Source: Tetmemena sp. SeJ-2015
Taxonomy: Eukaryota > Ciliophora > Spirotrichea > Sporadotrichida > Oxytrichidae
NCBI GenBank assembly: GCA_027382625.1
Contig: JAJKFJ010022785.1
Span: 221,590-285,589, forward strand
Length of the DNA: 64,000 nucleotides
Direction of reading: 5' to 3'
Shown: positions 1 through 64,000 of the stretch, in pieces
How positions within the stretch are numbered: the stretch's first letter is position 1
How the letters are laid out: the number at the start of each line of letters is the position of its first letter
The notes under the pieces: generated by a model
What the model was told of the DNA's origin: nothing
What the model saw: only the letters and a program-made list of their open reading frames with translations
Databases searched by the model: none
Made by a program: the position numbers and the translations under genes

Positions 1-3000
1 CTATTTAACCTTCAGTTTCAAAATGCTCTTTGTTGAAGTCGCAGTAGGGGGCTAGTCTTCATCTATAATCTTGATAGAGGGTGGTACCTTCAAATTGTTT
101 AGAGATTGACTAGGTTATAAGTTCAACAGCCTCTAGGAATTGAAACCACTCTGCACTCTTAGTTGGCTTCCTTATTGATTACTCTCATTGTTTCTGACAG
201 AATTTGCTAATTACTAGTCTTGTTAAGTTGCAGGCTAACTATGAAGATTCAAGTTGTGGATTCCTTTATAGGCTTTGAGATTAATTGAAGAAGATTACTA
301 CTTTAACTATTGAGAATTCTAGACTTAAGTAAAATATCCATTTGCATTCCCAAGTGGCTATCTATTTAAATATAGATAACAAAGTTAATCTTTGAGTGTA
401 GCTCTCAACTAGAAATCTTATTAAGCTACTCCAAATTAATTATTTATCTTATTAGGTTTTTATAATAAGTGCTTGGCAGTCATAGGTCTTTTAATAGCCT
501 TACTCTGGCGTCATTCTCTTTTCGATCACGATGACTGTGAAGCTAAGGAGTGCTTTATTCTCTTTATATAAAAGTTATCGATCTCAATATTTTTATTATA
601 TTTGAATTATATACATTTAAATATGACCATGTCGTTTATCATTTTTTATATTTTATAATTGATCTCTGACTTTCATCTTTTTACTCTTATTCCTATTAAT
701 TTTCTTTTCGTAGATCTCTTTTCTCAGATAATAAAACTATAAATTAATTTCTTATAAAGAAAGATTAGACCTTGACAGCTGAAAACCAGTTATTATTCTT
801 GAACTCTTTTCCCACTCGAGAGAGCTAGTTATTTATGAAATTCATAGTGTTGAGAGTGGCCTCCTAGTGTCTCACCTTCCGAGACTCTACCCTCTAAGCG
901 GCCTTTGTGGACTCGATCTGCTTCTCGTAATTCTTGCAAAAGTTTTCCTCCAATGTAGGCCCCACATACATGTAGTAATCCCAGATTGAAGGGTCTTGCA
1001 CGTTGAATCTTTTAAGCATTTCATTTGTAGCATTTTCATATATTTCCACTCTCTACGGCTCATAATCATTGTAATCTGTTTCTGGATTCGCTTGTTGCTT
1101 CCCCAGTTCTGAGAATCGAAGACGCTTCATGAATTTCTCAGACTACTTCTAAGCATCCTCTAATTTGAAATAAAAGAGGATACAATTGTTCCTAGTTCTG
1201 AGCTTTTCTACTAGTAGCTCCCTCACTCCTTTTGCTATCTTGCTCTGTAATACCCTCTAGTATAAAGTTGCGAGCAGATGCTCCTCTTCCCAATTTTGCA
1301 TAAGTGGATTAGTGCTTACTCTGGTTGATCTTCTGAAATGAAGAGGGATTGAAGTTCCTGTTTATCTCTGCAATACTCCCCCCAGGACTCTAGTTATCAG
1401 AGATCATGCTCGTGTCTGAGCTTATAACTATCGTGGGATTTTATACTAACTGGGCATGGAGGTATCTCCACCCAACTTTCTATCACTCATCTAGCTGGCG
1501 CTGTTATACTGAGACTTTTTGATGTGAATCTTCTTAAACTGTGAAGATGAATTGTCCTACTCAGTTACAGTAATTTAATCTTCCCTATCTAGATTCAAAG
1601 TCCTTAGCAACTCTTGCGAGGTCTCTCTGTTCTTGGCTCTCTCTGAAAGTTAGTCAATTTTATTTTTCCTGGTCTTCTTGATGTGATGTTTTTAATTAAG
1701 ATAGCAGCTTCTTCTCTAGCTGCCATCATGGTTTGATGCTAAAAATAGAGTAGAAACATTTCCAGTTGCTTCTACTTAGAATAGTTAGAGGAGGAAGATC
1801 CAGCTCTTAGCAAGTTCTTGGCAGGGTGGGTGTTTTTAATTCTAAGTAGTGACTGCTTACTGAATGTCAAGTGCTGTTCAGGCTGTGCCTCGTCAATCAT
1901 CCTGTCTTGGTAGTTTGTCTCAAGTGACTGTCTCCACTCTCCTTTCACCCCAAGACCCATACTCTTTATTTTTTGATAAATATAGATCCTAATTAACTCT
2001 TTCCAAGCTCAGGATCTCTGGTCATGACATCATGAACTAAATCTTGAAGTAGGACTTTCTAGTATCTCTGTTCAAATTCGAACTCCTTATTAGGGAAGAA
2101 ATTGTCCTTGAACTTATTCAGTGAGTTCAAATCGTTATAGAAGTTGTTCGCATAGTAATTGACAAGCAAACAAAGAATATAACTATTATGATAAGTGTGT
2201 GCTTATAATTGTTACTGAACTTGAATTTGATGCTGCTCTTTCTTCTTTGGAGAGCACTCTAAGCCCTTGAAACCCCGGGTGTCACTCCACCACTGCTACC
2301 TCCCTTACTACCTTCAATTACCCCAGAGGCTTTCTTCTTGAAGGAGAATCTCTTTCCCCTTGGAGAAGGGCTAAGCTCACTTGTGAGTTAGTTTTACAGC
2401 AGTGACCCTCTGCGCTTTTATGGCTTTAAAGGAAGAGTTATTTGTTTAGAAGCAGAACCCTCGTTCATTATTACTCTCAGTTATAATTTATTTTCCCTCT
2501 CCAAAAATTTGTAAATCCTGCCTTCTAAGACAATAAGCGAGAACAGTTCTTAGAAATTGAAACTAGGAAAAATTGCATTTACTGATTCTGTATCAGAGAT
2601 CAGTATTTAAGATTTGATTCTTATGCTGCGTTCTTGCAGTGAAGACTCTCTTCATTTGAGCGAGAGTTATCTTTGGCTTGCATGTTGAATTAGTGTGGCC
2701 TTGGTATTTGACCTGCACTATCTGCATCCCCTTTCCATGGCGAGAGATGTCTTTCTTCTACGCCCTCAGCTCAAAGCTTTTCCCCATGGTGTCTTGCTGC
2801 TTTGAGTAATAACCGTAGAGCTAGTCTAGAGTAAGCTCTTTCTGCTTCTGCACCCTTATGATAGAATATATTTATCATATGGAAAGTGCAAGTGGTCTAT
2901 TCTTAGAATCTCTGGAACTCCTCATCTCTGATGACCTCTTCTGGCTCCTAATGGCAGAGGATTCTTTGGGCCTCAAAAGCTTGCTGTACTGAGAAAAAGC

Positions 3001-4550
3001 AGACTCGTCTGGTTGTATCTAGTGAATCTTGATGCCATTCTCATTCCATTTGACATCTTGATCAGTCGTGGCTCCACTTAGTGCTCGTGAGGAGTGTCTC
3101 TACTAAGGTTGGGGAGGCTCTTCTTCTATTTTGTACTCAGCCACATCATAAAAGAAATTGAAGATAGGTCTGACTATACTTTCTCTTCAGGATATCAGGT
3201 GAGGATCCCGCTCCTGTTAATTGTGCTTCAAACTTCTAAGGAATCTTTGAACTTTTATGCCCATTTTAATTTTAGAGTTCTATGATTTATTTGTATCCAC
3301 TGACTGCTTTTAATCTTATCGAAGGACTCTGCAATGGGAGTTCCAGTGAGTGAATGACCATCAAACTTCTACTGTTTCAATTAAAGCTATGGAGTCAGGT
3401 CGCTTATTAATGGCAAGCTCTAACGACCCTCTCTACTTAGATGGGGTGGTCTGGGCCTGAAGACTTCGGACTGTAAACGAATTGGTTGTTATAAAAGTAT
3501 TGCTACACCTCCTCAATAAATATAAGATCTAAATTAATGTAATTGGATAATTTATTGCCTTGCTAAATTATTTTCCTTGCATATTATCTTAAATGAAATG
3601 ATTATTATAGAGTTAAATAATTTCCTCTTGCTTATGTAGATTTCTGATATCCAACTAGCCACTCAGTGTATTGAATGACTGCTGAAATGATGCATTTGTT
3701 TTCAAGAGTTAGTCCTGTGTCCAAACTTTTGGAGTGCCTGTATGGAACTGATTGATATCAGTTGTGTTTTCAAAAGCAGTGGGAACCTTGATGTTGATTT
3801 GCTAATCCTTATTGGTTGAAGTGCTTTCACCACCTGCCTTCTAATTTACATTGAACTACCTCAGAGTTCTTATCAGTCTGCACCTTTAAACAAATAATCA
3901 CATATAATTCCTTGCTTGGTTCTCTTCTTGCTATCTGTATTTGAGGATCCTGCGATTAATGAGGTCCTTGACATAGCTCTTAGATAAGTTCTGTGAATTG
4001 ATGAAGCTGTTCCTCTCTGAGAGGATCTTCTTTTCAAAGTTGAGACGAGCCATGTTGTCCTCCTCTTCATCTGAGCCCTAAGCTCTAATACTCCGATGAG
4101 AGTGGATTATAATAAATGGAAAATGGTTAATCTGATTCGATGATGGTGGGAGTCTTCTCTGAGAGTGGCTCTCCATTGTGGTTAGATCGATCAGTTTGGA
4201 GAAACATTTAATCTGTTGTGGTGTCTGTGTGCATATAACCCTATCTCTTGCTCTTTTGAGATTACACGAGTGAACCTCTTTGAGAGTGGAAAAACTTAGA
4301 TGGTCTTGCAGAAGGCATCTTTAATTGTAACTCTTGGGGAATTGAGGAAGAGCCTATTTCAAAAGGCGAATCCTACTTCAGTCTTATGTTAAACTTATAA
4401 TTCTTATAAGATTACTTTAAAAATTTTATTGTCTGAATTTTACTATAGGATATTTGTAGGTTTTATTTAGTTCTCTCAAAGAAGTTTTGCTAGGAGGTTT
4501 AACTTGCCATCTGAAACTGATTCTCTCCCACTGAACTTTGATTCCTAGTA
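1..4550 (-). CDS. Large unrecognised coding region, runs off the window start
   Basis: Read on the minus strand with TAA/TAG as Gln, long frames cover most of this stretch, for example 1-195 (ending KSILKLKVK), about 840-1070, 2690-2860, 2930-3060 and 3600-4460. The protein is polar, rich in Gln, Ser, Asn and Lys, with no motif I recognise. Frames change several times, which fits IESs or introns I did not all place; one likely short GT-AG intron lies near 3880. No start codon with an upstream gap was found, so this may be the downstream part of the GAF-protein gene at 4750-10380; an AT-rich stretch at about 4555-4745 is either a long intron/IES or the boundary between two genes. The 3' end is outside the window. 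Function unknown. Confidence 0.55.
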
Positions 4551-4749
4551 TCATCAATAATTAAGTATTGTAAACTTTAAAAAATTAAAGAAAGCATAAA
4601 ATTTAAATTAAGTAAGAATTTAAACTTTTTTAAAAAAATTATATTCTACTTATAGTTTAATGAATTTTTAAATATAATTATTCATGCTTTATATATTTCT
4701 AATTACATAATATATTTGAAATAATTTTATAAAGCCATTAAATTTAAAG

Positions 4750-7700
4750 TATGAACTCTTGAGCTTAGCTGTTGGTTGGTAGTGGTGAGCATGCTCTTAT
4801 TGAGAGCCTCAGCTTGGCTTAAAGCAGAAATCTCTTGCTGCTTTTACTGGTATCTGACTACTGCTTCACTGAACCTGCCCCTCAATCCTAGTCTCTTGGC
4901 AGACCCTACTCCTTAGTCAATCTGAAGTTGTATTTCTTTAGAGTTTAGATTCTTGAACATAACCCTCGGAGGTTAAGCCCTCCACAGTTGCTGCTCAGCC
5001 TAGTACTTAGCCACTGGAATCAGATTGCTGCTTATACTCTGATTTAGTGGAGAAGTGTTTGGAGAAGTCTTGTACGAAAAAGGTTAAAACCCTCCACCTT
5101 TAATTACACTGCTAGCCTTGGTTGTGTGGATATTTTCAGGTGATTGCTGACTCACTTGCAGATTCTGATTACTTATACAATAGGATTATCAAATATTAAA
5201 CTCGTGAAACTTCTCTTGCTCATGATTATGCTCCTCACTGAGTGAGTTTCGCTTCCTCTCCTCTCTTTTGGCTTTGTTGGAAGCGTCTAATTGATTTCTA
5301 TAACCTCTCTTGGGGAGTGAGTCTCAGTTTGTGGCTTGGAGAGCTTTTGCGTGAGTAACTTCCTTGAGTAGCCGAGTGCAAGTCTGGCCTTGAGTACGTT
5401 CTTAGTGGGTATGGACTGCTCTGGCTTGAGATACTTCTTCTGCGTTTTTATTTTGAGTCTCTCCCGAAAGTCTAGGATGTCTATCTTGTCCTGCAGCTGT
5501 TGGTACTTGTCTCCATGCAATCACACACACATATCACATTATATAATCTAGTGCTCATGAGTGATTCCTGGAAGAGTTTGTTCTTCTGGCTGTCTGAGCA
5601 ACTCAAGGTTTCTGATAAGAACGGATTAAAATAGCTGTGGGCAGATATTCTTACTTTGGATTAAGGATTCATCGAGGGTGTTGGTATTAGAGGAGAGTTG
5701 TGGATTCCTGTGCTGCTCCTCCTTGAATTTCTAGTCTATTTGCTTCACCTCATTCACCAGGGAGTAGTGATTGAAGTTCAACCTGCCTAATAAGATATAA
5801 ATGGATTTATATAAAATATTTAATTTACATAGTATAAATTATTTAAAATATATTTCAATTAATTTTTATTTTATTGATGGATGAAATGAGAATGAATTTC
5901 TTACTTGGGATAAAGAGAGTCATTCCGAACTTTGCCTTCAATTCCCTTGCTAGATCTGAATCTCCAACGATCTTGTGGAAGTAGTCTATATATACAAATG
6001 AGTTATTGATAAGGAGTATTTACCATTTTTATCGTGAGCCTGCTTATCCTTCTTGATTTATTGTCTGTTACTAAACAGCGCCCTTTTCATAAAATGAGAA
6101 TAAGACAATTATTCTATTCTGTTTGTCCTTTAGCTTGTACACGAAATTGATTTGAGCTGACTTAGCTGCCCTTTCCACAAACTGCTCGAAGGTCTCATCT
6201 TCAAGTGATAGTTTACTGCTACTGCTGTCAAGAATATGCTTATCCTAGCTATCACTCACGAGTGTTTGCTTATCTATCTGCTTAGTGTTTCTAGCAGTTA
6301 AGTGGCTTCACTCAGGTTAGTGAGTGTCCTAGGTAGTTTAATTCGTCTTATAGAAAGTTTAAGGATCTAGCCAGGTGGTGCTGCTGTTTTTCATAATTAA
6401 TCACTAAACAGATAATATTCTCATTCCTCTAAATAACAAAGTCCTTCCTATTATAAAGCCATAGTAAGAGAATGATCTACATTTTGAATGAATGAAATCA
6501 AATCAGTTCGACATTTGCAAGGCATACTTCTAGAATAGTAGCTATTTGTCTTATGATGTTTATAACGCCCTCATCATTGAGTGAAGTCATCATTTGGTTG
6601 CTCACATTTACCTAGCTCTGTCTGCCTGCAAGTGGAGATTCGTTGTTCTCCTTGCCTGAAATGATTTAGACCTTACTCCTGTTTTTAATCTGTTTATTCT
6701 CGAACTAGACTACTCCTAAGGTCTAACCTGATGCTGATTTGAGGGGGATGGAGTTCAAAGGCAGAGTTGTGTCGAGGTCAAAGCGAGAATCGAAGTCTAG
6801 ATTTTAGTAGGCCATGAAAAATACCAAAGCCTAGTTCTTCTATAGGGTTATCTACATTAGTGAGGGATTATCCTCAATCTGCAATTCTTAGTACTCAGTA
6901 AAATAATATTATGCAAACATGAATGTGAGTGAAGTAGGCTTGGAGTTATTATGCTTAGAGTCTAGGGATATGAAGTGCCAGAGAGTGGAACTGTCTTTTA
7001 AAAATGCAAACCTGACTCGAGATAGTTCAAGCACGGCCATCACTTCCTTTTCAAAAGCGTGATACAACTCCATCTTTGTCTTCTATCTCAGTAAGTTAAC
7101 CAAACTATTCTACACCTGCTACTACTTCCCAAGATAGTATAGCGAGATTAATCTAAAGCATTAATCATTATTTTAAAAGATATGCGATTTAATAGTACTA
7201 AACCCTATTCTATTGCTCTCTAACTAGCAGAGCAGTCATTGCCTCAGCCACTATAGTGGAAGTCATTTAGCCAAGGTATTGAATGATGTTGAGATCCTGC
7301 GATACATTAATCATGTTCTCATCTGCTTAGATCAGTTATACCACACCTTGATTTTGCTCTGTGACTGGATTAAATAGTGGAACAAGCAGACTCAGTTACT
7401 CATCTTCCTACTAAGCAACTCCCTCCTGAGTCTGAGCAATAACTAACTCGGCTACCTTTCTTTCCCTTTGAGCAGCAGTTTCAGCTTAAGAGTCTACGTT
7501 AGGAAACTTCATATAAGAAGGTTCTTTTGCAGAGGCGATTGTTTAGCCAAGCTATGTGTTGGTTAAATCGACCTAGAGGAAGTTGGAGTGCTGATCGTAT
7601 GTGTAGAGATTATTATTCATAGCATCTCTCACCCATATCCTCACCTCCTTCGCCTCTAGAATCTTGGAGAGTCCAGAATTCAGAGTGATGATGAGGCCAG

Positions 7701-10380
7701 GTAGGTTTCCTTTATTGGCCAGGAAGTATTCAAAGATCAACTCCTGAAATGAACTCAAACACCCTCCTTATGCTATTGTTAATCACGTATTCCTTTGTAA
7801 TTAACTCTATGTTCTTCTTTATCTCCATGGATTTAAGACTCATAGTGGTTTCGATGTAGTTCCTGATACCCATGTGACTAATCTCGTTTAGAATATTCTC
7901 CTCGTCCTTGCTGTCCAAGTATTGGAATCTGAAATCGAAGGCAGCTCTCTTGTCTCTACCCTCTCGAGTTAGAAGACTTGGCACACCACTTTCAAGCACT
8001 CTAAACTGCTCAACTGAGTCGAACTTATTGAGAAGTCTGGCTCTCTTCTCTCTAGGCCTGTCTTGCCTGAGAATATCGTTGGTCCTATTTTTCCAGTAAG
8101 GACCTTGCAAGTTGAAAGAGGTCATATGCTTTCGAGGCGATGAGGAGGAGCTTCCCTGGCTAGGAAGACTCTATATGGATTAGTGGACTTGGCCATTGGG
8201 GTGGCTGTTATGCTGGTTAAGTTTAAGTATTGGAGTTGGGAGGAGCTCCTGCTGAATTGGAGGAATAGGTGATGGCTGATATTTCTGATTAAGTAAAAAT
8301 CTAAATTATTTTATTAAGTATTGCAGGAGTAATGGCCTGAGTGAGTGGCTTGACCACGTCTTCCAACTCACTCTCAATGGCTTAGTCGTCCCTGGTGGTG
8401 AGTTTGTCTTTAAGCTTTTCAAACTCCTCCAGACCGGAGTTGTCTAGTTCTTGATTGTTGTTCTGCTACTGCTCAATCATAAGCTCCTCCTGCTCCCTCA
8501 AGCTCAAGAAATCCATCATCCCTCCTTGAGATTTATTAAACATTATAAAGTATATTTGCTCATAGCCTGGAGGTTGGAGTACTTGCGGCCCTACTCATCA
8601 ATCTTCATGACAAGGTGGTTGATCTTCTTCTTGAGTCTGTTGATCTCCTCAATCTAGTCGTCGTGCTGGTTCTTCATGAAGCTAAGCTCCTTCTTTAGGG
8701 TGTTGTTCTCCATGATCAGGACGTGGATAGTAGTCTTGAGTCTGTTCTGCCTCACACTTTCACTGATGAGAGCCCAACTCCCGCCTTTGATGCTTGTTTA
8801 GAAGAATCGGAGGTGTTCTATTGCTGGTTATTGGAATTAATGTTCAAGTTCTTATTAGCTATTAGGGTTATTTGGTTGTTTTATGATGATTGCTTGAAAA
8901 AATAATGGTATATTTTAAAGTGAAAGTGGGAGGGTTGGTCTGGACATCAGCGCAGAGAGTGAGTAGGCCTTGCTCCAGTCCATCAACTTTGAGCTGCATG
9001 CTAGAAATCTTGGTCTGCTCAGACTAAGACATCTTAAACATGGCTGTGCGCTCCTCATTCCCATCGAGTACTTGCTTTCTGAGATCTCTGTTCTCCTGGT
9101 GCAGTTTCTTCAAAGTATCCTCTTGTCTCAGGCACTTGGACTTATACTAGCTCAGTTCCACGTTCCTCAACTCAATCTAAACATAAAATTCTAAATTCAA
9201 TACAATTGTATCTGTCTCTTGTACTGGTAGTAAGACTGCTCCACTTCAATATGCTTCTCTGTAAGAGTGATCTTATCCCTGCAGTATTTAAACATCTCCT
9301 GCAAATTAAAAAAGTTGAATAAAAGCTTTTTCTAAATCTTAGATGGATCTGTAGTTCTACTCGAACTCTATCTTGTTTAAGCAGTTGCCCCAGAGAGTTT
9401 ACCTTGCTCAAATAGTCCTTCACAACGATCGAGTATTCCCCAATGCTCCTCGTGAAATATTCCTTCAAGGCTTTCAAAGTAGTCTCACTTTCAACTGGCA
9501 TGTCCAACTGCATCATCACTTTGGCTGAGTCTACGCCTAGGTTATCACCGCCTCCTACCCATGCGTTCTCTGAGTACTTGGATTTAATTAAAACTTAAAG
9601 ATTTCTTAGCACCGAAGTTAAACTCACTTACAGGATGTTTCAAAATTAAAATGCTAAGAAGGACCTTGCTTGTGTCTGAGCTACCCAGTGCTCTAAGCTT
9701 ATTTCCTCTTGCCGTCTTTACTATGTGAGCTAGCACTATAAGGCATATGCTGTGTGAGTTAATCTCTGTTGGACTCCTATATGTTAAATGCTTCTTGCAG
9801 TTATTCATGAGCTGGAGTCTCTTTCTCAACCACTGATAGAGATGTGGATCTTTTGTGTTAGTGCTCATACAAATTGATATTAAATAAGCTTCTTGCCAGG
9901 TTCTGCAGTCTGAAGTTTCTCCCTGTTTGAGTGAAACTTAATGTTCCTCAAGCTCTCATGCTTGGTAGAGGGTCTATTCGCTATCATGAACTCCAAATTC
10001 ATCTCACTCAGTTAAATGTTCTCTACTCTTTCTAACTGCGATCCCTTTATGTTTTCATTAATCATACTTCTTTGACTTGCACTCCTCTGCTGCTAGTTCT
10101 CTTAAACTTACTCATGTTAGTCGTGTTATGCTTGAAAGCTAGGATTTTTGGTGCCCAAGGACTGTTTAAGGTTTCTTGGAAAAACAGAGTCAGACTACTA
10201 TTGACCAAGGTTTTTATGCTTCAAGGAAAATAATTAACTGCTACTCCTGGAGCCCATGGAGCTAAGAGTGGGCTAGGAAGGAAAGTTGCTCTGAGATTAA
10301 GTTGGGCCCGATTAATATTCAGCCTTGTTCCTGAGCAGCCTTGAATTTTTACTGTACAGCTATATATTCTTAACATCCAT
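4750..10380 (-). CDS. Very large coiled-coil protein with two GAF-like domains
   Basis: Minus-strand gene read with TAA/TAG as Gln. The ATG at 10380 opens a polar, Q/S-rich N-terminus; a coiled-coil region follows (about 9550-8300), then two GAF-like modules at about 7840-7230 and 7090-6510. The first contains LPGLIITLNSGL and IRQ-type helices and ends VPLFNPVTEQNQGVVQLIQ; the second has FAFLKDSSTLW and ends SGQTLGVVQFENKQ, the usual last strand of a GAF fold. A basic, Q-rich tail continues to at least 4750. IESs are seen at 7730-7759 and 8288-8320, and a GT-AG intron lies near 5790-5905. GAF domains bind cyclic nucleotides or other small ligands; ligand and role here are unknown. An open frame continues above 10380 (to about 10860), so the start is uncertain. 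Tandem-GAF coiled-coil proteins are common in ciliates, but I cannot name this one. Confidence 0.6.
7730..7759 (-). other. IES, 25 bp, pointer TCAAA (plus strand)
   Basis: TCAAA occurs at 7730-7734 and 7755-7759. Removing one copy and the intervening bases restores the frame from RRVFE to YFLANKGNLPG inside the first GAF-like domain; without removal the frame stops at TGA. The only GT...AG interval here (11 nt) does not restore the frame. Confidence 0.8.
8288..8320 (-). other. IES, 25 bp, pointer ATTAAGTA (plus strand)
   Basis: An 8-bp direct repeat at 8288-8295 and 8313-8320 brackets AT-rich sequence. Deleting one repeat unit joins ITPAILN to QKYQPSPIPPIQQE in a single frame. Confidence 0.8.
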
Positions 10381-11026
10381 CCTCCCCTCACTTAACTCTC
10401 TTTTAAGCTCAGCAAAATATGATAATAGCTAGTTTTATATCTCTTTCATTCTTGTTTAGAGTCATCATTTATAGTGTACTTGAGAATAAGGCGCCCTTGC
10501 TCTATGCTTACTTAGACTGATTACTCTTCTAGTAGATACTGGTGATGCTGCTGTTTGCTTAAAGGATAGATTAGTTAGAGCTGACCACTGCCAAAGGGAA
10601 GAATATATTATTTGACTAGGCCGTAGAAGTCAGCTGAGGCTACACTATTTATTTAACTTGCGAGGAAGAAGGATTCTTCAGTAATTGGTAGAAGCAGATT
10701 TGTTGCTTCCATTCCTCTTTACCATGATTTAATTGTAGATCTTAGCATTTTACTGAGCGCTCTCTGTCTTTGACTCATTCTTGTCTGACTAGTTTGAATT
10801 GATGATGTTGTGTGGTATTTTGTCTTTTGGCTGGCTTGGATGAGCCTCCTCCTAAGAAACAAGTTCAGTTTATTCCATTTTGAAGAAGATTATTTAAATA
10901 GAGCTTGCTTTATTTCACAGCATAGAACCATTCATCTAGATTAATCAGAGGATTTAAAATAAAAATTCAGAATAGTGAGAAAGAGGGAAAGAGATAGAGT
11001 GCTGAATTATAATATATCTTGAAAGA
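10381..11026. other. Region between divergent genes, partly open
   Basis: This lies between the assigned start of the GAF gene (minus) and the next plus-strand gene. On the minus strand polar Gln-rich frames remain open to about 10860, so part is probably additional 5' coding sequence of the GAF gene split by unplaced IESs. From about 10870 to 11026 I see only AT-rich sequence, the likely shared upstream region. Confidence 0.4.
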
Positions 11027-12320
11027 ATGAGCGTCGCTAGTCATAACCAAAGTCCCGACTTGAATGCCTACAAAGCCACTGTCAGGAATCTTTACAACCC
11101 CCACTTCTCTAATCCATTCGCAACCATTGGGTATACAGATGATTAACAACCCAAGTAAGATTTGTAGTAGTATTTAACTATTCTCTTATAGAAGTTTTGT
11201 GCTGAGTAAGAGAGGCTCTACTGATGTCAGAAAGCTTGACCTCCTGATGTAGGCTTCGTCTCCTGAGAAAAAGCCATTCCAAACACTTTAAGCTGAAGAG
11301 ACCACAGCAAGCAATTCTCCCTAGATAATCCTCCCCTTGTTCTAAAGAGGAAGATAGATGAATTATTTCAGTTCTATAAGAAAGAGCGCAGCAGATCCAC
11401 TAAATCCAAAGTTGAGATTACTCAATTATTCAATGTTTCATTTGAGATTGATGAAGAAGAGTTTCAACTCCAACTAACCTGTTTTTGATGAGTCTAAATA
11501 ATTAGACAGATACCTATAAAATAATGTGGAGCTGAATCTTCAAGAGATAAACTTTAAGACTATTAAACTGCCCCTATAGTAGGGAAGCAAGGCTTTTGAA
11601 CTAAAGCAGAGGGGAAGGAATTTTCAAGCTCCTTTAGAGAAATAAATCTACAAAGATACACAAGAAGTTTAAAGCTAGAAGTAATCTCCAGACAGGAACC
11701 AGCTGTAGTCTTCGTACAACACCTAGTCTAACACTCTACTGAGATAAGCATATTTGACAAAGGCAAGACCATCAATCAACTTAGGCGAGAGCGTACTACC
11801 TTAAATTACGAACAGTGAAACTCCAGTCATGAAACTGAAACAGTAGAGACATTAAAGGAACAATAGCACCTTGTATGAGAGTGGGATGGGTAACAGTCTG
11901 GATATGATGTCTAAGTTTTTGAAGTCAAAAGGGTAGGAACAGTTATAAAGAACCTTAGCTATAAATGGTCGAGGCGCCCTTGCAAATGTCTAACTCGACC
12001 CTATTCCTTATTAAAACTTAGATAGAAGCTTTAATGGCTAAGCCAATAATTATCAAACAGATGAGAGGTTTAATAGAGCGAGCTAAGAGAGAGATGATCA
12101 ACAAAAATCCCTTTCTCCTTAACAAAATATTCGCTCTCCTTATGGGAACCACAATGGCTGTGAGATCAGATTAGAAGCTCACAAGAAATATGTAATTTCA
12201 GATATATATCATCTCATCATAATTTTTAGAGTGACATGTCTAGATTTTACAAGAATATACGTGGATAGCAGGGTTGGAGGGCATGGCAAAATCTCGTATA
12301 TGAGACCTAATATAAGATGA
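11027..12320 (+). CDS. Unrecognised hydrophilic protein
   Basis: The ATG at 11027 begins MSVASHNQSPDLNAYKATVR. After at least two frame changes (near 11220 and 11330) the frame DELFQFYKKERSRSTKSKVE appears, and from about 11490 a single frame stays open for over 250 codons to TGA at 12318-12320. Many TAA/TAG codons are read through as Gln. Composition is polar with scattered basic residues and no membrane segment except a possible one close to the end, where the last ~35 codons may be IES read-through. The gene is followed at 12433 by another plus-strand gene. I do not recognise a domain. Confidence 0.5.
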
Positions 12321-12432
12321 TGATGAACTTGAATTTGTATTCTTTACTTTTATTTAGAAGTTTTGTAGTTGGATGTATGATGAAGAATTAAATTCTAAGA
12401 TCTTCTGTAAAATAAATTTCTGATAGTTTTCA

Positions 12433-13701
12433 ATGGCTAGTTTTAAATACTTTGATGAGAGCTATAGCCGCAATTTCCATGCTTAGCAGCCTCCATCTGA
12501 GATAGAGGAGGACGCAAATTAAAAAGAGGAAGGTCTGCTTAGATTTCTTTATAGTGCTCAAAAGACAATTATTGCTTAATATATTATTGGATTTTTTTAA
12601 CCATATTATTTTATCTCTGTGATAAAAAGATAATCAAGCCAGTTCCAAGGAGGCACTACTATCCTTAAATTTGAAGATTCCTAGTCTATTTTTAACTTAA
12701 ATGATTAATTTCACTATATTACAGTGAAATGATGAAGCCATTCAGTTGTTTCTCGAGGGGCAATCAATTTTTCCAGCCTATTGCAAATCTAGGATAAGAC
12801 CTACCTGCATCCGCAACTCTTAAGATCCACGATTAGCCGAATGGCTTGAAATTCAAGACAACCTACAACCACTTCAAGCTCCTCAGTTTCTATTTCTAAA
12901 AGCAGCACACAGCTATTAATGCAAACAACATGTCCTGGAAGTCTCTGGTGAGATTGGACCCAGCACCTAACTTCAGTCTCCGCAACGAAAACTACTTCAA
13001 CTACTATTAAGATATCAAAGACCCACAGTATGAAAATTGCAATTGCTTCTGGCTTCAAAATCAAGTTAACATCTTACCAACTCCTAATCATGATAGTAAA
13101 TAAACATTATTTATATTAAATCAAAACTAAAGAGACTACGAGTTTCAAGTTCAATTCAGACAGTCGATAGCTCTACAAATCTACAAAACTCTTTTTGTCG
13201 GGGTGAGGGCCAAATACTTGAGAGAGAATACTTACAAGCTATCAATATAATAATTTATCCATTTCATAGCTATTTGTGTATGAGGAATTCGCAAGATCCA
13301 AATCCATGATTCAAATTGATCCCAGTTAATTGAAATTCTCCTTATAGGATTTTGCATCACACCCTCAAGAATGAACTAGTTGGCTTTTGCTTCAAGTATA
13401 ATAAGCAGGCACCCCTTCCAGAAAATTAAATTTTAACTATTTTTTATAAGAAAGGAGGTACTCATTTACTTTTAGTCACTGCTATCCACTCGACCCCAAG
13501 AACTTTAACTCCTTCATAGTCCACTAAGTGCAGCTAACCAAAAACTAGATAAACGTGAGATAGATTTTCAGACTGTCACTCTTCGATAACAGCTGGCACA
13601 TAGAAGCAGGCCATAGTGCCTCACACAACGGCTAGTACTCATTTGGATTCAATTTTAAGCTAAATCTCTCCTTTTCAGAGGAGAAGAAGGGACTCTATTG
13701 A
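12433..13701 (+). CDS. Unrecognised protein with beta-strand-rich C-terminal half
   Basis: The ATG at 12433 starts MASFKYFDESYSRNFHAQQP, followed by an acidic stretch. Coding resumes after an IES or intron around 12710-12730 and continues with KIHDQPNGLKFKTTYNHFKL, NMSWKSLVRLDPAPNFSLRN and a Cys pair in ENCNCFWLQNQ. The C-terminal third alternates polar and aromatic/hydrophobic residues (IFRLSLFDNSWHIEAGHS, YSFGFNFKLNLSFS) and ends at TGA 13699-13701. That alternation is what one sees in membrane beta barrels such as mitochondrial outer-membrane proteins, but this is only a resemblance. Several frame changes between 13280 and 13460 mark unplaced IESs. Confidence 0.5.
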
Positions 13702-13774
13702 AATTTTTGAATTATAGATATCTACTATAAAATTCTTTTATCTTTTAATTTGATACAATATGGAATGCTCTTTA

Positions 13775-14381
13775 ACTTATAATTATTGAAGAGTTGATTT
13801 ACAGAGCATGCCTCATAAACATTTTCGTAGAAGCTAACATAATGAGTCTCAATAAATGCATTAACCAAAAAATGTATTATATATGTATAGAAACAGAGGA
13901 CACATGAAGGATATGAGATAGAAACTACTTCTGTCAGCTTTTGTTTAAGACATTTTACACTCAACTGTTCGGTGTTTATGCAGGCTACATATACGTTAAT
14001 ACTGGCTCACTCTGGGCTGCAATCGCTCTTCATTCCTTATAAATAGGTATCTCATTGATAAATTAATTTTCGGATTTCCAGCTCTCTCAAACCTATTCGA
14101 TTAAGAATTCTCACTCACAAGGAGATAGAGTAAGTAAAGAGACAACTACTTATAAGGATTAAGATATTCCTAATAGCTCAAACTATGTTTGCTTTCTGTG
14201 ATTCTAATTAGTTTTTATAGTCGTTGGGTATCTATACCTGGTAGGAGTGGTGATATTTTTTAACTTGATAGGAAACTTTATTAATCCTAGTCTATACGAT
14301 TCCTGGTTGATTAATCACTATCAAATTATTATCACTCAAATTATTTTGATAAACAATAAGAGAAATAATCTTTATCATTGA
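13775..14381 (+). CDS. RCE1: CAAX prenyl protease 2 (RCE1-like), C-terminal half only
   Basis: RCE1 is an ER membrane protease that removes the -aaX tripeptide from prenylated proteins. The frame IIEELIYRACLINIF matches the conserved EE-x3-R motif; LFKTFYTQLFGVYAGYIY and VNTGSLWAAIALHS match the next helices and the catalytic His region; FIVVGYLYLVGVVIFF and NPSLYDSW match the last helix and tail, ending at TGA 14379-14381. The family has about 150 residues before the EExxR motif, yet the previous gene ends only ~75 bp upstream, so the N-terminal half is not in its expected place. The usual FCN after the second His is also missing where an AT-rich insert (about 14040-14075) interrupts the gene. 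The missing parts may be MDSs located elsewhere. Family assignment is fairly secure; completeness is not. Confidence 0.65.
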
Positions 14382-14530
14382 TTAATATATTGGTCATTTT
14401 TTGTAAATGAGTATTTTTATATCTTGCAGTATTATCTTTAAACTTAAAAAAAATTAATTTAGGTATTTTAAATAATATACCGTAAGTTTATTTTATAAAT
14501 TGAAAAGGAAGTGAGTGATAATAATATAAA

Positions 14531-16522
14531 ATGAAATTTAATAAGCTTTAAACAGATAATCTTTAAAATTACCAGTCCTCTCTCCAAAACAAAGTCAACT
14601 CCTCCAATCTAGACAGTTTATATTATAAGAATTTGTATGTTAAAGACTCTCCATAGTCCCCTGAAGATTAATTTGACACAAACTCTAATAAACAAATCGA
14701 CATCGGTAGCTTGAACAACAACCTAGAATAAATACAAGACATTAATATGAGGACATCGCCAAATTAAAAACAAGAAGAAGAAGGGTAACATGAAAAAAAT
14801 GGAGAAAGGATCGATGAAGAGCCATCTTTGATATTACACTTCGCTTCTTTCGCCACTCTCTTTGCTACTTAAATATGCTGGTATTCTCCTTTCGCAGCCT
14901 CAAAATAAATTTCAAATGCATTTGGTCTCAAGTACATCGAACTCAACATAGTATCCTACTATATAAACTTGGCCATTATGGCAGTGCTCTCTATTCCATT
15001 TGCGAAAATCATGATCAACCGACCATCCTTCGATTAGAGGATAACAATCATTTATTAAAATGGTATTTATTTTAAATCATAGCTTAGGCGTTGAGTTTGA
15101 TAGGGTGTACTCTGAGAGCGATATCTGTGGCAGGTGGTGAGTATGGAACATTCTGGGTTTTCGGTTTGGGCTAAGCACTTATCGGAATCGCCTTAGTTCC
15201 CCTCTTGCTTCATGCTCTCCGAATAGCTCAGAATAAATCAGTATCGCTCATTAAACTCTACCTGATTAATCTGATAGTGCTGTCTCAGTTAGGAGGAATA
15301 TTCTTCACTCAGTTTCTCTATTAAGCCATCTTCACTAGAGACGACTCCTTCTTCTACAACTACTAAACTACTCATTCAAAGATAGTAGGCTAAACTAAAT
15401 TGCGTAAAACATTTAATAAAATGGAGTGAATTTTATTTACATGATGGTGCAAGCATTCATACTGATTGTAGCAGGTGTGTCTAGGCAGATTATCGAGAAG
15501 AAATATTCTCCACAAATTTAACCTCAAAATTTACAGATGAGATCTCTATATATATATATTAAGTTTTATTTCATTATCCGAAAGCAGCAACTAACCATCT
15601 CTATTCAAATAAGAACTGAAATAAGGAACTAACTGGCTACTTTTATTTGCTTTTGGATTCATTAACGCAGGATTCTTTCTCTAATACATGAAATGGAACC
15701 ACATTGTCAACTAATTCTGCTTTACTCAGGTAAGTCTTATTATCATTTAAAATGCTAAAGATTAAGAATTTAAATTTCCCTTATAAATTAAAAAAAATAT
15801 TCTTTTCTGCAATCCTATTTCTCACCCTATATAAATTAATTCAATCTTTATTTAACTCAGATTAATTCTTTAATTACCTATCTCTCTTTATAAGGAGTTT
15901 TTATTGAAATTTCTAAAGATAAAATTAAATTTAGTTTTTTCTTGTAATAATCCTATTTATCTGTTTTTAGAGTGACTCTGAATTCTTCTGTAACTTGTTT
16001 ATTTTTGGGGCTCTTGTAAGTTGCTGCACCTACTAGCACTTTGAATTTTTTCACTCGAGGTACACAAAGCTATCATTGGCAGTCTATATAATCCTCTTAC
16101 TTGGAAGTAAGCAAAATCTAGGATTATATTGTATTAGGCTTGGGGGCAATGACTGGAACTTTGACAAAAGCAAACCAGAGTCTCACTACCTTCCTTGCAT
16201 TCTGTATAGGCTATTTTGTCGGCATTTGGTATAACCTAGTCTGAACATCGGTTCAAACGTCATTCAAAAGAGGAACCAGGAATTGAATCCTAGTGAATAA
16301 AAATAATTATTCTTTAAATCTTAATAAAAGGGCATACTATACACTTATTCTATGTTGCTAACGATGGGAGGAGCAATGGGTGCAGCAATTACAGCAGTTG
16401 GAGATAAGATTCACTACATGAACAGGGATATAACCACTTTCATTTATGTAGCAGAGGGAATAGTTGCAGGCGTCTTTATTATAGCCTATGTGTTGCTTAT
16501 GATATTGACAAGATATAAATGA
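14531..16522 (+). CDS. Major facilitator transporter, FLVCR/SLC49-like
   Basis: A long polar N-terminal tail (MKFNKLQTDNLQNYQSS..., ATG at 14531) precedes many hydrophobic segments: SLILHFASFATLFATQICWY, IVSYYINLAIMAVLSIPFAK, the GTFWVFGLGQALIGIALVPLL stretch, LLLFAFGFINAGFFLQYM, and a final helix VAGVFIIAYVLLMIL ending at TGA 16520-16522. The arrangement ILHF...W..F..........IN..S...N......IPFAK resembles the first two helices of the FLVCR/DIRC2 (SLC49) group of MFS carriers; that subfamily call is inference. Frame breaks near 15130, 15430, 15540-15590, 15740-16010 and 16270-16330 are introns or IESs. Predicted location is a cell or vacuolar membrane; substrate unknown. It converges with the Sfi1-like gene, with 54 bp between them. 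Confidence 0.55.
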
Positions 16523-16576
16523 AAGGAAGTTAGTTAACTAAGTTTAATAAGTCAAATTTATAATTTTAAGTCTCAC

Positions 16577-17626
16577 TCAAACATTTGCTCTCTTGCTTTT
16601 CTGTTTATTAATCTAACTCATCTTGTTTTCCTTGGACACTTTTGGTTTTGCCATTATGCTGTCTTAATTCGTCTTCTTTTGATTATCTTTGCCAGACTTG
16701 CTTATTTTCTAAGTAGTGTTGAAAGAGGATACTGATGAAGAACTAAGCATGCTCCTATTTAGAGTGCCTTGAGACTCAATCATTTTCTATTCGTAGATGA
16801 AGGTACTTAACTTTTGAGTTCTATCTTCAAAATATTGTTCCTCGTCTACTCTACTGTAGGAATCTCCCATATAGTTCCTCTCTTCTTCTATTGAATTGTG
16901 CATCATCCTTGATTCTAACTCACGATAATAATTATCTTCTAATCTCTTTATCTCATCATCATAATCTATTCCACTAGCAAAAATATCTCTCGTTAAACCT
17001 TTCCTGACCGTTTCCTGCTCCTTTTAGCCAATACTTTAGCTGCTTGACTGATTTATTATGGTCTACTTGAGTATACTCACTCTGTTAGTCCATAATGTAA
17101 GACTCTATTTCGAAAGGTTAAATTTTGAATTGCTTTATTTTACCTGATTGAGAGTACTGATATCTATTTTGTATCTTATTGAGTTTTACAAAGACAGACC
17201 ACTGATATAGCACCATCTGTGCGAGCTCAGAGTTTTTCTTAGTCTTGAAATTCTCTATCAGCCAATTCTTCTTCAAACTATCAAAAGCCCTCAACTACAG
17301 TTTCTGGTAATAGAAAAGCCTTTAATCTTCAACTCCTATATTTAAGATAATTAAAGATATTTATGTATCTTACGCTTAAAGTTTGCTTTCTCATTTAAAC
17401 TTAGCACTTGTAAATGAATAATGAGGCTACTGCTTTCTTAAGAAGCCCATTTTCGTAATGAGCCTAGAAATAATAAGAATATACCTTATTAATTAATCTC
17501 ATCTCTTGCTCGCTGAATCGCTCTTTGTTGCTATCAAAGAGAGAAGCACTTTTCTTTTGAGTTCAATTAAATTAATTTAAGACACTACTCTATGAATCTA
17601 GAGCTATCTGAAGCACTTAACATCAT
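16577..17626 (-). CDS. Sfi1-like repeat protein
   Basis: Sfi1 proteins bind centrin through repeats with spaced Trp/Phe residues at centrosomes and basal bodies. Here the segment LRAFDSLKKNWLIENF followed by MVLYQWSVFVKLNK shows two such repeat cores about 25-30 residues apart. The N-terminus is read from an ATG at 17626 (MMLSASDSS...), and the C-terminal third is Ser/Lys-rich, ending at TGA 16577-16579. A probable 21-nt GT-AG intron interrupts INK/AHYENG near 17465-17490, and another break lies at about 17550. The gene ends tail-to-tail with the MFS gene and starts 97 bp from the 3' end of the aminotransferase gene. Ciliates have many Sfi1/centrin fibres, which fits; with only two clear repeats the call is moderate. 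Confidence 0.5.
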
Positions 17627-17722
17627 CCTAGATTTCAAAGTCTTTATTCTATATAAATTATTCGATATAATCTTTATCTAAATATTGATATTTAATATTA
17701 GCCTCAATCAAGCCTATAAATT

Positions 17723-18370
17723 TCATTTAAGGAATTCTATGAGTCTGACTCTGAAGTCAAAGAAAGAGTCCTTGGCCATGAATATGTATATTCTGAAGAA
17801 CCCGTTACTGAAGAAGCACCAAGAGGGCAGAACCAGCACAGACTGCTCGTTGAAAAGTTGGATTACAAAGTCTTAATCGTCCTTGACCCCTTCCAGTTCT
17901 TCAGTGAGGATTCTTATCATCATGAACATCCAGCACTTGTTTTAATAGGCTTGATTCCACGAATCCCACTCAGACCCTCGTACACTAGTGCAGCCATTTC
18001 TGATAGTCTCTTGTTAATGGCATTGTAGTAGTTTAAAGGAAAAATTATATCATTATTTTCATTAGAATAGTTTTCATCGTAGCATTCAAAAAGCTTGGGC
18101 AGGGCGTATTGGATCAAGGAGCAAGGAGGGAAGATCATCTTCTAGAAATTGTCTAGGTGCTCAAGCACTTTATCGAAAAATCCATGGCGATTGTAAACAA
18201 TCACCCAACCCACACGCCATCCAGGCAGCAAACAAGTCTTTGACAGTGAATTTATGCTCTATAATTGAAATAAGACCCTATATAAAACTTACAATAATTG
18301 GAGTGTGCGAATCTATCTGCCCAAAAGGAATGAACTCAATAAATAATGCATAACTTTATGGATAGACTAT
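17723..18370 (-). other. Aminotransferase MDS 10
   Basis: Starts at pointer TTATGGATAGACTAT (18356-18370) with IVYPQSYALF, crosses a 34-nt intron (18259-18292), carries the PLP lysine and runs to the stop codon. A one-base frame conflict occurs near 17925 in the GCxFMM region. Confidence 0.8.
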
Positions 18371-21300
18371 AAGTATCTTGAGAAATTGATTCTTCATCTG
18401 CAAGAATGGGCAGCTTATACTTGTTGGCAATATCGACTATTTTCTGCTGATGCTCTCTAGTCCAGACAGAGCTGCAAGTTACTCGCACCTTAACTTTTTA
18501 GATGCTCTAGATCGATCTCCCATTATGAATTAATCACACACAGAAGATTATACTGTCTTAGGCTCAATTCCCAGGTTATGGCAGAAATGTCCAATTTCAA
18601 GATTAGCTTAATTCTTTTAAGCTTAGCCAAAATAGAAATTTCTTCAAGAGTCTGCTCTATGTTGAATCTGTTATCTGATCCTCCGTTTACTATCTCCAGA
18701 TTCTTATGAGCAGCTGTCCCTAAAGACATATTCTCTCCTCTGTTATAGCACCAGTAGAGTTCTCAGCTAAACTGAAATGCTCCACCTCTTTTCTTAGTTT
18801 GCCCATGAAGCTGATCTCTGCAGGATTAATAGTCACATTCAGTGAGGTTTCCAACAATGAGCAGACAGATTAGTTCAAGTTAGGTAAGAATTCTTTAGAC
18901 GGCTGTTTATTATTGAAACCTGTTTAGAAGCCCGAGCTAATAAAGTTCAATAATAGGATAGTAATGAAACTGTACTAAAAGTCGGTTGAGAAATGATGGA
19001 AAATAGAAGTTGTAGACCCTCTTTTAAATTTGTTGAGATTTAGAAGATACTCCTTCTTCTCCCTCATCCGAACAGATAAGATATTCTTGCAGGATAAAAT
19101 AAAGTAAGAAAGTAATCTAAACTTGATATGCTTTGCCGATTTATAAAGCTTAATCTGCGCAACCTGCGATAACTTTTCATCTGATTCTGAGCCCTCGGAT
19201 TTCTCACTAGTAGATGTGGTGACAAAGAATATGTGGTAGTATTCGCTGCTCATTTTTTGGGAGGTAGAAAGTTCAAAATCTTCCGCAGCTTGTTTCTCAC
19301 ATTCAAATCAAGCTCTGAAGTCACAACTACTCCCTCATAATTGCTAATCTATAAGAAGTTATTACAGAATGATATAGATATCAGAGTCACTAATTTAACA
19401 TTATAGAATGAAAAATGTTACTTTGCAGAAAATGGATTGTGTCTATTTCAGATATTGAAAATTGTGATGATGATTGAGTTGAGAGAGCAGAAACTTGGCG
19501 GCAGATTTTTGCTTTAGGATCTCATCGTCAACATTTGCAATTTTCGAGATGGACTGTATGTCTTCATCTTTCACAAATAGGTAATCATTTGGGTTGCTAA
19601 TTTTAGAAATTTGATTCAAGATCTGTACTCGCTGTCCAGATGCAGATAGCTTGAGTGCTGTCAAGAGATTGGTTAAATCACTGCCATAAGCTAGTAGGCT
19701 TGCTCTTTTTCCTTTATTATATAGCAAACGATATTTTAAGAGAATTAAATATTAGGAATGAACTCTTATCCTGGATAGACTGGCTATAAATATTTTTGTT
19801 ATAATGATGATGCCTCAAGAGCACCTTGATGATGAGTGTAGCCATTATGTACTCCTCTTTTAATTACATCAATAACTGCTTGGTCGTATCCTACTGGCTG
19901 CTCATACCCATTTTCTTTCTTAGGATCTCTAACAATTGATTATAAAATGTTTTATTTCACACTAGTTTGTTTGGAGGGTACAAACTATTGAATGAGTTGA
20001 TATCAATATTATTGTCCTCATAAGTTTGAGCCAATTCAGCGAGATCGATATCAGAGCATTGAAGGTTAAATTATATTTGGGTATAAAATGGCTGTGATTC
20101 CTAGGATGGCTATTGATGGCTATTTTGGCCACCATTCAGTTCTGAAAATTAGATAGTCTGTACAGATTAAGCTGCCTCTCTTAAGAACTCAGTCAGCTTT
20201 TGGCTGTTCACAATGTACAACTTATTTAAAAAAATTATTACTCACTACTTATTGTCTGTGAGGTCAACCTGATTCTACTTATCCTCTACTTGAGTTGAGA
20301 ATTTAAAATATTTTAAATATGTAGTCAATGTATATAAACAACAAAAATGTTCAAAAATTAATCTACTCATTGATATCTCAAATATTATCATAAAAAAAAT
20401 ATCTTATTCATTATTTTAATATCTTATTTTATATGATAATATTAACAGTTAAATAGCGATTCCGCAAAAATAGTTCAAATATACTTTGGCTTAAAATTTT
20501 CAGTCTCTTTATAAACCAATTATACATTAAATTAAAATAGAATGGAATTATAAACAAGGTATACCTCTTCTCAAGGAATTCTATGAGATACAAAATAGTA
20601 TCATCTTATTATGGATAGACTATTCCATAGTAGACCTCATCTGCAAGTTAAGAATTGACTCTACTATCTATTTAATGCTGCAAGGGTTGGATGGATTAAC
20701 AACATAGATTCCTCTGGTCTTGCTATCAATCAAGCTCTCTAGATGCTTTGAAATTCTCCCAGTCTTATTCAGGCTACATCAAATTAAAAGTATTGATGCT
20801 TACCAGAAGATTTATAGATAGTTGATTATGGCAGAGAGTGACAGCTAATGGGAAAGTAGGGTTAGGAACAAGGATATTGTCTCCTCTGTTGCAAAGAACT
20901 GACACAGCTGCGAACATGGCTCCGTGACAGGCGAAAGTCAAGAACACCTCTCTAGCTGTGAAGGGATAGTCTGGGTGTGAGTATCTAAAGTTAAATGATA
21001 AGGGAGATATCTTTTCTTACTTATCGACAATTGCTTGTCTTGCCTCAAGAGCATATAATTTTAAAACTGATTAGGATCTCCTAGAGCAAGGTTGATTACA
21101 GTCTTTCCATTCCTAACTGCCTCCATGGGATTGAACTTCACCACCTCGAACACAAAGTAAGGCATAGGTTGCTTAACACCAGTTTATATATTCAAACAAA
21201 CTGTGCCTCTTCCCAAGTCATAAGGCTCCTATCCTACAGAGGCTCAGCGAAGGCTTGTGGAGTAATAAGATCCTCATCTTCTGAAGCAGATGAAAATTTG

Positions 21301-21639
21301 GTGCCGTCAAGGTTGGAGCGAGATCTTGGAGAGTTGGCCTCACTTCCTCCCTTGCTTACATTGTTTCCCATGAAGGGTCTGACTGTAAAGTTATGAGAGC
21401 TTCTCAAGTTCTTGGTGCTGGAACCTCTCGGCCCATTCTTCTTGATTATAAAAAGAGGCTCAAAGTTCGAAGTCTTCAACAAGTCTTCAAACTTCTTCTA
21501 GCAAACTCTTCTCCTTGAGTCTCTAAGAGGCTGCACTTGGCAGTTGAATATGTTCAACAAAGTTGGCCAATCCTACACCTAACCAAGTCTAGAGCGCTCC
21601 TCATTCACAAGCTTAGCCAAAATTAAATATGCAATCCAT
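17723..21639 (-). CDS. Tyrosine-aminotransferase-like PLP enzyme, odd-even scrambled germline gene
   Basis: Class I PLP aminotransferase moving an amino group from tyrosine or a related amino acid to a 2-oxo acid. Ten MDSs lie in two clusters: odd ones in 21639-20609, even ones in 19929-17723. Joined through their pointers they encode, in order, VINLALGDP, NGYTHHQGALEA, GDNILVPNPTFPLAVTL, YNLLPEQDWE, VVNPSNPC, LADEVYYG, the PLP-lysine motif SLSKTCLLPGWRVGW and a C-terminal FFRIYIF Arg motif, ending at TGA 17723-17725. A ~170-residue Ser-rich N-terminal extension (about 21630-21180) precedes the catalytic domain. GT-AG introns lie at 20985-21020, 20774-20803 and 18259-18292; a small IES lies at 21223-21245. 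Two one-base frame conflicts remain, in MDS 4 and near 17925. The start at 21639 is tentative. Confidence 0.85.
18394..18478 (-). other. Aminotransferase MDS 8
   Basis: Encodes CSSVWTREHQQKIVDIANKY then KLPILADE. Pointers GCTGCAAG (18471-18478) and TCATCTGCAAG (18394-18404). Confidence 0.85.
18499..18522 (-). other. Aminotransferase MDS 6 (24 bp)
   Basis: Very small MDS encoding WEIDLEHL. Pointers TCTCCCA (18516-18522) and TAGATGCT (18499-18506) make up most of it. Confidence 0.8.
18541..18585 (-). other. Aminotransferase MDS 4
   Basis: Forty-five bases encoding CHNLGIEPK and YNLL. Pointers TTATGGCAGA (18576-18585) and CAGAAGATT (18541-18549). The two halves are one base out of frame with each other, unexplained. 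Confidence 0.75.
18597..20310 (-). CDS. Unrecognised protein, interleaved with the scrambled aminotransferase
   Basis: Minus-strand frames flank aminotransferase MDS 2 on both sides. The upstream part (about 20310-19940) reads FLREAAQSVQTIQFSELNGG and ends SFNSLYPPNKLV; the middle (19730-19440) reads KGKRASLLAYGSDLTNLLTA; then NYEGVVVTSELDLNVRNKLR; the last frame (from 19255) opens MSSEYYHIFFVTTSTSEKSE and stays open about 210 codons to TGA 18597-18599, only 11 bp above aminotransferase MDS 4. MDS 2 is also open in this gene's direction in another frame, so whether those bases belong to both genes or to one is unresolved. No domain recognised; frame shifts near 19725, 19440 and 19260 mark unplaced IESs. 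Confidence 0.5.
19811..19929 (-). other. Aminotransferase MDS 2
   Basis: Encodes DP-KKENGYEQPVGYDQ through NGYTHHQGALEA. Bounded by pointer TTAGGATCTC (19920-19929, to MDS 1) and the 13-bp pointer TGCCTCAAGAGCA (19811-19823, to MDS 3). It lies inside the unrecognised interleaved gene. Confidence 0.85.
20609..20647 (-). other. Aminotransferase MDS 9
   Basis: Thirty-nine bases encoding LADEVYYGIVYP. Pointers TCATCTGCAAG (20637-20647) and the 15-bp TTATGGATAGACTAT (20609-20623). Confidence 0.85.
20677..20747 (-). other. Aminotransferase MDS 7
   Basis: Encodes HLESLIDSKTRGIYVVNPSN then PCS. Pointers TAGATGCT (20740-20747) and GCTGCAAG (20677-20684). Confidence 0.85.
20755..20812 (-). other. Aminotransferase MDS 5
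   Basis: Contains pointer CAGAAGATT (20804-20812), a 30-nt GT-AG intron (20774-20803) and PEQDWE, ending in pointer TCTCCCA (20755-20761). Confidence 0.8.
20826..21053 (-). other. Aminotransferase MDS 3
   Basis: Encodes ALEARQAIVDK, an intron (20985-21020), then YSHPDYPFTAREVF through LAVTLCH. Pointers: TGCCTCAAGAGCA (21041-21053) and TTATGGCAGA (20826-20835). Confidence 0.85.
21071..21639 (-). other. Aminotransferase MDS 1
   Basis: Encodes the N-terminal extension and the start of the catalytic domain up to LALGDP. Ends in pointer TTAGGATCTC (21071-21080), which recurs at 19920-19929. Confidence 0.8.
21223..21245 (-). other. IES, 17 bp, pointer AGGCTC
   Basis: AGGCTC at 21223-21228 and 21240-21245. 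Excision joins QAFAEP to YDLGRGTVCLN within MDS 1 and links the N-terminal extension in frame to the catalytic domain. Confidence 0.8.
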
Positions 21640-22019
21640 TATAAATTGAATAAAACATATGAAGGTTATTAATTTTTGGCTCTTTTTCCTTCCATAGTAA
21701 TTGGAGATTTGATTTACGGTTTTAGGGTGGGTAGCTAAATAGTCTAATAAGTTCAATTTAAATTATTAAATTCTGAGAAGTTAATTTTATAATCGAATAA
21801 GAGGTGATAGTCCCTCTCCCCACAATTAGTCGCATACACTCCCAAAAACAATTAGAAGACAGGCACAATTTACTACGATTTATTTTCCAATTCTCTTACT
21901 TACAATAAATTGTAAGCCTATTTATCAAGAATAAACCCATGCACTTTAAATAGTCTTATTAAAATTTCTTAATCGAAACCACAAATTTATAATCCAAAAT
22001 AAATCCACAATATCTACTT
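21640..22019. other. Spacer, no gene seen
   Basis: AT-rich region between the start of the aminotransferase and the stop of the ankyrin/DHHC-type gene. No convincing frame on either strand. Confidence 0.5.
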
Positions 22020-25000
22020 TCAACTAAAGCTACTGAAATCTGTTCTATGGGACATCTAAAGATTTTGATAATCGATTTCGCCCTCTGCTCCACCACCATC
22101 TCGTGCCTTCTTATAAACTTTAACTCCACTCTACTTGCTTAATTTTTAACTGCCTGGCATCCTTCCGAATATAAGGAAGAACGCCAGATTCTTAATCAAT
22201 TGCCAGAGTGAAAACTGTCTCTGCAGGAAATGATTTTTCTTTTACTTTTTCTATTGCGGTTTCTTCTTGTTTTTGCTCTTTTTATTATGTTTGTGTTTAT
22301 GTTTTTTATTACTCTTAGTTTTTAACTTATTCTTCTGCTTCATTTGACTTGTTAACTTTGAGACTCTCTCCTCATCTTCACTGCTCTCACCAGTTTGTTA
22401 CTTCTACTCCTCATCATCATCGTCATCTTCATCTTCTGAACTGTGGGGAGTTGCAGATTCCAAATCAGAATCCTCACTGTCGAACACTTCATCAACTGCC
22501 TTGATAGAGAAACAGTGCTTGTACAGCCATATCCTATTCAGTTAAAGGAGAGTCAGTTCTCTCGATACAGCCACAGTCATGGAGACTATGTCATCTAGCA
22601 GAATTACTAGGTACACTAACATACTGCTGTTGTACAAGAAAAGTAGTTTAGTCCTCTCAAACATCAGCTCATACGTCTCTATGCACTAGTACAAGTAAAC
22701 TTATTTAATCAATACAGCTAGTAAGCAATTTTAACACATAGATTTGTATTCATTAACTAATTATAAATTCTATGATTATAGAATGTGTGTTTAGGAAGAA
22801 GATTTGCAGAGAGTAGAAGCGTAGCTGGACACCATCAACATCAAATAGAGCAGGATAAGAAACATGTTCAGCAAATTGAATAAGTAGTAACTCCGAGCAT
22901 TGCCACTCCCTATGCAACGGTTGAAGAATCTACTATGCTTCTGTCTATAATTCACACACTAACCACAGTCAAATTAACTAAAACTATTTAATTATTAGAT
23001 ACATTTATTATGAGTGTTTGCAGTGCTCTGTTTATTTAGTCCTCACAATTAGGCATTCTTAAAATTTATGAGTAAACAGAAATTGATTCAGAGCAAAAGC
23101 GAGTGCTTAGCTCTTCAATCTTCTTAAACTGCTAGCCCTCAATAAGGTAGAGTATCTGACCTATCAAGTTGGTATCTCTATCTCTGTAAATGTTCTTCTT
23201 CTCCACTCCTCCAAAGTCCAGTCTGTAGAAGTAGCATAAGTTCAGGCCTTGAAATAGAAGAGCCATGTGGAAGAACATAAGACAATTTAATACTTTTAAA
23301 TTTGTCTATTTGGAATAAGTATAGTTGAGTTGCTACTGCTTGAGAAAGATGTATCAGCGTAGAGCCAGTGCAGCAGATATAGTGATAGATAGAAAGCTAT
23401 CAACACCCAGTGATTGTACCGTGTGCTGATCTTGATTGTGAAGTAGCGGTAGATTTCTTTCACAAATATCATAGACCACCTGAAATTGTTCACCAGAGCA
23501 ATTAAGTTCTCCTTGAAATCAGCCTCAGTCGAAAATATTGCATCATAAAATAGTGTAATGCTAAAGTAGTAATTATGCATTCACTAAAATCCTGTTCTCA
23601 TACTTAGTGTAGATCTTGAGAAGCGAAGAGTCAGCTTGGCAATACCTATAAATTTATAGAATCATAAATAATTTGAGTTAATTTTTATTCTATAGACTGT
23701 GTCTTTAACAGTTTCTCCATTCTAATCTTTGAGTGTGATGTTGCATCCACTCTTCAAGAGAAACTTGAGCATTTCTGAATTTTGATTCTACACAGTCAGA
23801 TAAATTGGTGTTTGCCCCATGTTATTCAAACGATCGATGTCAAAGTAAAGAAAGTTGTCAGATATTGAGGCTTATGAGGAAGCTGAGGTAACTGTCGACT
23901 ATCTTCTGGCTTAATTGTCTTTCTGCTCCTCGTCTTAACGGTATTAACTTATCTCAAAGTTTAAAATGATTATATAGAATTAAATACTAAGTTAGAGTCC
24001 TCGCTAGATTGTTCTGAGTAGATGTGCTTCAATATCCTAGCTATATGGATAGCGTTTGATTTAGCCGCCAGATGAAGGATGGTGTTTCCTTGAATATCTA
24101 TGGTCTTCAAATCGCAGCCTTGCTTGAAATGCAGCTGCGTGAATATGGATAATTGACTACTCTGCACAGAGTTCAATAAAGGAGTCATTAGTGCGTTGTC
24201 TCTTGCATCTCTTTGACAAATAGGTTGGTTTGAAAGGTATGCAGCTGCTGAAAGCTCTCCACTCATGCAAGCCACATGGAGAGGAGTCTGCGCTCGGTAA
24301 TCAGTAGAGTTTACATCTGCATTAAACAGTTCCACAAGAGCTCTTAGAGCCTTAGTCTTTCCGAAATAGCTTGCATAATGCATCAGCTTTAAACCCTGAC
24401 TCTAGTCAATCACTTATTCCACTTTTATTTATCTCTTCGCAAGAAGGCAAATAGCGGGAAGGAACGAACCTCCCATTACAGTTTAAGAAAAGTCAAAGGC
24501 TTTAACTCATCATAAGCAATAACAAATATGCTAAAAGTTGTATCTTGGCTGAATTGTTGTTTCCTTCCTCCTCAGCTTAAATTTATCTCGCAAGTGACCT
24601 CTCTTTCATCTTTTTCATCTGGTTCATAACTTAACCCAGATTTACTCCTTCATCTTAAGCTTTCTTCATTATCATTCTCATCCTCTATCACTTCAATCTC
24701 TTCCTCCTCACTACTATCTTTTTATCTTGAGCTCTTCTTCTTACCCTAACTTGCATTCTTTGAGTGCTGGCTTGATCTCCTGTTACTCTTATAGGCAGTA
24801 TTTCTATTCTACTTAAAATCATCTGCAGCATAATAGACTTTATCAGGATCTGAGTTTCTTCTGGGATGCTTTACTTAAGACTTATTACTACCAGACATGA
24901 GTTGAGCCTCTGAGAGTGGCTTAGGAGTTGCACTTATTTTTTTCCCATGATATGGTTAAGAATCTAAGTCGATTAGCTAATGATGATGATCTTAAGTCTG

Positions 25001-25491
25001 TTCTTATTCCTCCTCCTCATCCTCCTGAGGCGGAGACTCACTTTCGATTAGTTCCGATTCCACATTCACAGAACTGAAATCAAGCAACTTAGCATTCAAC
25101 TAAAATTTTATGAATTTGCAATACTCTTAATAATCTAATTATTGGTAGTTGCTACATTTTCTATATTCTAATCTTGTCCGATGTAATCTTATTGCAAGTT
25201 GGAGAAGTTAATTCCTGGTGATAAAGTAAATTAACTCTCTCCCAATTTTTAATTATTAGCATCGTCATTCATATTCCCCTTTTTAGAAGGTGTTTCTCTC
25301 GTCCCTCTTCCTAACTCATTGAGCTATTTCACCTATGATGAAGCTTAGTCCAGCAGTTCAAAATCTTAGTACTGCTACTCCTCTAGGCCACTAATCATCT
25401 CGCTTTGAAGCATATCTGCTTAGTCCAAGCCAAATTATTGACTACTTAATTGCTGTTGAGGCTCTGTCGCATTTTAAATCGATCGCTCCAT
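22020..25491 (-). CDS. Ankyrin-repeat, DHHC-palmitoyltransferase-like membrane protein lacking a visible DHHC
   Basis: S-acyltransferases of the ankyrin-DHHC (HIP14) type have N-terminal ankyrin repeats, then helices around a Cys-rich domain. Here the N-terminus is acidic and Gln-rich (ATG at 25491; PPQEDEEEEQEQ; GKKKSSRQKDSSEEEE). Ankyrin repeats follow (HYASYFGKTKALRALVELFN, TPLHVACMSGELSAAAYLS, NTILHLAAKSNAIHIARIL), then helices at about 23580-23300. The Cys-rich part reads CGQCVNYRQKHSRFFN directly followed by RCIGSGNARSYYLFNLLNMF; the usual block with DHHC between KH and NCIG is absent. After two more helices comes a Lys/Asp-rich tail, ending at TGA 22020-22022. Frame breaks at 22690-22790, 22960-23060 and 24480-24600 are unplaced. 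Either this is a pseudoenzyme or the DHHC-coding MDS lies elsewhere. Confidence 0.65.
24630..24658 (-). other. IES, 24 bp, pointer CTTAA
   Basis: CTTAA at 24630-24634 and 24654-24658. It carries an in-frame TGA; excision gives NDNEESL-SYEPDEKDEREVT. Confidence 0.75.
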
Positions 25492-25525
25492 GCTTATTAA
25501 AACTTTGTTAATTTTGTAAACTTAA

Positions 25526-25858
25526 TCATAAAATATACAAAGCACTTATAAATACTCTATAAGAATAATAGCTGCGATTTAAATTCGAAAAGAACTTTGT
25601 GATAGCAACTCCAGGTGTGCTTAAAATAGTTTATAGCTTAGAGTCTTTCTACTTTTTCACCTTTCTCTTCTTCACTTTGCTGCTCTTAGTTTTTGGCTAT
25701 GGTTAAGAAAGCATAGTAATTTCATGAACTAGTGACTCTGACTCAGATTACTCAAGGTAGTGAGATTAATTCAAGTCAGAGGATTGTGAGTGAGATCTCT
25801 AATGCCTTTGTCTGGAATGAGCGAGAGTCTCCTCAATAGGCTAGTTGTGCCCTTGCAT
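25526..25858 (-). CDS. Small Ser/Gln-rich basic open frame, possibly a 5' part of the ankyrin gene
   Basis: The ATG at 25858 opens MQGHNQPIEETLAHSRQRHQ, then Ser-rich and basic stretches (KSSKVKKRKVKKQKDSK) to TGA 25526-25528. It is 35 bp upstream of the ATG used for the ankyrin/DHHC-type protein and in the same direction, so it may be an upstream exon or MDS of that gene rather than a gene of its own. The last ~35 codons are AT-rich and may be non-coding. No domain recognised. Confidence 0.4.
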
Positions 25859-26005
25859 CAATTTTTAATATTTATACTCACCTCACTTCCTATTTCTATG
25901 AACTTATAGTATTGATTGAGAACTGATAATAGGTTTTGTAAAAATAAAGTATGGAATAAGGATAAGGAGTAAGATTAGAAGTTAAATGACATTTATTAGG
26001 GAAGC

Positions 26006-26863
26006 ATGGCCTCACAGTAAAATGACTCTTTACTAACAACTGAACCAGCTCTGAAAGACAAACTTTAAGAGTTATCTGAATATTTTAAGACAGTAGAGAC
26101 TAAATTCTCCCTAAGAGAGGCTATTGTAAATATTCATCCAAAGTTAAAATTCTTAGAGAATCAGCTAAGATGACAGGCTTTTGAACCTTGGAGAAGTGGA
26201 ATTTGATCTTACGCCATTTACCTATGGAGAAATTGTAAACCTTACTAATCGAATTCACATTGTATTTCTTAGGACTTTGATTCCTTTGCAGATATCCTGC
26301 TCAGTCTCTAGTAAAATTACAACTTATTCCCTCCATCGGAGAATCCGTCTGCAGTCTTCTATGACCTAGGCTCAGTAAGTCTACTTGAAACTTATCTTCA
26401 TTAGGGAGTAGGAAAGCCATGCATCACAGCAGCTGCAACTCTGAATAACTATCTGCAAAAATGCGTTGGAGTCGAGTACCTAGAAGGCTTATACAATAAG
26501 TCCTTAGAACTCTCTGCCTTTTGGGCTGAATCTGAACTGAAGCTGAGGCATGGAGGTTCTTTGAAGCCACAGCTCATCTTTCTAAGAGATGACTTCTTTG
26601 CGAATACCACTTGGGCGGATGAGGTTGATGTCCTATTTATGAATGCTACTTGCTTCGAACCTCACATGGTTCAATCAATTTCAAAGATCTTAGTTGATAA
26701 ATTAAAGAAGGGGAGTATAGTTATTATGACTACCAAGAGTCTGATTTACCCAGAAATTCCAGGAGCCACAGACTAGGAACAAATCTTCAGGAGAATAGGG
26801 CCTGTAAAGAAAAAAATGTCCTGGGGAGAGACAGACGTCAACGTCTACATAAAATAGATATGA
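26006..26863 (+). CDS. DOT1-like class I methyltransferase
   Basis: DOT1 enzymes transfer methyl groups from S-adenosylmethionine to a lysine on the histone H3 core. The frame from the ATG at 26006 (MASQQNDSLLTTEP) contains the DOT1-type signature FTYGEI, then FYDLGS-GVGKP (SAM motif I, split by an intron at 26375-26404), VGVEYLEGLYNKSLEL with its acidic SAM-ribose residue, and DDFFANTTWADEVDVLFMNA (motif IV region with N). It ends at TGA 26861-26863, giving about 265 residues: essentially a lone catalytic domain. Two tiny eliminated segments (26164-26179, 26260-26279) must be removed to keep frame. Transcribed divergently from the Ser-rich frame at 25858, with 147 bp between. Whether it acts on histones is not shown; it could methylate another protein. 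Confidence 0.65.
26164..26179 (+). other. IES, 13 bp, pointer GCT
   Basis: GCT at 26164-26166 and 26177-26179. Removal of 13 bp deletes an in-frame TGA and joins KLKFLENQL to LNLGEVEFDLTPF. Confidence 0.65.
26260..26279 (+). other. IES of 17 bp (pointer TTG) or 11-nt intron
   Basis: TTG at 26260-26262 and 26277-26279; removal gives RIHI-DSFADILLSL. The same place contains GTATTTCTTAG, whose removal as an 11-nt intron also restores frame (HI-DFDSFADILL), so the two explanations cannot be separated here. Confidence 0.5.
26375..26404 (+). other. GT-AG intron, 30 nt
   Basis: Starts GTAAGT, ends TTAG; removal joins DLGS to GVGKP, the intact SAM-binding motif I. Confidence 0.85.
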
Positions 26864-26935
26864 GTCATCACTTATACTTTAAATCACAATTAAGAAATCA
26901 AAAACTAAGACCCTTAGATCTTCAAACTTATTCAT

Positions 26936-28910
26936 TCACTTATATTTATGTGCTTCATCAGTCCCTTTTTTATTGTCGGTGCCAACCATCCTTCTGAATG
27001 CCATGTTTTCTCTCTTCATCTTCTCGAGGATATCTTTCTGTGCGCTCTCAGCTATTTTCCTCTCAAACTTTTCGTTCCTAATCTAGTCTTTGAGGATGTT
27101 TATCTTTGAGCCATAAAATTTAATAAAAATACTATCATAGAAAGTTTGTATCTGATCTATGATTTGATTGCCTTAAGCTCTCTTGTGAGCCTGCTGTTCT
27201 CTGAATTCCTTCTTCTGCGCTATGAGTCTGTTCTTCTCTATCTGAGAAGCAAGCCCATAGATCTTTTGAGTGAGGAGTGCCTCATGATCCTATTGCTTCA
27301 TAGCAACTTGCTTTTAATGCATTGCAAGCTGCTCAAGCAATTTCTTATCCTTGATGTCAGCTATCTTATCATCTCTACGCTTTGCCTTCTCCTTGCGTTC
27401 TTGCTCTAATTTATCAATAGCCGCCTTCTACCTATCATGAATGTTGTACTGCTTAAAGAGTGCTTCTAACTCTCCTTTCTATCTAAGGATGCGCTGTAAG
27501 TCTTCATCTTCCTCCCCTAACTTTCTAGGCCTAGTGAGCACACTTTCTTGAATTTTGGCTTGAGTTCGCATGACACTTCCCATCAAGATGTCGTAAATGC
27601 CCTCATAGAAGTTCACCTTCTCGTTCTTTAAGTATAAGAGAAAGTAGTTTAAATAATTCTTGTTAGCCTTATTCTCTCTTATCTTGGTCTCAAGGAAATA
27701 TTTGAGTTCGTTCTGTTTGTCGAACTGCAGGAGTGTACCTGATTAGAGCAGATTCAGGAGCTCATTGTCAGAGAGTTTGAAGTAAGGTGATTGGCTTTGA
27801 GCTATTGTTTGCAGGTCTTAGTTGCTTCCAGGTCTCTAGTTAATCTGAGTTGGCTGACTGGACAATATCAATGTGAGAATTAAAATGGATGAAATACATG
27901 TGTTCTAAGAGGGATTTGACTCTAAATGAGAGGCGTTTTGGTTATTATGAGCTTGCTGCTGCTATTGCTGTGCTTGTAATAAACCAGATAGCTGTGAAGA
28001 CAAGTTAGCAGGTAGCTGAGAACCACCACTGAGGAGACTTCTAGCTAAAGCCTAAGCTGAGTTTTCTTTTGACTAGTTGCCACCTCCTTGGGAATTGAGT
28101 AGGTCGGAGAAATTTAGGAAGAAGTTGTTCACCATGGTTTGAGCTTAAGCACCTGAGTTTAGAGTTTAAGGACCCGATTACTAAGACACAGATAATGAAA
28201 TACTTTTTGGTGAAACAGGATTTGAATTCTTATAAGGATTTGAAAGAGCATTAGTGAGCTGCTTCTTCTTAGGGAAGGGAGGCATTAATTGATTTTGAGA
28301 TGCTGAAGGTCTTCTTTGGCTAAAAGAAACAATAATTTTATGGCTTTGCCTTTTCTTTGAGGCGGATTTCTTTGGCTAGGATGATGCTGAGAACTAGTTG
28401 AGATAGCTCACACCAGCTGGTTACTTATAGATAAGTTACATATGGAGGGTGGTTTTATATTATAGATCTGCTGAGTGGATTTGGTTTCCTTAGCCATCAT
28501 TATGTACTTCTGTTGCTTAAGAAGCACCTCTTGCAGTTCTTCCTTGCTCATCCTTTTAATTCTCTCCTCATCCATGACCATGGGCAATAAGGATTGTGAG
28601 CTTATGATGGCTGGAGGGGAAACATTACTTAGCTGATTTATCATCTTGTCTATTTGCTGCTAAGTGAAGTATATATGTGTATTTATTGATGAGTGGAGAG
28701 AGTAGGAGCAGAAGTGAGTTTCTTCTTTGAGGCTGATTGAGGCCTCTTAGCACTTTGCGGTCTCTTCTTCTGAGTGGAATGAGAGGGCTTAGCACTGATA
28801 CTCATAAACTGCTCTCTTTCATCTTAGTGTAGGTAGTTGTTTGACTTCAACTGGCTTTGCAAGTCAATGTCTATTCTCTACTTTTGCTTTCCTTGGGTCT
28901 TTGAACCTGC
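26936..28910 (-). CDS. Coiled-coil protein, possibly ciliary or centrosomal
   Basis: Minus-strand frame ending at TGA 26936-26938. The N-terminal part has KPSHSTQKKRPQSAKRPQSA, the RPQSA-type basic repeats common in ciliary and centrosomal proteins, then MVMDEERIKRMSKEELQEVL and a Q/N-rich middle. The C-terminal 250 residues are a charged coiled coil: NRLIAQKKEFREQQAHKRAQ, FYDSIFIKFYGSKINILKDQ, ILEKMKRENMAFRRMV. An IES with pointer TTG lies at 28654-28688. The start was not fixed; an open frame reaches about 28910 without a clear ATG, and 28920-29069 is AT-rich. Function is inferred only from composition. Confidence 0.5.
28654..28688 (-). other. IES, 32 bp, pointer TTG
   Basis: TTG at 28654-28656 and 28686-28688. 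Excision joins SAPTLSTHQ to IDKMINQLSNVSPPA and removes an in-frame TGA. Confidence 0.65.
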
Positions 28911-29069
28911 AGTCAATACCCAAATTTTAATCACTAATTTAATCAGGAGAGTTAATCTTATTTTGAAAAATTTAGATTGATTGATTTATCTGTAGAGTTT
29001 TACAGGAAATGTATCAATATGTAGAAAGATATTTATAATAGAAATATTTTATTAGCTATCTCAACATTT

Positions 29070-32000
29070 TCAGCAAAGAATTATGGATTTATAGTGTTTG
29101 GTCTAAATAATTTTAAATAGTAATCTTTTGACTGCTGATTTAGCCTTAGTGCTTTAATCTTTGAAGTTTCTACCCTTAGCTGTATCATGCTGAGCAGATG
29201 CATATCTGGGCAACAGTTCTTGAGATTACCTCAAATTAAACTGGTCATCAGTTATTGTACCTCCAGCCTCCAAATCAAAGCCTCTTTCATTCTTCTTAGC
29301 TTAGTTCCTTCCTTTAGAGAGTTAAATCGGTCTCTTAAATTTAAAATTAAAGCTATAATTATCATCATAATCATCTTGTTAGAGGAAGAGGTGAGATGAG
29401 ATTAGTTGAGTCCACTCTTTACAGGTGATCCCTTCCCTTGTCTCTCCTTACTCTTTGATCTACCTCTGCTGCTAGGCTTGTTGGCTTTAGCTTTATTCTT
29501 GGAATCCTTAAGTCTCTTTTGCTCTTGGAGTCTTCTTTGCTAATCCTCCCTGTCTTGCTGCTCTTGCTTCTGTCTTGTAAGTTGCTATAGGATGTACTCA
29601 CTCAGTAGTTCCTTAGGGAATGGGAACTTAGAGGGGTCTTTGTCATACTCCTCCTCCAGGTATTCAAGTAGCTGCATCCTGTCTTCTTCATCTAGCTTGT
29701 CCATGTTCTTTAGCAGATAGTCTTCAAAGGCCTGCACCTCTTCATTGCTGTGACTTCTTTAAGGTTAAAGTTTAATAGCGATGATATTCATAAGAAGGCT
29801 GCTTTTGAGATTTGCCCTTGGATTTCTTAGATGAGTGCTTTTTACCAGATGAAGAGGATCTGGAGCTTGCACTCTCAGAATCAGATTCAGAAGACTATGA
29901 TGATGATGATGAAGATGATGATGGCGATCTCTTCTTACTCTTGCCTTTTTTGCTGCTCTTCTTTTTCTTCTTGTCTTTCTTATCTTTAGACTTTGAGGGT
30001 TGCTAGGTAGTGGCAGCTAAGCTATTAGATTTGATCTCTGTTTGTACCACCATTTGAGAAAACTACAGACTCTCCTCCAGAGGAACTTAGGCCTTAGGAA
30101 ATTGTGAGGGGGGTTATTCAGCAGTCTTAGAGGGTTGACTACTCTCGGTCACTAGAGGCTTTTGAACAGATTGGGGTTTTTAAGATTCAGGTTATGGTTT
30201 AATAAGAGCTTAGATTTGTCGTTTAGGTGGCTCAGCAGCTACTACTGGTGCTTCTACTTTCTAGAGGAGCTGGTTAAGCGGCTACTATTGGTAACTCTTG
30301 CTCATTTGGCTTGCTAAACAAGAGAAACTTAAAATTCAACAAGGACTAAGCAAGTGAAGTAGCAGGTTGATTAAATAAAGGCTGCGTAGGCTTGGTAAAA
30401 TCAAGGTAAGCGTAGGGGTCCTTTGCCTCCTACTAATTCTATTGAGGGTTTGAGAAAAGTGGTTATGCTTTTTAAACTGGAGGTTATACGCTAGTCTATC
30501 CAGGAAAGGTGATTGGTTATTTCAATTTGGGTTGACTCTCCTCTTCTTCGTCTCCATCACTGGGGATTTCCTCATCAATGAATTCCTCTTCTTCATCTTC
30601 AAACTCCTCATCATACTTTTAAGGCTTCTACTTTGCTGCAATCACAGGTTAAGGTGCTTCAACTTTGGGAGGCTCTTAAGGTTTTGGCTAACTTGCTACT
30701 TCCAATACTGGAGTCTACACAGGTTAAGCAGGAGCTGGCTATTCCTCAGCTGCACTTGTCGATGGAGGCTGGTCTTTCTTGATTGTAGTGAACTAAGCAA
30801 GAGGGTCTTTCTTTTCCCACACCTTCTTTACTGGTTGGACCCCACCTGGAGGAAGAGTTGAAGCGGGAGGTGGGAATATAACCTTAGGCTTGGGAACAGG
30901 TGCCTTCTCCTCCTCTTCTTCATCATCGTAGTCGTCCATCTCCTCATCGTAGTCCTTGAAATCCTCATCACTACTCTTATCTGACTTTTTGGCAGACAGA
31001 TTAGAAGCAACTGCCTTCTTCTCCTCAGGCTTCTGAACAGCAGTTTGAGGTTTTAAAACTGAGGGTTGTTGCTGCTACTTGTTTTCATTAGACTTTAAGT
31101 CTTTCACATCAAGTTCTGCCGCTTTGGGTTAAGGCTTTTTCTTCTTGTCACTGGTTTCAAAGTCTGAATCCTTTCCCCACTATGGAATCTCCAAACTAAG
31201 CCAGATTCTTCCTCACTTTCTAGCTTGTACGCTTAGCCTCCTCAAGCAGCCTATCTTGACTGTTAAGAATATCTGCTACGTTTGGCTTTGTGGGCTACTT
31301 AACTTTGCTTGAACTTTGACTTGCTCCCACCTCATCGTCTTCAAAGTCCTCATCGTAGTTATCTTCATAGTCTTCTTCAATCTTTTAAAAGATTTAAGCT
31401 TAAGATAGTAAAAGATTGTATTAAAGTGAATATCATCAGAATCATCTGCCTTAGCAGCAGCTGCATTCTTCTGTTGAGTCTTCTATGCTTATTAAGCGTT
31501 AGCAGTTAAAAATAATATAAAATCTGAAATAGTTGGTTTTGCAGGCTCAAAATCTTCTTCTTCGCTAGATTAATCTTCACTCTGGTTGCTCTTTTAATTT
31601 TTCTAGGTCGATTATAGTGGATTAGTCTTTGTATCTTGCTGCTTGGGCTGGAGTTACTGCTTCCTTTGGATCTGCTCTAACTCCTACTATAAGAAAAAAA
31701 TGAATTACTAAGAATATTTATCTACTGGAACTACCTCTCATCCTCATCATCGTCTTCCTCCCCTTCCAAACCAAAATCGTCTTCATCCTCTTCGTCCTCC
31801 AAGTCAAAAGCCTCGTCCTCAGCTGCCAACTTCATCTTTTACTGTGCAGCCATCTTCTCAGCTTGAGCTCCTTTAGATGCAGCAGCTAAAAATTTAATTA
31901 AATAACAGCCGGGGCTGGCTTAGGATCCTATGGCTTGGAAGGTGGTGCTGGCTTTTAGCTAGGCTACTTCTGACTATTTGCCTGTGCTACTCCCTATTTC

Positions 32001-33027
32001 ACACTTTCTTCAGGCTTTGCGGCCTCTGCTACAGCTTTGGCAGCCTTCTTGCCTGCTCTAAGTCCACCTGGTTCAAGTGTCCTGGGCCCTTTCTTCTGCT
32101 TGTCTTGCATCTACTGCTATTGAAGCTGTAGTTGTTTTTGGTAGTCACCTGAATCCTCCCCCTCTTCATCCTAGTCATCTGCGCCCTCCATCAACTGCAC
32201 TATGTCCTCTATTATCTCCAAGAACTTTATGCAGTGAATTTAAATCAAAAAAATATGGCACAGTGAATTGGGTTGCCCATGACGATCTCCTCTGCGCTGA
32301 TTGGTAGTTGCTGCCTCAGGATCTCTTCCTCAAGATAAGCAAGCATATAAAATCTTAGTGTTAGTACAAATGAATTCATGCAAGCATCTCCTGTATGTTA
32401 GCAAATATCTCTTCTTCAGTTCTGCCAGGCTGGAGCTGAGAAAAGCCCACCTCTGGGAATAACACATCCAGCACTTTCAAGTAGAAAGTATCACTATAGA
32501 ATTATAACTCTCATTTATTATACTAGCTTACCTGAAGAAGACTTGCTCATCTTAGATGAAATCTTCACCACCCACTCTCTCGAACACGCTGTTTCCTCTT
32601 ATCAGAATCTCTTTCCTCACTAGAAAAAGATTTGAATGGGATGCGTATTTAACTTACACTCTTCTAACTCCTCCTCTTCATCCATCTCTCCACCTTCATC
32701 ATCTTCATACTATTACTGCTACTACTACTGCTGCTGCATTCTCATTTGCTGCTACCTCTGCATCATCAGCTGCTGCTATTGATGAGAAACTAAATAATAA
32801 CTTTAATATGTTATGGTGGATGAGCATTCATGACCTCCTCTTCCTCTCCATACTCCTCATCGTCTTCTTCCTAGTCCTGAATGAGTTGCTGCTTCTGCAT
32901 TTGCTGTTGCAGAGCCATGTGTTTCCTCAACATTCTTCTCTCTAATATAATTCAAATTTTAATTCGACTGGAGCTCTTTCTCTCTTAATTTCTTATTTTA
33001 AATTGGATCCACTAATTACTCCATCAT
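29070..33027 (-). CDS. CEP95-like protein with N-terminal CH-like domain
   Basis: CEP95-type proteins localise to centrosomes and basal bodies. After removal of three IESs and one intron (32232-32824) the N-terminal part reads FERVGGEDFIQDEQVFFR, DTFYLKVLDVLFPEVGF, ISAEEIVMGNPIHCIKFLEI: the spacing of the CH-like domain at the N-terminus of CEP95 (VxxLYExIL...ITGExIVxGDxxxIxNLLEI). An acidic Q-rich stretch precedes it. The middle (about 32000-29900) is low-complexity acidic/Lys-rich, and the C-terminal part has DYLLKNMDKLDEEDRMQLLE and EYDKDPSKFPFPKELLSEYI, then a basic coiled coil, ending at TGA 29070-29072. Start at 33027 (MMEQLVDPIQNKKLREKE) or 32933. The name rests on remembered family pattern; confidence moderate. 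Confidence 0.5.
32232..32269 (-). other. IES, 29 bp, pointer CAGTGAATT
   Basis: Nine-base repeat at 32232-32240 and 32261-32269; excision restores GNPIHC-IKFLEIIEDIVQ. Confidence 0.85.
32339..32387 (-). other. IES, 41 bp, pointer GCAAGCAT
   Basis: Eight-base repeat at 32339-32346 and 32380-32387; excision joins NIQEMLA to YLEEEILRQQL. Confidence 0.85.
32620..32657 (-). other. GT-AG intron, 38 nt
   Basis: Minus-strand GTAAGT...TCTAG between MDEEEELEE and LRKEILIRGN; removes an in-frame TGA. Confidence 0.8.
32781..32824 (-). other. IES, 38 bp, pointer GATGAG
   Basis: GATGAG at 32781-32786 and 32819-32824; excision joins EEEEVMNAH to QQQQLMMQRQQQ. Confidence 0.85.
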
Positions 33028-33488
33028 CGTTTTAATGTTTGCATTCAATATTATTGTCCCCTCTAAATGATATTTTACTAATAAAGATCATTTATAGTTT
33101 GGCCTCAAAAGCAAAACCTAATAAATGTGGTTAGAAAAAGATAGAAGGCATGAAAGAAAGCTCTACTTACAAAGATAAAAGGAGTTGTGGCTCTCCAAGC
33201 ATTTATATTTTATTTCTACTGGGTGAGTTCCCTTAGACTGTGGTGCTTATGCGCAGCTTTGTTCAGCTTAATGTGCGGCATGAGAGTCCCAGTTCCCAAG
33301 TAAGGCACCTTATTAAATTGAAACTTTTTAAATGAAAACAAAAATATTAGATAAGCTGACTGTCTTAACATTTCTATGATTGAAAAAGTAGAATTTGTAT
33401 TCAAGAAGACACAAGGGAAGTGCTTAGTGAAGAAGTAGATGAAGATGATGACGCCGACAACCTGCTCGACAAGTGAGCACTCTTATTC
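33028..33488 (-). other. Unassigned region with an open frame continuing the aquaporin frame
   Basis: Between the CEP95-like gene start and the proposed aquaporin stop. The aquaporin frame continues after its TGA with ECSLVEQVVGVIIFIYFFTK, a hydrophobic segment with C-ending codons like those of the aquaporin, then KVPYLGTGTLMPHIKLNKAA. No ATG precedes it. It may be a displaced MDS of another gene or an alternative aquaporin tail. 33028-33200 is AT-rich with nothing recognised. Confidence 0.35.
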
Positions 33489-34436
33489 TCAGAGCTAGTA
33501 GCTCTTCTCTAATCTCTGCTGTATGAAACTCATAACATTATTTATCAATATTTCTCCAATTCATTCTCAATTAGCATTCTTATAGTCAAAGATTAATGAA
33601 TGAATGGTATTTTAATTTAGAGTGAATACATATTCGTGGAAGAGGACTGCGAGGATGGCACCAGCGAAGGGGAAGAGGGCGTAGATCCACACCCACTTGA
33701 ATGCGTCAGGGCCCTTATCGAAGAGTTGGGTGAAGTTAGTGCCAAGTCCAATAGCGGGGTTGAGGACAGCACCTGACATGGTGATCATGTTTCCGTTGAG
33801 CATGGCTCTAGCACCTACGTATGCACTTGCAATGATGAAGCAGTTGATGGCCTTCTCCTTTGAGAACACAGTCTTTGCCTCTGTCTGAGTCAGGTAGAAG
33901 AACACCACTAGGAACGACCCTAGTGTCTACATAATATATAAAGGTTTATCATATTGTCTCAGCAACCATAGCATAGAAGAAGAATGAAGAGTCCTGCAGA
34001 GTATTAATACATATATACATTACTATTATAGTAATGTTGCCGGAGGTGTTGGTGTCAGTTCTCAAGAACCAAGAGGCAAGGGCACCTAGGAATCCACCCA
34101 AAAACTGGAAAATAATGAAGGCGATTCCAAGTGGTCTTGGGAAATGTCCTACGTCCTTCCTGAGCATGAACGCAAGTGAGATCGCTGGGTTATAATGAGC
34201 GCCTGATAAATAAATAAACCTAAAATGTAAATTCATTATTCTTTTAAATTACTTCTTTATCTGGGTTTATAGAATATTCTCCATCCAAATATAGTTAGAA
34301 CCCAAAGGCATAGGAGGAGAGCAGTTTGATTCTTGGAGAAATCGTACATGCCATTGACTAGATATTGCGTGGAGTTGAACGCGATAGTGATGAAGGCAGT
34401 TCCAATTAATTCAAAGATCAACTTCAGCACACTCAT
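33489..34436 (-). CDS. Aquaporin (MIP family)
   Basis: Six-helix water/solute channel of the plasma or contractile-vacuole membrane. The ATG at 34436 gives MSVLKLIFELIGTAFITIAF; helix 2 leads into FGWRISGAHYNPAISLAF (first NPA); helices LGIAFIIFQFLGGFLGALAS and FYAMVAETLGSFLVVFF follow; then GAVLNPAIGLG (second NPA) and FKWVWIYALFPFAGAILAVL. Three IESs (pointers ATA, AGTA, TGTCT) must be removed to obtain these motifs, and none has splice sites. A fourth, 99-bp IES (33524-33626, pointer TGAA) would give the tail VFIQQRLEKSYQL and TGA at 33489; without it the frame ends at 33567. Divergent from the MRH/7TM gene, with 361 bp between starts. Confidence 0.85.
33524..33626 (-). other. Possible IES, 99 bp, pointer TGAA
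   Basis: TGAA at 33524-33527 and 33623-33626. Excision gives a compact aquaporin C-terminus; weaker than the others because the unspliced frame also reaches a stop soon. Confidence 0.4.
33924..33959 (-). other. IES, 31 bp, pointer TGTCT
   Basis: TGTCT at 33924-33928 and 33955-33959; excision restores AMVAET-LGSFLVVFFY in helix 4. Confidence 0.85.
34000..34033 (-). other. IES, 30 bp, pointer AGTA
   Basis: AGTA at 34000-34003 and 34030-34033. Length is a multiple of three and the insert is open, but removal gives a normal loop: NTSGNITLQDSSFFFY. Confidence 0.65.
34206..34276 (-). other. IES, 68 bp, pointer ATA
   Basis: ATA at 34206-34208 and 34274-34276; excision restores IFGWRI-SGAHYNPAIS around the first NPA box. 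No GT at the 5' side, so not an intron. Confidence 0.85.
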
Positions 34437-34797
34437 AATAATAAATTATTTTTCTATTTATATATCACTGTTGCGTAAGATCTATCTTGTACTCAGTTAA
34501 GATTCCATATCACTCTATCTTCGAGATTATTCTCACAATTATTTTTTAATCAAATTTAGATAGATTTAATATATACACCCTCAATAAATACACAATAGAG
34601 AAACAATATGAAAACTGATTTGAAAAATAGGCATAAATAGCTTTGAATTTAATTAAAATTTTTAATTAATTTTTTCTGTCAATATTATTTATAATAAATC
34701 TCATTTTAACAGAAATTTAAATCTCACCAGGCTTTCCAATCATTCTAGATGCTTAAAATAAAATTTGCAAAAGGAGCTAGTAATTAATTAATCCAAA
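34437..34797. other. AT-rich spacer between divergent genes
   Basis: No gene seen. It separates the aquaporin (minus) from the MRH/7TM gene (plus) and must hold both upstream regions; no specific motif recognised. Confidence 0.5.
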
Positions 34798-36324
34798 ATG
34801 GCTCTTAGTGATTGCCCTCCATCTGGCTCCAAAATGTAAATAAACATACTCCTTAGTGTGCTCTCATCCCTCTAACCCATTAATTATAGATTTGGTACTA
34901 CTCTATTGCTGCTACTTTCATTTGCTTTGGCAAGAATAGAAGTTGAAGAGGATAGGGACTTGACCGGATGCAGTGTCCAACTTAACTCCTACATTTTTAA
35001 TCTAGCTGGCCTCAAAAAGAGTACACCACTGTAAGTCAAACTCTTAAATAATACAAGCAATCAACTACAATAAGTTTAATCTCTGCAACTCATAACCCTC
35101 TGTAGTTATTCAAATGGATACAGAGTTCAGTACAATAACGGCAAAGGAAATGTGACTATCGATTTCAATATCTGCGACTATGCCTATAGAAGGTGTCCAG
35201 ATAATGCTCTAGACTTCGCAAATATAATAAATGAGAACAACACTTGCAGCCATATCAGCTCTTAAGACCTCTCAGATGTTGGAGTTAGCTTGATAGACAC
35301 AGACATGCCTGAACTCGGACTCAGACTCAATTTCACATAGGGGAACATCTGCAAAGACAATCAACAGTTTTCACTCCTAGTTCAACTCAACTGCGATGAA
35401 TAATTTAATTTAAAATACGCTACGTCCACCACTTACAATCTCGACACCTCCAGTTTATCGAATCCTTGCTAGCCAAGAGTGATAATGTCTTCCAAAGAAG
35501 CTTGTCCTAAACTTACTCTTGGAAGTCTATGGACCTTCTTCAACACTTACTACTACATATTTGGACTATTGATGATGGGTCTAGGAGTTTTCTTAATGAT
35601 CTCAGGAGGAAGATTCTACAAATTTGTGATGTTCCTAACTGGGCAGGCTACAGTAGCAGGATTTATCTTGATTGTTATGTTTGGGTCAGTCTATCCTCAG
35701 AACTCTCCCCAGTGGGTTGTCTGGCTCACACTTATGGTCAGTCTAGGAATGGGTGCTGGTATTGGCTATGCTTGCCAAAAATGGGCTAGAATTGGTGTCC
35801 TTCTCATTGGTAAATAGATTAAAAACTATTTTATGGCATCTCTAAATTAGCTCATTGTTTACTTGGATTGGAGGAATAATGGGAGCAGTTCTGTACAGCT
35901 TGATCGTTTATGTATTCGCAAATAAAAACCCCTTGCTCGCTCTATGGCTTACAATTGCATTCTGTGCGTGTTATAATTGCAGTACTCTCCATGATTTTCT
36001 TTGACCATGCAGTCGTGATAGGCTCATCTCTGGGAGGTGCTTACGTTTTTGTGAGAGTAAGTTCAGCAACTATTATCTTATTATCGAGTATTAATTTTTA
36101 TTTAGGGTTTCACTGAATTCTCAGGCGGCTACCCAAACGAGTTCTTACTTTACCAGAACTACAACAACGGGACATTGACCCAAGTGCAACCCACTTTCTT
36201 CCTTTTCATGATGATGATGATCGGTCTTTCAATTATCTCAGTGATCTTCCAACTCAAGCAAAGAGCGCAGAACAAGGATATCTACAGCTACAGGAAGTAC
36301 GATTTCAAATACAGGAGAACTTGA
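34798..36324 (+). CDS. MRH-like lumenal domain plus seven-helix (DUF4203/TMEM198-like) membrane protein
   Basis: The ATG at 34798 leads to a hydrophobic signal region ending LLLLLSFALARIEVE. A Cys-containing lumenal domain follows: DLTGCSVQLNSYIFNLAGLK, then after a 75-nt intron NGYRVQYNNGKGNVTIDFNI, YRRCPDN, NNTCSHI, GNICKDN and LNCDEQFNLKY, the pattern of mannose-6-phosphate-receptor-homology domains. The C-terminal half has about seven helices, including YYYIFGLLMMGLGVFLMISG, GSSLGGAYVFVRGF and FFLFMMMMIGLSIISVIF; GSxxGGAYxxVRG is typical of DUF4203/TMEM198 proteins. It ends at TGA 36322-36324. Introns at 35031-35105 and 36057-36105; IESs at 35806-35871 and 35953-35981. Probably a sorting or surface receptor-like protein; ligand unknown. 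Confidence 0.7.
35031..35105 (+). other. GT-AG intron, 75 nt
   Basis: GTAAGT...TGTAG; removal joins KKSTPL to YSNGYRVQYNNG. Confidence 0.8.
35806..35871 (+). other. IES, 61 bp, pointer ATTGG
   Basis: ATTGG at 35806-35810 and 35867-35871; excision gives ARIGVLLIGGIMGAVLYSL. The nearby GT...AG interval of 41 nt does not keep frame. Confidence 0.85.
35953..35981 (+). other. IES, 22 bp, pointer AATTGCA
   Basis: AATTGCA at 35953-35959 and 35975-35981; excision gives LALWLTIAVLSMIFFDHA. Confidence 0.9.
36057..36105 (+). other. GT-AG intron, 49 nt
   Basis: GTAAGT...TTTAG; removal joins GGAYVFVR to GFTEFSGGYP. Confidence 0.85.
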
Positions 36325-36331
36325 AACTCAA

Positions 36332-37506
36332 TCAAACATTCCCATACACTTACTCAAAGCATTTACTTTATTATAGCTGCTTAATAAGTTCCTTTTCAAA
36401 TTTATTATGCTTTGAAATGAAGAGATCTATTTTAGAACAGATGAAGTACTTACTTAAGTCTCCATGCATTTGGATTCCCAAATCTTAGCGTACTCTGCTC
36501 TTAACTCCATCTGCTCCCACTAGGAAGTCACAATCTATCTCAAACATTTCCTTGTTGTCCCTATCTTCCACTTTAATAAGAAAATAAATCTGCTTTAACC
36601 TGAATTAGAGAATCACTCAGCAAACTCTTATCCGAATTATCATCTTTCTTATTACTGTTAAATTCAAATTAAAGAAAGTTCTTTCACACTCAAAATATGC
36701 AAATATTAAATTAAAATTTGTATCATCATAAAGTTAAAAGATAAAAAAAATATTTGATGTCTAATGTAAGAAATGAGATAGAAACTTTTTTTTAAAAAAA
36801 ATAGATTGCTTTTCATACGAATGAATCAGCAAGAAATATCAATCAATTAGATTTTGAGCAATATTTAGGATTATGGAGTGCCCTTAGTAACCATGCAAAC
36901 TTAAATAAATGCCTGAAAAGTATCATCTGATTTTGGAATTGGAGTTTGTCCAACAGAAGCTAGTTGAGTCTATTTTAAGAGAAGTGATTAGGGTAGGCGT
37001 ATGTGAATTCATCTTAATACTTGTGGAGAATCTATTCGTAATCCTTTTAACTAATTGACCACCCCCTGCCTTCTCTCTCTTTATCTCTCCATCAAAGTCA
37101 AAGTGATTCACCTTCCCATACATGGTGCCTCCGAGCACATGAGATGCATAGTTGAAGTTGGACCACTGCTGAATTTGCTTTAGCTTGTCTTCCAGAGGTT
37201 GATTGAGTCCCAAGTCCTTCAGGATTTCGCAGGTCCTAAAGCTTATGTAATGCGCCTTCGGGTGGTCTAAATTCGATAATCAATCCAATAAGCTTATTTA
37301 CCTTGAACACCTGAGTGCCTATCGATTACTACATTAGATATTTGGAAGTGGTTAAGCATAGCAGAAAGCACCATGCCCACCGGGCCACTCCCCACGATGC
37401 AGACGCCCGTCTTAAGTCTTTAACCTTGCTGCTTGAGATTCTAGAGAATGGAGGAGGAGGATTAATTTTATTTAAATTAATGAGCAGTCGAAAATAATCT
37501 CTTCAT
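36332..37506 (-). CDS. FAD-dependent monooxygenase, N-terminal part (C-terminal MDSs displaced)
   Basis: Aromatic-ring hydroxylase/UbiH-type flavoprotein. The ATG at 37506 gives a mitochondrial-presequence-like start (MKRLFSTAHQFKQN), then the dinucleotide fold TGVCIVGSGPVGMVLSAML with VVIDRHSG, and after a 35-nt intron HPKAHYISFRTCEILKDLG. An IES (37005-37031) joins KRITNRF to TYAYPNHFSQNRLNQLLLDK. After an unresolved AT-rich part (36640-36860) the GD motif CDFLVGADGVKSRVRQDLGI follows. The true MDS end is probably TAA at 36455-36457, where MHGDL should continue with DIQNFVNLHF found at 41.5 and 47.8 kb. Below 36455 the frame is open to TGA 36332 but unlike the family. About 200 C-terminal residues, including the GDAAH motif, are absent from the window. 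Confidence 0.8.
37005..37031 (-). other. IES, 23 bp, pointer GAAT
   Basis: GAAT at 37005-37008 and 37028-37031; excision gives VKRITNRF-TYAYPNHFSQNR. Confidence 0.8.
37267..37301 (-). other. GT-AG intron, 35 nt
   Basis: Minus-strand GTAAAT...TTTAG; joins RHSGVQ to DHPKAHYISFRT. Confidence 0.8.
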
Positions 37507-38100
37507 TTTAAATAAATATATTAACAACCACCCATCATTCTCACAATTTTTAATTCATCAATCAATAAAATAGGATTCAATCCATTTTATGAGCTCTGTA
37601 TAATTTTTATATTTAGCACTCATATAAGCCTATATAAGTCGTAGAAGAGAATTGAAAGATTTGTTATTATAAATGTTATTATAAATTCTGAAAAAAGGTT
37701 AATAATAATTTGCTTTTCATTTATTATCTTAATTTTTATTGAAGTCCGAGTTAACAAAAAAGGCAGGCATCCTATATTTGTTATTTGGGTCGGACTAGCC
37801 CTAAGAAGCAGCATTTTATTAGTCTTATTGCTGCTTTTATATAATTTATTAATGGACAGCATTTGCAAATAAATTAAGAAAAAAACTATTTAGAATCATA
37901 ATAAAATTTGAGAGGTTGTCGATATAATGCAAATGTAATTGAAATAATAACAAAATATAATCATTATCAAATAGGTAAGGATAATTATTGTTCAGCAAAG
38001 ATAAATGATGTCTTAAATTAAGATAAAAAAAATAAAATGCTTGCTCGGTTAAAATTATGAATTTTAGACAAATTAATTTATCCATCAATACTATCCATTC
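37507..38100. other. Very AT-rich spacer, no gene assigned
   Basis: Between the monooxygenase start and the next minus-strand gene. Frames here are short and dominated by Ile, Leu, Asn and Lys, as expected of AT-rich non-coding DNA. Confidence 0.5.
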
Positions 38101-40960
38101 TATTAGTCAGCGCAAAGTAAAAACCTTGAGAATATATTAATATAAAGTTGCTGAGGTTGAGATTAGGGTTCATATCTGGAAGTGAGAAAGGATTGCTCAT
38201 CTTTCTCTGAATGAAGGGGTTTCTCGCGAACTGAGCACTCTGAATCTGACTCACTGACCCAGAGAAAGAAACCTAGTTGTCTGCTTTCTCAAAAATGAAA
38301 AAATGCATTTTAAAAATTCAATTCACCATGTGGACTTAAGGTGAATAATCTTTCTATTGAGGCTTCATGAAGCTAGGCATGAACTAAGAAACTTGCTGTG
38401 ACTAATCGTCAGCTGAAGCTTAAGAAGGATGCTAAATGTTACTGAAGAATAATAAATAATTACTAAATTTAGAGCAAGAAAGCCAGCTATCCAACTTAGC
38501 TAACTTTATTGTTGATGCCAGCTATATTGTTGCCGCTAAGTATGGATGCGTTAGATACACTTCTAAAAAATAATCTTTAAGGCTGGTCCATGAATCCACA
38601 CCTGAGAGCTTCTCCCCCGTTGTTTAGGTTCTCAAACATTCCAAAAACTCAATCATTTAAAGATAAGAAGAACTGCTTTTTGAAGGGTGCCAGCTAGCTA
38701 GAATCCCTAGTTAGATTACTAGCGCCAACGTTTGAATTTGTTATAGGAGCTGACGACTTTGAAGAGAGTGCGCTCTGTTCTTGTTACTTTTTCATAAGCA
38801 TGTCATTCAAGGAGAGTCCACCTTTACTAGAGCTACTCACACTTTCAGCAATACTGAATTTGCTGTCTTGATGGCAAACATTTTAGGCTCCTGATATGTC
38901 AAGTTTCTAATCTTTCTTGCTTGCCTCTTTGGACTTAGAGGCTTAGTTGAAATGCTCAGGGCCGAAGGATTGAGCGGCATAGGCTTAAGACTTGAAGTCA
39001 GGCATGGAGAGTGGCCCCTACTATCCACCTTCCTTCATTTGAGTTTGTATGTTGATGTTGTTCAATGACACCTTTTACTCTTTAAAATAAAGTAGCTTTC
39101 TAGTCAATGTTCTTGAGGATCTGCTGCGAAAAAGCCTGGGGGAATATGTTGCTGCTTAAGTTGAAGGTAGAGTTACTAATAGAGATGTTTTTTGATCGTA
39201 GTCTAGCCAAGATTCTTTTACTGCAGTAGATGCAGGATGTTGCTATTGGAGATTCTTAATTTCTCATTCAGGTTGCTTATCGATTGGGACCTTGAGACTC
39301 CAGCTAAATATAGACATACTCAACTCTATAAAAGCTGATATGATGTCCTTCTAATCATACCTAATAACCTGGGGCTGGATTGGCATGTCCCTCTTTTACC
39401 CATCTTTACTGTTATGGTTTACAAACGCATACTTAAAAAATTGATATTGAACTTATTCTTGATATCCTCTTACTGCTTTGGTTGTGTTTGATGGATCTTA
39501 CTTTACTGTTCCAGCTTGGAGGGTCGTCCTCTTTTAATGGGTTGAGTAGCATAGGTGCAAGATATCTCTGAGAGAGACCTGCTCCTTGATCTGGTAATAT
39601 CATCCTTGCTATCTAAGTTAAGATAGTCCTAGTTAGTTCTGAGTGACTTATTGTAGTGCTCGCTGTATTACTCTGTGTTTTCTCTGTGTTTTGGCTCCTT
39701 AGTGGTGTGAACTTAAAAAATCAACCTTAAATTAAACTGGCTCTTCTCTCATGCTCATCTTCTAGAGGTAAACGAGTTAAGGGGGAAAAGAGAATTCTCC
39801 AAGAGCAGCTTCAAGTCAAATTAGGATCACATCAGAAAGAAGGGATCATTATCTGACTTGGAAACTGCCATGGTTTTATTTCAAAAGATATAGTCAACTA
39901 TGTAGTTGAAGTCGGTTTGCGTGTCTGCCACAAAGAAGTGCTTGTTCTGCGTTTGATCTCCAAACAGCTCATTGAAGTGTTCACATTAATTATAAAGAGA
40001 TAGACAACAACATATCTAGTCAATCGAGAAAAGATCATTGGGCAGTTTTGTAACCTGCTCCCAGATCTTGTAAGAGTCCATAAACTTGTGGTAGTTGTGG
40101 TTCAGGAAGGAATAGTAAACTTGCATGGTGTTATCATCATTCGCGTATTTCTTTACCAACAAAGCAGTCATCATCAACCGCTAAAGGAACAGCTTCTTCT
40201 TCACAAGCACCACGCTAATTTAAAATCAACTTACAAAGATAGAAAGTGTGTGAGAGCTAATTTCCTCATTGATGATCTTCCAGAGAGATATCTCAATCTC
40301 ATTAAGCATCAAGATCTAGAGAGAATAAATTAATTGGCTTTGTAATAAGGTAGGAGTTAGAAGTAGATTGGTTGATTGTAATTACATTTGATATGAGGAG
40401 CATTTATTTATAGAGTGGGAGTTGCGCCAATTTCTCTCTTTCTAACGAGTCTAAATTTAACCATTAACATCAAGCTAAAAATAGTTGCAGTTCTTACAGT
40501 GAATGGATAGTCTCTTAATTGCTCTCTGCTTCATGTATGTGCTTGACTAAAATAAAAGATCTACTTTTAATTTAATCAGGCCCATTTTCACAATTAGAGT
40601 GTCCAATGCAAGAATTTTTTTATCTTCACTCACCTATTCGAAGTTGATTCTAAGTTTCTCGTATTTGGCGAGCAGCTGAGGCACCGACTATTGAATTTGT
40701 TCCTCATATTTGTTTATTTGATTCATCTGATTTTTGGCTGCAAGCAGCTGACTGTTTAGCAAGAGTTGCGATGCGTTAATAAAAGTTTGCTGCGTCTGAG
40801 CCTTTTAGAACTGGAGTTCTCTCATGATTTGGTTCACTTGCATATTTTGAGGCTGCAGGAGCATGGCTGTTTAATTTTGCATAGTTTAGGCACCCTTGGG
40901 CTTGGGCTGTATCTTCTAGAATCCTTTCTCTTGCCTACCAATAACTTACTAAAATGCACA
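38101..40960 (-). CDS. Unrecognised coiled-coil, Gln/Ser-rich protein
   Basis: The upstream half is a Gln-rich coiled coil (NMQVNQIMRELQFQKAQTQQ, NSQLLAAKNQMNQINKYEEQ, VPQLLAKYEKLRINFEQ), followed by a region with SIHCKNCNYF and then LVKKYANDDNTMQVYYSFLN and HKFMDSYKIWEQVTKLPNDL. The downstream half is polar (MPDFKSQAYAAQSFGPEHFN, GGLSLNDMLMKKQQEQ, RNPFIQRKMSNPFSLPDMN). All in minus frames with many TAA/TAG Gln codons; in-frame TGAs near 39890, 40150, 38650 and 38270 mark unplaced IESs or introns. The stop is not certain (frame formally open to 37967) and the start is near 40950. No family recognised. Confidence 0.5.
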
Positions 40961-41275
40961 AAGGAGAATTAAGAAATACCTGTCCTTCAGTTATTCAAAC
41001 AAAGAGAGTATAAGTTTTATAAGAGTTTATTTTTAGAACTTATTTTAGAATACTCTGCACTAATTGAGACGTTGACTCGAGATTATAAGGCAGAGTCGAT
41101 AAGACCGAGAGAGGCCTAGGAGGTATAAGGGAAGTTTCTGCACTAGTTTTCAATGAGATGTGATGGATCTGACATTAATTTCTAATTCTTTTTATATTAA
41201 ATATACAGATCACAATAGAATCCAACTATATATCTCTTTCATTTTGTGACCTAACATCGCAACTCACAAATCACT
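40961..41275. other. Spacer
   Basis: AT-rich between the unrecognised coiled-coil gene and the first copy of the monooxygenase segment; nothing recognised. Confidence 0.45.
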
Positions 41276-41533
41276 TTATTCTGAGAAGAAAGACTTCCTG
41301 ATGATGTCGATGCACCTCTGTTTGTCTTGGGTGAAGTGCTCTATCTTCTGAATGGGAGGGTAGTAGGGGTACTGCAGCACGAACTCCCCCTGGTCGATGT
41401 CGTGGCACACCAGCACTGACACCAACTCTGAGTTGTACAGGAAGTAGAGCATCCCCGTTCTGTCCATCTTCTTCATCAGGCTCCCGATCTCCGCTAGACC
41501 GGAAGTGCAGTTCACGAAGTTCTGGATGTCTAA
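41276..41533 (-). other. FAD-monooxygenase MDS, copy 1 (frameshifted)
   Basis: Encodes the part of the flavoprotein that follows the GD motif: LDIQNFVN, MKKMDRTGMLYFLYNSELVS, VCHDIDQGEFVLQYPYY, ending RKSFFSE. About 96% identical to copy 2 at 47528. Relative to copy 2 it lacks one base and gains one about 20 bases later, so residues NLHFRSAEI become NCTSGLAEI. Its edge TAA (41531-41533) matches the TAA at 36455-36457 and would join GDL to DIQNF. It lies directly downstream of MDS 1 of the permuted membrane gene. Confidence 0.75.
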
Positions 41534-41697
41534 ATGCAAATTAGTTATTCAAATACTTATGCATGACTGCATTTGTATTTAAAAACTATGATTTTAATGT
41601 TAGGTTTTTGTGGATATTATTTAAGTAGTTTCTGAATGATCCTACTTAAAGAAAGAATATTTTTCTCAATTTTGAATTGATATAATTTGATTGTATA

Positions 41698-42005
41698 TAA
41701 GCTGAATAGGCAATCATGATGGTGATAATTATAACGGATGTTAAAGCTCCAGGAATAGTCTTGAATGATTCATCTCCCTAGTATGTCAGATTTATTTGCT
41801 GTCCGTAAATGTCTTAAATAAGCAACATATCAATTTTAATTATTATAAAGTCAATTGACTTCATCTGCCGCTTTATTCCGTCCGAGCAGCTTCGCTTATT
41901 GATGAATTCGTCGCTGTATTTTTGGGACTTGAATACTCAGTCCTTCTTGGGGAAAAGAATTGAGGTTTTCTTCTTAGGCTTGTACTCTGAGCTCTAATTC
42001 TTCAT
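41698..42005 (-). CDS. Two-helix membrane protein, MDS 1 (N-terminus), displaced behind the rest of its gene
   Basis: The ATG at 42005 opens MKNQSSEYKPKKKTSILFPK, then RQMKSID joined by an IES (GTC at 41811-41813 and 41850-41852, 39 bp) to IYGQQINLTYQGDESFKTIP, and the first membrane helix SVIIITIMIAYSAY. It stops at the 12-bp pointer TAAGCTGAATAG (41698-41709), found again at 47352-47363, where the protein continues RTYTLFARLNPQ. An in-frame TGA after FPKKD needs one more small IES (a CAAG repeat is available) or a later start. Confidence 0.8.
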
Positions 42006-42339
42006 TAACTTAATACAAAAATTAATTAATTACAAAAAATAGCCTTAAAATTTCTGCCTTAATTCATAACAACAAAAGCAGAGTTACTTAGATTAGCAGT
42101 GCATTTTAGCTTAGTGTATTTTATTTCTATTCTAATCTAACTCCATATCAAATAAACCCTAATCATATTTATAATTAATAAATGATTTTAGAGGTATAAA
42201 ATTTTGATTTAAGAGCATTAAAGAGCAAATTAATTAAAACTCTTCAGACTAAATTGTAAATTTAACAAAAGAATTAAGAAATGATCTTCAGTGATTTTTA
42301 AAAGGATGATTTATAAATATGTTTCAGATTGTGTCTAGC
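42006..42339. other. Spacer between last and first MDS of the permuted gene
   Basis: AT-rich; no gene. It separates the stop codon of the membrane-protein gene (42340) from its own start codon (42005). Confidence 0.55.
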
Positions 42340-45300
42340 TCATTGGCTTGATACTAAGAATTCTTTTAGCTCTATCTATTGGAATTACTTCTATTTTTGT
42401 CTTTGGCTCTCCTATCTGACTTTACAACTTAACTCTACTCTTTTCATCTAATATCTATATATACATTTAAAAGAATCTTCATCGTAGTTTTTCAAAATCC
42501 TCTCTCGATTTTCATGATGAACTTTATTTTCTCTTCTAGAAAGACTGTCTGAATTTATATTTGACTGCTCTCCTTCTTGGCCATGGATATTTTCCCCTTT
42601 TCTTGTAGCATGATAGCTTTTCTAATTGTCGCTTCTGTTTCCTTTATTTGAGAGCAAGCTAAAACTCTAAGGTAAGGTTTGGCTGTTGTCTTACACACCT
42701 TCTGAAGCTACTAATTATTATTTATTCTTTGCTTTGCTTTCTTTTTCTGATCTCCCACTTTTGTAATGCTTTGCGTCTTAAGTGAAAGTCTAATGAGCTT
42801 CATACATTTCTATGGGAGCACCTTTGCTCCGCCTTGAAGCACGCTATGATATTACGGGAGAGGAATGCAGCGGACTTTGATCTTGCTGCTGCTTACTTCT
42901 CATCATTTTCATAGCCTTATTCACTATGAACATAAATAATATATGTCGTTGTCACTGTATCTATGAAGTTATAGCCCCCTCAACTGCTCCTCCTAGTCGT
43001 CTTCATCAATAATTCTCAAAATCTCTTTGATATCCAATTTATTGTAATCACTCTCTTAAACAATAATAGTATAATAAAATTCATGTCTATATATGTTCTT
43101 ATCCAGCTGCGATTTTCTTATAATAGTTTTCTAAGACTTAGGAACTCTTATCTCTTAAGTCTTCTCTAACTACTTTTCTCCTTAAGATCTCTCCTCCCCT
43201 CTTGTCATCAAAAAAATTCCTTTTTAATGCTTTTTTCCTGCAATTTAAATTCTCCTCCCCTTTTTTCGTCTTCAAAAAGTTTTAAAAGGGGTATCGAAAG
43301 AAGAAGGGGACCTGAATTTTCCTTAAGCCTCTCTCGTCTCAATTTTCTTTTTCTGAATTTATTCTCCTCCTCTCTATCATCTAAGGAAATTACTTAAGAA
43401 AATCTGAAAATTTTTATCTTAAATTATAAAATTTTAATAAAAAGTATTAAATGTATATTATGCACATCTATATCTCTCAATGCTTTATTCTTGACTTGGT
43501 GTCTCAGTTGATAATGATCTCGGTCTGAAGAATCTATGAAGTTATGACTTTCAGGCGGCAGGTCCTTTAATTCCTTTAATTTAGATTGTCTTTTCACTCT
43601 TTGAGCTATATGAGTCTCTTTATCTAGATCCTTCTAAAGAGTGCCCTCTAAATTAGATTAAGTAGTCCCATTCAAATAAAGTTAGATGTGCTATAATCAT
43701 TAAGATGAAATTACAAAATAATGAAGAATTGACGACATTATTCTTCAACCCTTATTTTTATATAAAGGTGAAGGTTGTATTTAGCTGATCTTAATTATTT
43801 TTGTCAAAAGCTGGAGCATTTTGTTGCACATTTAATGTATTAGAAGGATATTCATTATCAGACTAAGGAGAGATATACTCTGACTGAGCAATCTATTGGA
43901 GTTAAGACTCTGGTAGTTTCTCTATTTAAATGCCTGTAGTGAGTGGCGCAGCTCCATTCAACCGCATCGCTCGTATTTTGAAATCGTGATTGTTAGGAGA
44001 TGGAACATACTGCTGCATATTTATCTTCGAAGGCTAGTAAAAATGGAACTATTGAGTTATTGGCACCATACCTTTCTAGTTGTTTCTATTCTAATGCTGT
44101 TGATTTTTGTATTCGCGGATATAATGAGGCTTTTGGCTAGTTTCCTTTTGATAATTATATTGAGTGTGAGTATCTGCTTCTCTTACACCATATTCTCTCC
44201 TCTAATTCTCTTCATCCTTTTGATAGTACCTAGAATTAGTTTAAGGCATTAACCTTTTTTCTTACTCTAGTTGAGAGATTGAATTTTGGCTTTTGTCTCT
44301 TGAAATTGTCTGCAAGTCTCTATTACTGTTATCAAAAATAAAGTTAGCAGCCATGTCTATGCTTAAAGGGATTGGACCTTTAAATATCTTTTCTAAAGGG
44401 CATTCTCGCAGTCGAAAGACTAATCATTTTAAAGGTAACAACCTACATTGTGAAGATGAAGCAAAGTGGAGTTCATTGTAATTGGTTCAATATAATTTAT
44501 TAATAACTTTTTTTTAGAATTCGAACTATAATAAAATTCGGATTAAGTTTATTGACAGGGTGTGGGTGTACTATTAGTGCTGACTTGACCCTCATCAACA
44601 GACTCTTGTTTAAGTATTTTTCCCTCTCGTCCTCGTCAAAGTCCTTCAGATTTCTCAAGAACAAGCCCCTCAAAAGCCTCTTGTCTATCTCATGTAAATT
44701 CTGGTTCTTAAATGAAGTAATCATCTTCTTTACTAACAATTTATCTATGATTTATCAATTTTGATTATAGCTTTCCGAAAATTACATAGTCTAATAAAAG
44801 GATTCTTACTCTCCATGAGCTTGGTCGTATAAAATTTGTTATTGTTGTCACTATCTTGGGAAGAGGAGTCAGTCTCAATTATATTCTTCCTTTAGAATTT
44901 CAAGATCGTGTTTATCTCTGACTCAAAAGAGCTTGAGAGAGCAGTTTTACTTGCCTTATGGATTTCAAGAGAGTAACCACATTCAACTCATCAGTGAGTT
45001 TATTCTCTCCTTTCTCAAAGATAAAGTGCTTCTTGTATTTATTCCGAGCTCTCAAAAAGCTGCTCTTCCTTAGACAGAGGCAAAATAAATAAGTAAGTAG
45101 AAATATTTTAGAGCACTTGAATATGTAGGTGGCTATATCATTCATGGTGTAGTTGAATCTCTTCCTTCTAATCAAATTCATGAGGATGGTTTCAATGTCA
45201 TCATCATTTAGCTTCTTCCTCTCCTTCAGAGATTTCTCCATCTTATGATCTCTTTCAGCTTGGCCATCAGCATTTGCGGGATCAAATTTGCCGTCCTTCT

Positions 45301-47363
45301 AATTCTATTCATTTGAATTTCTCAAATGAATTGGACTTTATCTAATCTGGAAACTGCATCATCAGATTGATCTTGAATAATATAATCACTCCTGACTTTA
45401 GCGTTTTCCTATTTGAAAGGAGGGAACTAATTAATTTCAAACATAGCATTATTACTACCCTCTGGGGCGGTGAATCCTTTCTTCTCCTTTCCTCCACTAC
45501 CTCTAATATTATTCCATATCTTCATTTTCAAGATTCAAGTCTCTCCTTGAGTAACTGGCTTTATCCCTCCTCCATCTGCGTAGTCTTCTCTGTAGTTTTT
45601 GCTCATAGCTAAAAAATAAAAAGAAGTTTAAAGCGTTCAAATTGCCTCTGTTCTTGATGTTATCATAGTCACTGGACTACTTTGTATTATCTCTTGTGTG
45701 CAGTGTCTTCCCATTCTTTGACAGTTGAAAGGTCTACTGTTAATTAGGCTTTATAAAATACCTGCCTGATAAGCTATAAATAAATTTTAAAAAAAATACA
45801 AATTTATAATAAATATTTGCTTGAGGGCTCTTCAAGATTAAGAAGTTATTAAGATGAGGGCATGGGATTGTGACTAGAGATCAAAGATCTGCTTTGAGAA
45901 TTTTAAATCAATGACTTGGATGGGGAAGCATTTTCTATCGTCTGACATATCGTTTAGTCTCTTTAATCCTTAATTATAATTATATGATAAACTTAAAATC
46001 GAATGTTGTGTGGGAAACTAGATCTTGCGCCGTTTGACCCGAGTAGCGAGAATCAATTACAAATATATCTTCTTCTCTACATTTTCTTTTTAAGAATAAG
46101 AAGATTCCTTTTGTGCTTAAATGGCTCTAACTCTTTCCTATTCATTTCTGTCCTTACTTTAATCAGCATTTGTTGAATTTCCTGCTCTGAGGTCAATCTC
46201 GTTCTTGATTTAGTAGATCTGCTTTAAAATAGAGGCCACAAAAATTCTCCGAGAGAGGAAGTTAATAAGCAGGAAGCCGAATATGTAGAGTGACTACTAC
46301 AAACCTCCGATGTCTCCCAGTAACTGCAAAAGTGCATAGCTTTGTCTATTATAGATCAAGTAAACTAAGGGAATAAAATAAGCATAATTAATTAGTTAAA
46401 AATAAATTTATCTTGGGTCGTATCTAATGAAGATGGATATCAAAATTCCATCGCTCTCTGAAAAAGAGCTGTCATACGTCCTTTGATTACAAATAAAAAT
46501 TTAATTTTATTATAAAGATTATTAACTTGAGGAAATACAAACTATTCCTATTGCCCAAATTATAGATACTCATCTTGTAACTATGCTGTTTGCAGCTGTA
46601 CATAGAAGTTAGCTTTTTTGGTTCTCTGCAGCTCTATTTCAAAGAACAGAGAGTCGTCTATGAAATACTTAACAGGAGAGTCGTAATCTGTGAAGTCAAA
46701 GTACGAATTAACGAAGGCAATATAAATAAATATAAAGTATGGGTAGATAAAATATTCACTTGATATTTAAATCAAACCAACTTAAAAATAAATTATAAAG
46801 ATGATTGAAGTTCTGCCTTTCCATTCTAGTTTTGATGTCATCGATTGAGGCGCAAGTTACATTTGAGCTGGTTCCATTTCTGCATCTATAAAGCCTAATC
46901 TAATACATTCAAAAATATTTCTTTAATCTTTTTTAATCTCAATGTACTGAAATGTATCTGCATAGTAGTCACCTTGCAAGGTCATGTTCTTTTAAGTCAG
47001 ACATTGATAGCTGTTTATGCCATATTAAGTCACCTCTTACTAATCTTCATAGCCAAAATTGGAGGTCCCACAAGCTGAGAAAGGAATGGGAGCTTTTGTT
47101 TTAGATATTGCTGAGGAGTTGGGCAAATAAATAAAAAAAACATATCCTCAAATTCTATATTATAAAAATGCTTGTTGATAACTTAATTTACTGTATAGTA
47201 TCCATACTTGGGGTCTAGGGCACTATTTAGACCAAAGGAGATATCAAAACCCATCTGAGCTGGTAGAAAAGGGTCTACATCGTTTAGGTCTTACATGAAA
47301 ATTGGACTACTCAACTACGGATTTAGTCTTGCAAATAGTGTGTAAGTTCTGTAAGCTGAATAG
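42340..47363 (-). CDS. Two-helix membrane protein with Cys-rich ectodomain, MDS 2 to last
   Basis: Starts at pointer TAAGCTGAATAG (47352-47363) with YRTYTLFARLNPQLSSPIFM. The ectodomain carries IPFSACGTSNFGYED, NSYQCLTQKN, YRCRNGTSSNVTCAS and FDFTDYDSPVKYFIDDSLFF; then YDPRQSYALLQLLGDIGGLQ leads into the second helix SLYIFGFLLINFL. The cytosolic part has RRKRFNYTMNDIATYIFKC, the ELNVVTLLKSIRQVKLL block, RNLKDFDEDEREKYLNKSL, and a long Q/N/S-rich tail to TGA 42340-42342. IESs: 46485-46521, 46721-46799, 46896-46939, 47118-47177 and probably one near 46340-46410. The layout (N-terminal helix, large Cys-bearing loop, LGDIGG helix, ELDxV block) belongs to a ciliate-wide family of unnamed transmembrane proteins; role unknown. 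Confidence 0.75.
46485..46521 (-). other. IES, 32 bp, pointer GATTA
   Basis: GATTA at 46485-46489 and 46517-46521; joins FVFPQVNN to QRTYDSSFSES. Confidence 0.8.
46721..46799 (-). other. IES, 73 bp, pointer TATAAA
   Basis: TATAAA at 46721-46726 and 46794-46799; joins ERQNFNHLY to IAFVNSYFDFTD. Confidence 0.8.
46896..46939 (-). other. IES, 38 bp, pointer TAATCT
   Basis: TAATCT at 46896-46901 and 46934-46939; joins FQYIEI to RLYRCRNGTSSN. Confidence 0.85.
47118..47177 (-). other. IES, 56 bp, pointer GTTG
   Basis: GTTG at 47118-47121 and 47174-47177; joins YTVNQVIN to SSAISKTKAPIPFSAC. Confidence 0.8.
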
Positions 47364-47527
47364 ACAAAAGAAAAATAAATTATGTTATTAAAATAAAAAT
47401 AGATAAAATTTAAATTATTACAGAAAAGTATATGGTTTATTTTAATAAGAAATATAAGTTCATATGTGAAGGTAAACTTTAAATAAAGTAAAGATAAGTA
47501 ATAAAATAGGTTTCAGTAAATTAAAAA

Positions 47528-47785
47528 TTATTCTGAGAAGAATGACTTTGTGATGATGTCGATGCACCTCTGTTTGTCTTGGGTGAAGTGCTCTATCTTC
47601 TGAATGGGAGAGTAATAGGGGTACTGCAGCACGAACTCCCCCTGGTCGATGTCGTGGCACACCAGCACTGACACCAACTCTGAGTTGTACAGGAAGTAGA
47701 GCATTCCCGTTCTGTCCATCTTCTTCATCAGGCTCCCGATCTCCGCTGACCGGAAGTGCAGGTTCACGAAGTTCTGGATATCTAT
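47528..47785 (-). other. FAD-monooxygenase MDS, copy 2 (intact frame)
   Basis: Same segment as copy 1 but with the intact reading IQNFVNLHFRSAEIGSLMKK, matching the family pattern LQxLVNVHF. It lies directly upstream of MDS 2 of the permuted membrane gene, separated by about 165 bp of AT-rich DNA. Its edge next to DIQNF reads TATAG instead of copy 1's TTTAG, so it offers a poorer pointer to the N-terminal MDS at 36455. The next segment after KSFFSE, expected to hold the GDAAH motif, is not in this window. Confidence 0.8.
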
Positions 47786-47897
47786 AGTCAATTTAGTTAT
47801 ACGTTATTTGAAAAAGAAAGTACTGCAGATCTATTTAGACTTAATTTGGACATTTAGTTAGAATTAAAAGCGAATTAAGAAATTAGAAATTTGCGGA

Positions 47898-49913
47898 ATG
47901 AAAAGATTCAGTCAGAGGATTGCCTCCTAAAATTCTGATAAGAAAAAGTAGGAGCTTGCAAATAGCTAGAATAAGTTAAAGAGAAACTAAAAGCTCAGGA
48001 TTGTGAAAAAGAGCAAAGAATAAGCTAAATAAGTGGAAGATCCTCCAAAACTTAAGAAAAAGCAAGAGGACGAAATTAAGATATAATGAAAGCAAGAATC
48101 TTGCGTTGTTATTGATACTTTAAAAGAAGAAAAGCAATAAGCTTTGGATTCTTAATCGACAGCAAAAGTGTGGATTAAGAAGCCCACTTTGACTAATTAA
48201 AGTGTGTTTGACTCTGTATTTGGCTCAAATAAAAAGCAGATCGAAATCAAAGAAAGCTAGTTCAGGTCTAATGTTAAAGAATTGAAGAATTTGGAAGAGG
48301 CTTTGATTGCATAGAGAGATTTTAAAGGTACTTTTGTAGATGGTTCTATTCAATAAGTAATTAATGAAAGTGAATCTATTTCTGCAAAGTGAGAAGATGA
48401 TATAGCGAGAAGAGCTGCTGAAATAACTTTCTAGGAAGAAAGCAAGATGATTTTCGGGTCTCCAATTCAGCCAGAAGCAATCTTCCAGATATAGAGATTA
48501 GGTTACCAAGAGGCCAAATTTATAAGAGCAAGAGAGTTGTAAAAGTCACTATAGAGTGAATAATGCACAGAGGGGAAGGTATCTCCTTATTCTGTATTAG
48601 ATGAAAGGAGAGATGAGAAGAACTCCAAGCCGAAAGAGGATGGATTAGATCTCCAGAACTAATCTTTGAACTCTAGTCTGAAACATAATCTGAATTTCAA
48701 GGGATAATCTGTGACATCTGCTGCGAATGATTTCTTCAACTAGTTAATGGATAATGATGATTAGATGTAAGTGGTGAAACGGAGAGGTCCAGGTAGGCCT
48801 CCTAAAACTGATAGGCAGAGATATATGAATATACACCAGCCCCCACAGCAATAGGAAATGAAATAAGATAACATCTCAAGACTATTCTAAGCAGTAAGTA
48901 AATCAAAATCCTTAACAAATTGAAATAATGTTTACTTAACTAGAATGAAGCAAGATAAGCAGTATAAAGTGAAACCATTTCAGCAAGCCAAGTCTCTCAT
49001 AGCAAATATCTTTTGAGAAAGTAAGTTCTTAGATCTTTCTTAATACTTTCTAGAGAGGAGATTAAGAAATCGTTGATTGATTTTCTTGAAGGCAACGTAC
49101 CTCCCTCTGTAAGATGGACTAAAAGTGTATCGTGAAGCCTCTTCATCAGTAAGCATTTGATAAGCGATAGTCTTATGATGGCTTCGATATTTCTGAAGAT
49201 TGCAATTTAAGTCAGAGCAAATTGGAAGCAGAGTGCAAAGTGGTTTATAATTTCTGCCTGATCCTAACTTGCAAATGTTCTCTGAGGGACCTATCAGTAA
49301 GTGTCTCAAGGATGACTTAAGGAAACTCTAAAAGGAGAAGTTCACTCAACTGAAGAGAAAAGCAAGAGGCCATTTGCAAACTAACTCTAAGCAATCTCAT
49401 AAAGGCTAGAACGAAGTTTACTACTCGAGCATGACCCAAAACATGATTAATCTCTATGAGTAATGGAAAGTAAAACAGACTGAAAACAAAGACTTTCAGA
49501 ATTCAGAGAGGTATCTTAAGGAAGAGTAGGCAGATAAGTAGTAGTATGATCTTCTCAAAGAAGTGAGAAGAATTGAAAATCTGAACATCTCTTGCCCCAA
49601 GTAAGAACTCTTATTCTCTTATTTTAATAATTCTCATTTTAGGATTGCCCTGAGTACCGATCTTTAAGACCTCCCAAAGTAGCTCCCTCCAATTCCTTTC
49701 AATAACAGGTATTAAAAGAAGCAGTAGCATCTTTCAAATAGTAGAAATAAGAAGAGTGCTTCATCCACAGAGGGTCTATAGTTTAAGGATAATGGAGAAG
49801 ACTATCTCCTAGATGAGGATTTCATAGATTCCGTTCTTTAAGAAGAGGATATCTAAATGCAACCTGAATATAAATAAGAAGAGCAAATTAAAAAAATTGA
49901 AAGCACAAATAAG
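47898..49913 (+). CDS. AT-hook protein, truncated at the contig junction
   Basis: The ATG at 47898 opens MKRFSQRIASQNSDKKKQEL, a very basic, Gln-rich N-terminus. Later frames contain VWIKKPTLTNQSVFDSVFGS, then the AT-hook VVKRRGPGRPPKTDRQR at about 48775-48825, a minor-groove DNA-binding motif. After frame changes near 48090, 48390 and 48930-49310 a final Lys/Glu-rich stretch (SMTQNMINLYEQWKVKQTEN) crosses a GT-AG intron (about 49600-49643) and continues open (DEDFIDSVLQEEDIQMQPEY) until composition switches to bacterial DNA at about 49913. So the 3' end is missing because of the junction. Probably a chromatin or transcription protein; no other domain recognised. Confidence 0.6.
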
Positions 49914-49920
49914 GCCTAGT
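49908..49920. other. Junction of ciliate and bacterial DNA
   Basis: Left of about 49913 the sequence is AT-rich ciliate coding DNA; right of it GC-rich DNA encodes the end of a bacterial PBP2. The palindrome AGGCCT (49912-49917) lies at the switch. No repeats, telomere or mobile-element ends are visible. Confidence 0.85.
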
Positions 49921-50104
49921 GGCGGTGATCGCCGAGCATGCCGGCCACGGCGGCTCGGTGGCGGCGCCGATCGCGCGCCAGGTGATGGACATGTACCTGC
50001 TGGGCGAGGTGCGCTACAACGCCGCCACACCGGCGCCCGCGGCTGCCGCGGCCGCGCCGCAGCCCGACGCCGCCGGGCATGTCCACGAGGACGTGGAGGA
50101 CTGA
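49919..50104 (+). CDS. mrdA: Penicillin-binding protein 2 (MrdA), C-terminal fragment
   Basis: MrdA is the inner-membrane transpeptidase that cross-links peptidoglycan during cell elongation. Only the last ~60 residues remain: VAVIAEHAGHGGSVAAPIAR, then QVMDMYLLGE and an Ala/Pro-rich tail ending at 50104. AVIxENAGHGxxxAAPIAR is the usual PBP2 C-terminal signature. The gene is cut at its 5' side by the contig junction, not naturally. It is followed after 21 bp by rodA, its partner in the elongasome, in the standard mrdA-mrdB order. Confidence 0.85.
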   Translation: MAVIAEHAGHGGSVAAPIARQVMDMYLLGEVRYNAATPAPAAAAAAPQPDAAGHVHEDVED

Positions 50105-50125
50105 CATGACCGACAGGCTCCCTGC

Positions 50126-51271
50126 ATGATCACCGAAGTCATCTACCGCGTGCGCCGCGGCGGCCCCGACAAGCCCGAGCCGGGCATGGCCGACCTGCTG
50201 GAAAGCTGGCACATCGACATGTGGCTGCTGTTGCTGCTCGCCGGTGTCGCCGGTGCCGGCATGTTCGTGATCTATTCCGCCTCCGGCCACTCGATTCCGG
50301 CGGTGGTGAACCAGGCCGAGCGCTTCCTGCTGGGGCTGTTCGTGATGGCCGTGGTGGCGCAGGCGCCGCCCGAGTTCTACCGCATGCTGGCGCCCTGGCT
50401 CTACGGCGTGACGATGCTGCTTCTGCTGCTGGTGGAGGTCATCGGTGACCACGCGATGGGCGCGCAGCGCTGGCTGGACCTGGGTTTCATCCGCTTCCAG
50501 CCCTCGGAGCTGATGAAGCTGGCGATGCCGATGACGCTGGCGGCGTTCCTGCACCACCGCCGCCTGCCGCCGCGCCCGCTGACCCTGCTGACCGCGCTGG
50601 TGATCCTGGGTGTGCCGACGGTGCTGATCATGGTGCAGCCCGACCTCGGCACCTCGATGCTGGTGATCGCCGCTGGCGGCTTCACGCTGTTCTTCGCCGG
50701 GCTGCAGTGGCGCTGGATTCTCGGCGCGCTGGCCGCGGTGGGCGCCGCCGCGCCGATCCTGTGGGAGCGCCTGCACGATTACCAGCGCAAGCGCATCCTG
50801 ACGCTGCTGGACCCGGAGAGCGATCCGCTGGGCGCGGGCTACCACATCACGCAGTCCAAGATCGCGATCGGCTCCGGCGGCCTGTTCGGCAAGGGCTGGC
50901 TCGAGGGCACCCAGGCCAAGCTCGATTTCCTGCCCGAGGCGCACACCGACTTCATCTTCGCCGTGTTCGCCGAGGAGCTGGGCATGATCTCGGTGATGGT
51001 GCTGCTGGCGGTGTACCTGTGCATCGTCGGCCGCTGCCTGTGGATCGCGGTGCGCGCGCAGGACAGCTTCCAGCGCCTGCTCGCCGGCGCGCTGGGCATG
51101 ACCTTCTTCATCTATGTCTTCATCAACATCGGCATGGTCATCGGCCTGTTGCCCGTCGTGGGCGTGCCGCTGCCGCTGTTCAGCTTCGGTGGTACGTCCA
51201 TGGTGAGCCTGCTGGCGGGCTTCGGTATGCTCATGTCCATCCATACTCATAGAAAGCTATTGGCCAACTGA
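50126..51271 (+). CDS. rodA: Rod-shape-determining glycosyltransferase RodA
   Basis: SEDS-family peptidoglycan polymerase working with PBP2. The 381-residue protein has about ten helices and family motifs WLDLGFIRFQPSELMKLAMP, VQPDLGTSMLVIAAGG, LLDPESDPLGAGYHITQSKI, PEAHTDFIFAVFAEELG and the final FSFGGTSMVSLLAGFGMLMS. The Asp in AHTDFIF and the Glu in QPSELMK are family-conserved. The stop overlaps the mltB start (TGATG), indicating translational coupling. Confidence 0.95.
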   Translation: MITEVIYRVRRGGPDKPEPGMADLLESWHIDMWLLLLLAGVAGAGMFVIYSASGHSIPAVVNQAERFLLGLFVMAVVAQAPPEFYRMLAPWLYGVTMLLLLLVEVIGDHAMGAQRWLDLGFIRFQPSELMKLAMPMTLAAFLHHRRLPPRPLTLLTALVILGVPTVLIMVQPDLGTSMLVIAAGGFTLFFAGLQWRWILGALAAVGAAAPILWERLHDYQRKRILTLLDPESDPLGAGYHITQSKIAIGSGGLFGKGWLEGTQAKLDFLPEAHTDFIFAVFAEELGMISVMVLLAVYLCIVGRCLWIAVRAQDSFQRLLAGALGMTFFIYVFINIGMVIGLLPVVGVPLPLFSFGGTSMVSLLAGFGMLMSIHTHRKLLAN

Positions 51272-52275
51272 TGCGAATCCCCCTCGCGCTGGTTCCGTTG
51301 CTGCTGCTGTCCACCTCCGTCCTGGCCGACTACAGCGGCCACCCCAAGGCCGCCCCGCTGCTGGAGCGCTTGAAACAGGAGCACGGCTTCAGCGCCGCGG
51401 AGCTGGACTCGGTCAAGGCCGCGCTGGCGCAGGCACAGCGGCTGCCGCAGCTGGTGGAGATGGAGCAGAAGGCTCCGGAACGCACCGAGACCTGGACGCG
51501 CTATTCGGCACGCATCGACAAGAGCCGCATCGACGGCGGCGTGGCGCTGCTGCGCGACTACCAGCCGTTCCTGGACCGGGCCGAGGAGGAGTTCGGCGTG
51601 CCGCCGGCCGTGATCGCGGCGATCCTGGGGATCGAGACCCGCTACGGGCGCATCACCGGCAACATCCGCGTGCTCGATGCGCTGGCCACGCAAGGCTTCG
51701 ATCACCCCACCCGCTCGGTGTTCTTCTCCAGCGAGCTGGAGCACTTCTTCGTGTTCTGCCGCGACTTCCGCATGGACCCGGTGGCGATGAAGGGCTCCTA
51801 TGCCGGGGCCATGGGCGCCGCGCAGTTCATGCCCAGCAACTACCGCCGCCTGAGCCTGGACTATGACGGCAGCGGCGGGCGCGACCTGTGGACCCTGCCG
51901 GATGCCATCGGCTCCATCGGCAACTATTTCGTGCGCTACCGCCCGAGCCAGTCCTGGCAGCGCGGCGAGCCGCTGATCATCCCCGCGCGCCTGCTGGCAC
52001 CGCTACCCCCGGGCACCGAGGTCAACGGCAAGGCCACCGCGTACAACGCCGGGGCCCTGTTGCGCGCCGGCTGGCTCGCCATCGACGTGAACCTGCCGCC
52101 GGACACGCCGGTGGGCATCATCCAGCTGCCGCTGGACGATGGCAGCCAGGAGTACTGGCTGGCGCTGCACAACTTCTACACCGTGATGACCTACAACCCG
52201 CGCACCTTCTACGCCATGGCGGTGTCGCAGCTGGCGCAGCGCATCCAGCAGCAGCTGGCGGTGGAGGCCCGGTGA
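51271..52275 (+). CDS. mltB: Membrane-bound lytic murein transglycosylase B
   Basis: Cleaves the MurNAc-GlcNAc bond with formation of 1,6-anhydro ends. The 334-residue protein starts with a Sec signal (MRIPLALVPLLLLSTSVLAD) without a clear lipobox Cys, so it may be the soluble periplasmic form. The catalytic region is AAILGIETRYGRITGNIRVL with the active Glu, followed by GSYAGAMGAAQFMPSNYRRL and GRDLWTLPDAIGSIGNYF. It overlaps rodA by one base and the rlpA GTG start overlaps its stop. Confidence 0.95.
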   Translation: MRIPLALVPLLLLSTSVLADYSGHPKAAPLLERLKQEHGFSAAELDSVKAALAQAQRLPQLVEMEQKAPERTETWTRYSARIDKSRIDGGVALLRDYQPFLDRAEEEFGVPPAVIAAILGIETRYGRITGNIRVLDALATQGFDHPTRSVFFSSELEHFFVFCRDFRMDPVAMKGSYAGAMGAAQFMPSNYRRLSLDYDGSGGRDLWTLPDAIGSIGNYFVRYRPSQSWQRGEPLIIPARLLAPLPPGTEVNGKATAYNAGALLRAGWLAIDVNLPPDTPVGIIQLPLDDGSQEYWLALHNFYTVMTYNPRTFYAMAVSQLAQRIQQQLAVEAR

Positions 52276-53231
52276 GATTTCGCGCCGCGGGGGTCGCCCT
52301 GCTGTGCGTGCTGCTGGCGGCCTGCGTCACCGCGCCTCCGGCACCGGAGCGCAAGACGCCCCGGCGCGTACCGCCCCCACCGCAGCAGATCGTGCCGAAG
52401 GTGTCCCGGACTCCGGGCCTTTCTCCGGAGTATGTACCCGGCCCCGCGCCGCTGAGCGAGCGGGACCGCGGCCCGGCGCCCGAGGAGATTCCCGAAGGAA
52501 TCGAGCTGACGCCGGACGCCATACCCCAGGACGAGCCGCGCAGCCGTTCCGGCAATTCGCCGGAGTACCAGGTGTTCGGCAAGACCTATCGCACCATGGC
52601 CAAGGTCGGCAGCAGCTTCCGCGAGCGCGGGCACGCCTCCTGGTACGGCAAGAAGTTCCATGGCCGCAAGACCGCCAACGGCGAGCTCTACGACATGTTC
52701 AAGATGACGGCGGCGCACAAGACGCTGCCACTGCCGAGCTATGTGCGCGTCACCAACCTGTCCAACGGCAAGACCACAGTGGTGCGCGTCAACGACCGCG
52801 GCCCGTTCCACAAGGGGCGCATCATCGACCTGTCGTATGCGGCGGCGGCCAAGCTGGAGCTGATCAACCACGGCGCGGTGGAGGTGGAGATCGAGGTGGT
52901 GACCGCCGACAGCCCGCCGCCCACGGTCGTGGCCGCGGCAGCGCCGGAAGTGGTGGCTGCGCCCCCGCCAAGGGCCGAGATCCGCCCCGCGCCGGCGTCC
53001 GCGCAGGGCTGGCTGCAGGTGGCCAGCTTCATCGACCCGATCAACGCCGTGGCGCTGCGCGAGGAACTGCAAGGCAAGGGCTTTGCCGGTGCCACGGTGA
53101 TCACCACCGACCTCGGCGGCGAAACCCTGCATCGCGTGGTCAGCGGCCCGTTCCGTGACGAATCCACGGCGGCGGACCTGCGCCGGCGGCTGCGCGACGC
53201 CGGATACGCGGCGGAGTGGATGCTCCACTGA
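52272..53231 (+). CDS. rlpA: RlpA septal-ring lytic transglycosylase/lipoprotein
   Basis: Outer-membrane lipoprotein that acts on denuded glycan strands. A GTG start at 52272 is chosen because it opens VALLCVLLAACVT, a lipoprotein signal with LAAC lipobox. After a Pro-rich linker comes the double-psi beta-barrel: RGHASWYGKKFHGRKTANGE, KTLPLPSYVRVTNLSNGK and VVRVNDRGPFHKGRIIDLSY with the catalytic Asp. A C-terminal SPOR domain (WLQVASFIDPINAVALREEL) binds peptidoglycan. Longer upstream frames are shadows inside mltB. Confidence 0.93.
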   Translation: MRFRAAGVALLCVLLAACVTAPPAPERKTPRRVPPPPQQIVPKVSRTPGLSPEYVPGPAPLSERDRGPAPEEIPEGIELTPDAIPQDEPRSRSGNSPEYQVFGKTYRTMAKVGSSFRERGHASWYGKKFHGRKTANGELYDMFKMTAAHKTLPLPSYVRVTNLSNGKTTVVRVNDRGPFHKGRIIDLSYAAAAKLELINHGAVEVEIEVVTADSPPPTVVAAAAPEVVAAPPPRAEIRPAPASAQGWLQVASFIDPINAVALREELQGKGFAGATVITTDLGGETLHRVVSGPFRDESTAADLRRRLRDAGYAAEWMLH

Positions 53232-53316
53232 ACCCATGGAACGTTGCGGGCATGACGTCCCGGAACCTGCTGCATCGCGGTAAAATATGAATGTTCGTTT
53301 CAAAGACCAGAAGACC

Positions 53317-54450
53317 ATGAAACACCTGCTCGCCCTGCCCCTGATGTTCCTGTCCCTGTCCCTGCATGCGGCCATCCCGGCGCCACCGGCGCTGGAGGCG
53401 AGCAGCTTTGCGCTGCTGGACTACGACAGCGGTGAACTGCTGGCGGCCAGCAATGCGGACCAGCGCGTGGGGCCGGCCAGCATCACCAAGGTGATGACGG
53501 CCTACGTGGTGCTGGAGGAGGTCCGCCAGGGCCGCATGAAGCTGGCGGACACCGCCTTCGTCAGCGAGAAGGCCTGGCGCCAGGGCATCGACTCCTCGGA
53601 GTCGCGCATGTTCGTGCAGGTGGGCACGCGCGTGGGCCTCGAGGAGCTGCTGCACGGCATCATCACCCAATCCGGCAACGACGCCAGCGTGGTGCTGGCC
53701 GAGCACGTGGCCGGCAGCGAGGACGCCTTTGCCGAGCTGATGAACCAGCAGGCCGCCAAGCTGGGCATGAAGAACACCCACTTCACCAACGCTCCGGGCA
53801 TGCCGGACGCGCAGCACTACAGCACCGCGCACGACCTGACGCTGCTGGGCCGCGCCCTGATCCAGAATTTCCCGGAAGAGTACAAGTGGTTCTCGCTGCC
53901 GGACTACACCTACAACGGCATCAAGCAGCCCAACCGCAACCTGCTGCTGAAGAAGGACCCGAGCGTGGACGGCATCAAGACCGGCCACACCTCGGAAGCC
54001 GGCTACTGCCTGCTTTCCTCCGCGCAGCGTGATGGCCGCCGCCTGATCGCGGCGGTGATGGGCACCAAGAGCTGGGCCTACCGCGAGCAGGCCAGCCTGG
54101 AGCTGCTGAACTGGGGCTTCCGCTTCTTCGAGAGCGCGCAGCTGCTGGGCCCGACCAAGCCGGCCGGCTCGGTCAAGGTCTGGAAGGGCGCCGCCGCCGA
54201 GGTGCAGGTGGGCACGCTCAAGCCGGTGGCGATCACGCTGCCGCGTGGCGAAGCCGCCCGTGTGCAGGCCAGCTGGCAGCAGGAGGGCGAGGCCATCGCG
54301 CCGTTCACCGCCGGCCAGAAGCTGGGCACGCTGACGCTGTCGCTGGACGGCAAGGTGCTGCGCACCGAGCCGCTGGTGGCGCTGCAGGACGTGGAGAAGG
54401 GCGGCTTCTGGCGCCGTCTGATCGACACCATCCGTCTCTGGTTCGCCTGA
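53317..54450 (+). CDS. dacA: D-alanyl-D-alanine carboxypeptidase (PBP5/6 type)
   Basis: Trims the terminal D-Ala from pentapeptides. The ATG at 53317 is preferred over 53287 because it begins the signal peptide MKHLLALPLMFLSLSLHAA. Serine-peptidase motifs are all present: SITK (SxxK), SGNDA (SxN) and KTGHTSEAG (KTG). The C-terminal PBP5 beta domain ends in the amphipathic anchor RLIDTIRLWFA. It lies in the cell-wall cluster 86 bp after rlpA; a ybeD-type gene usually found between dacA and lipB is absent. Confidence 0.93.
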   Translation: MKHLLALPLMFLSLSLHAAIPAPPALEASSFALLDYDSGELLAASNADQRVGPASITKVMTAYVVLEEVRQGRMKLADTAFVSEKAWRQGIDSSESRMFVQVGTRVGLEELLHGIITQSGNDASVVLAEHVAGSEDAFAELMNQQAAKLGMKNTHFTNAPGMPDAQHYSTAHDLTLLGRALIQNFPEEYKWFSLPDYTYNGIKQPNRNLLLKKDPSVDGIKTGHTSEAGYCLLSSAQRDGRRLIAAVMGTKSWAYREQASLELLNWGFRFFESAQLLGPTKPAGSVKVWKGAAAEVQVGTLKPVAITLPRGEAARVQASWQQEGEAIAPFTAGQKLGTLTLSLDGKVLRTEPLVALQDVEKGGFWRRLIDTIRLWFA

Positions 54451-54472
54451 AAATACGGATAAGCCTGCTGCG

Positions 54473-54544
54473 CGGCCCGATCTTGCATCTCCGGTGCTCG
54501 CCGTGCTTCAGTACGGCTCCGCTCCTCGATGCAACCTCGGGCCG
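54473..54544. repeat. Imperfect inverted repeat between dacA and lipB
   Basis: Arms 54473-54489 and 54528-54544 pair at 15 of 17 positions (CGGCCCGA...TTGCATC). Inside, GCCGT and ACGGC can form a second stem. Could act as a processing or attenuation hairpin. Confidence 0.5.
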
Positions 54545-54592
54545 CTCGCGACAGCTTCTCCGCATTTTCGGAAAGTTGGGTAAGGTTCAGCC

Positions 54593-55216
54593 ATGAATCC
54601 TCCCCCACCCCTAATCGTCCGCCACCTGGGTCGCCGCGACTACGCGGAGATTTTCGAGGAGCAGCGCGCGTTCACCGACGGGCGCGGGCCGGATACGGCC
54701 GACGAGCTGTGGTTCCTGGAGCATGATCCGGTATTCACCCAGGGGCAGGCCGGCAAGCCCGAGCACCTGCTGATGCCGGGTGATATCCCGGTGGTGCAGT
54801 CGGACCGTGGCGGCCAGGTGACCTACCACGGGCCGGGGCAGATCGTGGTCTACCTGCTGATGGACCTGCGTCGCCTGGGGTATTCGATCCGCCCGCTGGT
54901 GACGCGGATCGAGCAGTCTCTGGTCGATACCCTGGCGGCCTACGGCATTGCCGCCAATGCCGATCCGCAGGCCCCGGGGGTCTACGTGGACGGGGCCAAG
55001 ATCGCCTCCCTGGGGCTGCGCGTGCGCCAGGGCTGCAGCTACCACGGCCTGTCGCTCAACGTGGACATGGACCTGGAGCCGTTTTCGCGCATCAATCCCT
55101 GTGGCTACCAGGGTTTGCGCATGGTCCAGGTGCGTGAACTGGGCGGGCCGGCGGACTTGTCCGTGGTGGCAGCCGAACTCGAAAAGCACTTGCGTTTGCG
55201 ATTATCCCCCCCATAA
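54593..55216 (+). CDS. lipB: Octanoyltransferase LipB
   Basis: Transfers octanoyl from acyl carrier protein to lipoyl domains, the first step of protein lipoylation. The 207-residue protein has the family motifs [39 protein letters not shown] with the catalytic Lys, and NPCGYQG with the active-site Cys. No lipA follows; instead there is a 388-bp gap with a large palindrome. Confidence 0.95.
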
Positions 55217-55481
55217 AGGGCCTACCCGGCCTTTCCCGGTCGCTGCGACGGAGGCCGGTTTGGTGCAGGGCTATGTCCCGGGGCGCGCGGTGTACTCGAC
55301 GTACATAAGCGACCCGGGACGCCGCCCTGCGCCAAACCGGCCCCGCCCTTCGGGTGCCCCCGTATTTGCCGCCATGCTGTGTTGCTCGTCGGTTATTTGG
55401 AACCACCAAACGCCCTCCTCGCGTCGTGCCTGGCGGCAAATACGGGGGCATCGCAGCGATCGGGAAAGGCCGGGTAGGCCC
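55216..55481. repeat. Multi-stem palindromic element (cloverleaf-like), 266 bp
   Basis: Outer arms 55216-55247 and 55450-55481 are inverted repeats matching at 31 of 32 positions. Between them are two separate hairpins: 55252-55270 with 55323-55341 (18 of 19, enclosing a further GTCCCGGG/CCCGGGAC stem at 55274-55319), and 55356-55372 with 55431-55447 (17 of 17). No protein frame is convincing. It could be a non-autonomous mobile element, a REP-type repeat or a structured RNA. Confidence 0.75.
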
Positions 55482-55604
55482 TAAAAGGGGTGTGACGCAG
55501 GTCCGTTATAGCGGTCCGACCTACCCGGTCTGGGCTAAAATGGCCCCACCGCAATGCAGCCATGGCCGTGAACCGAACGGCGGTGACAGCATCCAAGAAC
55601 AAAT
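55482..55604. other. mlaF upstream region
   Basis: Contains CGACCTACCCGGTCTGGGC (55515-55533), similar to part of the outer arm of the palindrome just upstream. No clear promoter boxes recognised. Confidence 0.4.
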
Positions 55605-56429
55605 ATGACGACTCCCACCCCACAAGCGGACGATGTGCTGGTACGCGTGCGTGGCCTGTCCTTCGGCTACGGCAGCCGCGTGATCTATGACGGCATCGAC
55701 GTCGACATCCCGCGCGGCAAGGTCACGGCCATCATGGGCCCCTCGGGCACCGGCAAGACCACGCTACTGCGCCTGATCGGCGGTCAATGGCAGCCCGGCG
55801 CCGGCACCGTGGCCTTCGACGGCACCGACGTGCACCAACTCAAGCGGCGCGAGCTCTACGCGCTGCGCAAGCGCATGGGCATGCTGTTCCAGAACGGCGC
55901 CCTGCTGACCGACCTCAACGTCTTCGACAACGTCGCCTACCCGCTGCGCGAGCACACCAAGCTGCCGGAGTCGATCATCCGCGACCTGGTGCTGATGAAG
56001 CTGCAGGCCGTGGGCCTGCGCGGCGCGCGCGACCTGTGGGTGTCGCAGCTGTCCGGCGGCATGGCGCGGCGCGTGGCGCTGGCCCGCGCGCTGGCGCTGG
56101 ACCCGGAAATGGTCATGTACGACGAACCCTTCGCCGGCCAGGACCCGATCACCATGGGCGTGCTGATGCGCCTGATCCGCACGCTCAACGACGCGCTGGG
56201 CCTGACCTCCATCGTGGTGTCGCACGACATCCAGGAGGTGCTGTCGATCGCCGACCAGGCCTACGTGATCGCCAACGGCAAGATCGCCGCGCACGGCACG
56301 CCCGCCGAACTGCGCGCGCATGCCTCGCCCTGGGTGCAGCAGTTCCTGAGTGGCGCCGACGACGGCCCGGTGAGCTTCCACGCCAAGGCGCCGGACTACT
56401 TCGCCGACCTGATGGGAGCCGCCAAGTGA
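55605..56429 (+). CDS. mlaF: Phospholipid ABC transporter ATP-binding protein MlaF
   Basis: ATPase of the MlaFEDB complex in the inner membrane, moving phospholipids between the membranes. Walker A is GPSGTGKTT, the signature [15 protein letters not shown], Walker [13 protein letters not shown] and the switch VVSHD. 274 residues, full length. Its stop overlaps the GTG start of mlaE. Confidence 0.95.
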
Positions 56430-57190
56430 CCGCCGCCGTCGAAATCATCGCCAGGTTCCTCGCCGGACTGGGCCGTGCGCAGTTCTTCCTGCTGAGCATC
56501 CTCGGCGGCCCGGCGGCGCTGGCGCGCCCGCGCCTGGTGATCCAGCAACTCTACATGGTCGGCGCGCTGTCGCTGATCATCATCGTCATCTCCGGCAGCT
56601 TCATCGGCATGGTGCTGGCGCTGCAGGGCTACCGCACGCTGGTGCGCTTCGGCGCCGAGGATTCGCTGGGCGTGCTGGTGACGCTGTCGATCATCCGCGA
56701 GCTGGGTCCGGTGGTGACCGCCCTGCTGTTCGCCGGCCGCGCCGGCTCGGCCCTGGCGGCGGAAATCGGCCTGATGAAGGCCACCGACCAGCTGTCGGCC
56801 ATGGAGATGATGGCCACCGACCCGATCAAGCGCGTCATTGCGCCGCGCTTCGTCGCCGGCGTGATCGCGGTGCCGCTGCTGACGGCGATCTTCTGCGTGA
56901 TGGCGATCGGCATCGCCGGCGGCCACGCCATCGGCGTGGACCTGCTGGGCGTGGACGCCGGCAGCTACTGGTCGCAGATCCGCTCCAGCACCGAGATCGC
57001 TGACATCCAGCAGATGCTGATCAAGGCCGGCGTCTTCGGCTTCACCGTCAGCTGGATCGCGGTCTACCAGGGCTACCATGCCGCCCCGACCTCCGAAGGC
57101 GTCTCGCGCGCCACCACCAGCACGGTGGTGGTGTCCTCCCTGGCAATCCTGGCCCTGGACTTCGTTTTGACGGCGTTCATGTTCCGTTAA
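56426..57190 (+). CDS. mlaE: Phospholipid ABC transporter permease MlaE
   Basis: Inner-membrane permease of the Mla system. A GTG start at 56426 is inferred from overlap with mlaF and yields 254 residues, the usual length. Seen: [40 protein letters not shown] and [20 protein letters not shown], with IRELGP being the family's coupling-helix motif. Longer upstream frames overlapping mlaF are shadows. Confidence 0.93.
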
Positions 57191-57220
57191 ACCGTCCCCG
57201 AATACGTTAGAGCACAAGAC

Positions 57221-57715
57221 ATGCAATCGAGAGCGCTGGAAATACTGGTTGGGCTGTTCGTCTGCCTCGGCGTGGCCGCGGTTTTCGTCCTCACCTTCCG
57301 GGTGGCAAGCCTGGATACGGTGGGCCGCGGTGACGGTTACCGGGTCACCGCGATGTTCGAGAACATCGGCGGGCTGAAGGTCGGTTCGGCGGTGACGCTG
57401 TCGGGCGTCAAGGTCGGGCGGGTGCAGAACATCGCCATCGACCCGGATACCTTCGAGGCGGTAGCCACGCTGGTCATCAGCCAGGCCTACAGCACGCTGC
57501 CGGAAGACAGCTCGGCCAAAATCCTGACCGCGGGCCTGCTCGGCGAGCAGTACATCGGCCTGGAGATCGGCGGTGCGGAAGAGGTGCTGAAGGAAGGCAG
57601 CCGCATCAAGTCGACCCAGTCGGCGCTGGTTCTCGAGAACCTGATCGGGCAGTTCCTCACCAACATGGCCTCGCGCAGCAATGACGAGGGCAACGCGGCA
57701 CGGAAGCAGGAGTAA
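57221..57715 (+). CDS. mlaD: MCE-domain substrate-binding protein MlaD
   Basis: Anchored by one N-terminal helix (LEILVGLFVCLGVAAVFVLT); the MCE domain (FENIGGLKVGSAVTLSGVKV, GRVQNIAI) forms the periplasmic hexamer that passes lipid to MlaC. 164 residues; followed by mlaC after 6 bp. Confidence 0.95.
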   Translation: MQSRALEILVGLFVCLGVAAVFVLTFRVASLDTVGRGDGYRVTAMFENIGGLKVGSAVTLSGVKVGRVQNIAIDPDTFEAVATLVISQAYSTLPEDSSAKILTAGLLGEQYIGLEIGGAEEVLKEGSRIKSTQSALVLENLIGQFLTNMASRSNDEGNAARKQE

Positions 57716-57721
57716 GCAGTC

Positions 57722-58366
57722 ATGATCAAGCAATGGATGACCGGTATCGTCGCAGCGCTGGGCCTGACCCTGGCCGCCCATGCCGTGGCCGCGCCCAAGG
57801 CGCCGGACGAGACGCTGAAGGCGGCCGTGGCCGAGATTCAGGACCTGCTGGCCAAGAACCACGTGAAGTACAAGGCCGACAAGCCGAGCTACTTCAAGAT
57901 GGTGGACGAGAAGATCGTCCCCCACTTCGACGTGCCGTACATCGCCCGCAGCGTGCTGGCCCGCAACTGGAAGACCGCCACCCCGGAGCAGCAGACGCGC
58001 TTCCAGGAGGCCTTCAAGAACATGCTGATCCGCTCCTACGCGGACGCCATGCTGGAGAACTACGACTCGGTGAAGGTGGAGTGGAAGCCGGTGCGCATGG
58101 CGGACGGCGCCACCGATGCCACCGTCAACACCAGCCTGCTGCGCAACGGCAAGCCGCCGGTGGGCATCGGCTTCTCGATGCGCCTGGTCAGCGATGACTG
58201 GAAGATCACCGACATCACCATCGAGAACCTGTCGCTGGTGCAGAACTTCCGCGGCCAGTTCTCCTCGGAGTTGAAGAAGAGCGACCTGAACAGCCTGCTC
58301 GCACGCATGGAAGGCGGCCAGTTCAGCACCGATACGCCCAAGTCGGGCGGAGCGGCGCAGAAGTGA
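57722..58366 (+). CDS. mlaC: Periplasmic phospholipid-binding protein MlaC
   Basis: Shuttles phospholipid between MlaA and MlaFEDB. Signal peptide GIVAALGLTLAAHAVAA; family features YIARSVLARNWKTATPEQ and GKPPVGIGFSMRL then DWKITDITIENLS. 214 residues. The stop overlaps the GTG start of mlaB. Confidence 0.95.
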   Translation: MIKQWMTGIVAALGLTLAAHAVAAPKAPDETLKAAVAEIQDLLAKNHVKYKADKPSYFKMVDEKIVPHFDVPYIARSVLARNWKTATPEQQTRFQEAFKNMLIRSYADAMLENYDSVKVEWKPVRMADGATDATVNTSLLRNGKPPVGIGFSMRLVSDDWKITDITIENLSLVQNFRGQFSSELKKSDLNSLLARMEGGQFSTDTPKSGGAAQK

Positions 58367-58617
58367 GCGGCCTGCCGCAGCGGCTGGACCTGGCCAGCGT
58401 GCCAGGGCTGATGGCCCGCGCCGACGCGCTGGCCGCTAGCGGCACGCTGGACCTGTCCGGCGTGCGGGAAGTGGACAGCGCCGGGGTGGCTTTCCTGGTG
58501 GAATTGCAGCGGCGTGCGCAGCGGCAGCAGCGCACGCTGGCCTTCAGCGGCGCCGGCGAAAGCCTGCGCCGGCTGGCGGCATTCTTCGAAGTGGACACGC
58601 TGCTGAAACTGGCTTGA
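58363..58617 (+). CDS. mlaB: STAS-domain protein MlaB
   Basis: Small cytosolic STAS protein that stabilises MlaF. The 84-residue frame starts with GTG at 58363 and has GTLDLSGVREVDSAGVAFLV, the STAS core with the Asp-Ser pair, and a C-terminal FFEVDTLLKLA helix. Confidence 0.9.
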   Translation: MSGLPQRLDLASVPGLMARADALAASGTLDLSGVREVDSAGVAFLVELQRRAQRQQRTLAFSGAGESLRRLAAFFEVDTLLKLA

Positions 58618-58647
58618 CGTGGTAAGGGCCGCGGGGGGCGGCGAGCG

Positions 58648-59361
58648 ATGCGTATCCAACTGATTGCCATGGCGGGGCTGCTGCTGGCGGGCTGCGCCCA
58701 CAGCCCCAGCTACGATCCGCAGGACCCGCTGGAGCCGGTCAACCGCAAGGTCTACGCCTTCAACCTGAAGGTGGACCAGTACGTGGCCAAGCCGCTGGCG
58801 CAGGGCTACGTTGCCGCCACGCCGCCGGAATTCCGCACCGGCATCCACAACTTCCTGGACAACCTGGTCTACGTGCGGGTGATCGCCAACGACCTGCTGC
58901 AGGCCAAGTTCAAGCAGGCGGGCCTGGACACCACCCGCTTCCTGATGAACACGACCTTCGGCCTGGCCGGCTTCCTGGACCCGGCGACGATGGTGGGCCT
59001 GGAGCGCCGCAACGAGGACTTCGGCCAGACCCTGGGGCACTGGGGCGTGGGCCAGGGTTGGTACCTGATGCTGCCCTTCCTGGGCCCCAGCACCAATCGT
59101 GATCTGTTGGGACAGGGGGGAGACTACTTCACCAATCCCCTGCAATACGCCGAGGTGCACGATCGGGTGAGCCTGGGCTACAACGGCTTGAAGCTGGTCG
59201 ATACCCGGGCCAGCCTGCTGGGCAGCGAGGGCCTGCTGGAGCAGCAGCTCGATCCCTATGTCTTCGTACGCGGCCTCTACCTGCAGCGCCGCCAGAGCCT
59301 GGTCTACGACGGCAACCCGCCGCCGGAAGACGACTTCGACGACGAAGACGACAGCGGCTAA
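58648..59361 (+). CDS. mlaA: Outer-membrane lipoprotein MlaA (VacJ)
   Basis: Removes phospholipid from the outer leaflet of the outer membrane and hands it to MlaC. The lipobox LLLAGC follows a short signal; family motifs DPLEPVNRKVYAFNLKVD, GIHNFLDNLVYVRVIANDLL, LGHWGVGQGWYLMLPFLGPS are present, with an acidic tail. Last gene of the mla operon; a long hairpin follows. Confidence 0.95.
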   Translation: MRIQLIAMAGLLLAGCAHSPSYDPQDPLEPVNRKVYAFNLKVDQYVAKPLAQGYVAATPPEFRTGIHNFLDNLVYVRVIANDLLQAKFKQAGLDTTRFLMNTTFGLAGFLDPATMVGLERRNEDFGQTLGHWGVGQGWYLMLPFLGPSTNRDLLGQGGDYFTNPLQYAEVHDRVSLGYNGLKLVDTRASLLGSEGLLEQQLDPYVFVRGLYLQRRQSLVYDGNPPPEDDFDDEDDSG

Positions 59362-59370
59362 CGCCGCTGC

Positions 59371-59440
59371 GGATAGTAGAGAGTAGTCAGTAGATAGCAG
59401 CCGGGTGGCTGCTACTGTCTACTGACTACTCTCTACTACC
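59371..59440. terminator. Long hairpin between convergent mlaA and araC-type genes
   Basis: Arms 59371-59402 and 59407-59440 pair over nearly their full length with small bulges (core GTAGAGAGTAGTCAGTAGA), loop GGGT. There is no clear U tract, so terminator function is inferred from position. Confidence 0.6.
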
Positions 59441-59455
59441 TGGAAGTCGCCCCCG

Positions 59456-60475
59456 CTACTCCTCCACACGCGCCATCCGCTGCCGGCGACTTTCCCGGTA
59501 CTGCACCGGGGTGATGCCGGACCAGCGCTTGAAGGCGCGGTAGAAGGTGCTGGGCTCGGAAAAGCCGGTCAGGTAGACGATGTTCTCGATCGGCTCGTCG
59601 GTGGAGCGCAGCAGCTTGCGCGCCAGGGCGTAGCGGAAGTCCGCCAGCACCTGGCTGAAGCTGGTGCCGGCCCGTGACAGCTCGAAACGCAGGCGGCGCG
59701 TCGGTACGCCCAGTTCCTTGGCCACGTCCTCCAGGTCGCACTTGTCCAGCTCCAGACGCTGGGAGAACACCTTGCGGATGCCCTCGATCAGGTCCTGGCG
59801 CTTGAGGTTGGACAGGCGCTTTTCGGCCAGCTCCTCGTGCAGCTTGAGCAGGTCCGGATCCCAGCGCGGCGAGCGGTAGGCCAGCAGCTGGGGGTCGAAC
59901 CAGATCTCGCTCTCCGGGGCGCCGAACTCCACCGGGCAGCCGAAGACCTTGTCGTAGTCGGCCTGGTCGATGCGGCGGTCGAAGCGCAGGCGCACCTTCA
60001 GGGGGGAGAAGTTGCGTTCGGTCACCGAGCGGGCGAAGGCGATCAGCTCGTACAGCACGCAGATCTCGGTGTGGCGCAGCTGCGGCGCGTCCAGCGCCCC
60101 GCCCTGCACCACCAGCCGCGAGCCGCGCTCGTCCTGGACGATGCGGACGTTCATGGCATCGCTGAGCAGGCGCAGGTACTTCAGGGAGCGGCCCACGCCC
60201 TCGCCCAGGGTCTGGCTGCTGAAGATCAGGTATTCCAGGACCTCGCCATGGAACACCGGCAGGTGCGGGCACAGGTGCAGGCCCACCTCCTGGTCACCGC
60301 TGACCTGCTCCACCACCTGCCAGAACAGGGTCTGCAGGGCGTGCTCGGTCCGGATCTCGCGCAGGGGCAGCTTTTCGGCGTGGTAGCCCAGCTGGCGGTA
60401 GATGGCGTCCACGTCCAGCCCGGCCTTGACCATCCCAACATGGATGATCTGGAGCAGTTGCCCCGAATCCTTCAT
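59456..60475 (-). CDS. AraC-family transcriptional regulator
   Basis: 339 residues. The N-terminal part (HVGMVKAGLDVDAIYRQLGY, HLCPHLPVFHGEVLEYLIFS) matches the arabinose-operon-like ligand domain of the OruR/ArgR type; the C-terminal part is the double helix-turn-helix: LEDVAKELGVPTRRLRFEL and IENIVYLTGFSEPSTFYRAF, ending GITPVQYRES. The effector is unknown; it may control the adjacent catabolic genes, which lie upstream on the same strand. Confidence 0.9.
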   Translation of the reverse strand: MKDSGQLLQIIHVGMVKAGLDVDAIYRQLGYHAEKLPLREIRTEHALQTLFWQVVEQVSGDQEVGLHLCPHLPVFHGEVLEYLIFSSQTLGEGVGRSLKYLRLLSDAMNVRIVQDERGSRLVVQGGALDAPQLRHTEICVLYELIAFARSVTERNFSPLKVRLRFDRRIDQADYDKVFGCPVEFGAPESEIWFDPQLLAYRSPRWDPDLLKLHEELAEKRLSNLKRQDLIEGIRKVFSQRLELDKCDLEDVAKELGVPTRRLRFELSRAGTSFSQVLADFRYALARKLLRSTDEPIENIVYLTGFSEPSTFYRAFKRWSGITPVQYRESRRQRMARVEE

Positions 60476-60804
60476 CGGCTCGTCTCTCCTGGAGGCTCTA
60501 TGTCGTAGGTCTTGGCCCTGCGGCCATTCTAGGTTTGCCGGGCCGGCAGTGTCACTTCTGCCATGCCGCGTCGATTCCAGTGTCCAATGGCAATGTTAGC
60601 CTGCCTTGGGGCAGGGCATAAGCACAGGCGGACAGACGGGCGCCCCTGAAGAGGGGGTGGCAACGGCAGGCAAGCTACCGCGCGGGGGCGCAGGACGGAG
60701 CCGATCAGCCCCCGGGGCGGGGGCTGTGGAGCCCGCCAGGGCTGCATCCTGGCGGAATCAGGCGGCCGGCAGCAGGGCCGGCGCCTGGAAGAGGCCTGGC
60801 CGGA
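60476..60804. other. Intergenic region with two GC-rich hairpins
   Basis: No gene. Perfect or near-perfect stems at 60708-60724 (GCCCCCG/CGGGGGC) and 60733-60755 (CCGCCAGG/CCTGGCGG) follow the 3' end of the luxR-type gene and may end its transcript; the rest should hold the araC-type promoter. Confidence 0.5.
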
Positions 60805-61074
60805 TCAGGCCGCTCGGGCGAGATAAAACTCCACCGCGCGGCGGCGGTTGCCCACGCCGAACTTGGAGTAGATGTTGCGCAGGTGATGCTTCACGGTGTT
60901 GATCGACACCTTGAGGGAGTCCGCGATCTCCTTGTCCATCATCTTGCGCGACAGGCAGTCCAGCACCTCGCGCTCACGCGGGGTCAGCGGCTCCGTCATC
61001 GGCATCGCCGGGCCGCCCATGCGGCCTGCGTCGGCCCGCAGGCTCCAGGAAGAAAGATTCGTATCCATGATCAA
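60805..61074 (-). CDS. Small LuxR-type (GerE) DNA-binding regulator
   Basis: 89 residues, essentially only the DNA-binding domain: LTPREREVLDCLSRKMMDKE, SINTVKHHLRNIYSKFGVGN. No receiver or ligand domain. The start overlaps the stop of the enoyl-CoA hydratase gene (ATGA), so it is co-translated with it and may autoregulate the catabolic operon. Confidence 0.85.
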   Translation of the reverse strand: MIMDTNLSSWSLRADAGRMGGPAMPMTEPLTPREREVLDCLSRKMMDKEIADSLKVSINTVKHHLRNIYSKFGVGNRRRAVEFYLARAA

Positions 61075-61871
61075 CGCCCCTTGAAGTTCGGCTTGCGCTT
61101 CTGCACGAAAGCCATCGCACCTTCCATGAAATCCCGGGATTGGCCGCAGTCACGCTGCAGGTCGCTCTCCAGGTCCAGCTGCTTGTCCAGCTCGTTCTCC
61201 GCGGCGGCGTGGATCGCGCGCTTGATGCGCTCGATGGCCACGGCCGGGCCTTCGGCCAGGCGCTGCGCCATGGCCATCACCGTGGGCATCAGCTGCTCGT
61301 CGTCCACCACGCTCCAGATCAGGCCCCACTCCTTGGCCTGCTCGGCCGAGAGCTTCTCGCCCATCAGGGCCAGGCCCATGGCGCGCTGCGGGCCGATGGC
61401 GCGCGGCAGGATCCAGGTGCCGCCGGCATCGGGAATCAGGCCGACGTTGACGAAGGCCTGCAGGAACGACGCGGAGCGCGCCGCCACGGTGAGGTCCGCC
61501 ATCAGCGCCAGGTTGGCACCGGCACCAGCGGCCACGCCGTTGACCGCCGAGATGATCGGCTTGGGTAGCTCGCGCATCTTCAGGATCAGCGGGTTGTAGT
61601 AACGGTCCAGCACGAAGCCGAGGTCGAGCCGGCCCTGCAGGTCCAGCGGCGGCTTGTCGCTGGTGGCGGCCAGGTCCGCGCCGGTGGAGAAGCCGCGGCC
61701 CTCGCCGGTCAGCACGATGGCACGCACAGCGCTGTCGGCCGCGGCCGCGTCAAAGGCCTGGCCCAGCTCCTCCATCAGCTCCAGCGTCATGGCGTTGAGC
61801 GCCTTGGGCCGGTTGAAGCTGATGACGGCGACGCCCTGCTCGATGCGGTACAGGATGTTCTTCAGATCCAT
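61071..61871 (-). CDS. Enoyl-CoA hydratase/isomerase family protein
   Basis: Crotonase fold, 266 residues. Seen: NRPKALNAMTLELMEEL, GRGFSTGADL, the oxyanion-hole stretch AVNGVAAGAGANLALMADL and FVNVGLIPDAGGTWILPRAI. The second catalytic position is Asp (IPDAGG) rather than the hydratase Glu, as in isomerase-type members such as PaaG; so it may be an epoxyphenylacetyl-CoA or enoyl-CoA isomerase. In an operon with an aldehyde dehydrogenase and a 3-hydroxyacyl-CoA dehydrogenase. Confidence 0.88.
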   Translation of the reverse strand: MDLKNILYRIEQGVAVISFNRPKALNAMTLELMEELGQAFDAAAADSAVRAIVLTGEGRGFSTGADLAATSDKPPLDLQGRLDLGFVLDRYYNPLILKMRELPKPIISAVNGVAAGAGANLALMADLTVAARSASFLQAFVNVGLIPDAGGTWILPRAIGPQRAMGLALMGEKLSAEQAKEWGLIWSVVDDEQLMPTVMAMAQRLAEGPAVAIERIKRAIHAAAENELDKQLDLESDLQRDCGQSRDFMEGAMAFVQKRKPNFKGR

Positions 61872-61887
61872 CGGGTGTTGATTCCGT

Positions 61888-63366
61888 TCAGAGGTTTTCG
61901 CGACGCGGGCGGTTGTGCAGCATGAATCCCAGCACCCAGGCGGCCAGCACGCCGAAGGGCGGGCGCAGGAACACGCTGGCCTTGGTCAGCTTGCTCATGA
62001 ACAGCACAGGCTTGAGATGCGAGAAGCGGTCGAAGCCGGCCTTGCCGTGATAGGCGCCGATGCCGCTGGCGCCGACCCCGCCGAACGGCAGGTTGTGCTG
62101 GATGGCGTGGTAGCCGCAGCCGTTAATGCTGACGCCGCCGGAGATGGTGCGCTTGAGTACGCGCTCCACGTCGGCGTCGCGGTTGCTGAAGAAGTACAGC
62201 GCCAGCGGACGCTCGCCCGCGTTGACGTGAGCCAGCGCCGAGTCCAGCGTCTTGTAGCCCAGCACCGGCAGCACCGGCCCGAAGATTTCCTCGCGGCACA
62301 GCGTGGTGTCGGTGGGGCAGTCCGACACCAGCGTCGGCGGGAACACGCGGTTGTCGGGCCCGAAGCTCTCGTTGGCCGGGTTGAAGGTTTCCACCTTGGC
62401 TCCCCTGCCCCGCGCCTCCTCGACCCAGTCCGACAGGCGCGTCCAGTCGCTCTTGATCAGCACGCGGCCGTAGTCCTGGTTGTCCACCAGCTTCGGGTAG
62501 AACGCCTTGATCGCGTTGCGCGCATGCTGCAGGAACTCCGGGACCGAGGCCTCCGGCACCATGGCGTAGTCACCGGTGACGCAGGTCTGGCCGGCGTTGA
62601 GGAACTTGGTCTGGACGATGGTCTCGGCCGCCGTCTTGAGGTCATAGCCCTCGCCGACGATCGCCGGGCACTTGCCGCCCAGCTCCAGCGTGACCGGCAC
62701 CAGGTTCTCGGCGGCGTCGCGCATGATCAGCTTGCCCACGCGCGTGGAGCCGGTGAACACCAGATGGTCGAAGGGCAGCTTGGAGAACTGCTTGGCCACG
62801 CTGCTGTCGCCGGTGACCACCGCCACCACTTCTTCCTGGTACAGGCTGGAGATGATCTGCCGCATCAGCTCGGTGCTGCGCGGCGTCAGGCTGGACGGCT
62901 TCATCATCACGTGGTTGCCGGCCGCGATGGCGCCCACCACCGGCGACAGGGTCGTCATCACCGGATAGTTGTAGGCACCGATCACGCCGATCACGCCCAG
63001 CGGCTGAGGCATCAGGCAGGCGCGGCTCGGCAGGAACTGCCAGTTGGCCGAGACGCGGCGGCGGCGCATCCACGACTTGAGCTTCGCTTGCGCGTAGCGC
63101 AGGTCGTCGATCACCACGAACAGTTCCAGCAGCGACTCCTGGCGCGCACGGCCGCCGAAGTCGGCGGCCATGGCGTCGGCCAGGGCCAGGCGCTGGTCCA
63201 TCAGCGCCTGTTCCAGCTTGCGCAGCATCTCGCGGCGCTCGGCCAGCGAGGAGGGCTCGCCCCGCGCGTTGAATGCCGCGCGCTGGCGGGCCAGCAGGCC
63301 CGCCAGGGGATTGTCGCTACCCGCGAGGGGCACCACGTGGGTGAACGATTCGGCAACGGCAGACAT
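61888..63366 (-). CDS. Aldehyde dehydrogenase, coniferyl-aldehyde-dehydrogenase type
   Basis: 492 residues of the NAD(P)-dependent ALDH family. Cofactor and catalytic motifs: GVIGVIGAYNYPVMTTLSPV, VFTGSTRVGKLIMRDAAENL, the general base in LELGGKCPAIV and the nucleophile in NAGQTCVTGDY. The absence of a long N-terminal domain, LLELFVVIDDLRYAQAKLKSWMRRR and the membrane-like C-terminal segment (FLRPPFGVLAAWVLGFML) resemble coniferyl-aldehyde/fatty-aldehyde dehydrogenases. It probably oxidises an aldehyde intermediate to its acid. Confidence 0.88.
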   Translation of the reverse strand: MSAVAESFTHVVPLAGSDNPLAGLLARQRAAFNARGEPSSLAERREMLRKLEQALMDQRLALADAMAADFGGRARQESLLELFVVIDDLRYAQAKLKSWMRRRRVSANWQFLPSRACLMPQPLGVIGVIGAYNYPVMTTLSPVVGAIAAGNHVMMKPSSLTPRSTELMRQIISSLYQEEVVAVVTGDSSVAKQFSKLPFDHLVFTGSTRVGKLIMRDAAENLVPVTLELGGKCPAIVGEGYDLKTAAETIVQTKFLNAGQTCVTGDYAMVPEASVPEFLQHARNAIKAFYPKLVDNQDYGRVLIKSDWTRLSDWVEEARGRGAKVETFNPANESFGPDNRVFPPTLVSDCPTDTTLCREEIFGPVLPVLGYKTLDSALAHVNAGERPLALYFFSNRDADVERVLKRTISGGVSINGCGYHAIQHNLPFGGVGASGIGAYHGKAGFDRFSHLKPVLFMSKLTKASVFLRPPFGVLAAWVLGFMLHNRPRRENL

Positions 63367-63400
63367 GGGACAGCTCCTCCTGCTGGAACGAGACGGGCTT

Positions 63401-64000
63401 TCAGCCCGCCTTCTTGTAGAACAGCTCGCCAGATGTGCCGCGCGCCTTCAGCCACTCGGAGGGCTCGAAGCGCGGACCCCAGGTGGCGGCCAGGCGCGAG
63501 CACTCGTCGGCGAAGGCCTTGGGGCCCTGCGTGTCGATGTAGGACAGCGTGCCGCCGGTCCAGGCCGGGTAGCCGATGCCGAGAATGGAACCGATGTCGG
63601 CGTCGATCGGCGAGGCGATCACGCCTTCCTCGAAGCAGCGCGCCGTCTCCAGCGCCATGATCGTCAGGAAGCGCGACTTCACCTCGGCCAGCGTCGGCTG
63701 CTCGGCCTTCACCGGGAAGACGTCCTTAAGGCCCTTCCACAGCTTCTTGCCGCCGCCTTCCGGGTAGTCGTAGAAACCGGCGCCGAAGCGGCGGCCCGGA
63801 CGCTTGAGCTCGTCCACCATCTTGTCCACCACCGGGCGGCCGAGCTTGCCGCGATACTTCTCCGGCAGGTTGTCGACCTCCTGCTGCTTGTAGATGCTCT
63901 GCTGCAGGAACATGGTGACTTCGTCGGACACTGCCAGCGGGCCCACCGGGAAGCCGGCGAGCTTGGCGCCGTTCTCGATCAGCGTGGGCTCGATGCCGTC
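63401..64000 (-). CDS. 3-hydroxyacyl-CoA dehydrogenase, C-terminal part (FadB/FadJ-like), incomplete
   Basis: Only the C-terminal ~200 residues are in the window: GAKLAGFPVGPLAVSDEVT, RPGRRFGAGFYDYPEGGGKK, LETARCFEEGVIASPIDADI, GIGYPAWTGGTLSYID and a tail SGELFYKKAG. These are the two C-terminal helical domains of the hydroxyacyl-CoA dehydrogenase part of multifunctional beta-oxidation proteins. The 5' part lies beyond 64000. First gene seen of the minus-strand catabolic operon. Confidence 0.88.
   Translation of the reverse strand, partial: DGIEPTLIENGAKLAGFPVGPLAVSDEVTMFLQQSIYKQQEVDNLPEKYRGKLGRPVVDKMVDELKRPGRRFGAGFYDYPEGGGKKLWKGLKDVFPVKAEQPTLAEVKSRFLTIMALETARCFEEGVIASPIDADIGSILGIGYPAWTGGTLSYIDTQGPKAFADECSRLAATWGPRFEPSEWLKARGTSGELFYKKAG

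Follow-up and report, generated by a model that had tools for sequence, protein, structure and literature searches.

Two neighboring clusters on one strand of the window, by which we mean the whole 64,000-nucleotide stretch of DNA analyzed here, contain the coding segments of an aminotransferase gene, and the corrected map that they form has 14 MDSs and 13 pointer pairs of 7 to 15 bp. Along the germline DNA the MDSs stand in the order 1-3-5-7-9-11-14 in the first cluster and 4-12-2-6-8-10-13 in the second. This order is mostly, not strictly, odd-even: strict alternation holds for MDSs 3 to 11 only, and it is broken by the sequence of MDSs in the second cluster and by the location of MDS 14 in the odd cluster. 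An earlier note on this DNA had proposed ten MDSs in strict odd-even order. Its ten segments can be joined as described, and the lengths of 24 and 39 bp that it gave for two of them are correct on that map, but it missed the pieces at 21.9-21.68 kb, at 19.71-18.62 kb, at 19.78-19.75 kb, and from 20.59 kb down. The shortest MDSs on the corrected map are 24, 28, and 36 bp long, and the MDSs at both ends, together with the 28-bp MDS 12, spoil the perfect alternation.

All MDSs lie on the minus strand. MDS 1 (21679..21908), placed by haplotype alignment, supplies a 5′ untranslated part, the start codon, and ATGGAAGGAAAAAGAGC, and has the pointer AAGGAAAAAGAGC in common with MDS 2; its outer border is an estimate taken from the point of haplotype divergence. 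MDS 2 (18619..19714; 1,096 bp) carries the bulk of the N-terminal part, within the joined frame that is under purifying selection, and its intron at 19399-19344 is one option among several, the border being a choice and not an observation. The 15-bp pointer ATTTTGGCTAAGCTT, the same in haplotype 2, connects it to MDS 3 (21071..21623; segment 1 of the earlier note), which contains the remainder of the N-terminal part, a putative 26-nt intron (21197-21172), and the start of the enzyme. MDS 4 (19811..19929; former segment 2) has the pointers GAGATCCTAA and TGCTCTTGAGGCA, and MDS 5 (20826..21053; former segment 3) has an intron at 21020-20985. MDS 6 (18541..18585; former segment 4), with the pointers TCTGCCATAA and AATCTTCTG, has one extra base relative to haplotype 2, and MDS 7 (20755..20812; former segment 5) has an intron at 20803-20774. 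The 24-bp MDS 8 (18499..18522; former segment 6), with the pointers TGGGAGA and AGCATCTA, is followed in the map by MDS 9 (20677..20747; former segment 7) and by MDS 10 (18394..18478; former segment 8), whose pointers CTTGCAGC and CTTGCAGATGA are both shorter by one base in haplotype 2. The 36-bp MDS 11 (20612..20647; former segment 9) shares the pointer AGTCTATCCA with MDS 12 (19754..19781), which was absent from the former map, is 28 bp long, gives VYPGQEFIPFG in the joined product, and has GAGTTCATTCCT as its second pointer. MDS 13 (17729..18337; most of former segment 10) has an intron at 18292-18259 and, near position 17930, is missing one base relative to haplotype 2; the 15-bp pointer CTCATAGAATTCCTT, again the same in haplotype 2, leads from it to MDS 14 (20465..20587). 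In this last MDS, likewise new to the map, an intron (20564-20507) is followed by the only four residues that it contributes, EKRD, and by the stop codon (20502-20500); position 20465 is the end of the haplotype contig and not a mapped outer border.

Matching pointers occur at the ends of consecutive MDSs in all 13 pairs, and simulation and haplotype 2 both support them. The two clusters share 16 direct repeats of at least 10 bp (mean of 4.43 in simulated sequence, with none of 500 Markov simulations reaching 16), 5 of at least 13 bp (0.09 expected; none of 500 simulations with as many), and 25 of at least 9 bp (16.3 expected; 11 of 500 simulations), while the inverted-repeat control yielded 6 of at least 10 bp and 0 of at least 13 bp. 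The 16 repeats consist of eight pointers of the corrected map, one word that we read as a fossil, and seven others. Pointer words of 7 to 9 bp are not remarkable taken singly, and the product of per-junction probabilities (log10 of about −34) is a rough figure that was drawn from the real clusters, so that true pointers are included, and was not relied on. A 15-bp repeat at 20003/33045, considered as a possible connection with a further scrambled gene, was set aside; the word is AT-rich and altered in haplotype 2. The scrambled order can also be seen independently of pointers. When a relative of the enzyme from Halteria grandinella was compared with the raw window by tblastn, its matches alternated between the clusters, and the homology chain scored 389.7 bits for the unscrambled order versus 177.7 bits for the germline order and 326.9 bits for the best of 100 random orders. 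The coding segments are thus out of order relative to their product.

Introns and, in the coding parts, five 1-bp differences from haplotype 2 keep the joined DNA from forming a single open frame. With the introns removed and these five single bases, which break the frame in the window alone, read from haplotype 2, the joined segments form a conserved coding sequence that is open with table 6, in which TAA and TAG encode glutamine. The word CCCCAAAACCCCAAAACCCC, made of C4A4 telomere repeats, was counted 67 times, in 9 cases at the first base of a contig; the control, the same word reversed, was uninformative. The use of TAA and TAG for glutamine, together with C4A4 telomere repeats, fits spirotrich ciliates other than Euplotes, and both features are found here.

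The identification of the joined segments as an aminotransferase, made in the earlier note, is borne out by a full-length match to TIGR01265, the tyrosine/nicotianamine family (364.3 bits; curated cutoff, 292.45; E = 7.6e-109), as well as by matches to PF00155 (E = 4.1e-55) and to solved tyrosine aminotransferases (E = 7.4e-79 and 3.7e-76). The score against TIGR01264, the tyrosine transaminase equivalog, is 341.1 bits, below the cutoff of 474.25, so that the prediction stops at the level of the family, a PLP enzyme among the tyrosine/nicotianamine aminotransferases. Its named relatives are those of H. grandinella (P0001; 47% identity, the closest) and Stylonychia lemnae (45%). An unscrambled paralogue of the gene is also carried by the same genome.

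Ahead of the enzyme lies an N-terminal part of 486 residues, which is extra to the TIGR01265 match and which the Halteria protein does not have. It has no relatives in Pfam or, among the 7,989 and 7,997 candidates sharing most words, in the protein collection, and a search of its own genome gave only this locus and its haplotype contigs. The two parts probably form one protein of 892 residues, the fusion through the 26-nt intron being a choice and not an observation. It is possible, although the balance tilts against it, that two separate genes share one somatic chromosome, one of them ending at a TGA before 21194 and the aminotransferase starting at MPYFVF. A TGA stop does sit between the two frames, and the relatives from Halteria (427 residues) and Stylonychia (422 residues) each stand alone as proteins; however, the gap from stop to start would be only about 30 bases, and a 26-nt GT...AG stretch bridges both frames, the gene's remaining introns being 30 to 58 nt long.

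Nine junction words were claimed earlier, and all nine are present in each cluster, identically oriented and where they had been placed, each as a maximal exact repeat. Eight of them hold as junctions, whereas the ninth, ATAGTCTATCCATAA, although a genuine repeat, probably does not serve as a working junction and probably lies as a fossil within an IES. The IES between MDS 10 and MDS 13 (18338..18393) carries this word at 18370-18356, and the second copy (20609..20623) overlaps the end of MDS 11. This IES has 12 bp in common with joined MDS 11 and MDS 12, a trace equaled in 1 of 500 shuffles, and it differs from haplotype 2 by 7 mismatches and 5 gap columns. A join at the 15-bp word leaves the frame open (VYPQSYALFIEFIPFG). 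Haplotype 2 has SINE-like insertions with 13-bp duplications inside two MDSs. A joint reading, which we regard as unlikely, is that the locus may be caught in the middle of a change of rearrangement map, with the old junction and the one through the 28-bp MDS both usable in the window haplotype, so that a single germline locus could yield a pair of somatic products distinguished by one loop, and that the insertions in haplotype 2 may be newborn IESs with the 13-bp duplications serving as pointers.

The exact former map, with ten MDSs in strict odd-even order and ATAGTCTATCCATAA as the final pointer, is very improbable, even though the word is 15 bp long, is found in both clusters, and gives an open frame. 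The route through MDS 12 scores above it in 109 of 120 homologues, equally in 6, and below in 5 (120 of the 175 homologue matches were used, and they came from a search that used the MDS 12 version as its query, a slight bias). In haplotype 2 the copy at 18370 is altered, so that one copy of the word is lacking, whereas MDS 12 is identical at 28 of 28 positions. As the strict map also leaves three more long words at the ends unused, it was rejected in favor of the 14-MDS map.

Support for the integrity of the locus comes from haplotype contigs C802 and C1506, in which the order within each cluster recurs at about 95 to 97% identity; haplotype 2 spans each cluster and not the stretch between them, in which a conserved block was observed. 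By our reading, 11 of the 13 pointers are identical in haplotype 2 and the other 2 are one base shorter. Mismatches between the haplotypes amount to 17 of 332 aligned bases in IESs and 44 of 3,139 in MDSs, the share of MDS 2 including a poorly aligned stretch. Several IESs are the same in both haplotypes, and IES divergence is therefore not by itself a guide to borders. Purifying selection acts on the joined frame: the enzyme part shows 1 nonsynonymous versus 13 synonymous changes (pN/pS, 0.0010/0.0496) and the N-terminal part 5 versus 19 (0.0047/0.0635), a count that omits gapped codons (32 N-terminal and 1 in the enzyme) and drops insertions of more than one base in haplotype 2. A misassembly or a decayed pseudogene copy, as might be suspected from the joining of the contig to bacterial-type DNA at about 49.9 kb and from the 1-bp frame breaks, can be dismissed with near certainty, the former because C802 and C1506 repeat the within-cluster order and the latter because of the substitution pattern.

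The locus is thus almost certainly a micronuclear (germline) scrambled aminotransferase gene of a spirotrich-type ciliate, with 14 MDSs in two clusters and 13 pointer pairs, and its status as a scrambled germline gene is well supported. A DNA search of its own assembly for a macronuclear copy, with one query taken from MDS 13 and one from cluster 1, returned germline contigs only, and we therefore infer the rearrangement itself from established ciliate biology. The 13 pointer pairs would join the 14 MDSs, with one copy of each pair kept, by RNA-guided rearrangement in the developing macronucleus. The predicted product is a somatic chromosome of about 3 kb, which would encode the PLP enzyme behind a coding part without known relatives.

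The weave of the two clusters may stem from local duplication and decay of alternate copies. Under the duplication-and-decay model for scrambling, as set out in PMC9797194, an IES resembles the MDS for which it is exchanged. One of the nine MDS/IES exchange pairs keeps such a trace of similarity (1 of 500 shuffles as good), and no similarity was found in the other eight. The lengths within exchange pairs correlate at 0.79 (p = 0.036) for the seven simple pairs and at 0.52 (p = 0.15) for all nine.

Scrambled ciliate genes are known in the thousands. Within the open-license literature, which excludes subscription journals and rearrangement databases, we found no report of tyrosine aminotransferase as a scrambled micronuclear gene, in agreement with the earlier note, which knew of no such description of this gene. 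Odd-even scrambled germline genes are described in Oxytricha trifallax, Tetmemena sp., and Euplotes woodruffi in PMC9797194. Like those genes, the present one divides alternate MDSs between two clusters, has short pointers and short IESs, and shows a sign of local paralogy linking an IES to the MDSs exchanged for it; unlike them, it has MDSs 4, 12, and 2 out of odd-even step. Scrambled germline genes are also recorded in the spirotrichs H. grandinella and Strombidium cf. sulcatum in PMC10901763, and our comparison with Halteria, the source of the enzyme's closest named relative, is one of protein only. The nested and tangled loci of Oxytricha, termed “Russian doll genes” in PMC5940158, resemble this locus in their interleaved pieces and their departure from simple patterns, and they differ from it in that no second, nested gene is seen here.

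The aminotransferase gene is one more scrambled enzyme gene, and its extras are the probable fossil junction and the haplotype-specific SINE-like insertions. With two haplotypes, a paralogue that is not scrambled, and what is probably a fossil junction, it makes a compact test case for scrambling by duplication and decay, and the locus also bears on whether retroposon duplications can turn into pointers.

The scrambled aminotransferase gene on the minus strand of the window is more fragmented than the earlier note had proposed. All nine pointer words of its ten-MDS, strictly odd-even map were recovered where it had placed them, each as a maximal exact repeat present in both cluster 1 (about 20.5 to 21.9 kb) and cluster 2 (about 17.7 to 19.9 kb), but the segment count did not hold. 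Three long words in the repeat list had been left unused, namely, AAGGAAAAAGAGC (21691/19714), ATTTTGGCTAAGCTT (21623/18633), and CTCATAGAATTCCTT (20587/17743), and two more, AGTCTATCCA (20621/19781) and GAGTTCATTCCT (19765/18337), frame a 28-bp segment at 19781-19754 (MDS 12). Joining at all five added words gives 14 MDSs and 13 pointers, with the germline order 1-3-5-7-9-11-14 in cluster 1 and 4-12-2-6-8-10-13 in cluster 2; the start codon of MDS 2 comes from MDS 1.

The alternation is also seen without recourse to pointers. A tblastn search of the raw window with P0001, an aminotransferase relative from Halteria grandinella, yielded seven pieces of at least 24 bits, whose positions alternate from one cluster to the other (protein residues, position in the window: 24-66, 21.18 kb; 59-105, 19.93 kb; 96-235, 21.05-20.61 kb; 160-182, 18.57 kb; 200-227, 18.48 kb; 254-349, 18.26 kb; 350-419, 17.93 kb). 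The remaining matches, among those listed, did not exceed 20.4 bits. The colinear chain to the Halteria relative scored 389.7 bits in the unscrambled order versus 177.7 in the germline order (100 random orders: mean, 214.9; maximum, 326.9), and that to a Stylonychia lemnae relative scored 347.2 versus 218.4 bits (random orders: mean, 197.9; maximum, 279.1).

The last pointer of the earlier map, a 15-bp word, has its cluster 2 copy inside the IES that separates MDS 10 from MDS 13. Joined through MDS 12, the sequence encodes VYPGQEFIPFG (compare VYPGHTFESFA in Halteria); joined as in the earlier map, it encodes VYPQSYALFIEFIPFG. Homologues scored higher with the MDS 12 route in 109 of 120 cases, equally in 6, and lower in 5, these 120 being the matches listed out of 175 and the query having been the MDS 12 version, a slight bias; margins were small, e.g., 397 versus 388 bits for the Halteria protein. 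In the second haplotype, MDS 12 is identical (28/28), and the IES carrying the 15-bp word shows 7 mismatches and 5 gap columns. This IES and the joined MDSs 11 and 12 have 12 bp in common, a likeness equaled in 1 of 500 shuffles. On the simplest reading, the IES would be a decayed copy of MDSs 11 and 12; the duplication-and-decay model, as described in PMC9797194, predicts decayed MDS copies in IESs. No similarity was seen in the other eight MDS/IES exchange pairs. MDS and IES lengths were correlated among the seven simple pairs (Spearman, 0.79; p = 0.036), and the correlation was not clear across all nine (0.52; p = 0.15).

Between the clusters, direct repeats exceeded simulated means at lengths of at least 10 bp (16 versus 4.43), at least 13 bp (5 versus 0.09), and 15 bp (3 versus 0.01), with none of 500 simulations reaching as many; at 9 bp or more there were 25 versus 16.3, a number matched in 11 of 500. 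Inverted controls at 9, 10, 13, and 15 bp gave 17, 6, 0, and 0 repeats. The 16 direct repeats of at least 10 bp comprise eight mapped pointers, the probable fossil word, and seven others. Across the 49.9-kb ciliate part, 14 of 20 pairs of direct repeats of at least 14 bp (low-complexity filter applied) lie no more than 15 kb apart, and three of these 14 fall at the locus, one being the fossil word. A third copy of the word GAGATCCTAA, at 19514-19523 inside MDS 2, is altered in the second haplotype and is probably due to chance.

That haplotype is represented by contigs C802 (covering 6716-20134) and C1506 (20464-30489), each with 95-97% identity and each keeping the MDS order of its own cluster; their coverage excludes the inter-cluster stretch. 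The segment at about 19955-20134, between the clusters and outside every mapped MDS, is well conserved up to the contig edge and is perhaps a piece of another gene. Computed comparison found 10 of 13 pointers to be the same and 3 different. By our reading, the MDS 1/2 difference is an alignment artefact, the same 13 bases being present; the MDS 9/10 and 10/11 pointers are one base shorter. The IESs show 17 mismatches in 332 aligned bases and the MDSs 44 in 3139; pointers are counted twice in these sums, which also take in a stretch of MDS 2 that aligns poorly. Several of the short IESs are the same in both haplotypes. After removal of introns, and with the second haplotype followed at five 1-bp differences (three in MDS 2 and a single one in each of MDSs 6 and 13), the joined frame is 892 residues long. 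In the 406-residue enzyme part (1 codon skipped) the haplotypes differ by 13 synonymous changes and 1 non-synonymous change; in the 486-residue N-terminal part (32 codons skipped) the corresponding counts are 19 and 5.

C802 also carries two related insertions without counterpart in the window, at about 11561-11677 and 12339-12531, both inside MDSs. One, at the end of the MDS 13 intron, spans 117 bp including one copy of a 13-bp duplication, ATTATAGAGCATA; the other, in MDS 2, is flanked by the 13-bp duplication GGTTTCAATAATA. About 72 bp of MDS 2 (18921-19003, an open frame in the window) are absent from C802 beside the latter. The core word occurs 516 times genome-wide with at most one mismatch (reversed control, 0). 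Exact duplications of 11 to 15 bp border 9 of 12 further copies examined; by eye, two others (L032 and L038) have 13-bp duplications with one mismatch, and L030 has none that is convincing. We call the elements SINE-like solely because of their simple-repeat end, duplications, and copy number. Putative SINEs have been reported in Paramecium germline DNA (PMC5405496); the word SINE is absent from PMC9797194. The two haplotype-specific insertions are possibly newborn IESs.

The enzyme part matches PF00155, scores above the cut-off for TIGR01265 and below that for TIGR01264, and resembles solved tyrosine aminotransferases (3pdx, E = 7.4e-79; 3dyd, E = 3.7e-76). Its SLSK..LPGWRVGW stretch, the lysine of which presumably binds PLP, aligns to the corresponding region of both structures. 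For the N-terminal part, Pfam gave no match, no relative was found among the protein candidates scored, and the genome has no copy other than this locus and the contigs of the second haplotype. It would be connected in frame to the enzyme by a 26-nt GT...AG stretch; we consider two separate genes on one chromosome less likely than a fusion.

The assembly comprises 146.2 Mb in 5,213 contigs, the window being bases 221590-285589 of contig C3421. Ciliate-like DNA makes up the first 49.9 kb of the window; at about 49,915 the GC content, taken per kb, jumps abruptly from 0.39 to 0.65-0.70, and an FtsW/RodA match (PF01098, E = 1.4e-40) lies in the GC-rich part. The contig is probably chimeric at this point, 28 kb from the locus, with bacterial-type DNA on the GC-rich side. 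The assembly contains 67 copies of the telomere word CCCCAAAACCCCAAAACCCC, of which 9 stand at a contig's first base, a count consistent with a spirotrich and apparently too low for an assembly of somatic nanochromosomes. The neighboring ciliate DNA holds an ankyrin-repeat coding stretch (23829-24506, minus strand) and a DOT1-like stretch (26207-26860, plus strand; PF08123, E = 3e-9). A GC-rich block of about 250 bp is repeated near-exactly 6.25 kb apart (41276-41527 and 47528-47779) and could be a duplicated segment.

In the open-access literature searched, we found no report of a scrambled micronuclear tyrosine aminotransferase gene or of an aminotransferase as a scrambled gene in Oxytricha. 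The share of genes that are scrambled is given as 15.6% for Oxytricha and 13.6% for Tetmemena (PMC9797194), and scrambling was found in all four spirotrichs compared (PMC10901763). Scrambled genes are already known, and the present gene adds one more.

A second aminotransferase gene, on contig C3137 (stretch L022, 2887-4353), has its pieces in linear order with short introns and is closest to that of Stylonychia lemnae, whose residues 1-50, 48-95, and 95-417 match at rising positions; partial copies lie at the ends of contigs C1404 and C4850. We chose 25 rows for a tree, in which the scrambled gene grouped with Halteria (support, 100/98). The C3137 gene grouped with Stylonychia, at a support (82/74) lower than the tool requires for a firm grouping. 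Both pairs fall inside a 9-row set (100/100), the remaining five rows of which are unnamed metagenome proteins. We infer that the two copies would have split before Halteria and this species diverged and that only one of them is scrambled here.
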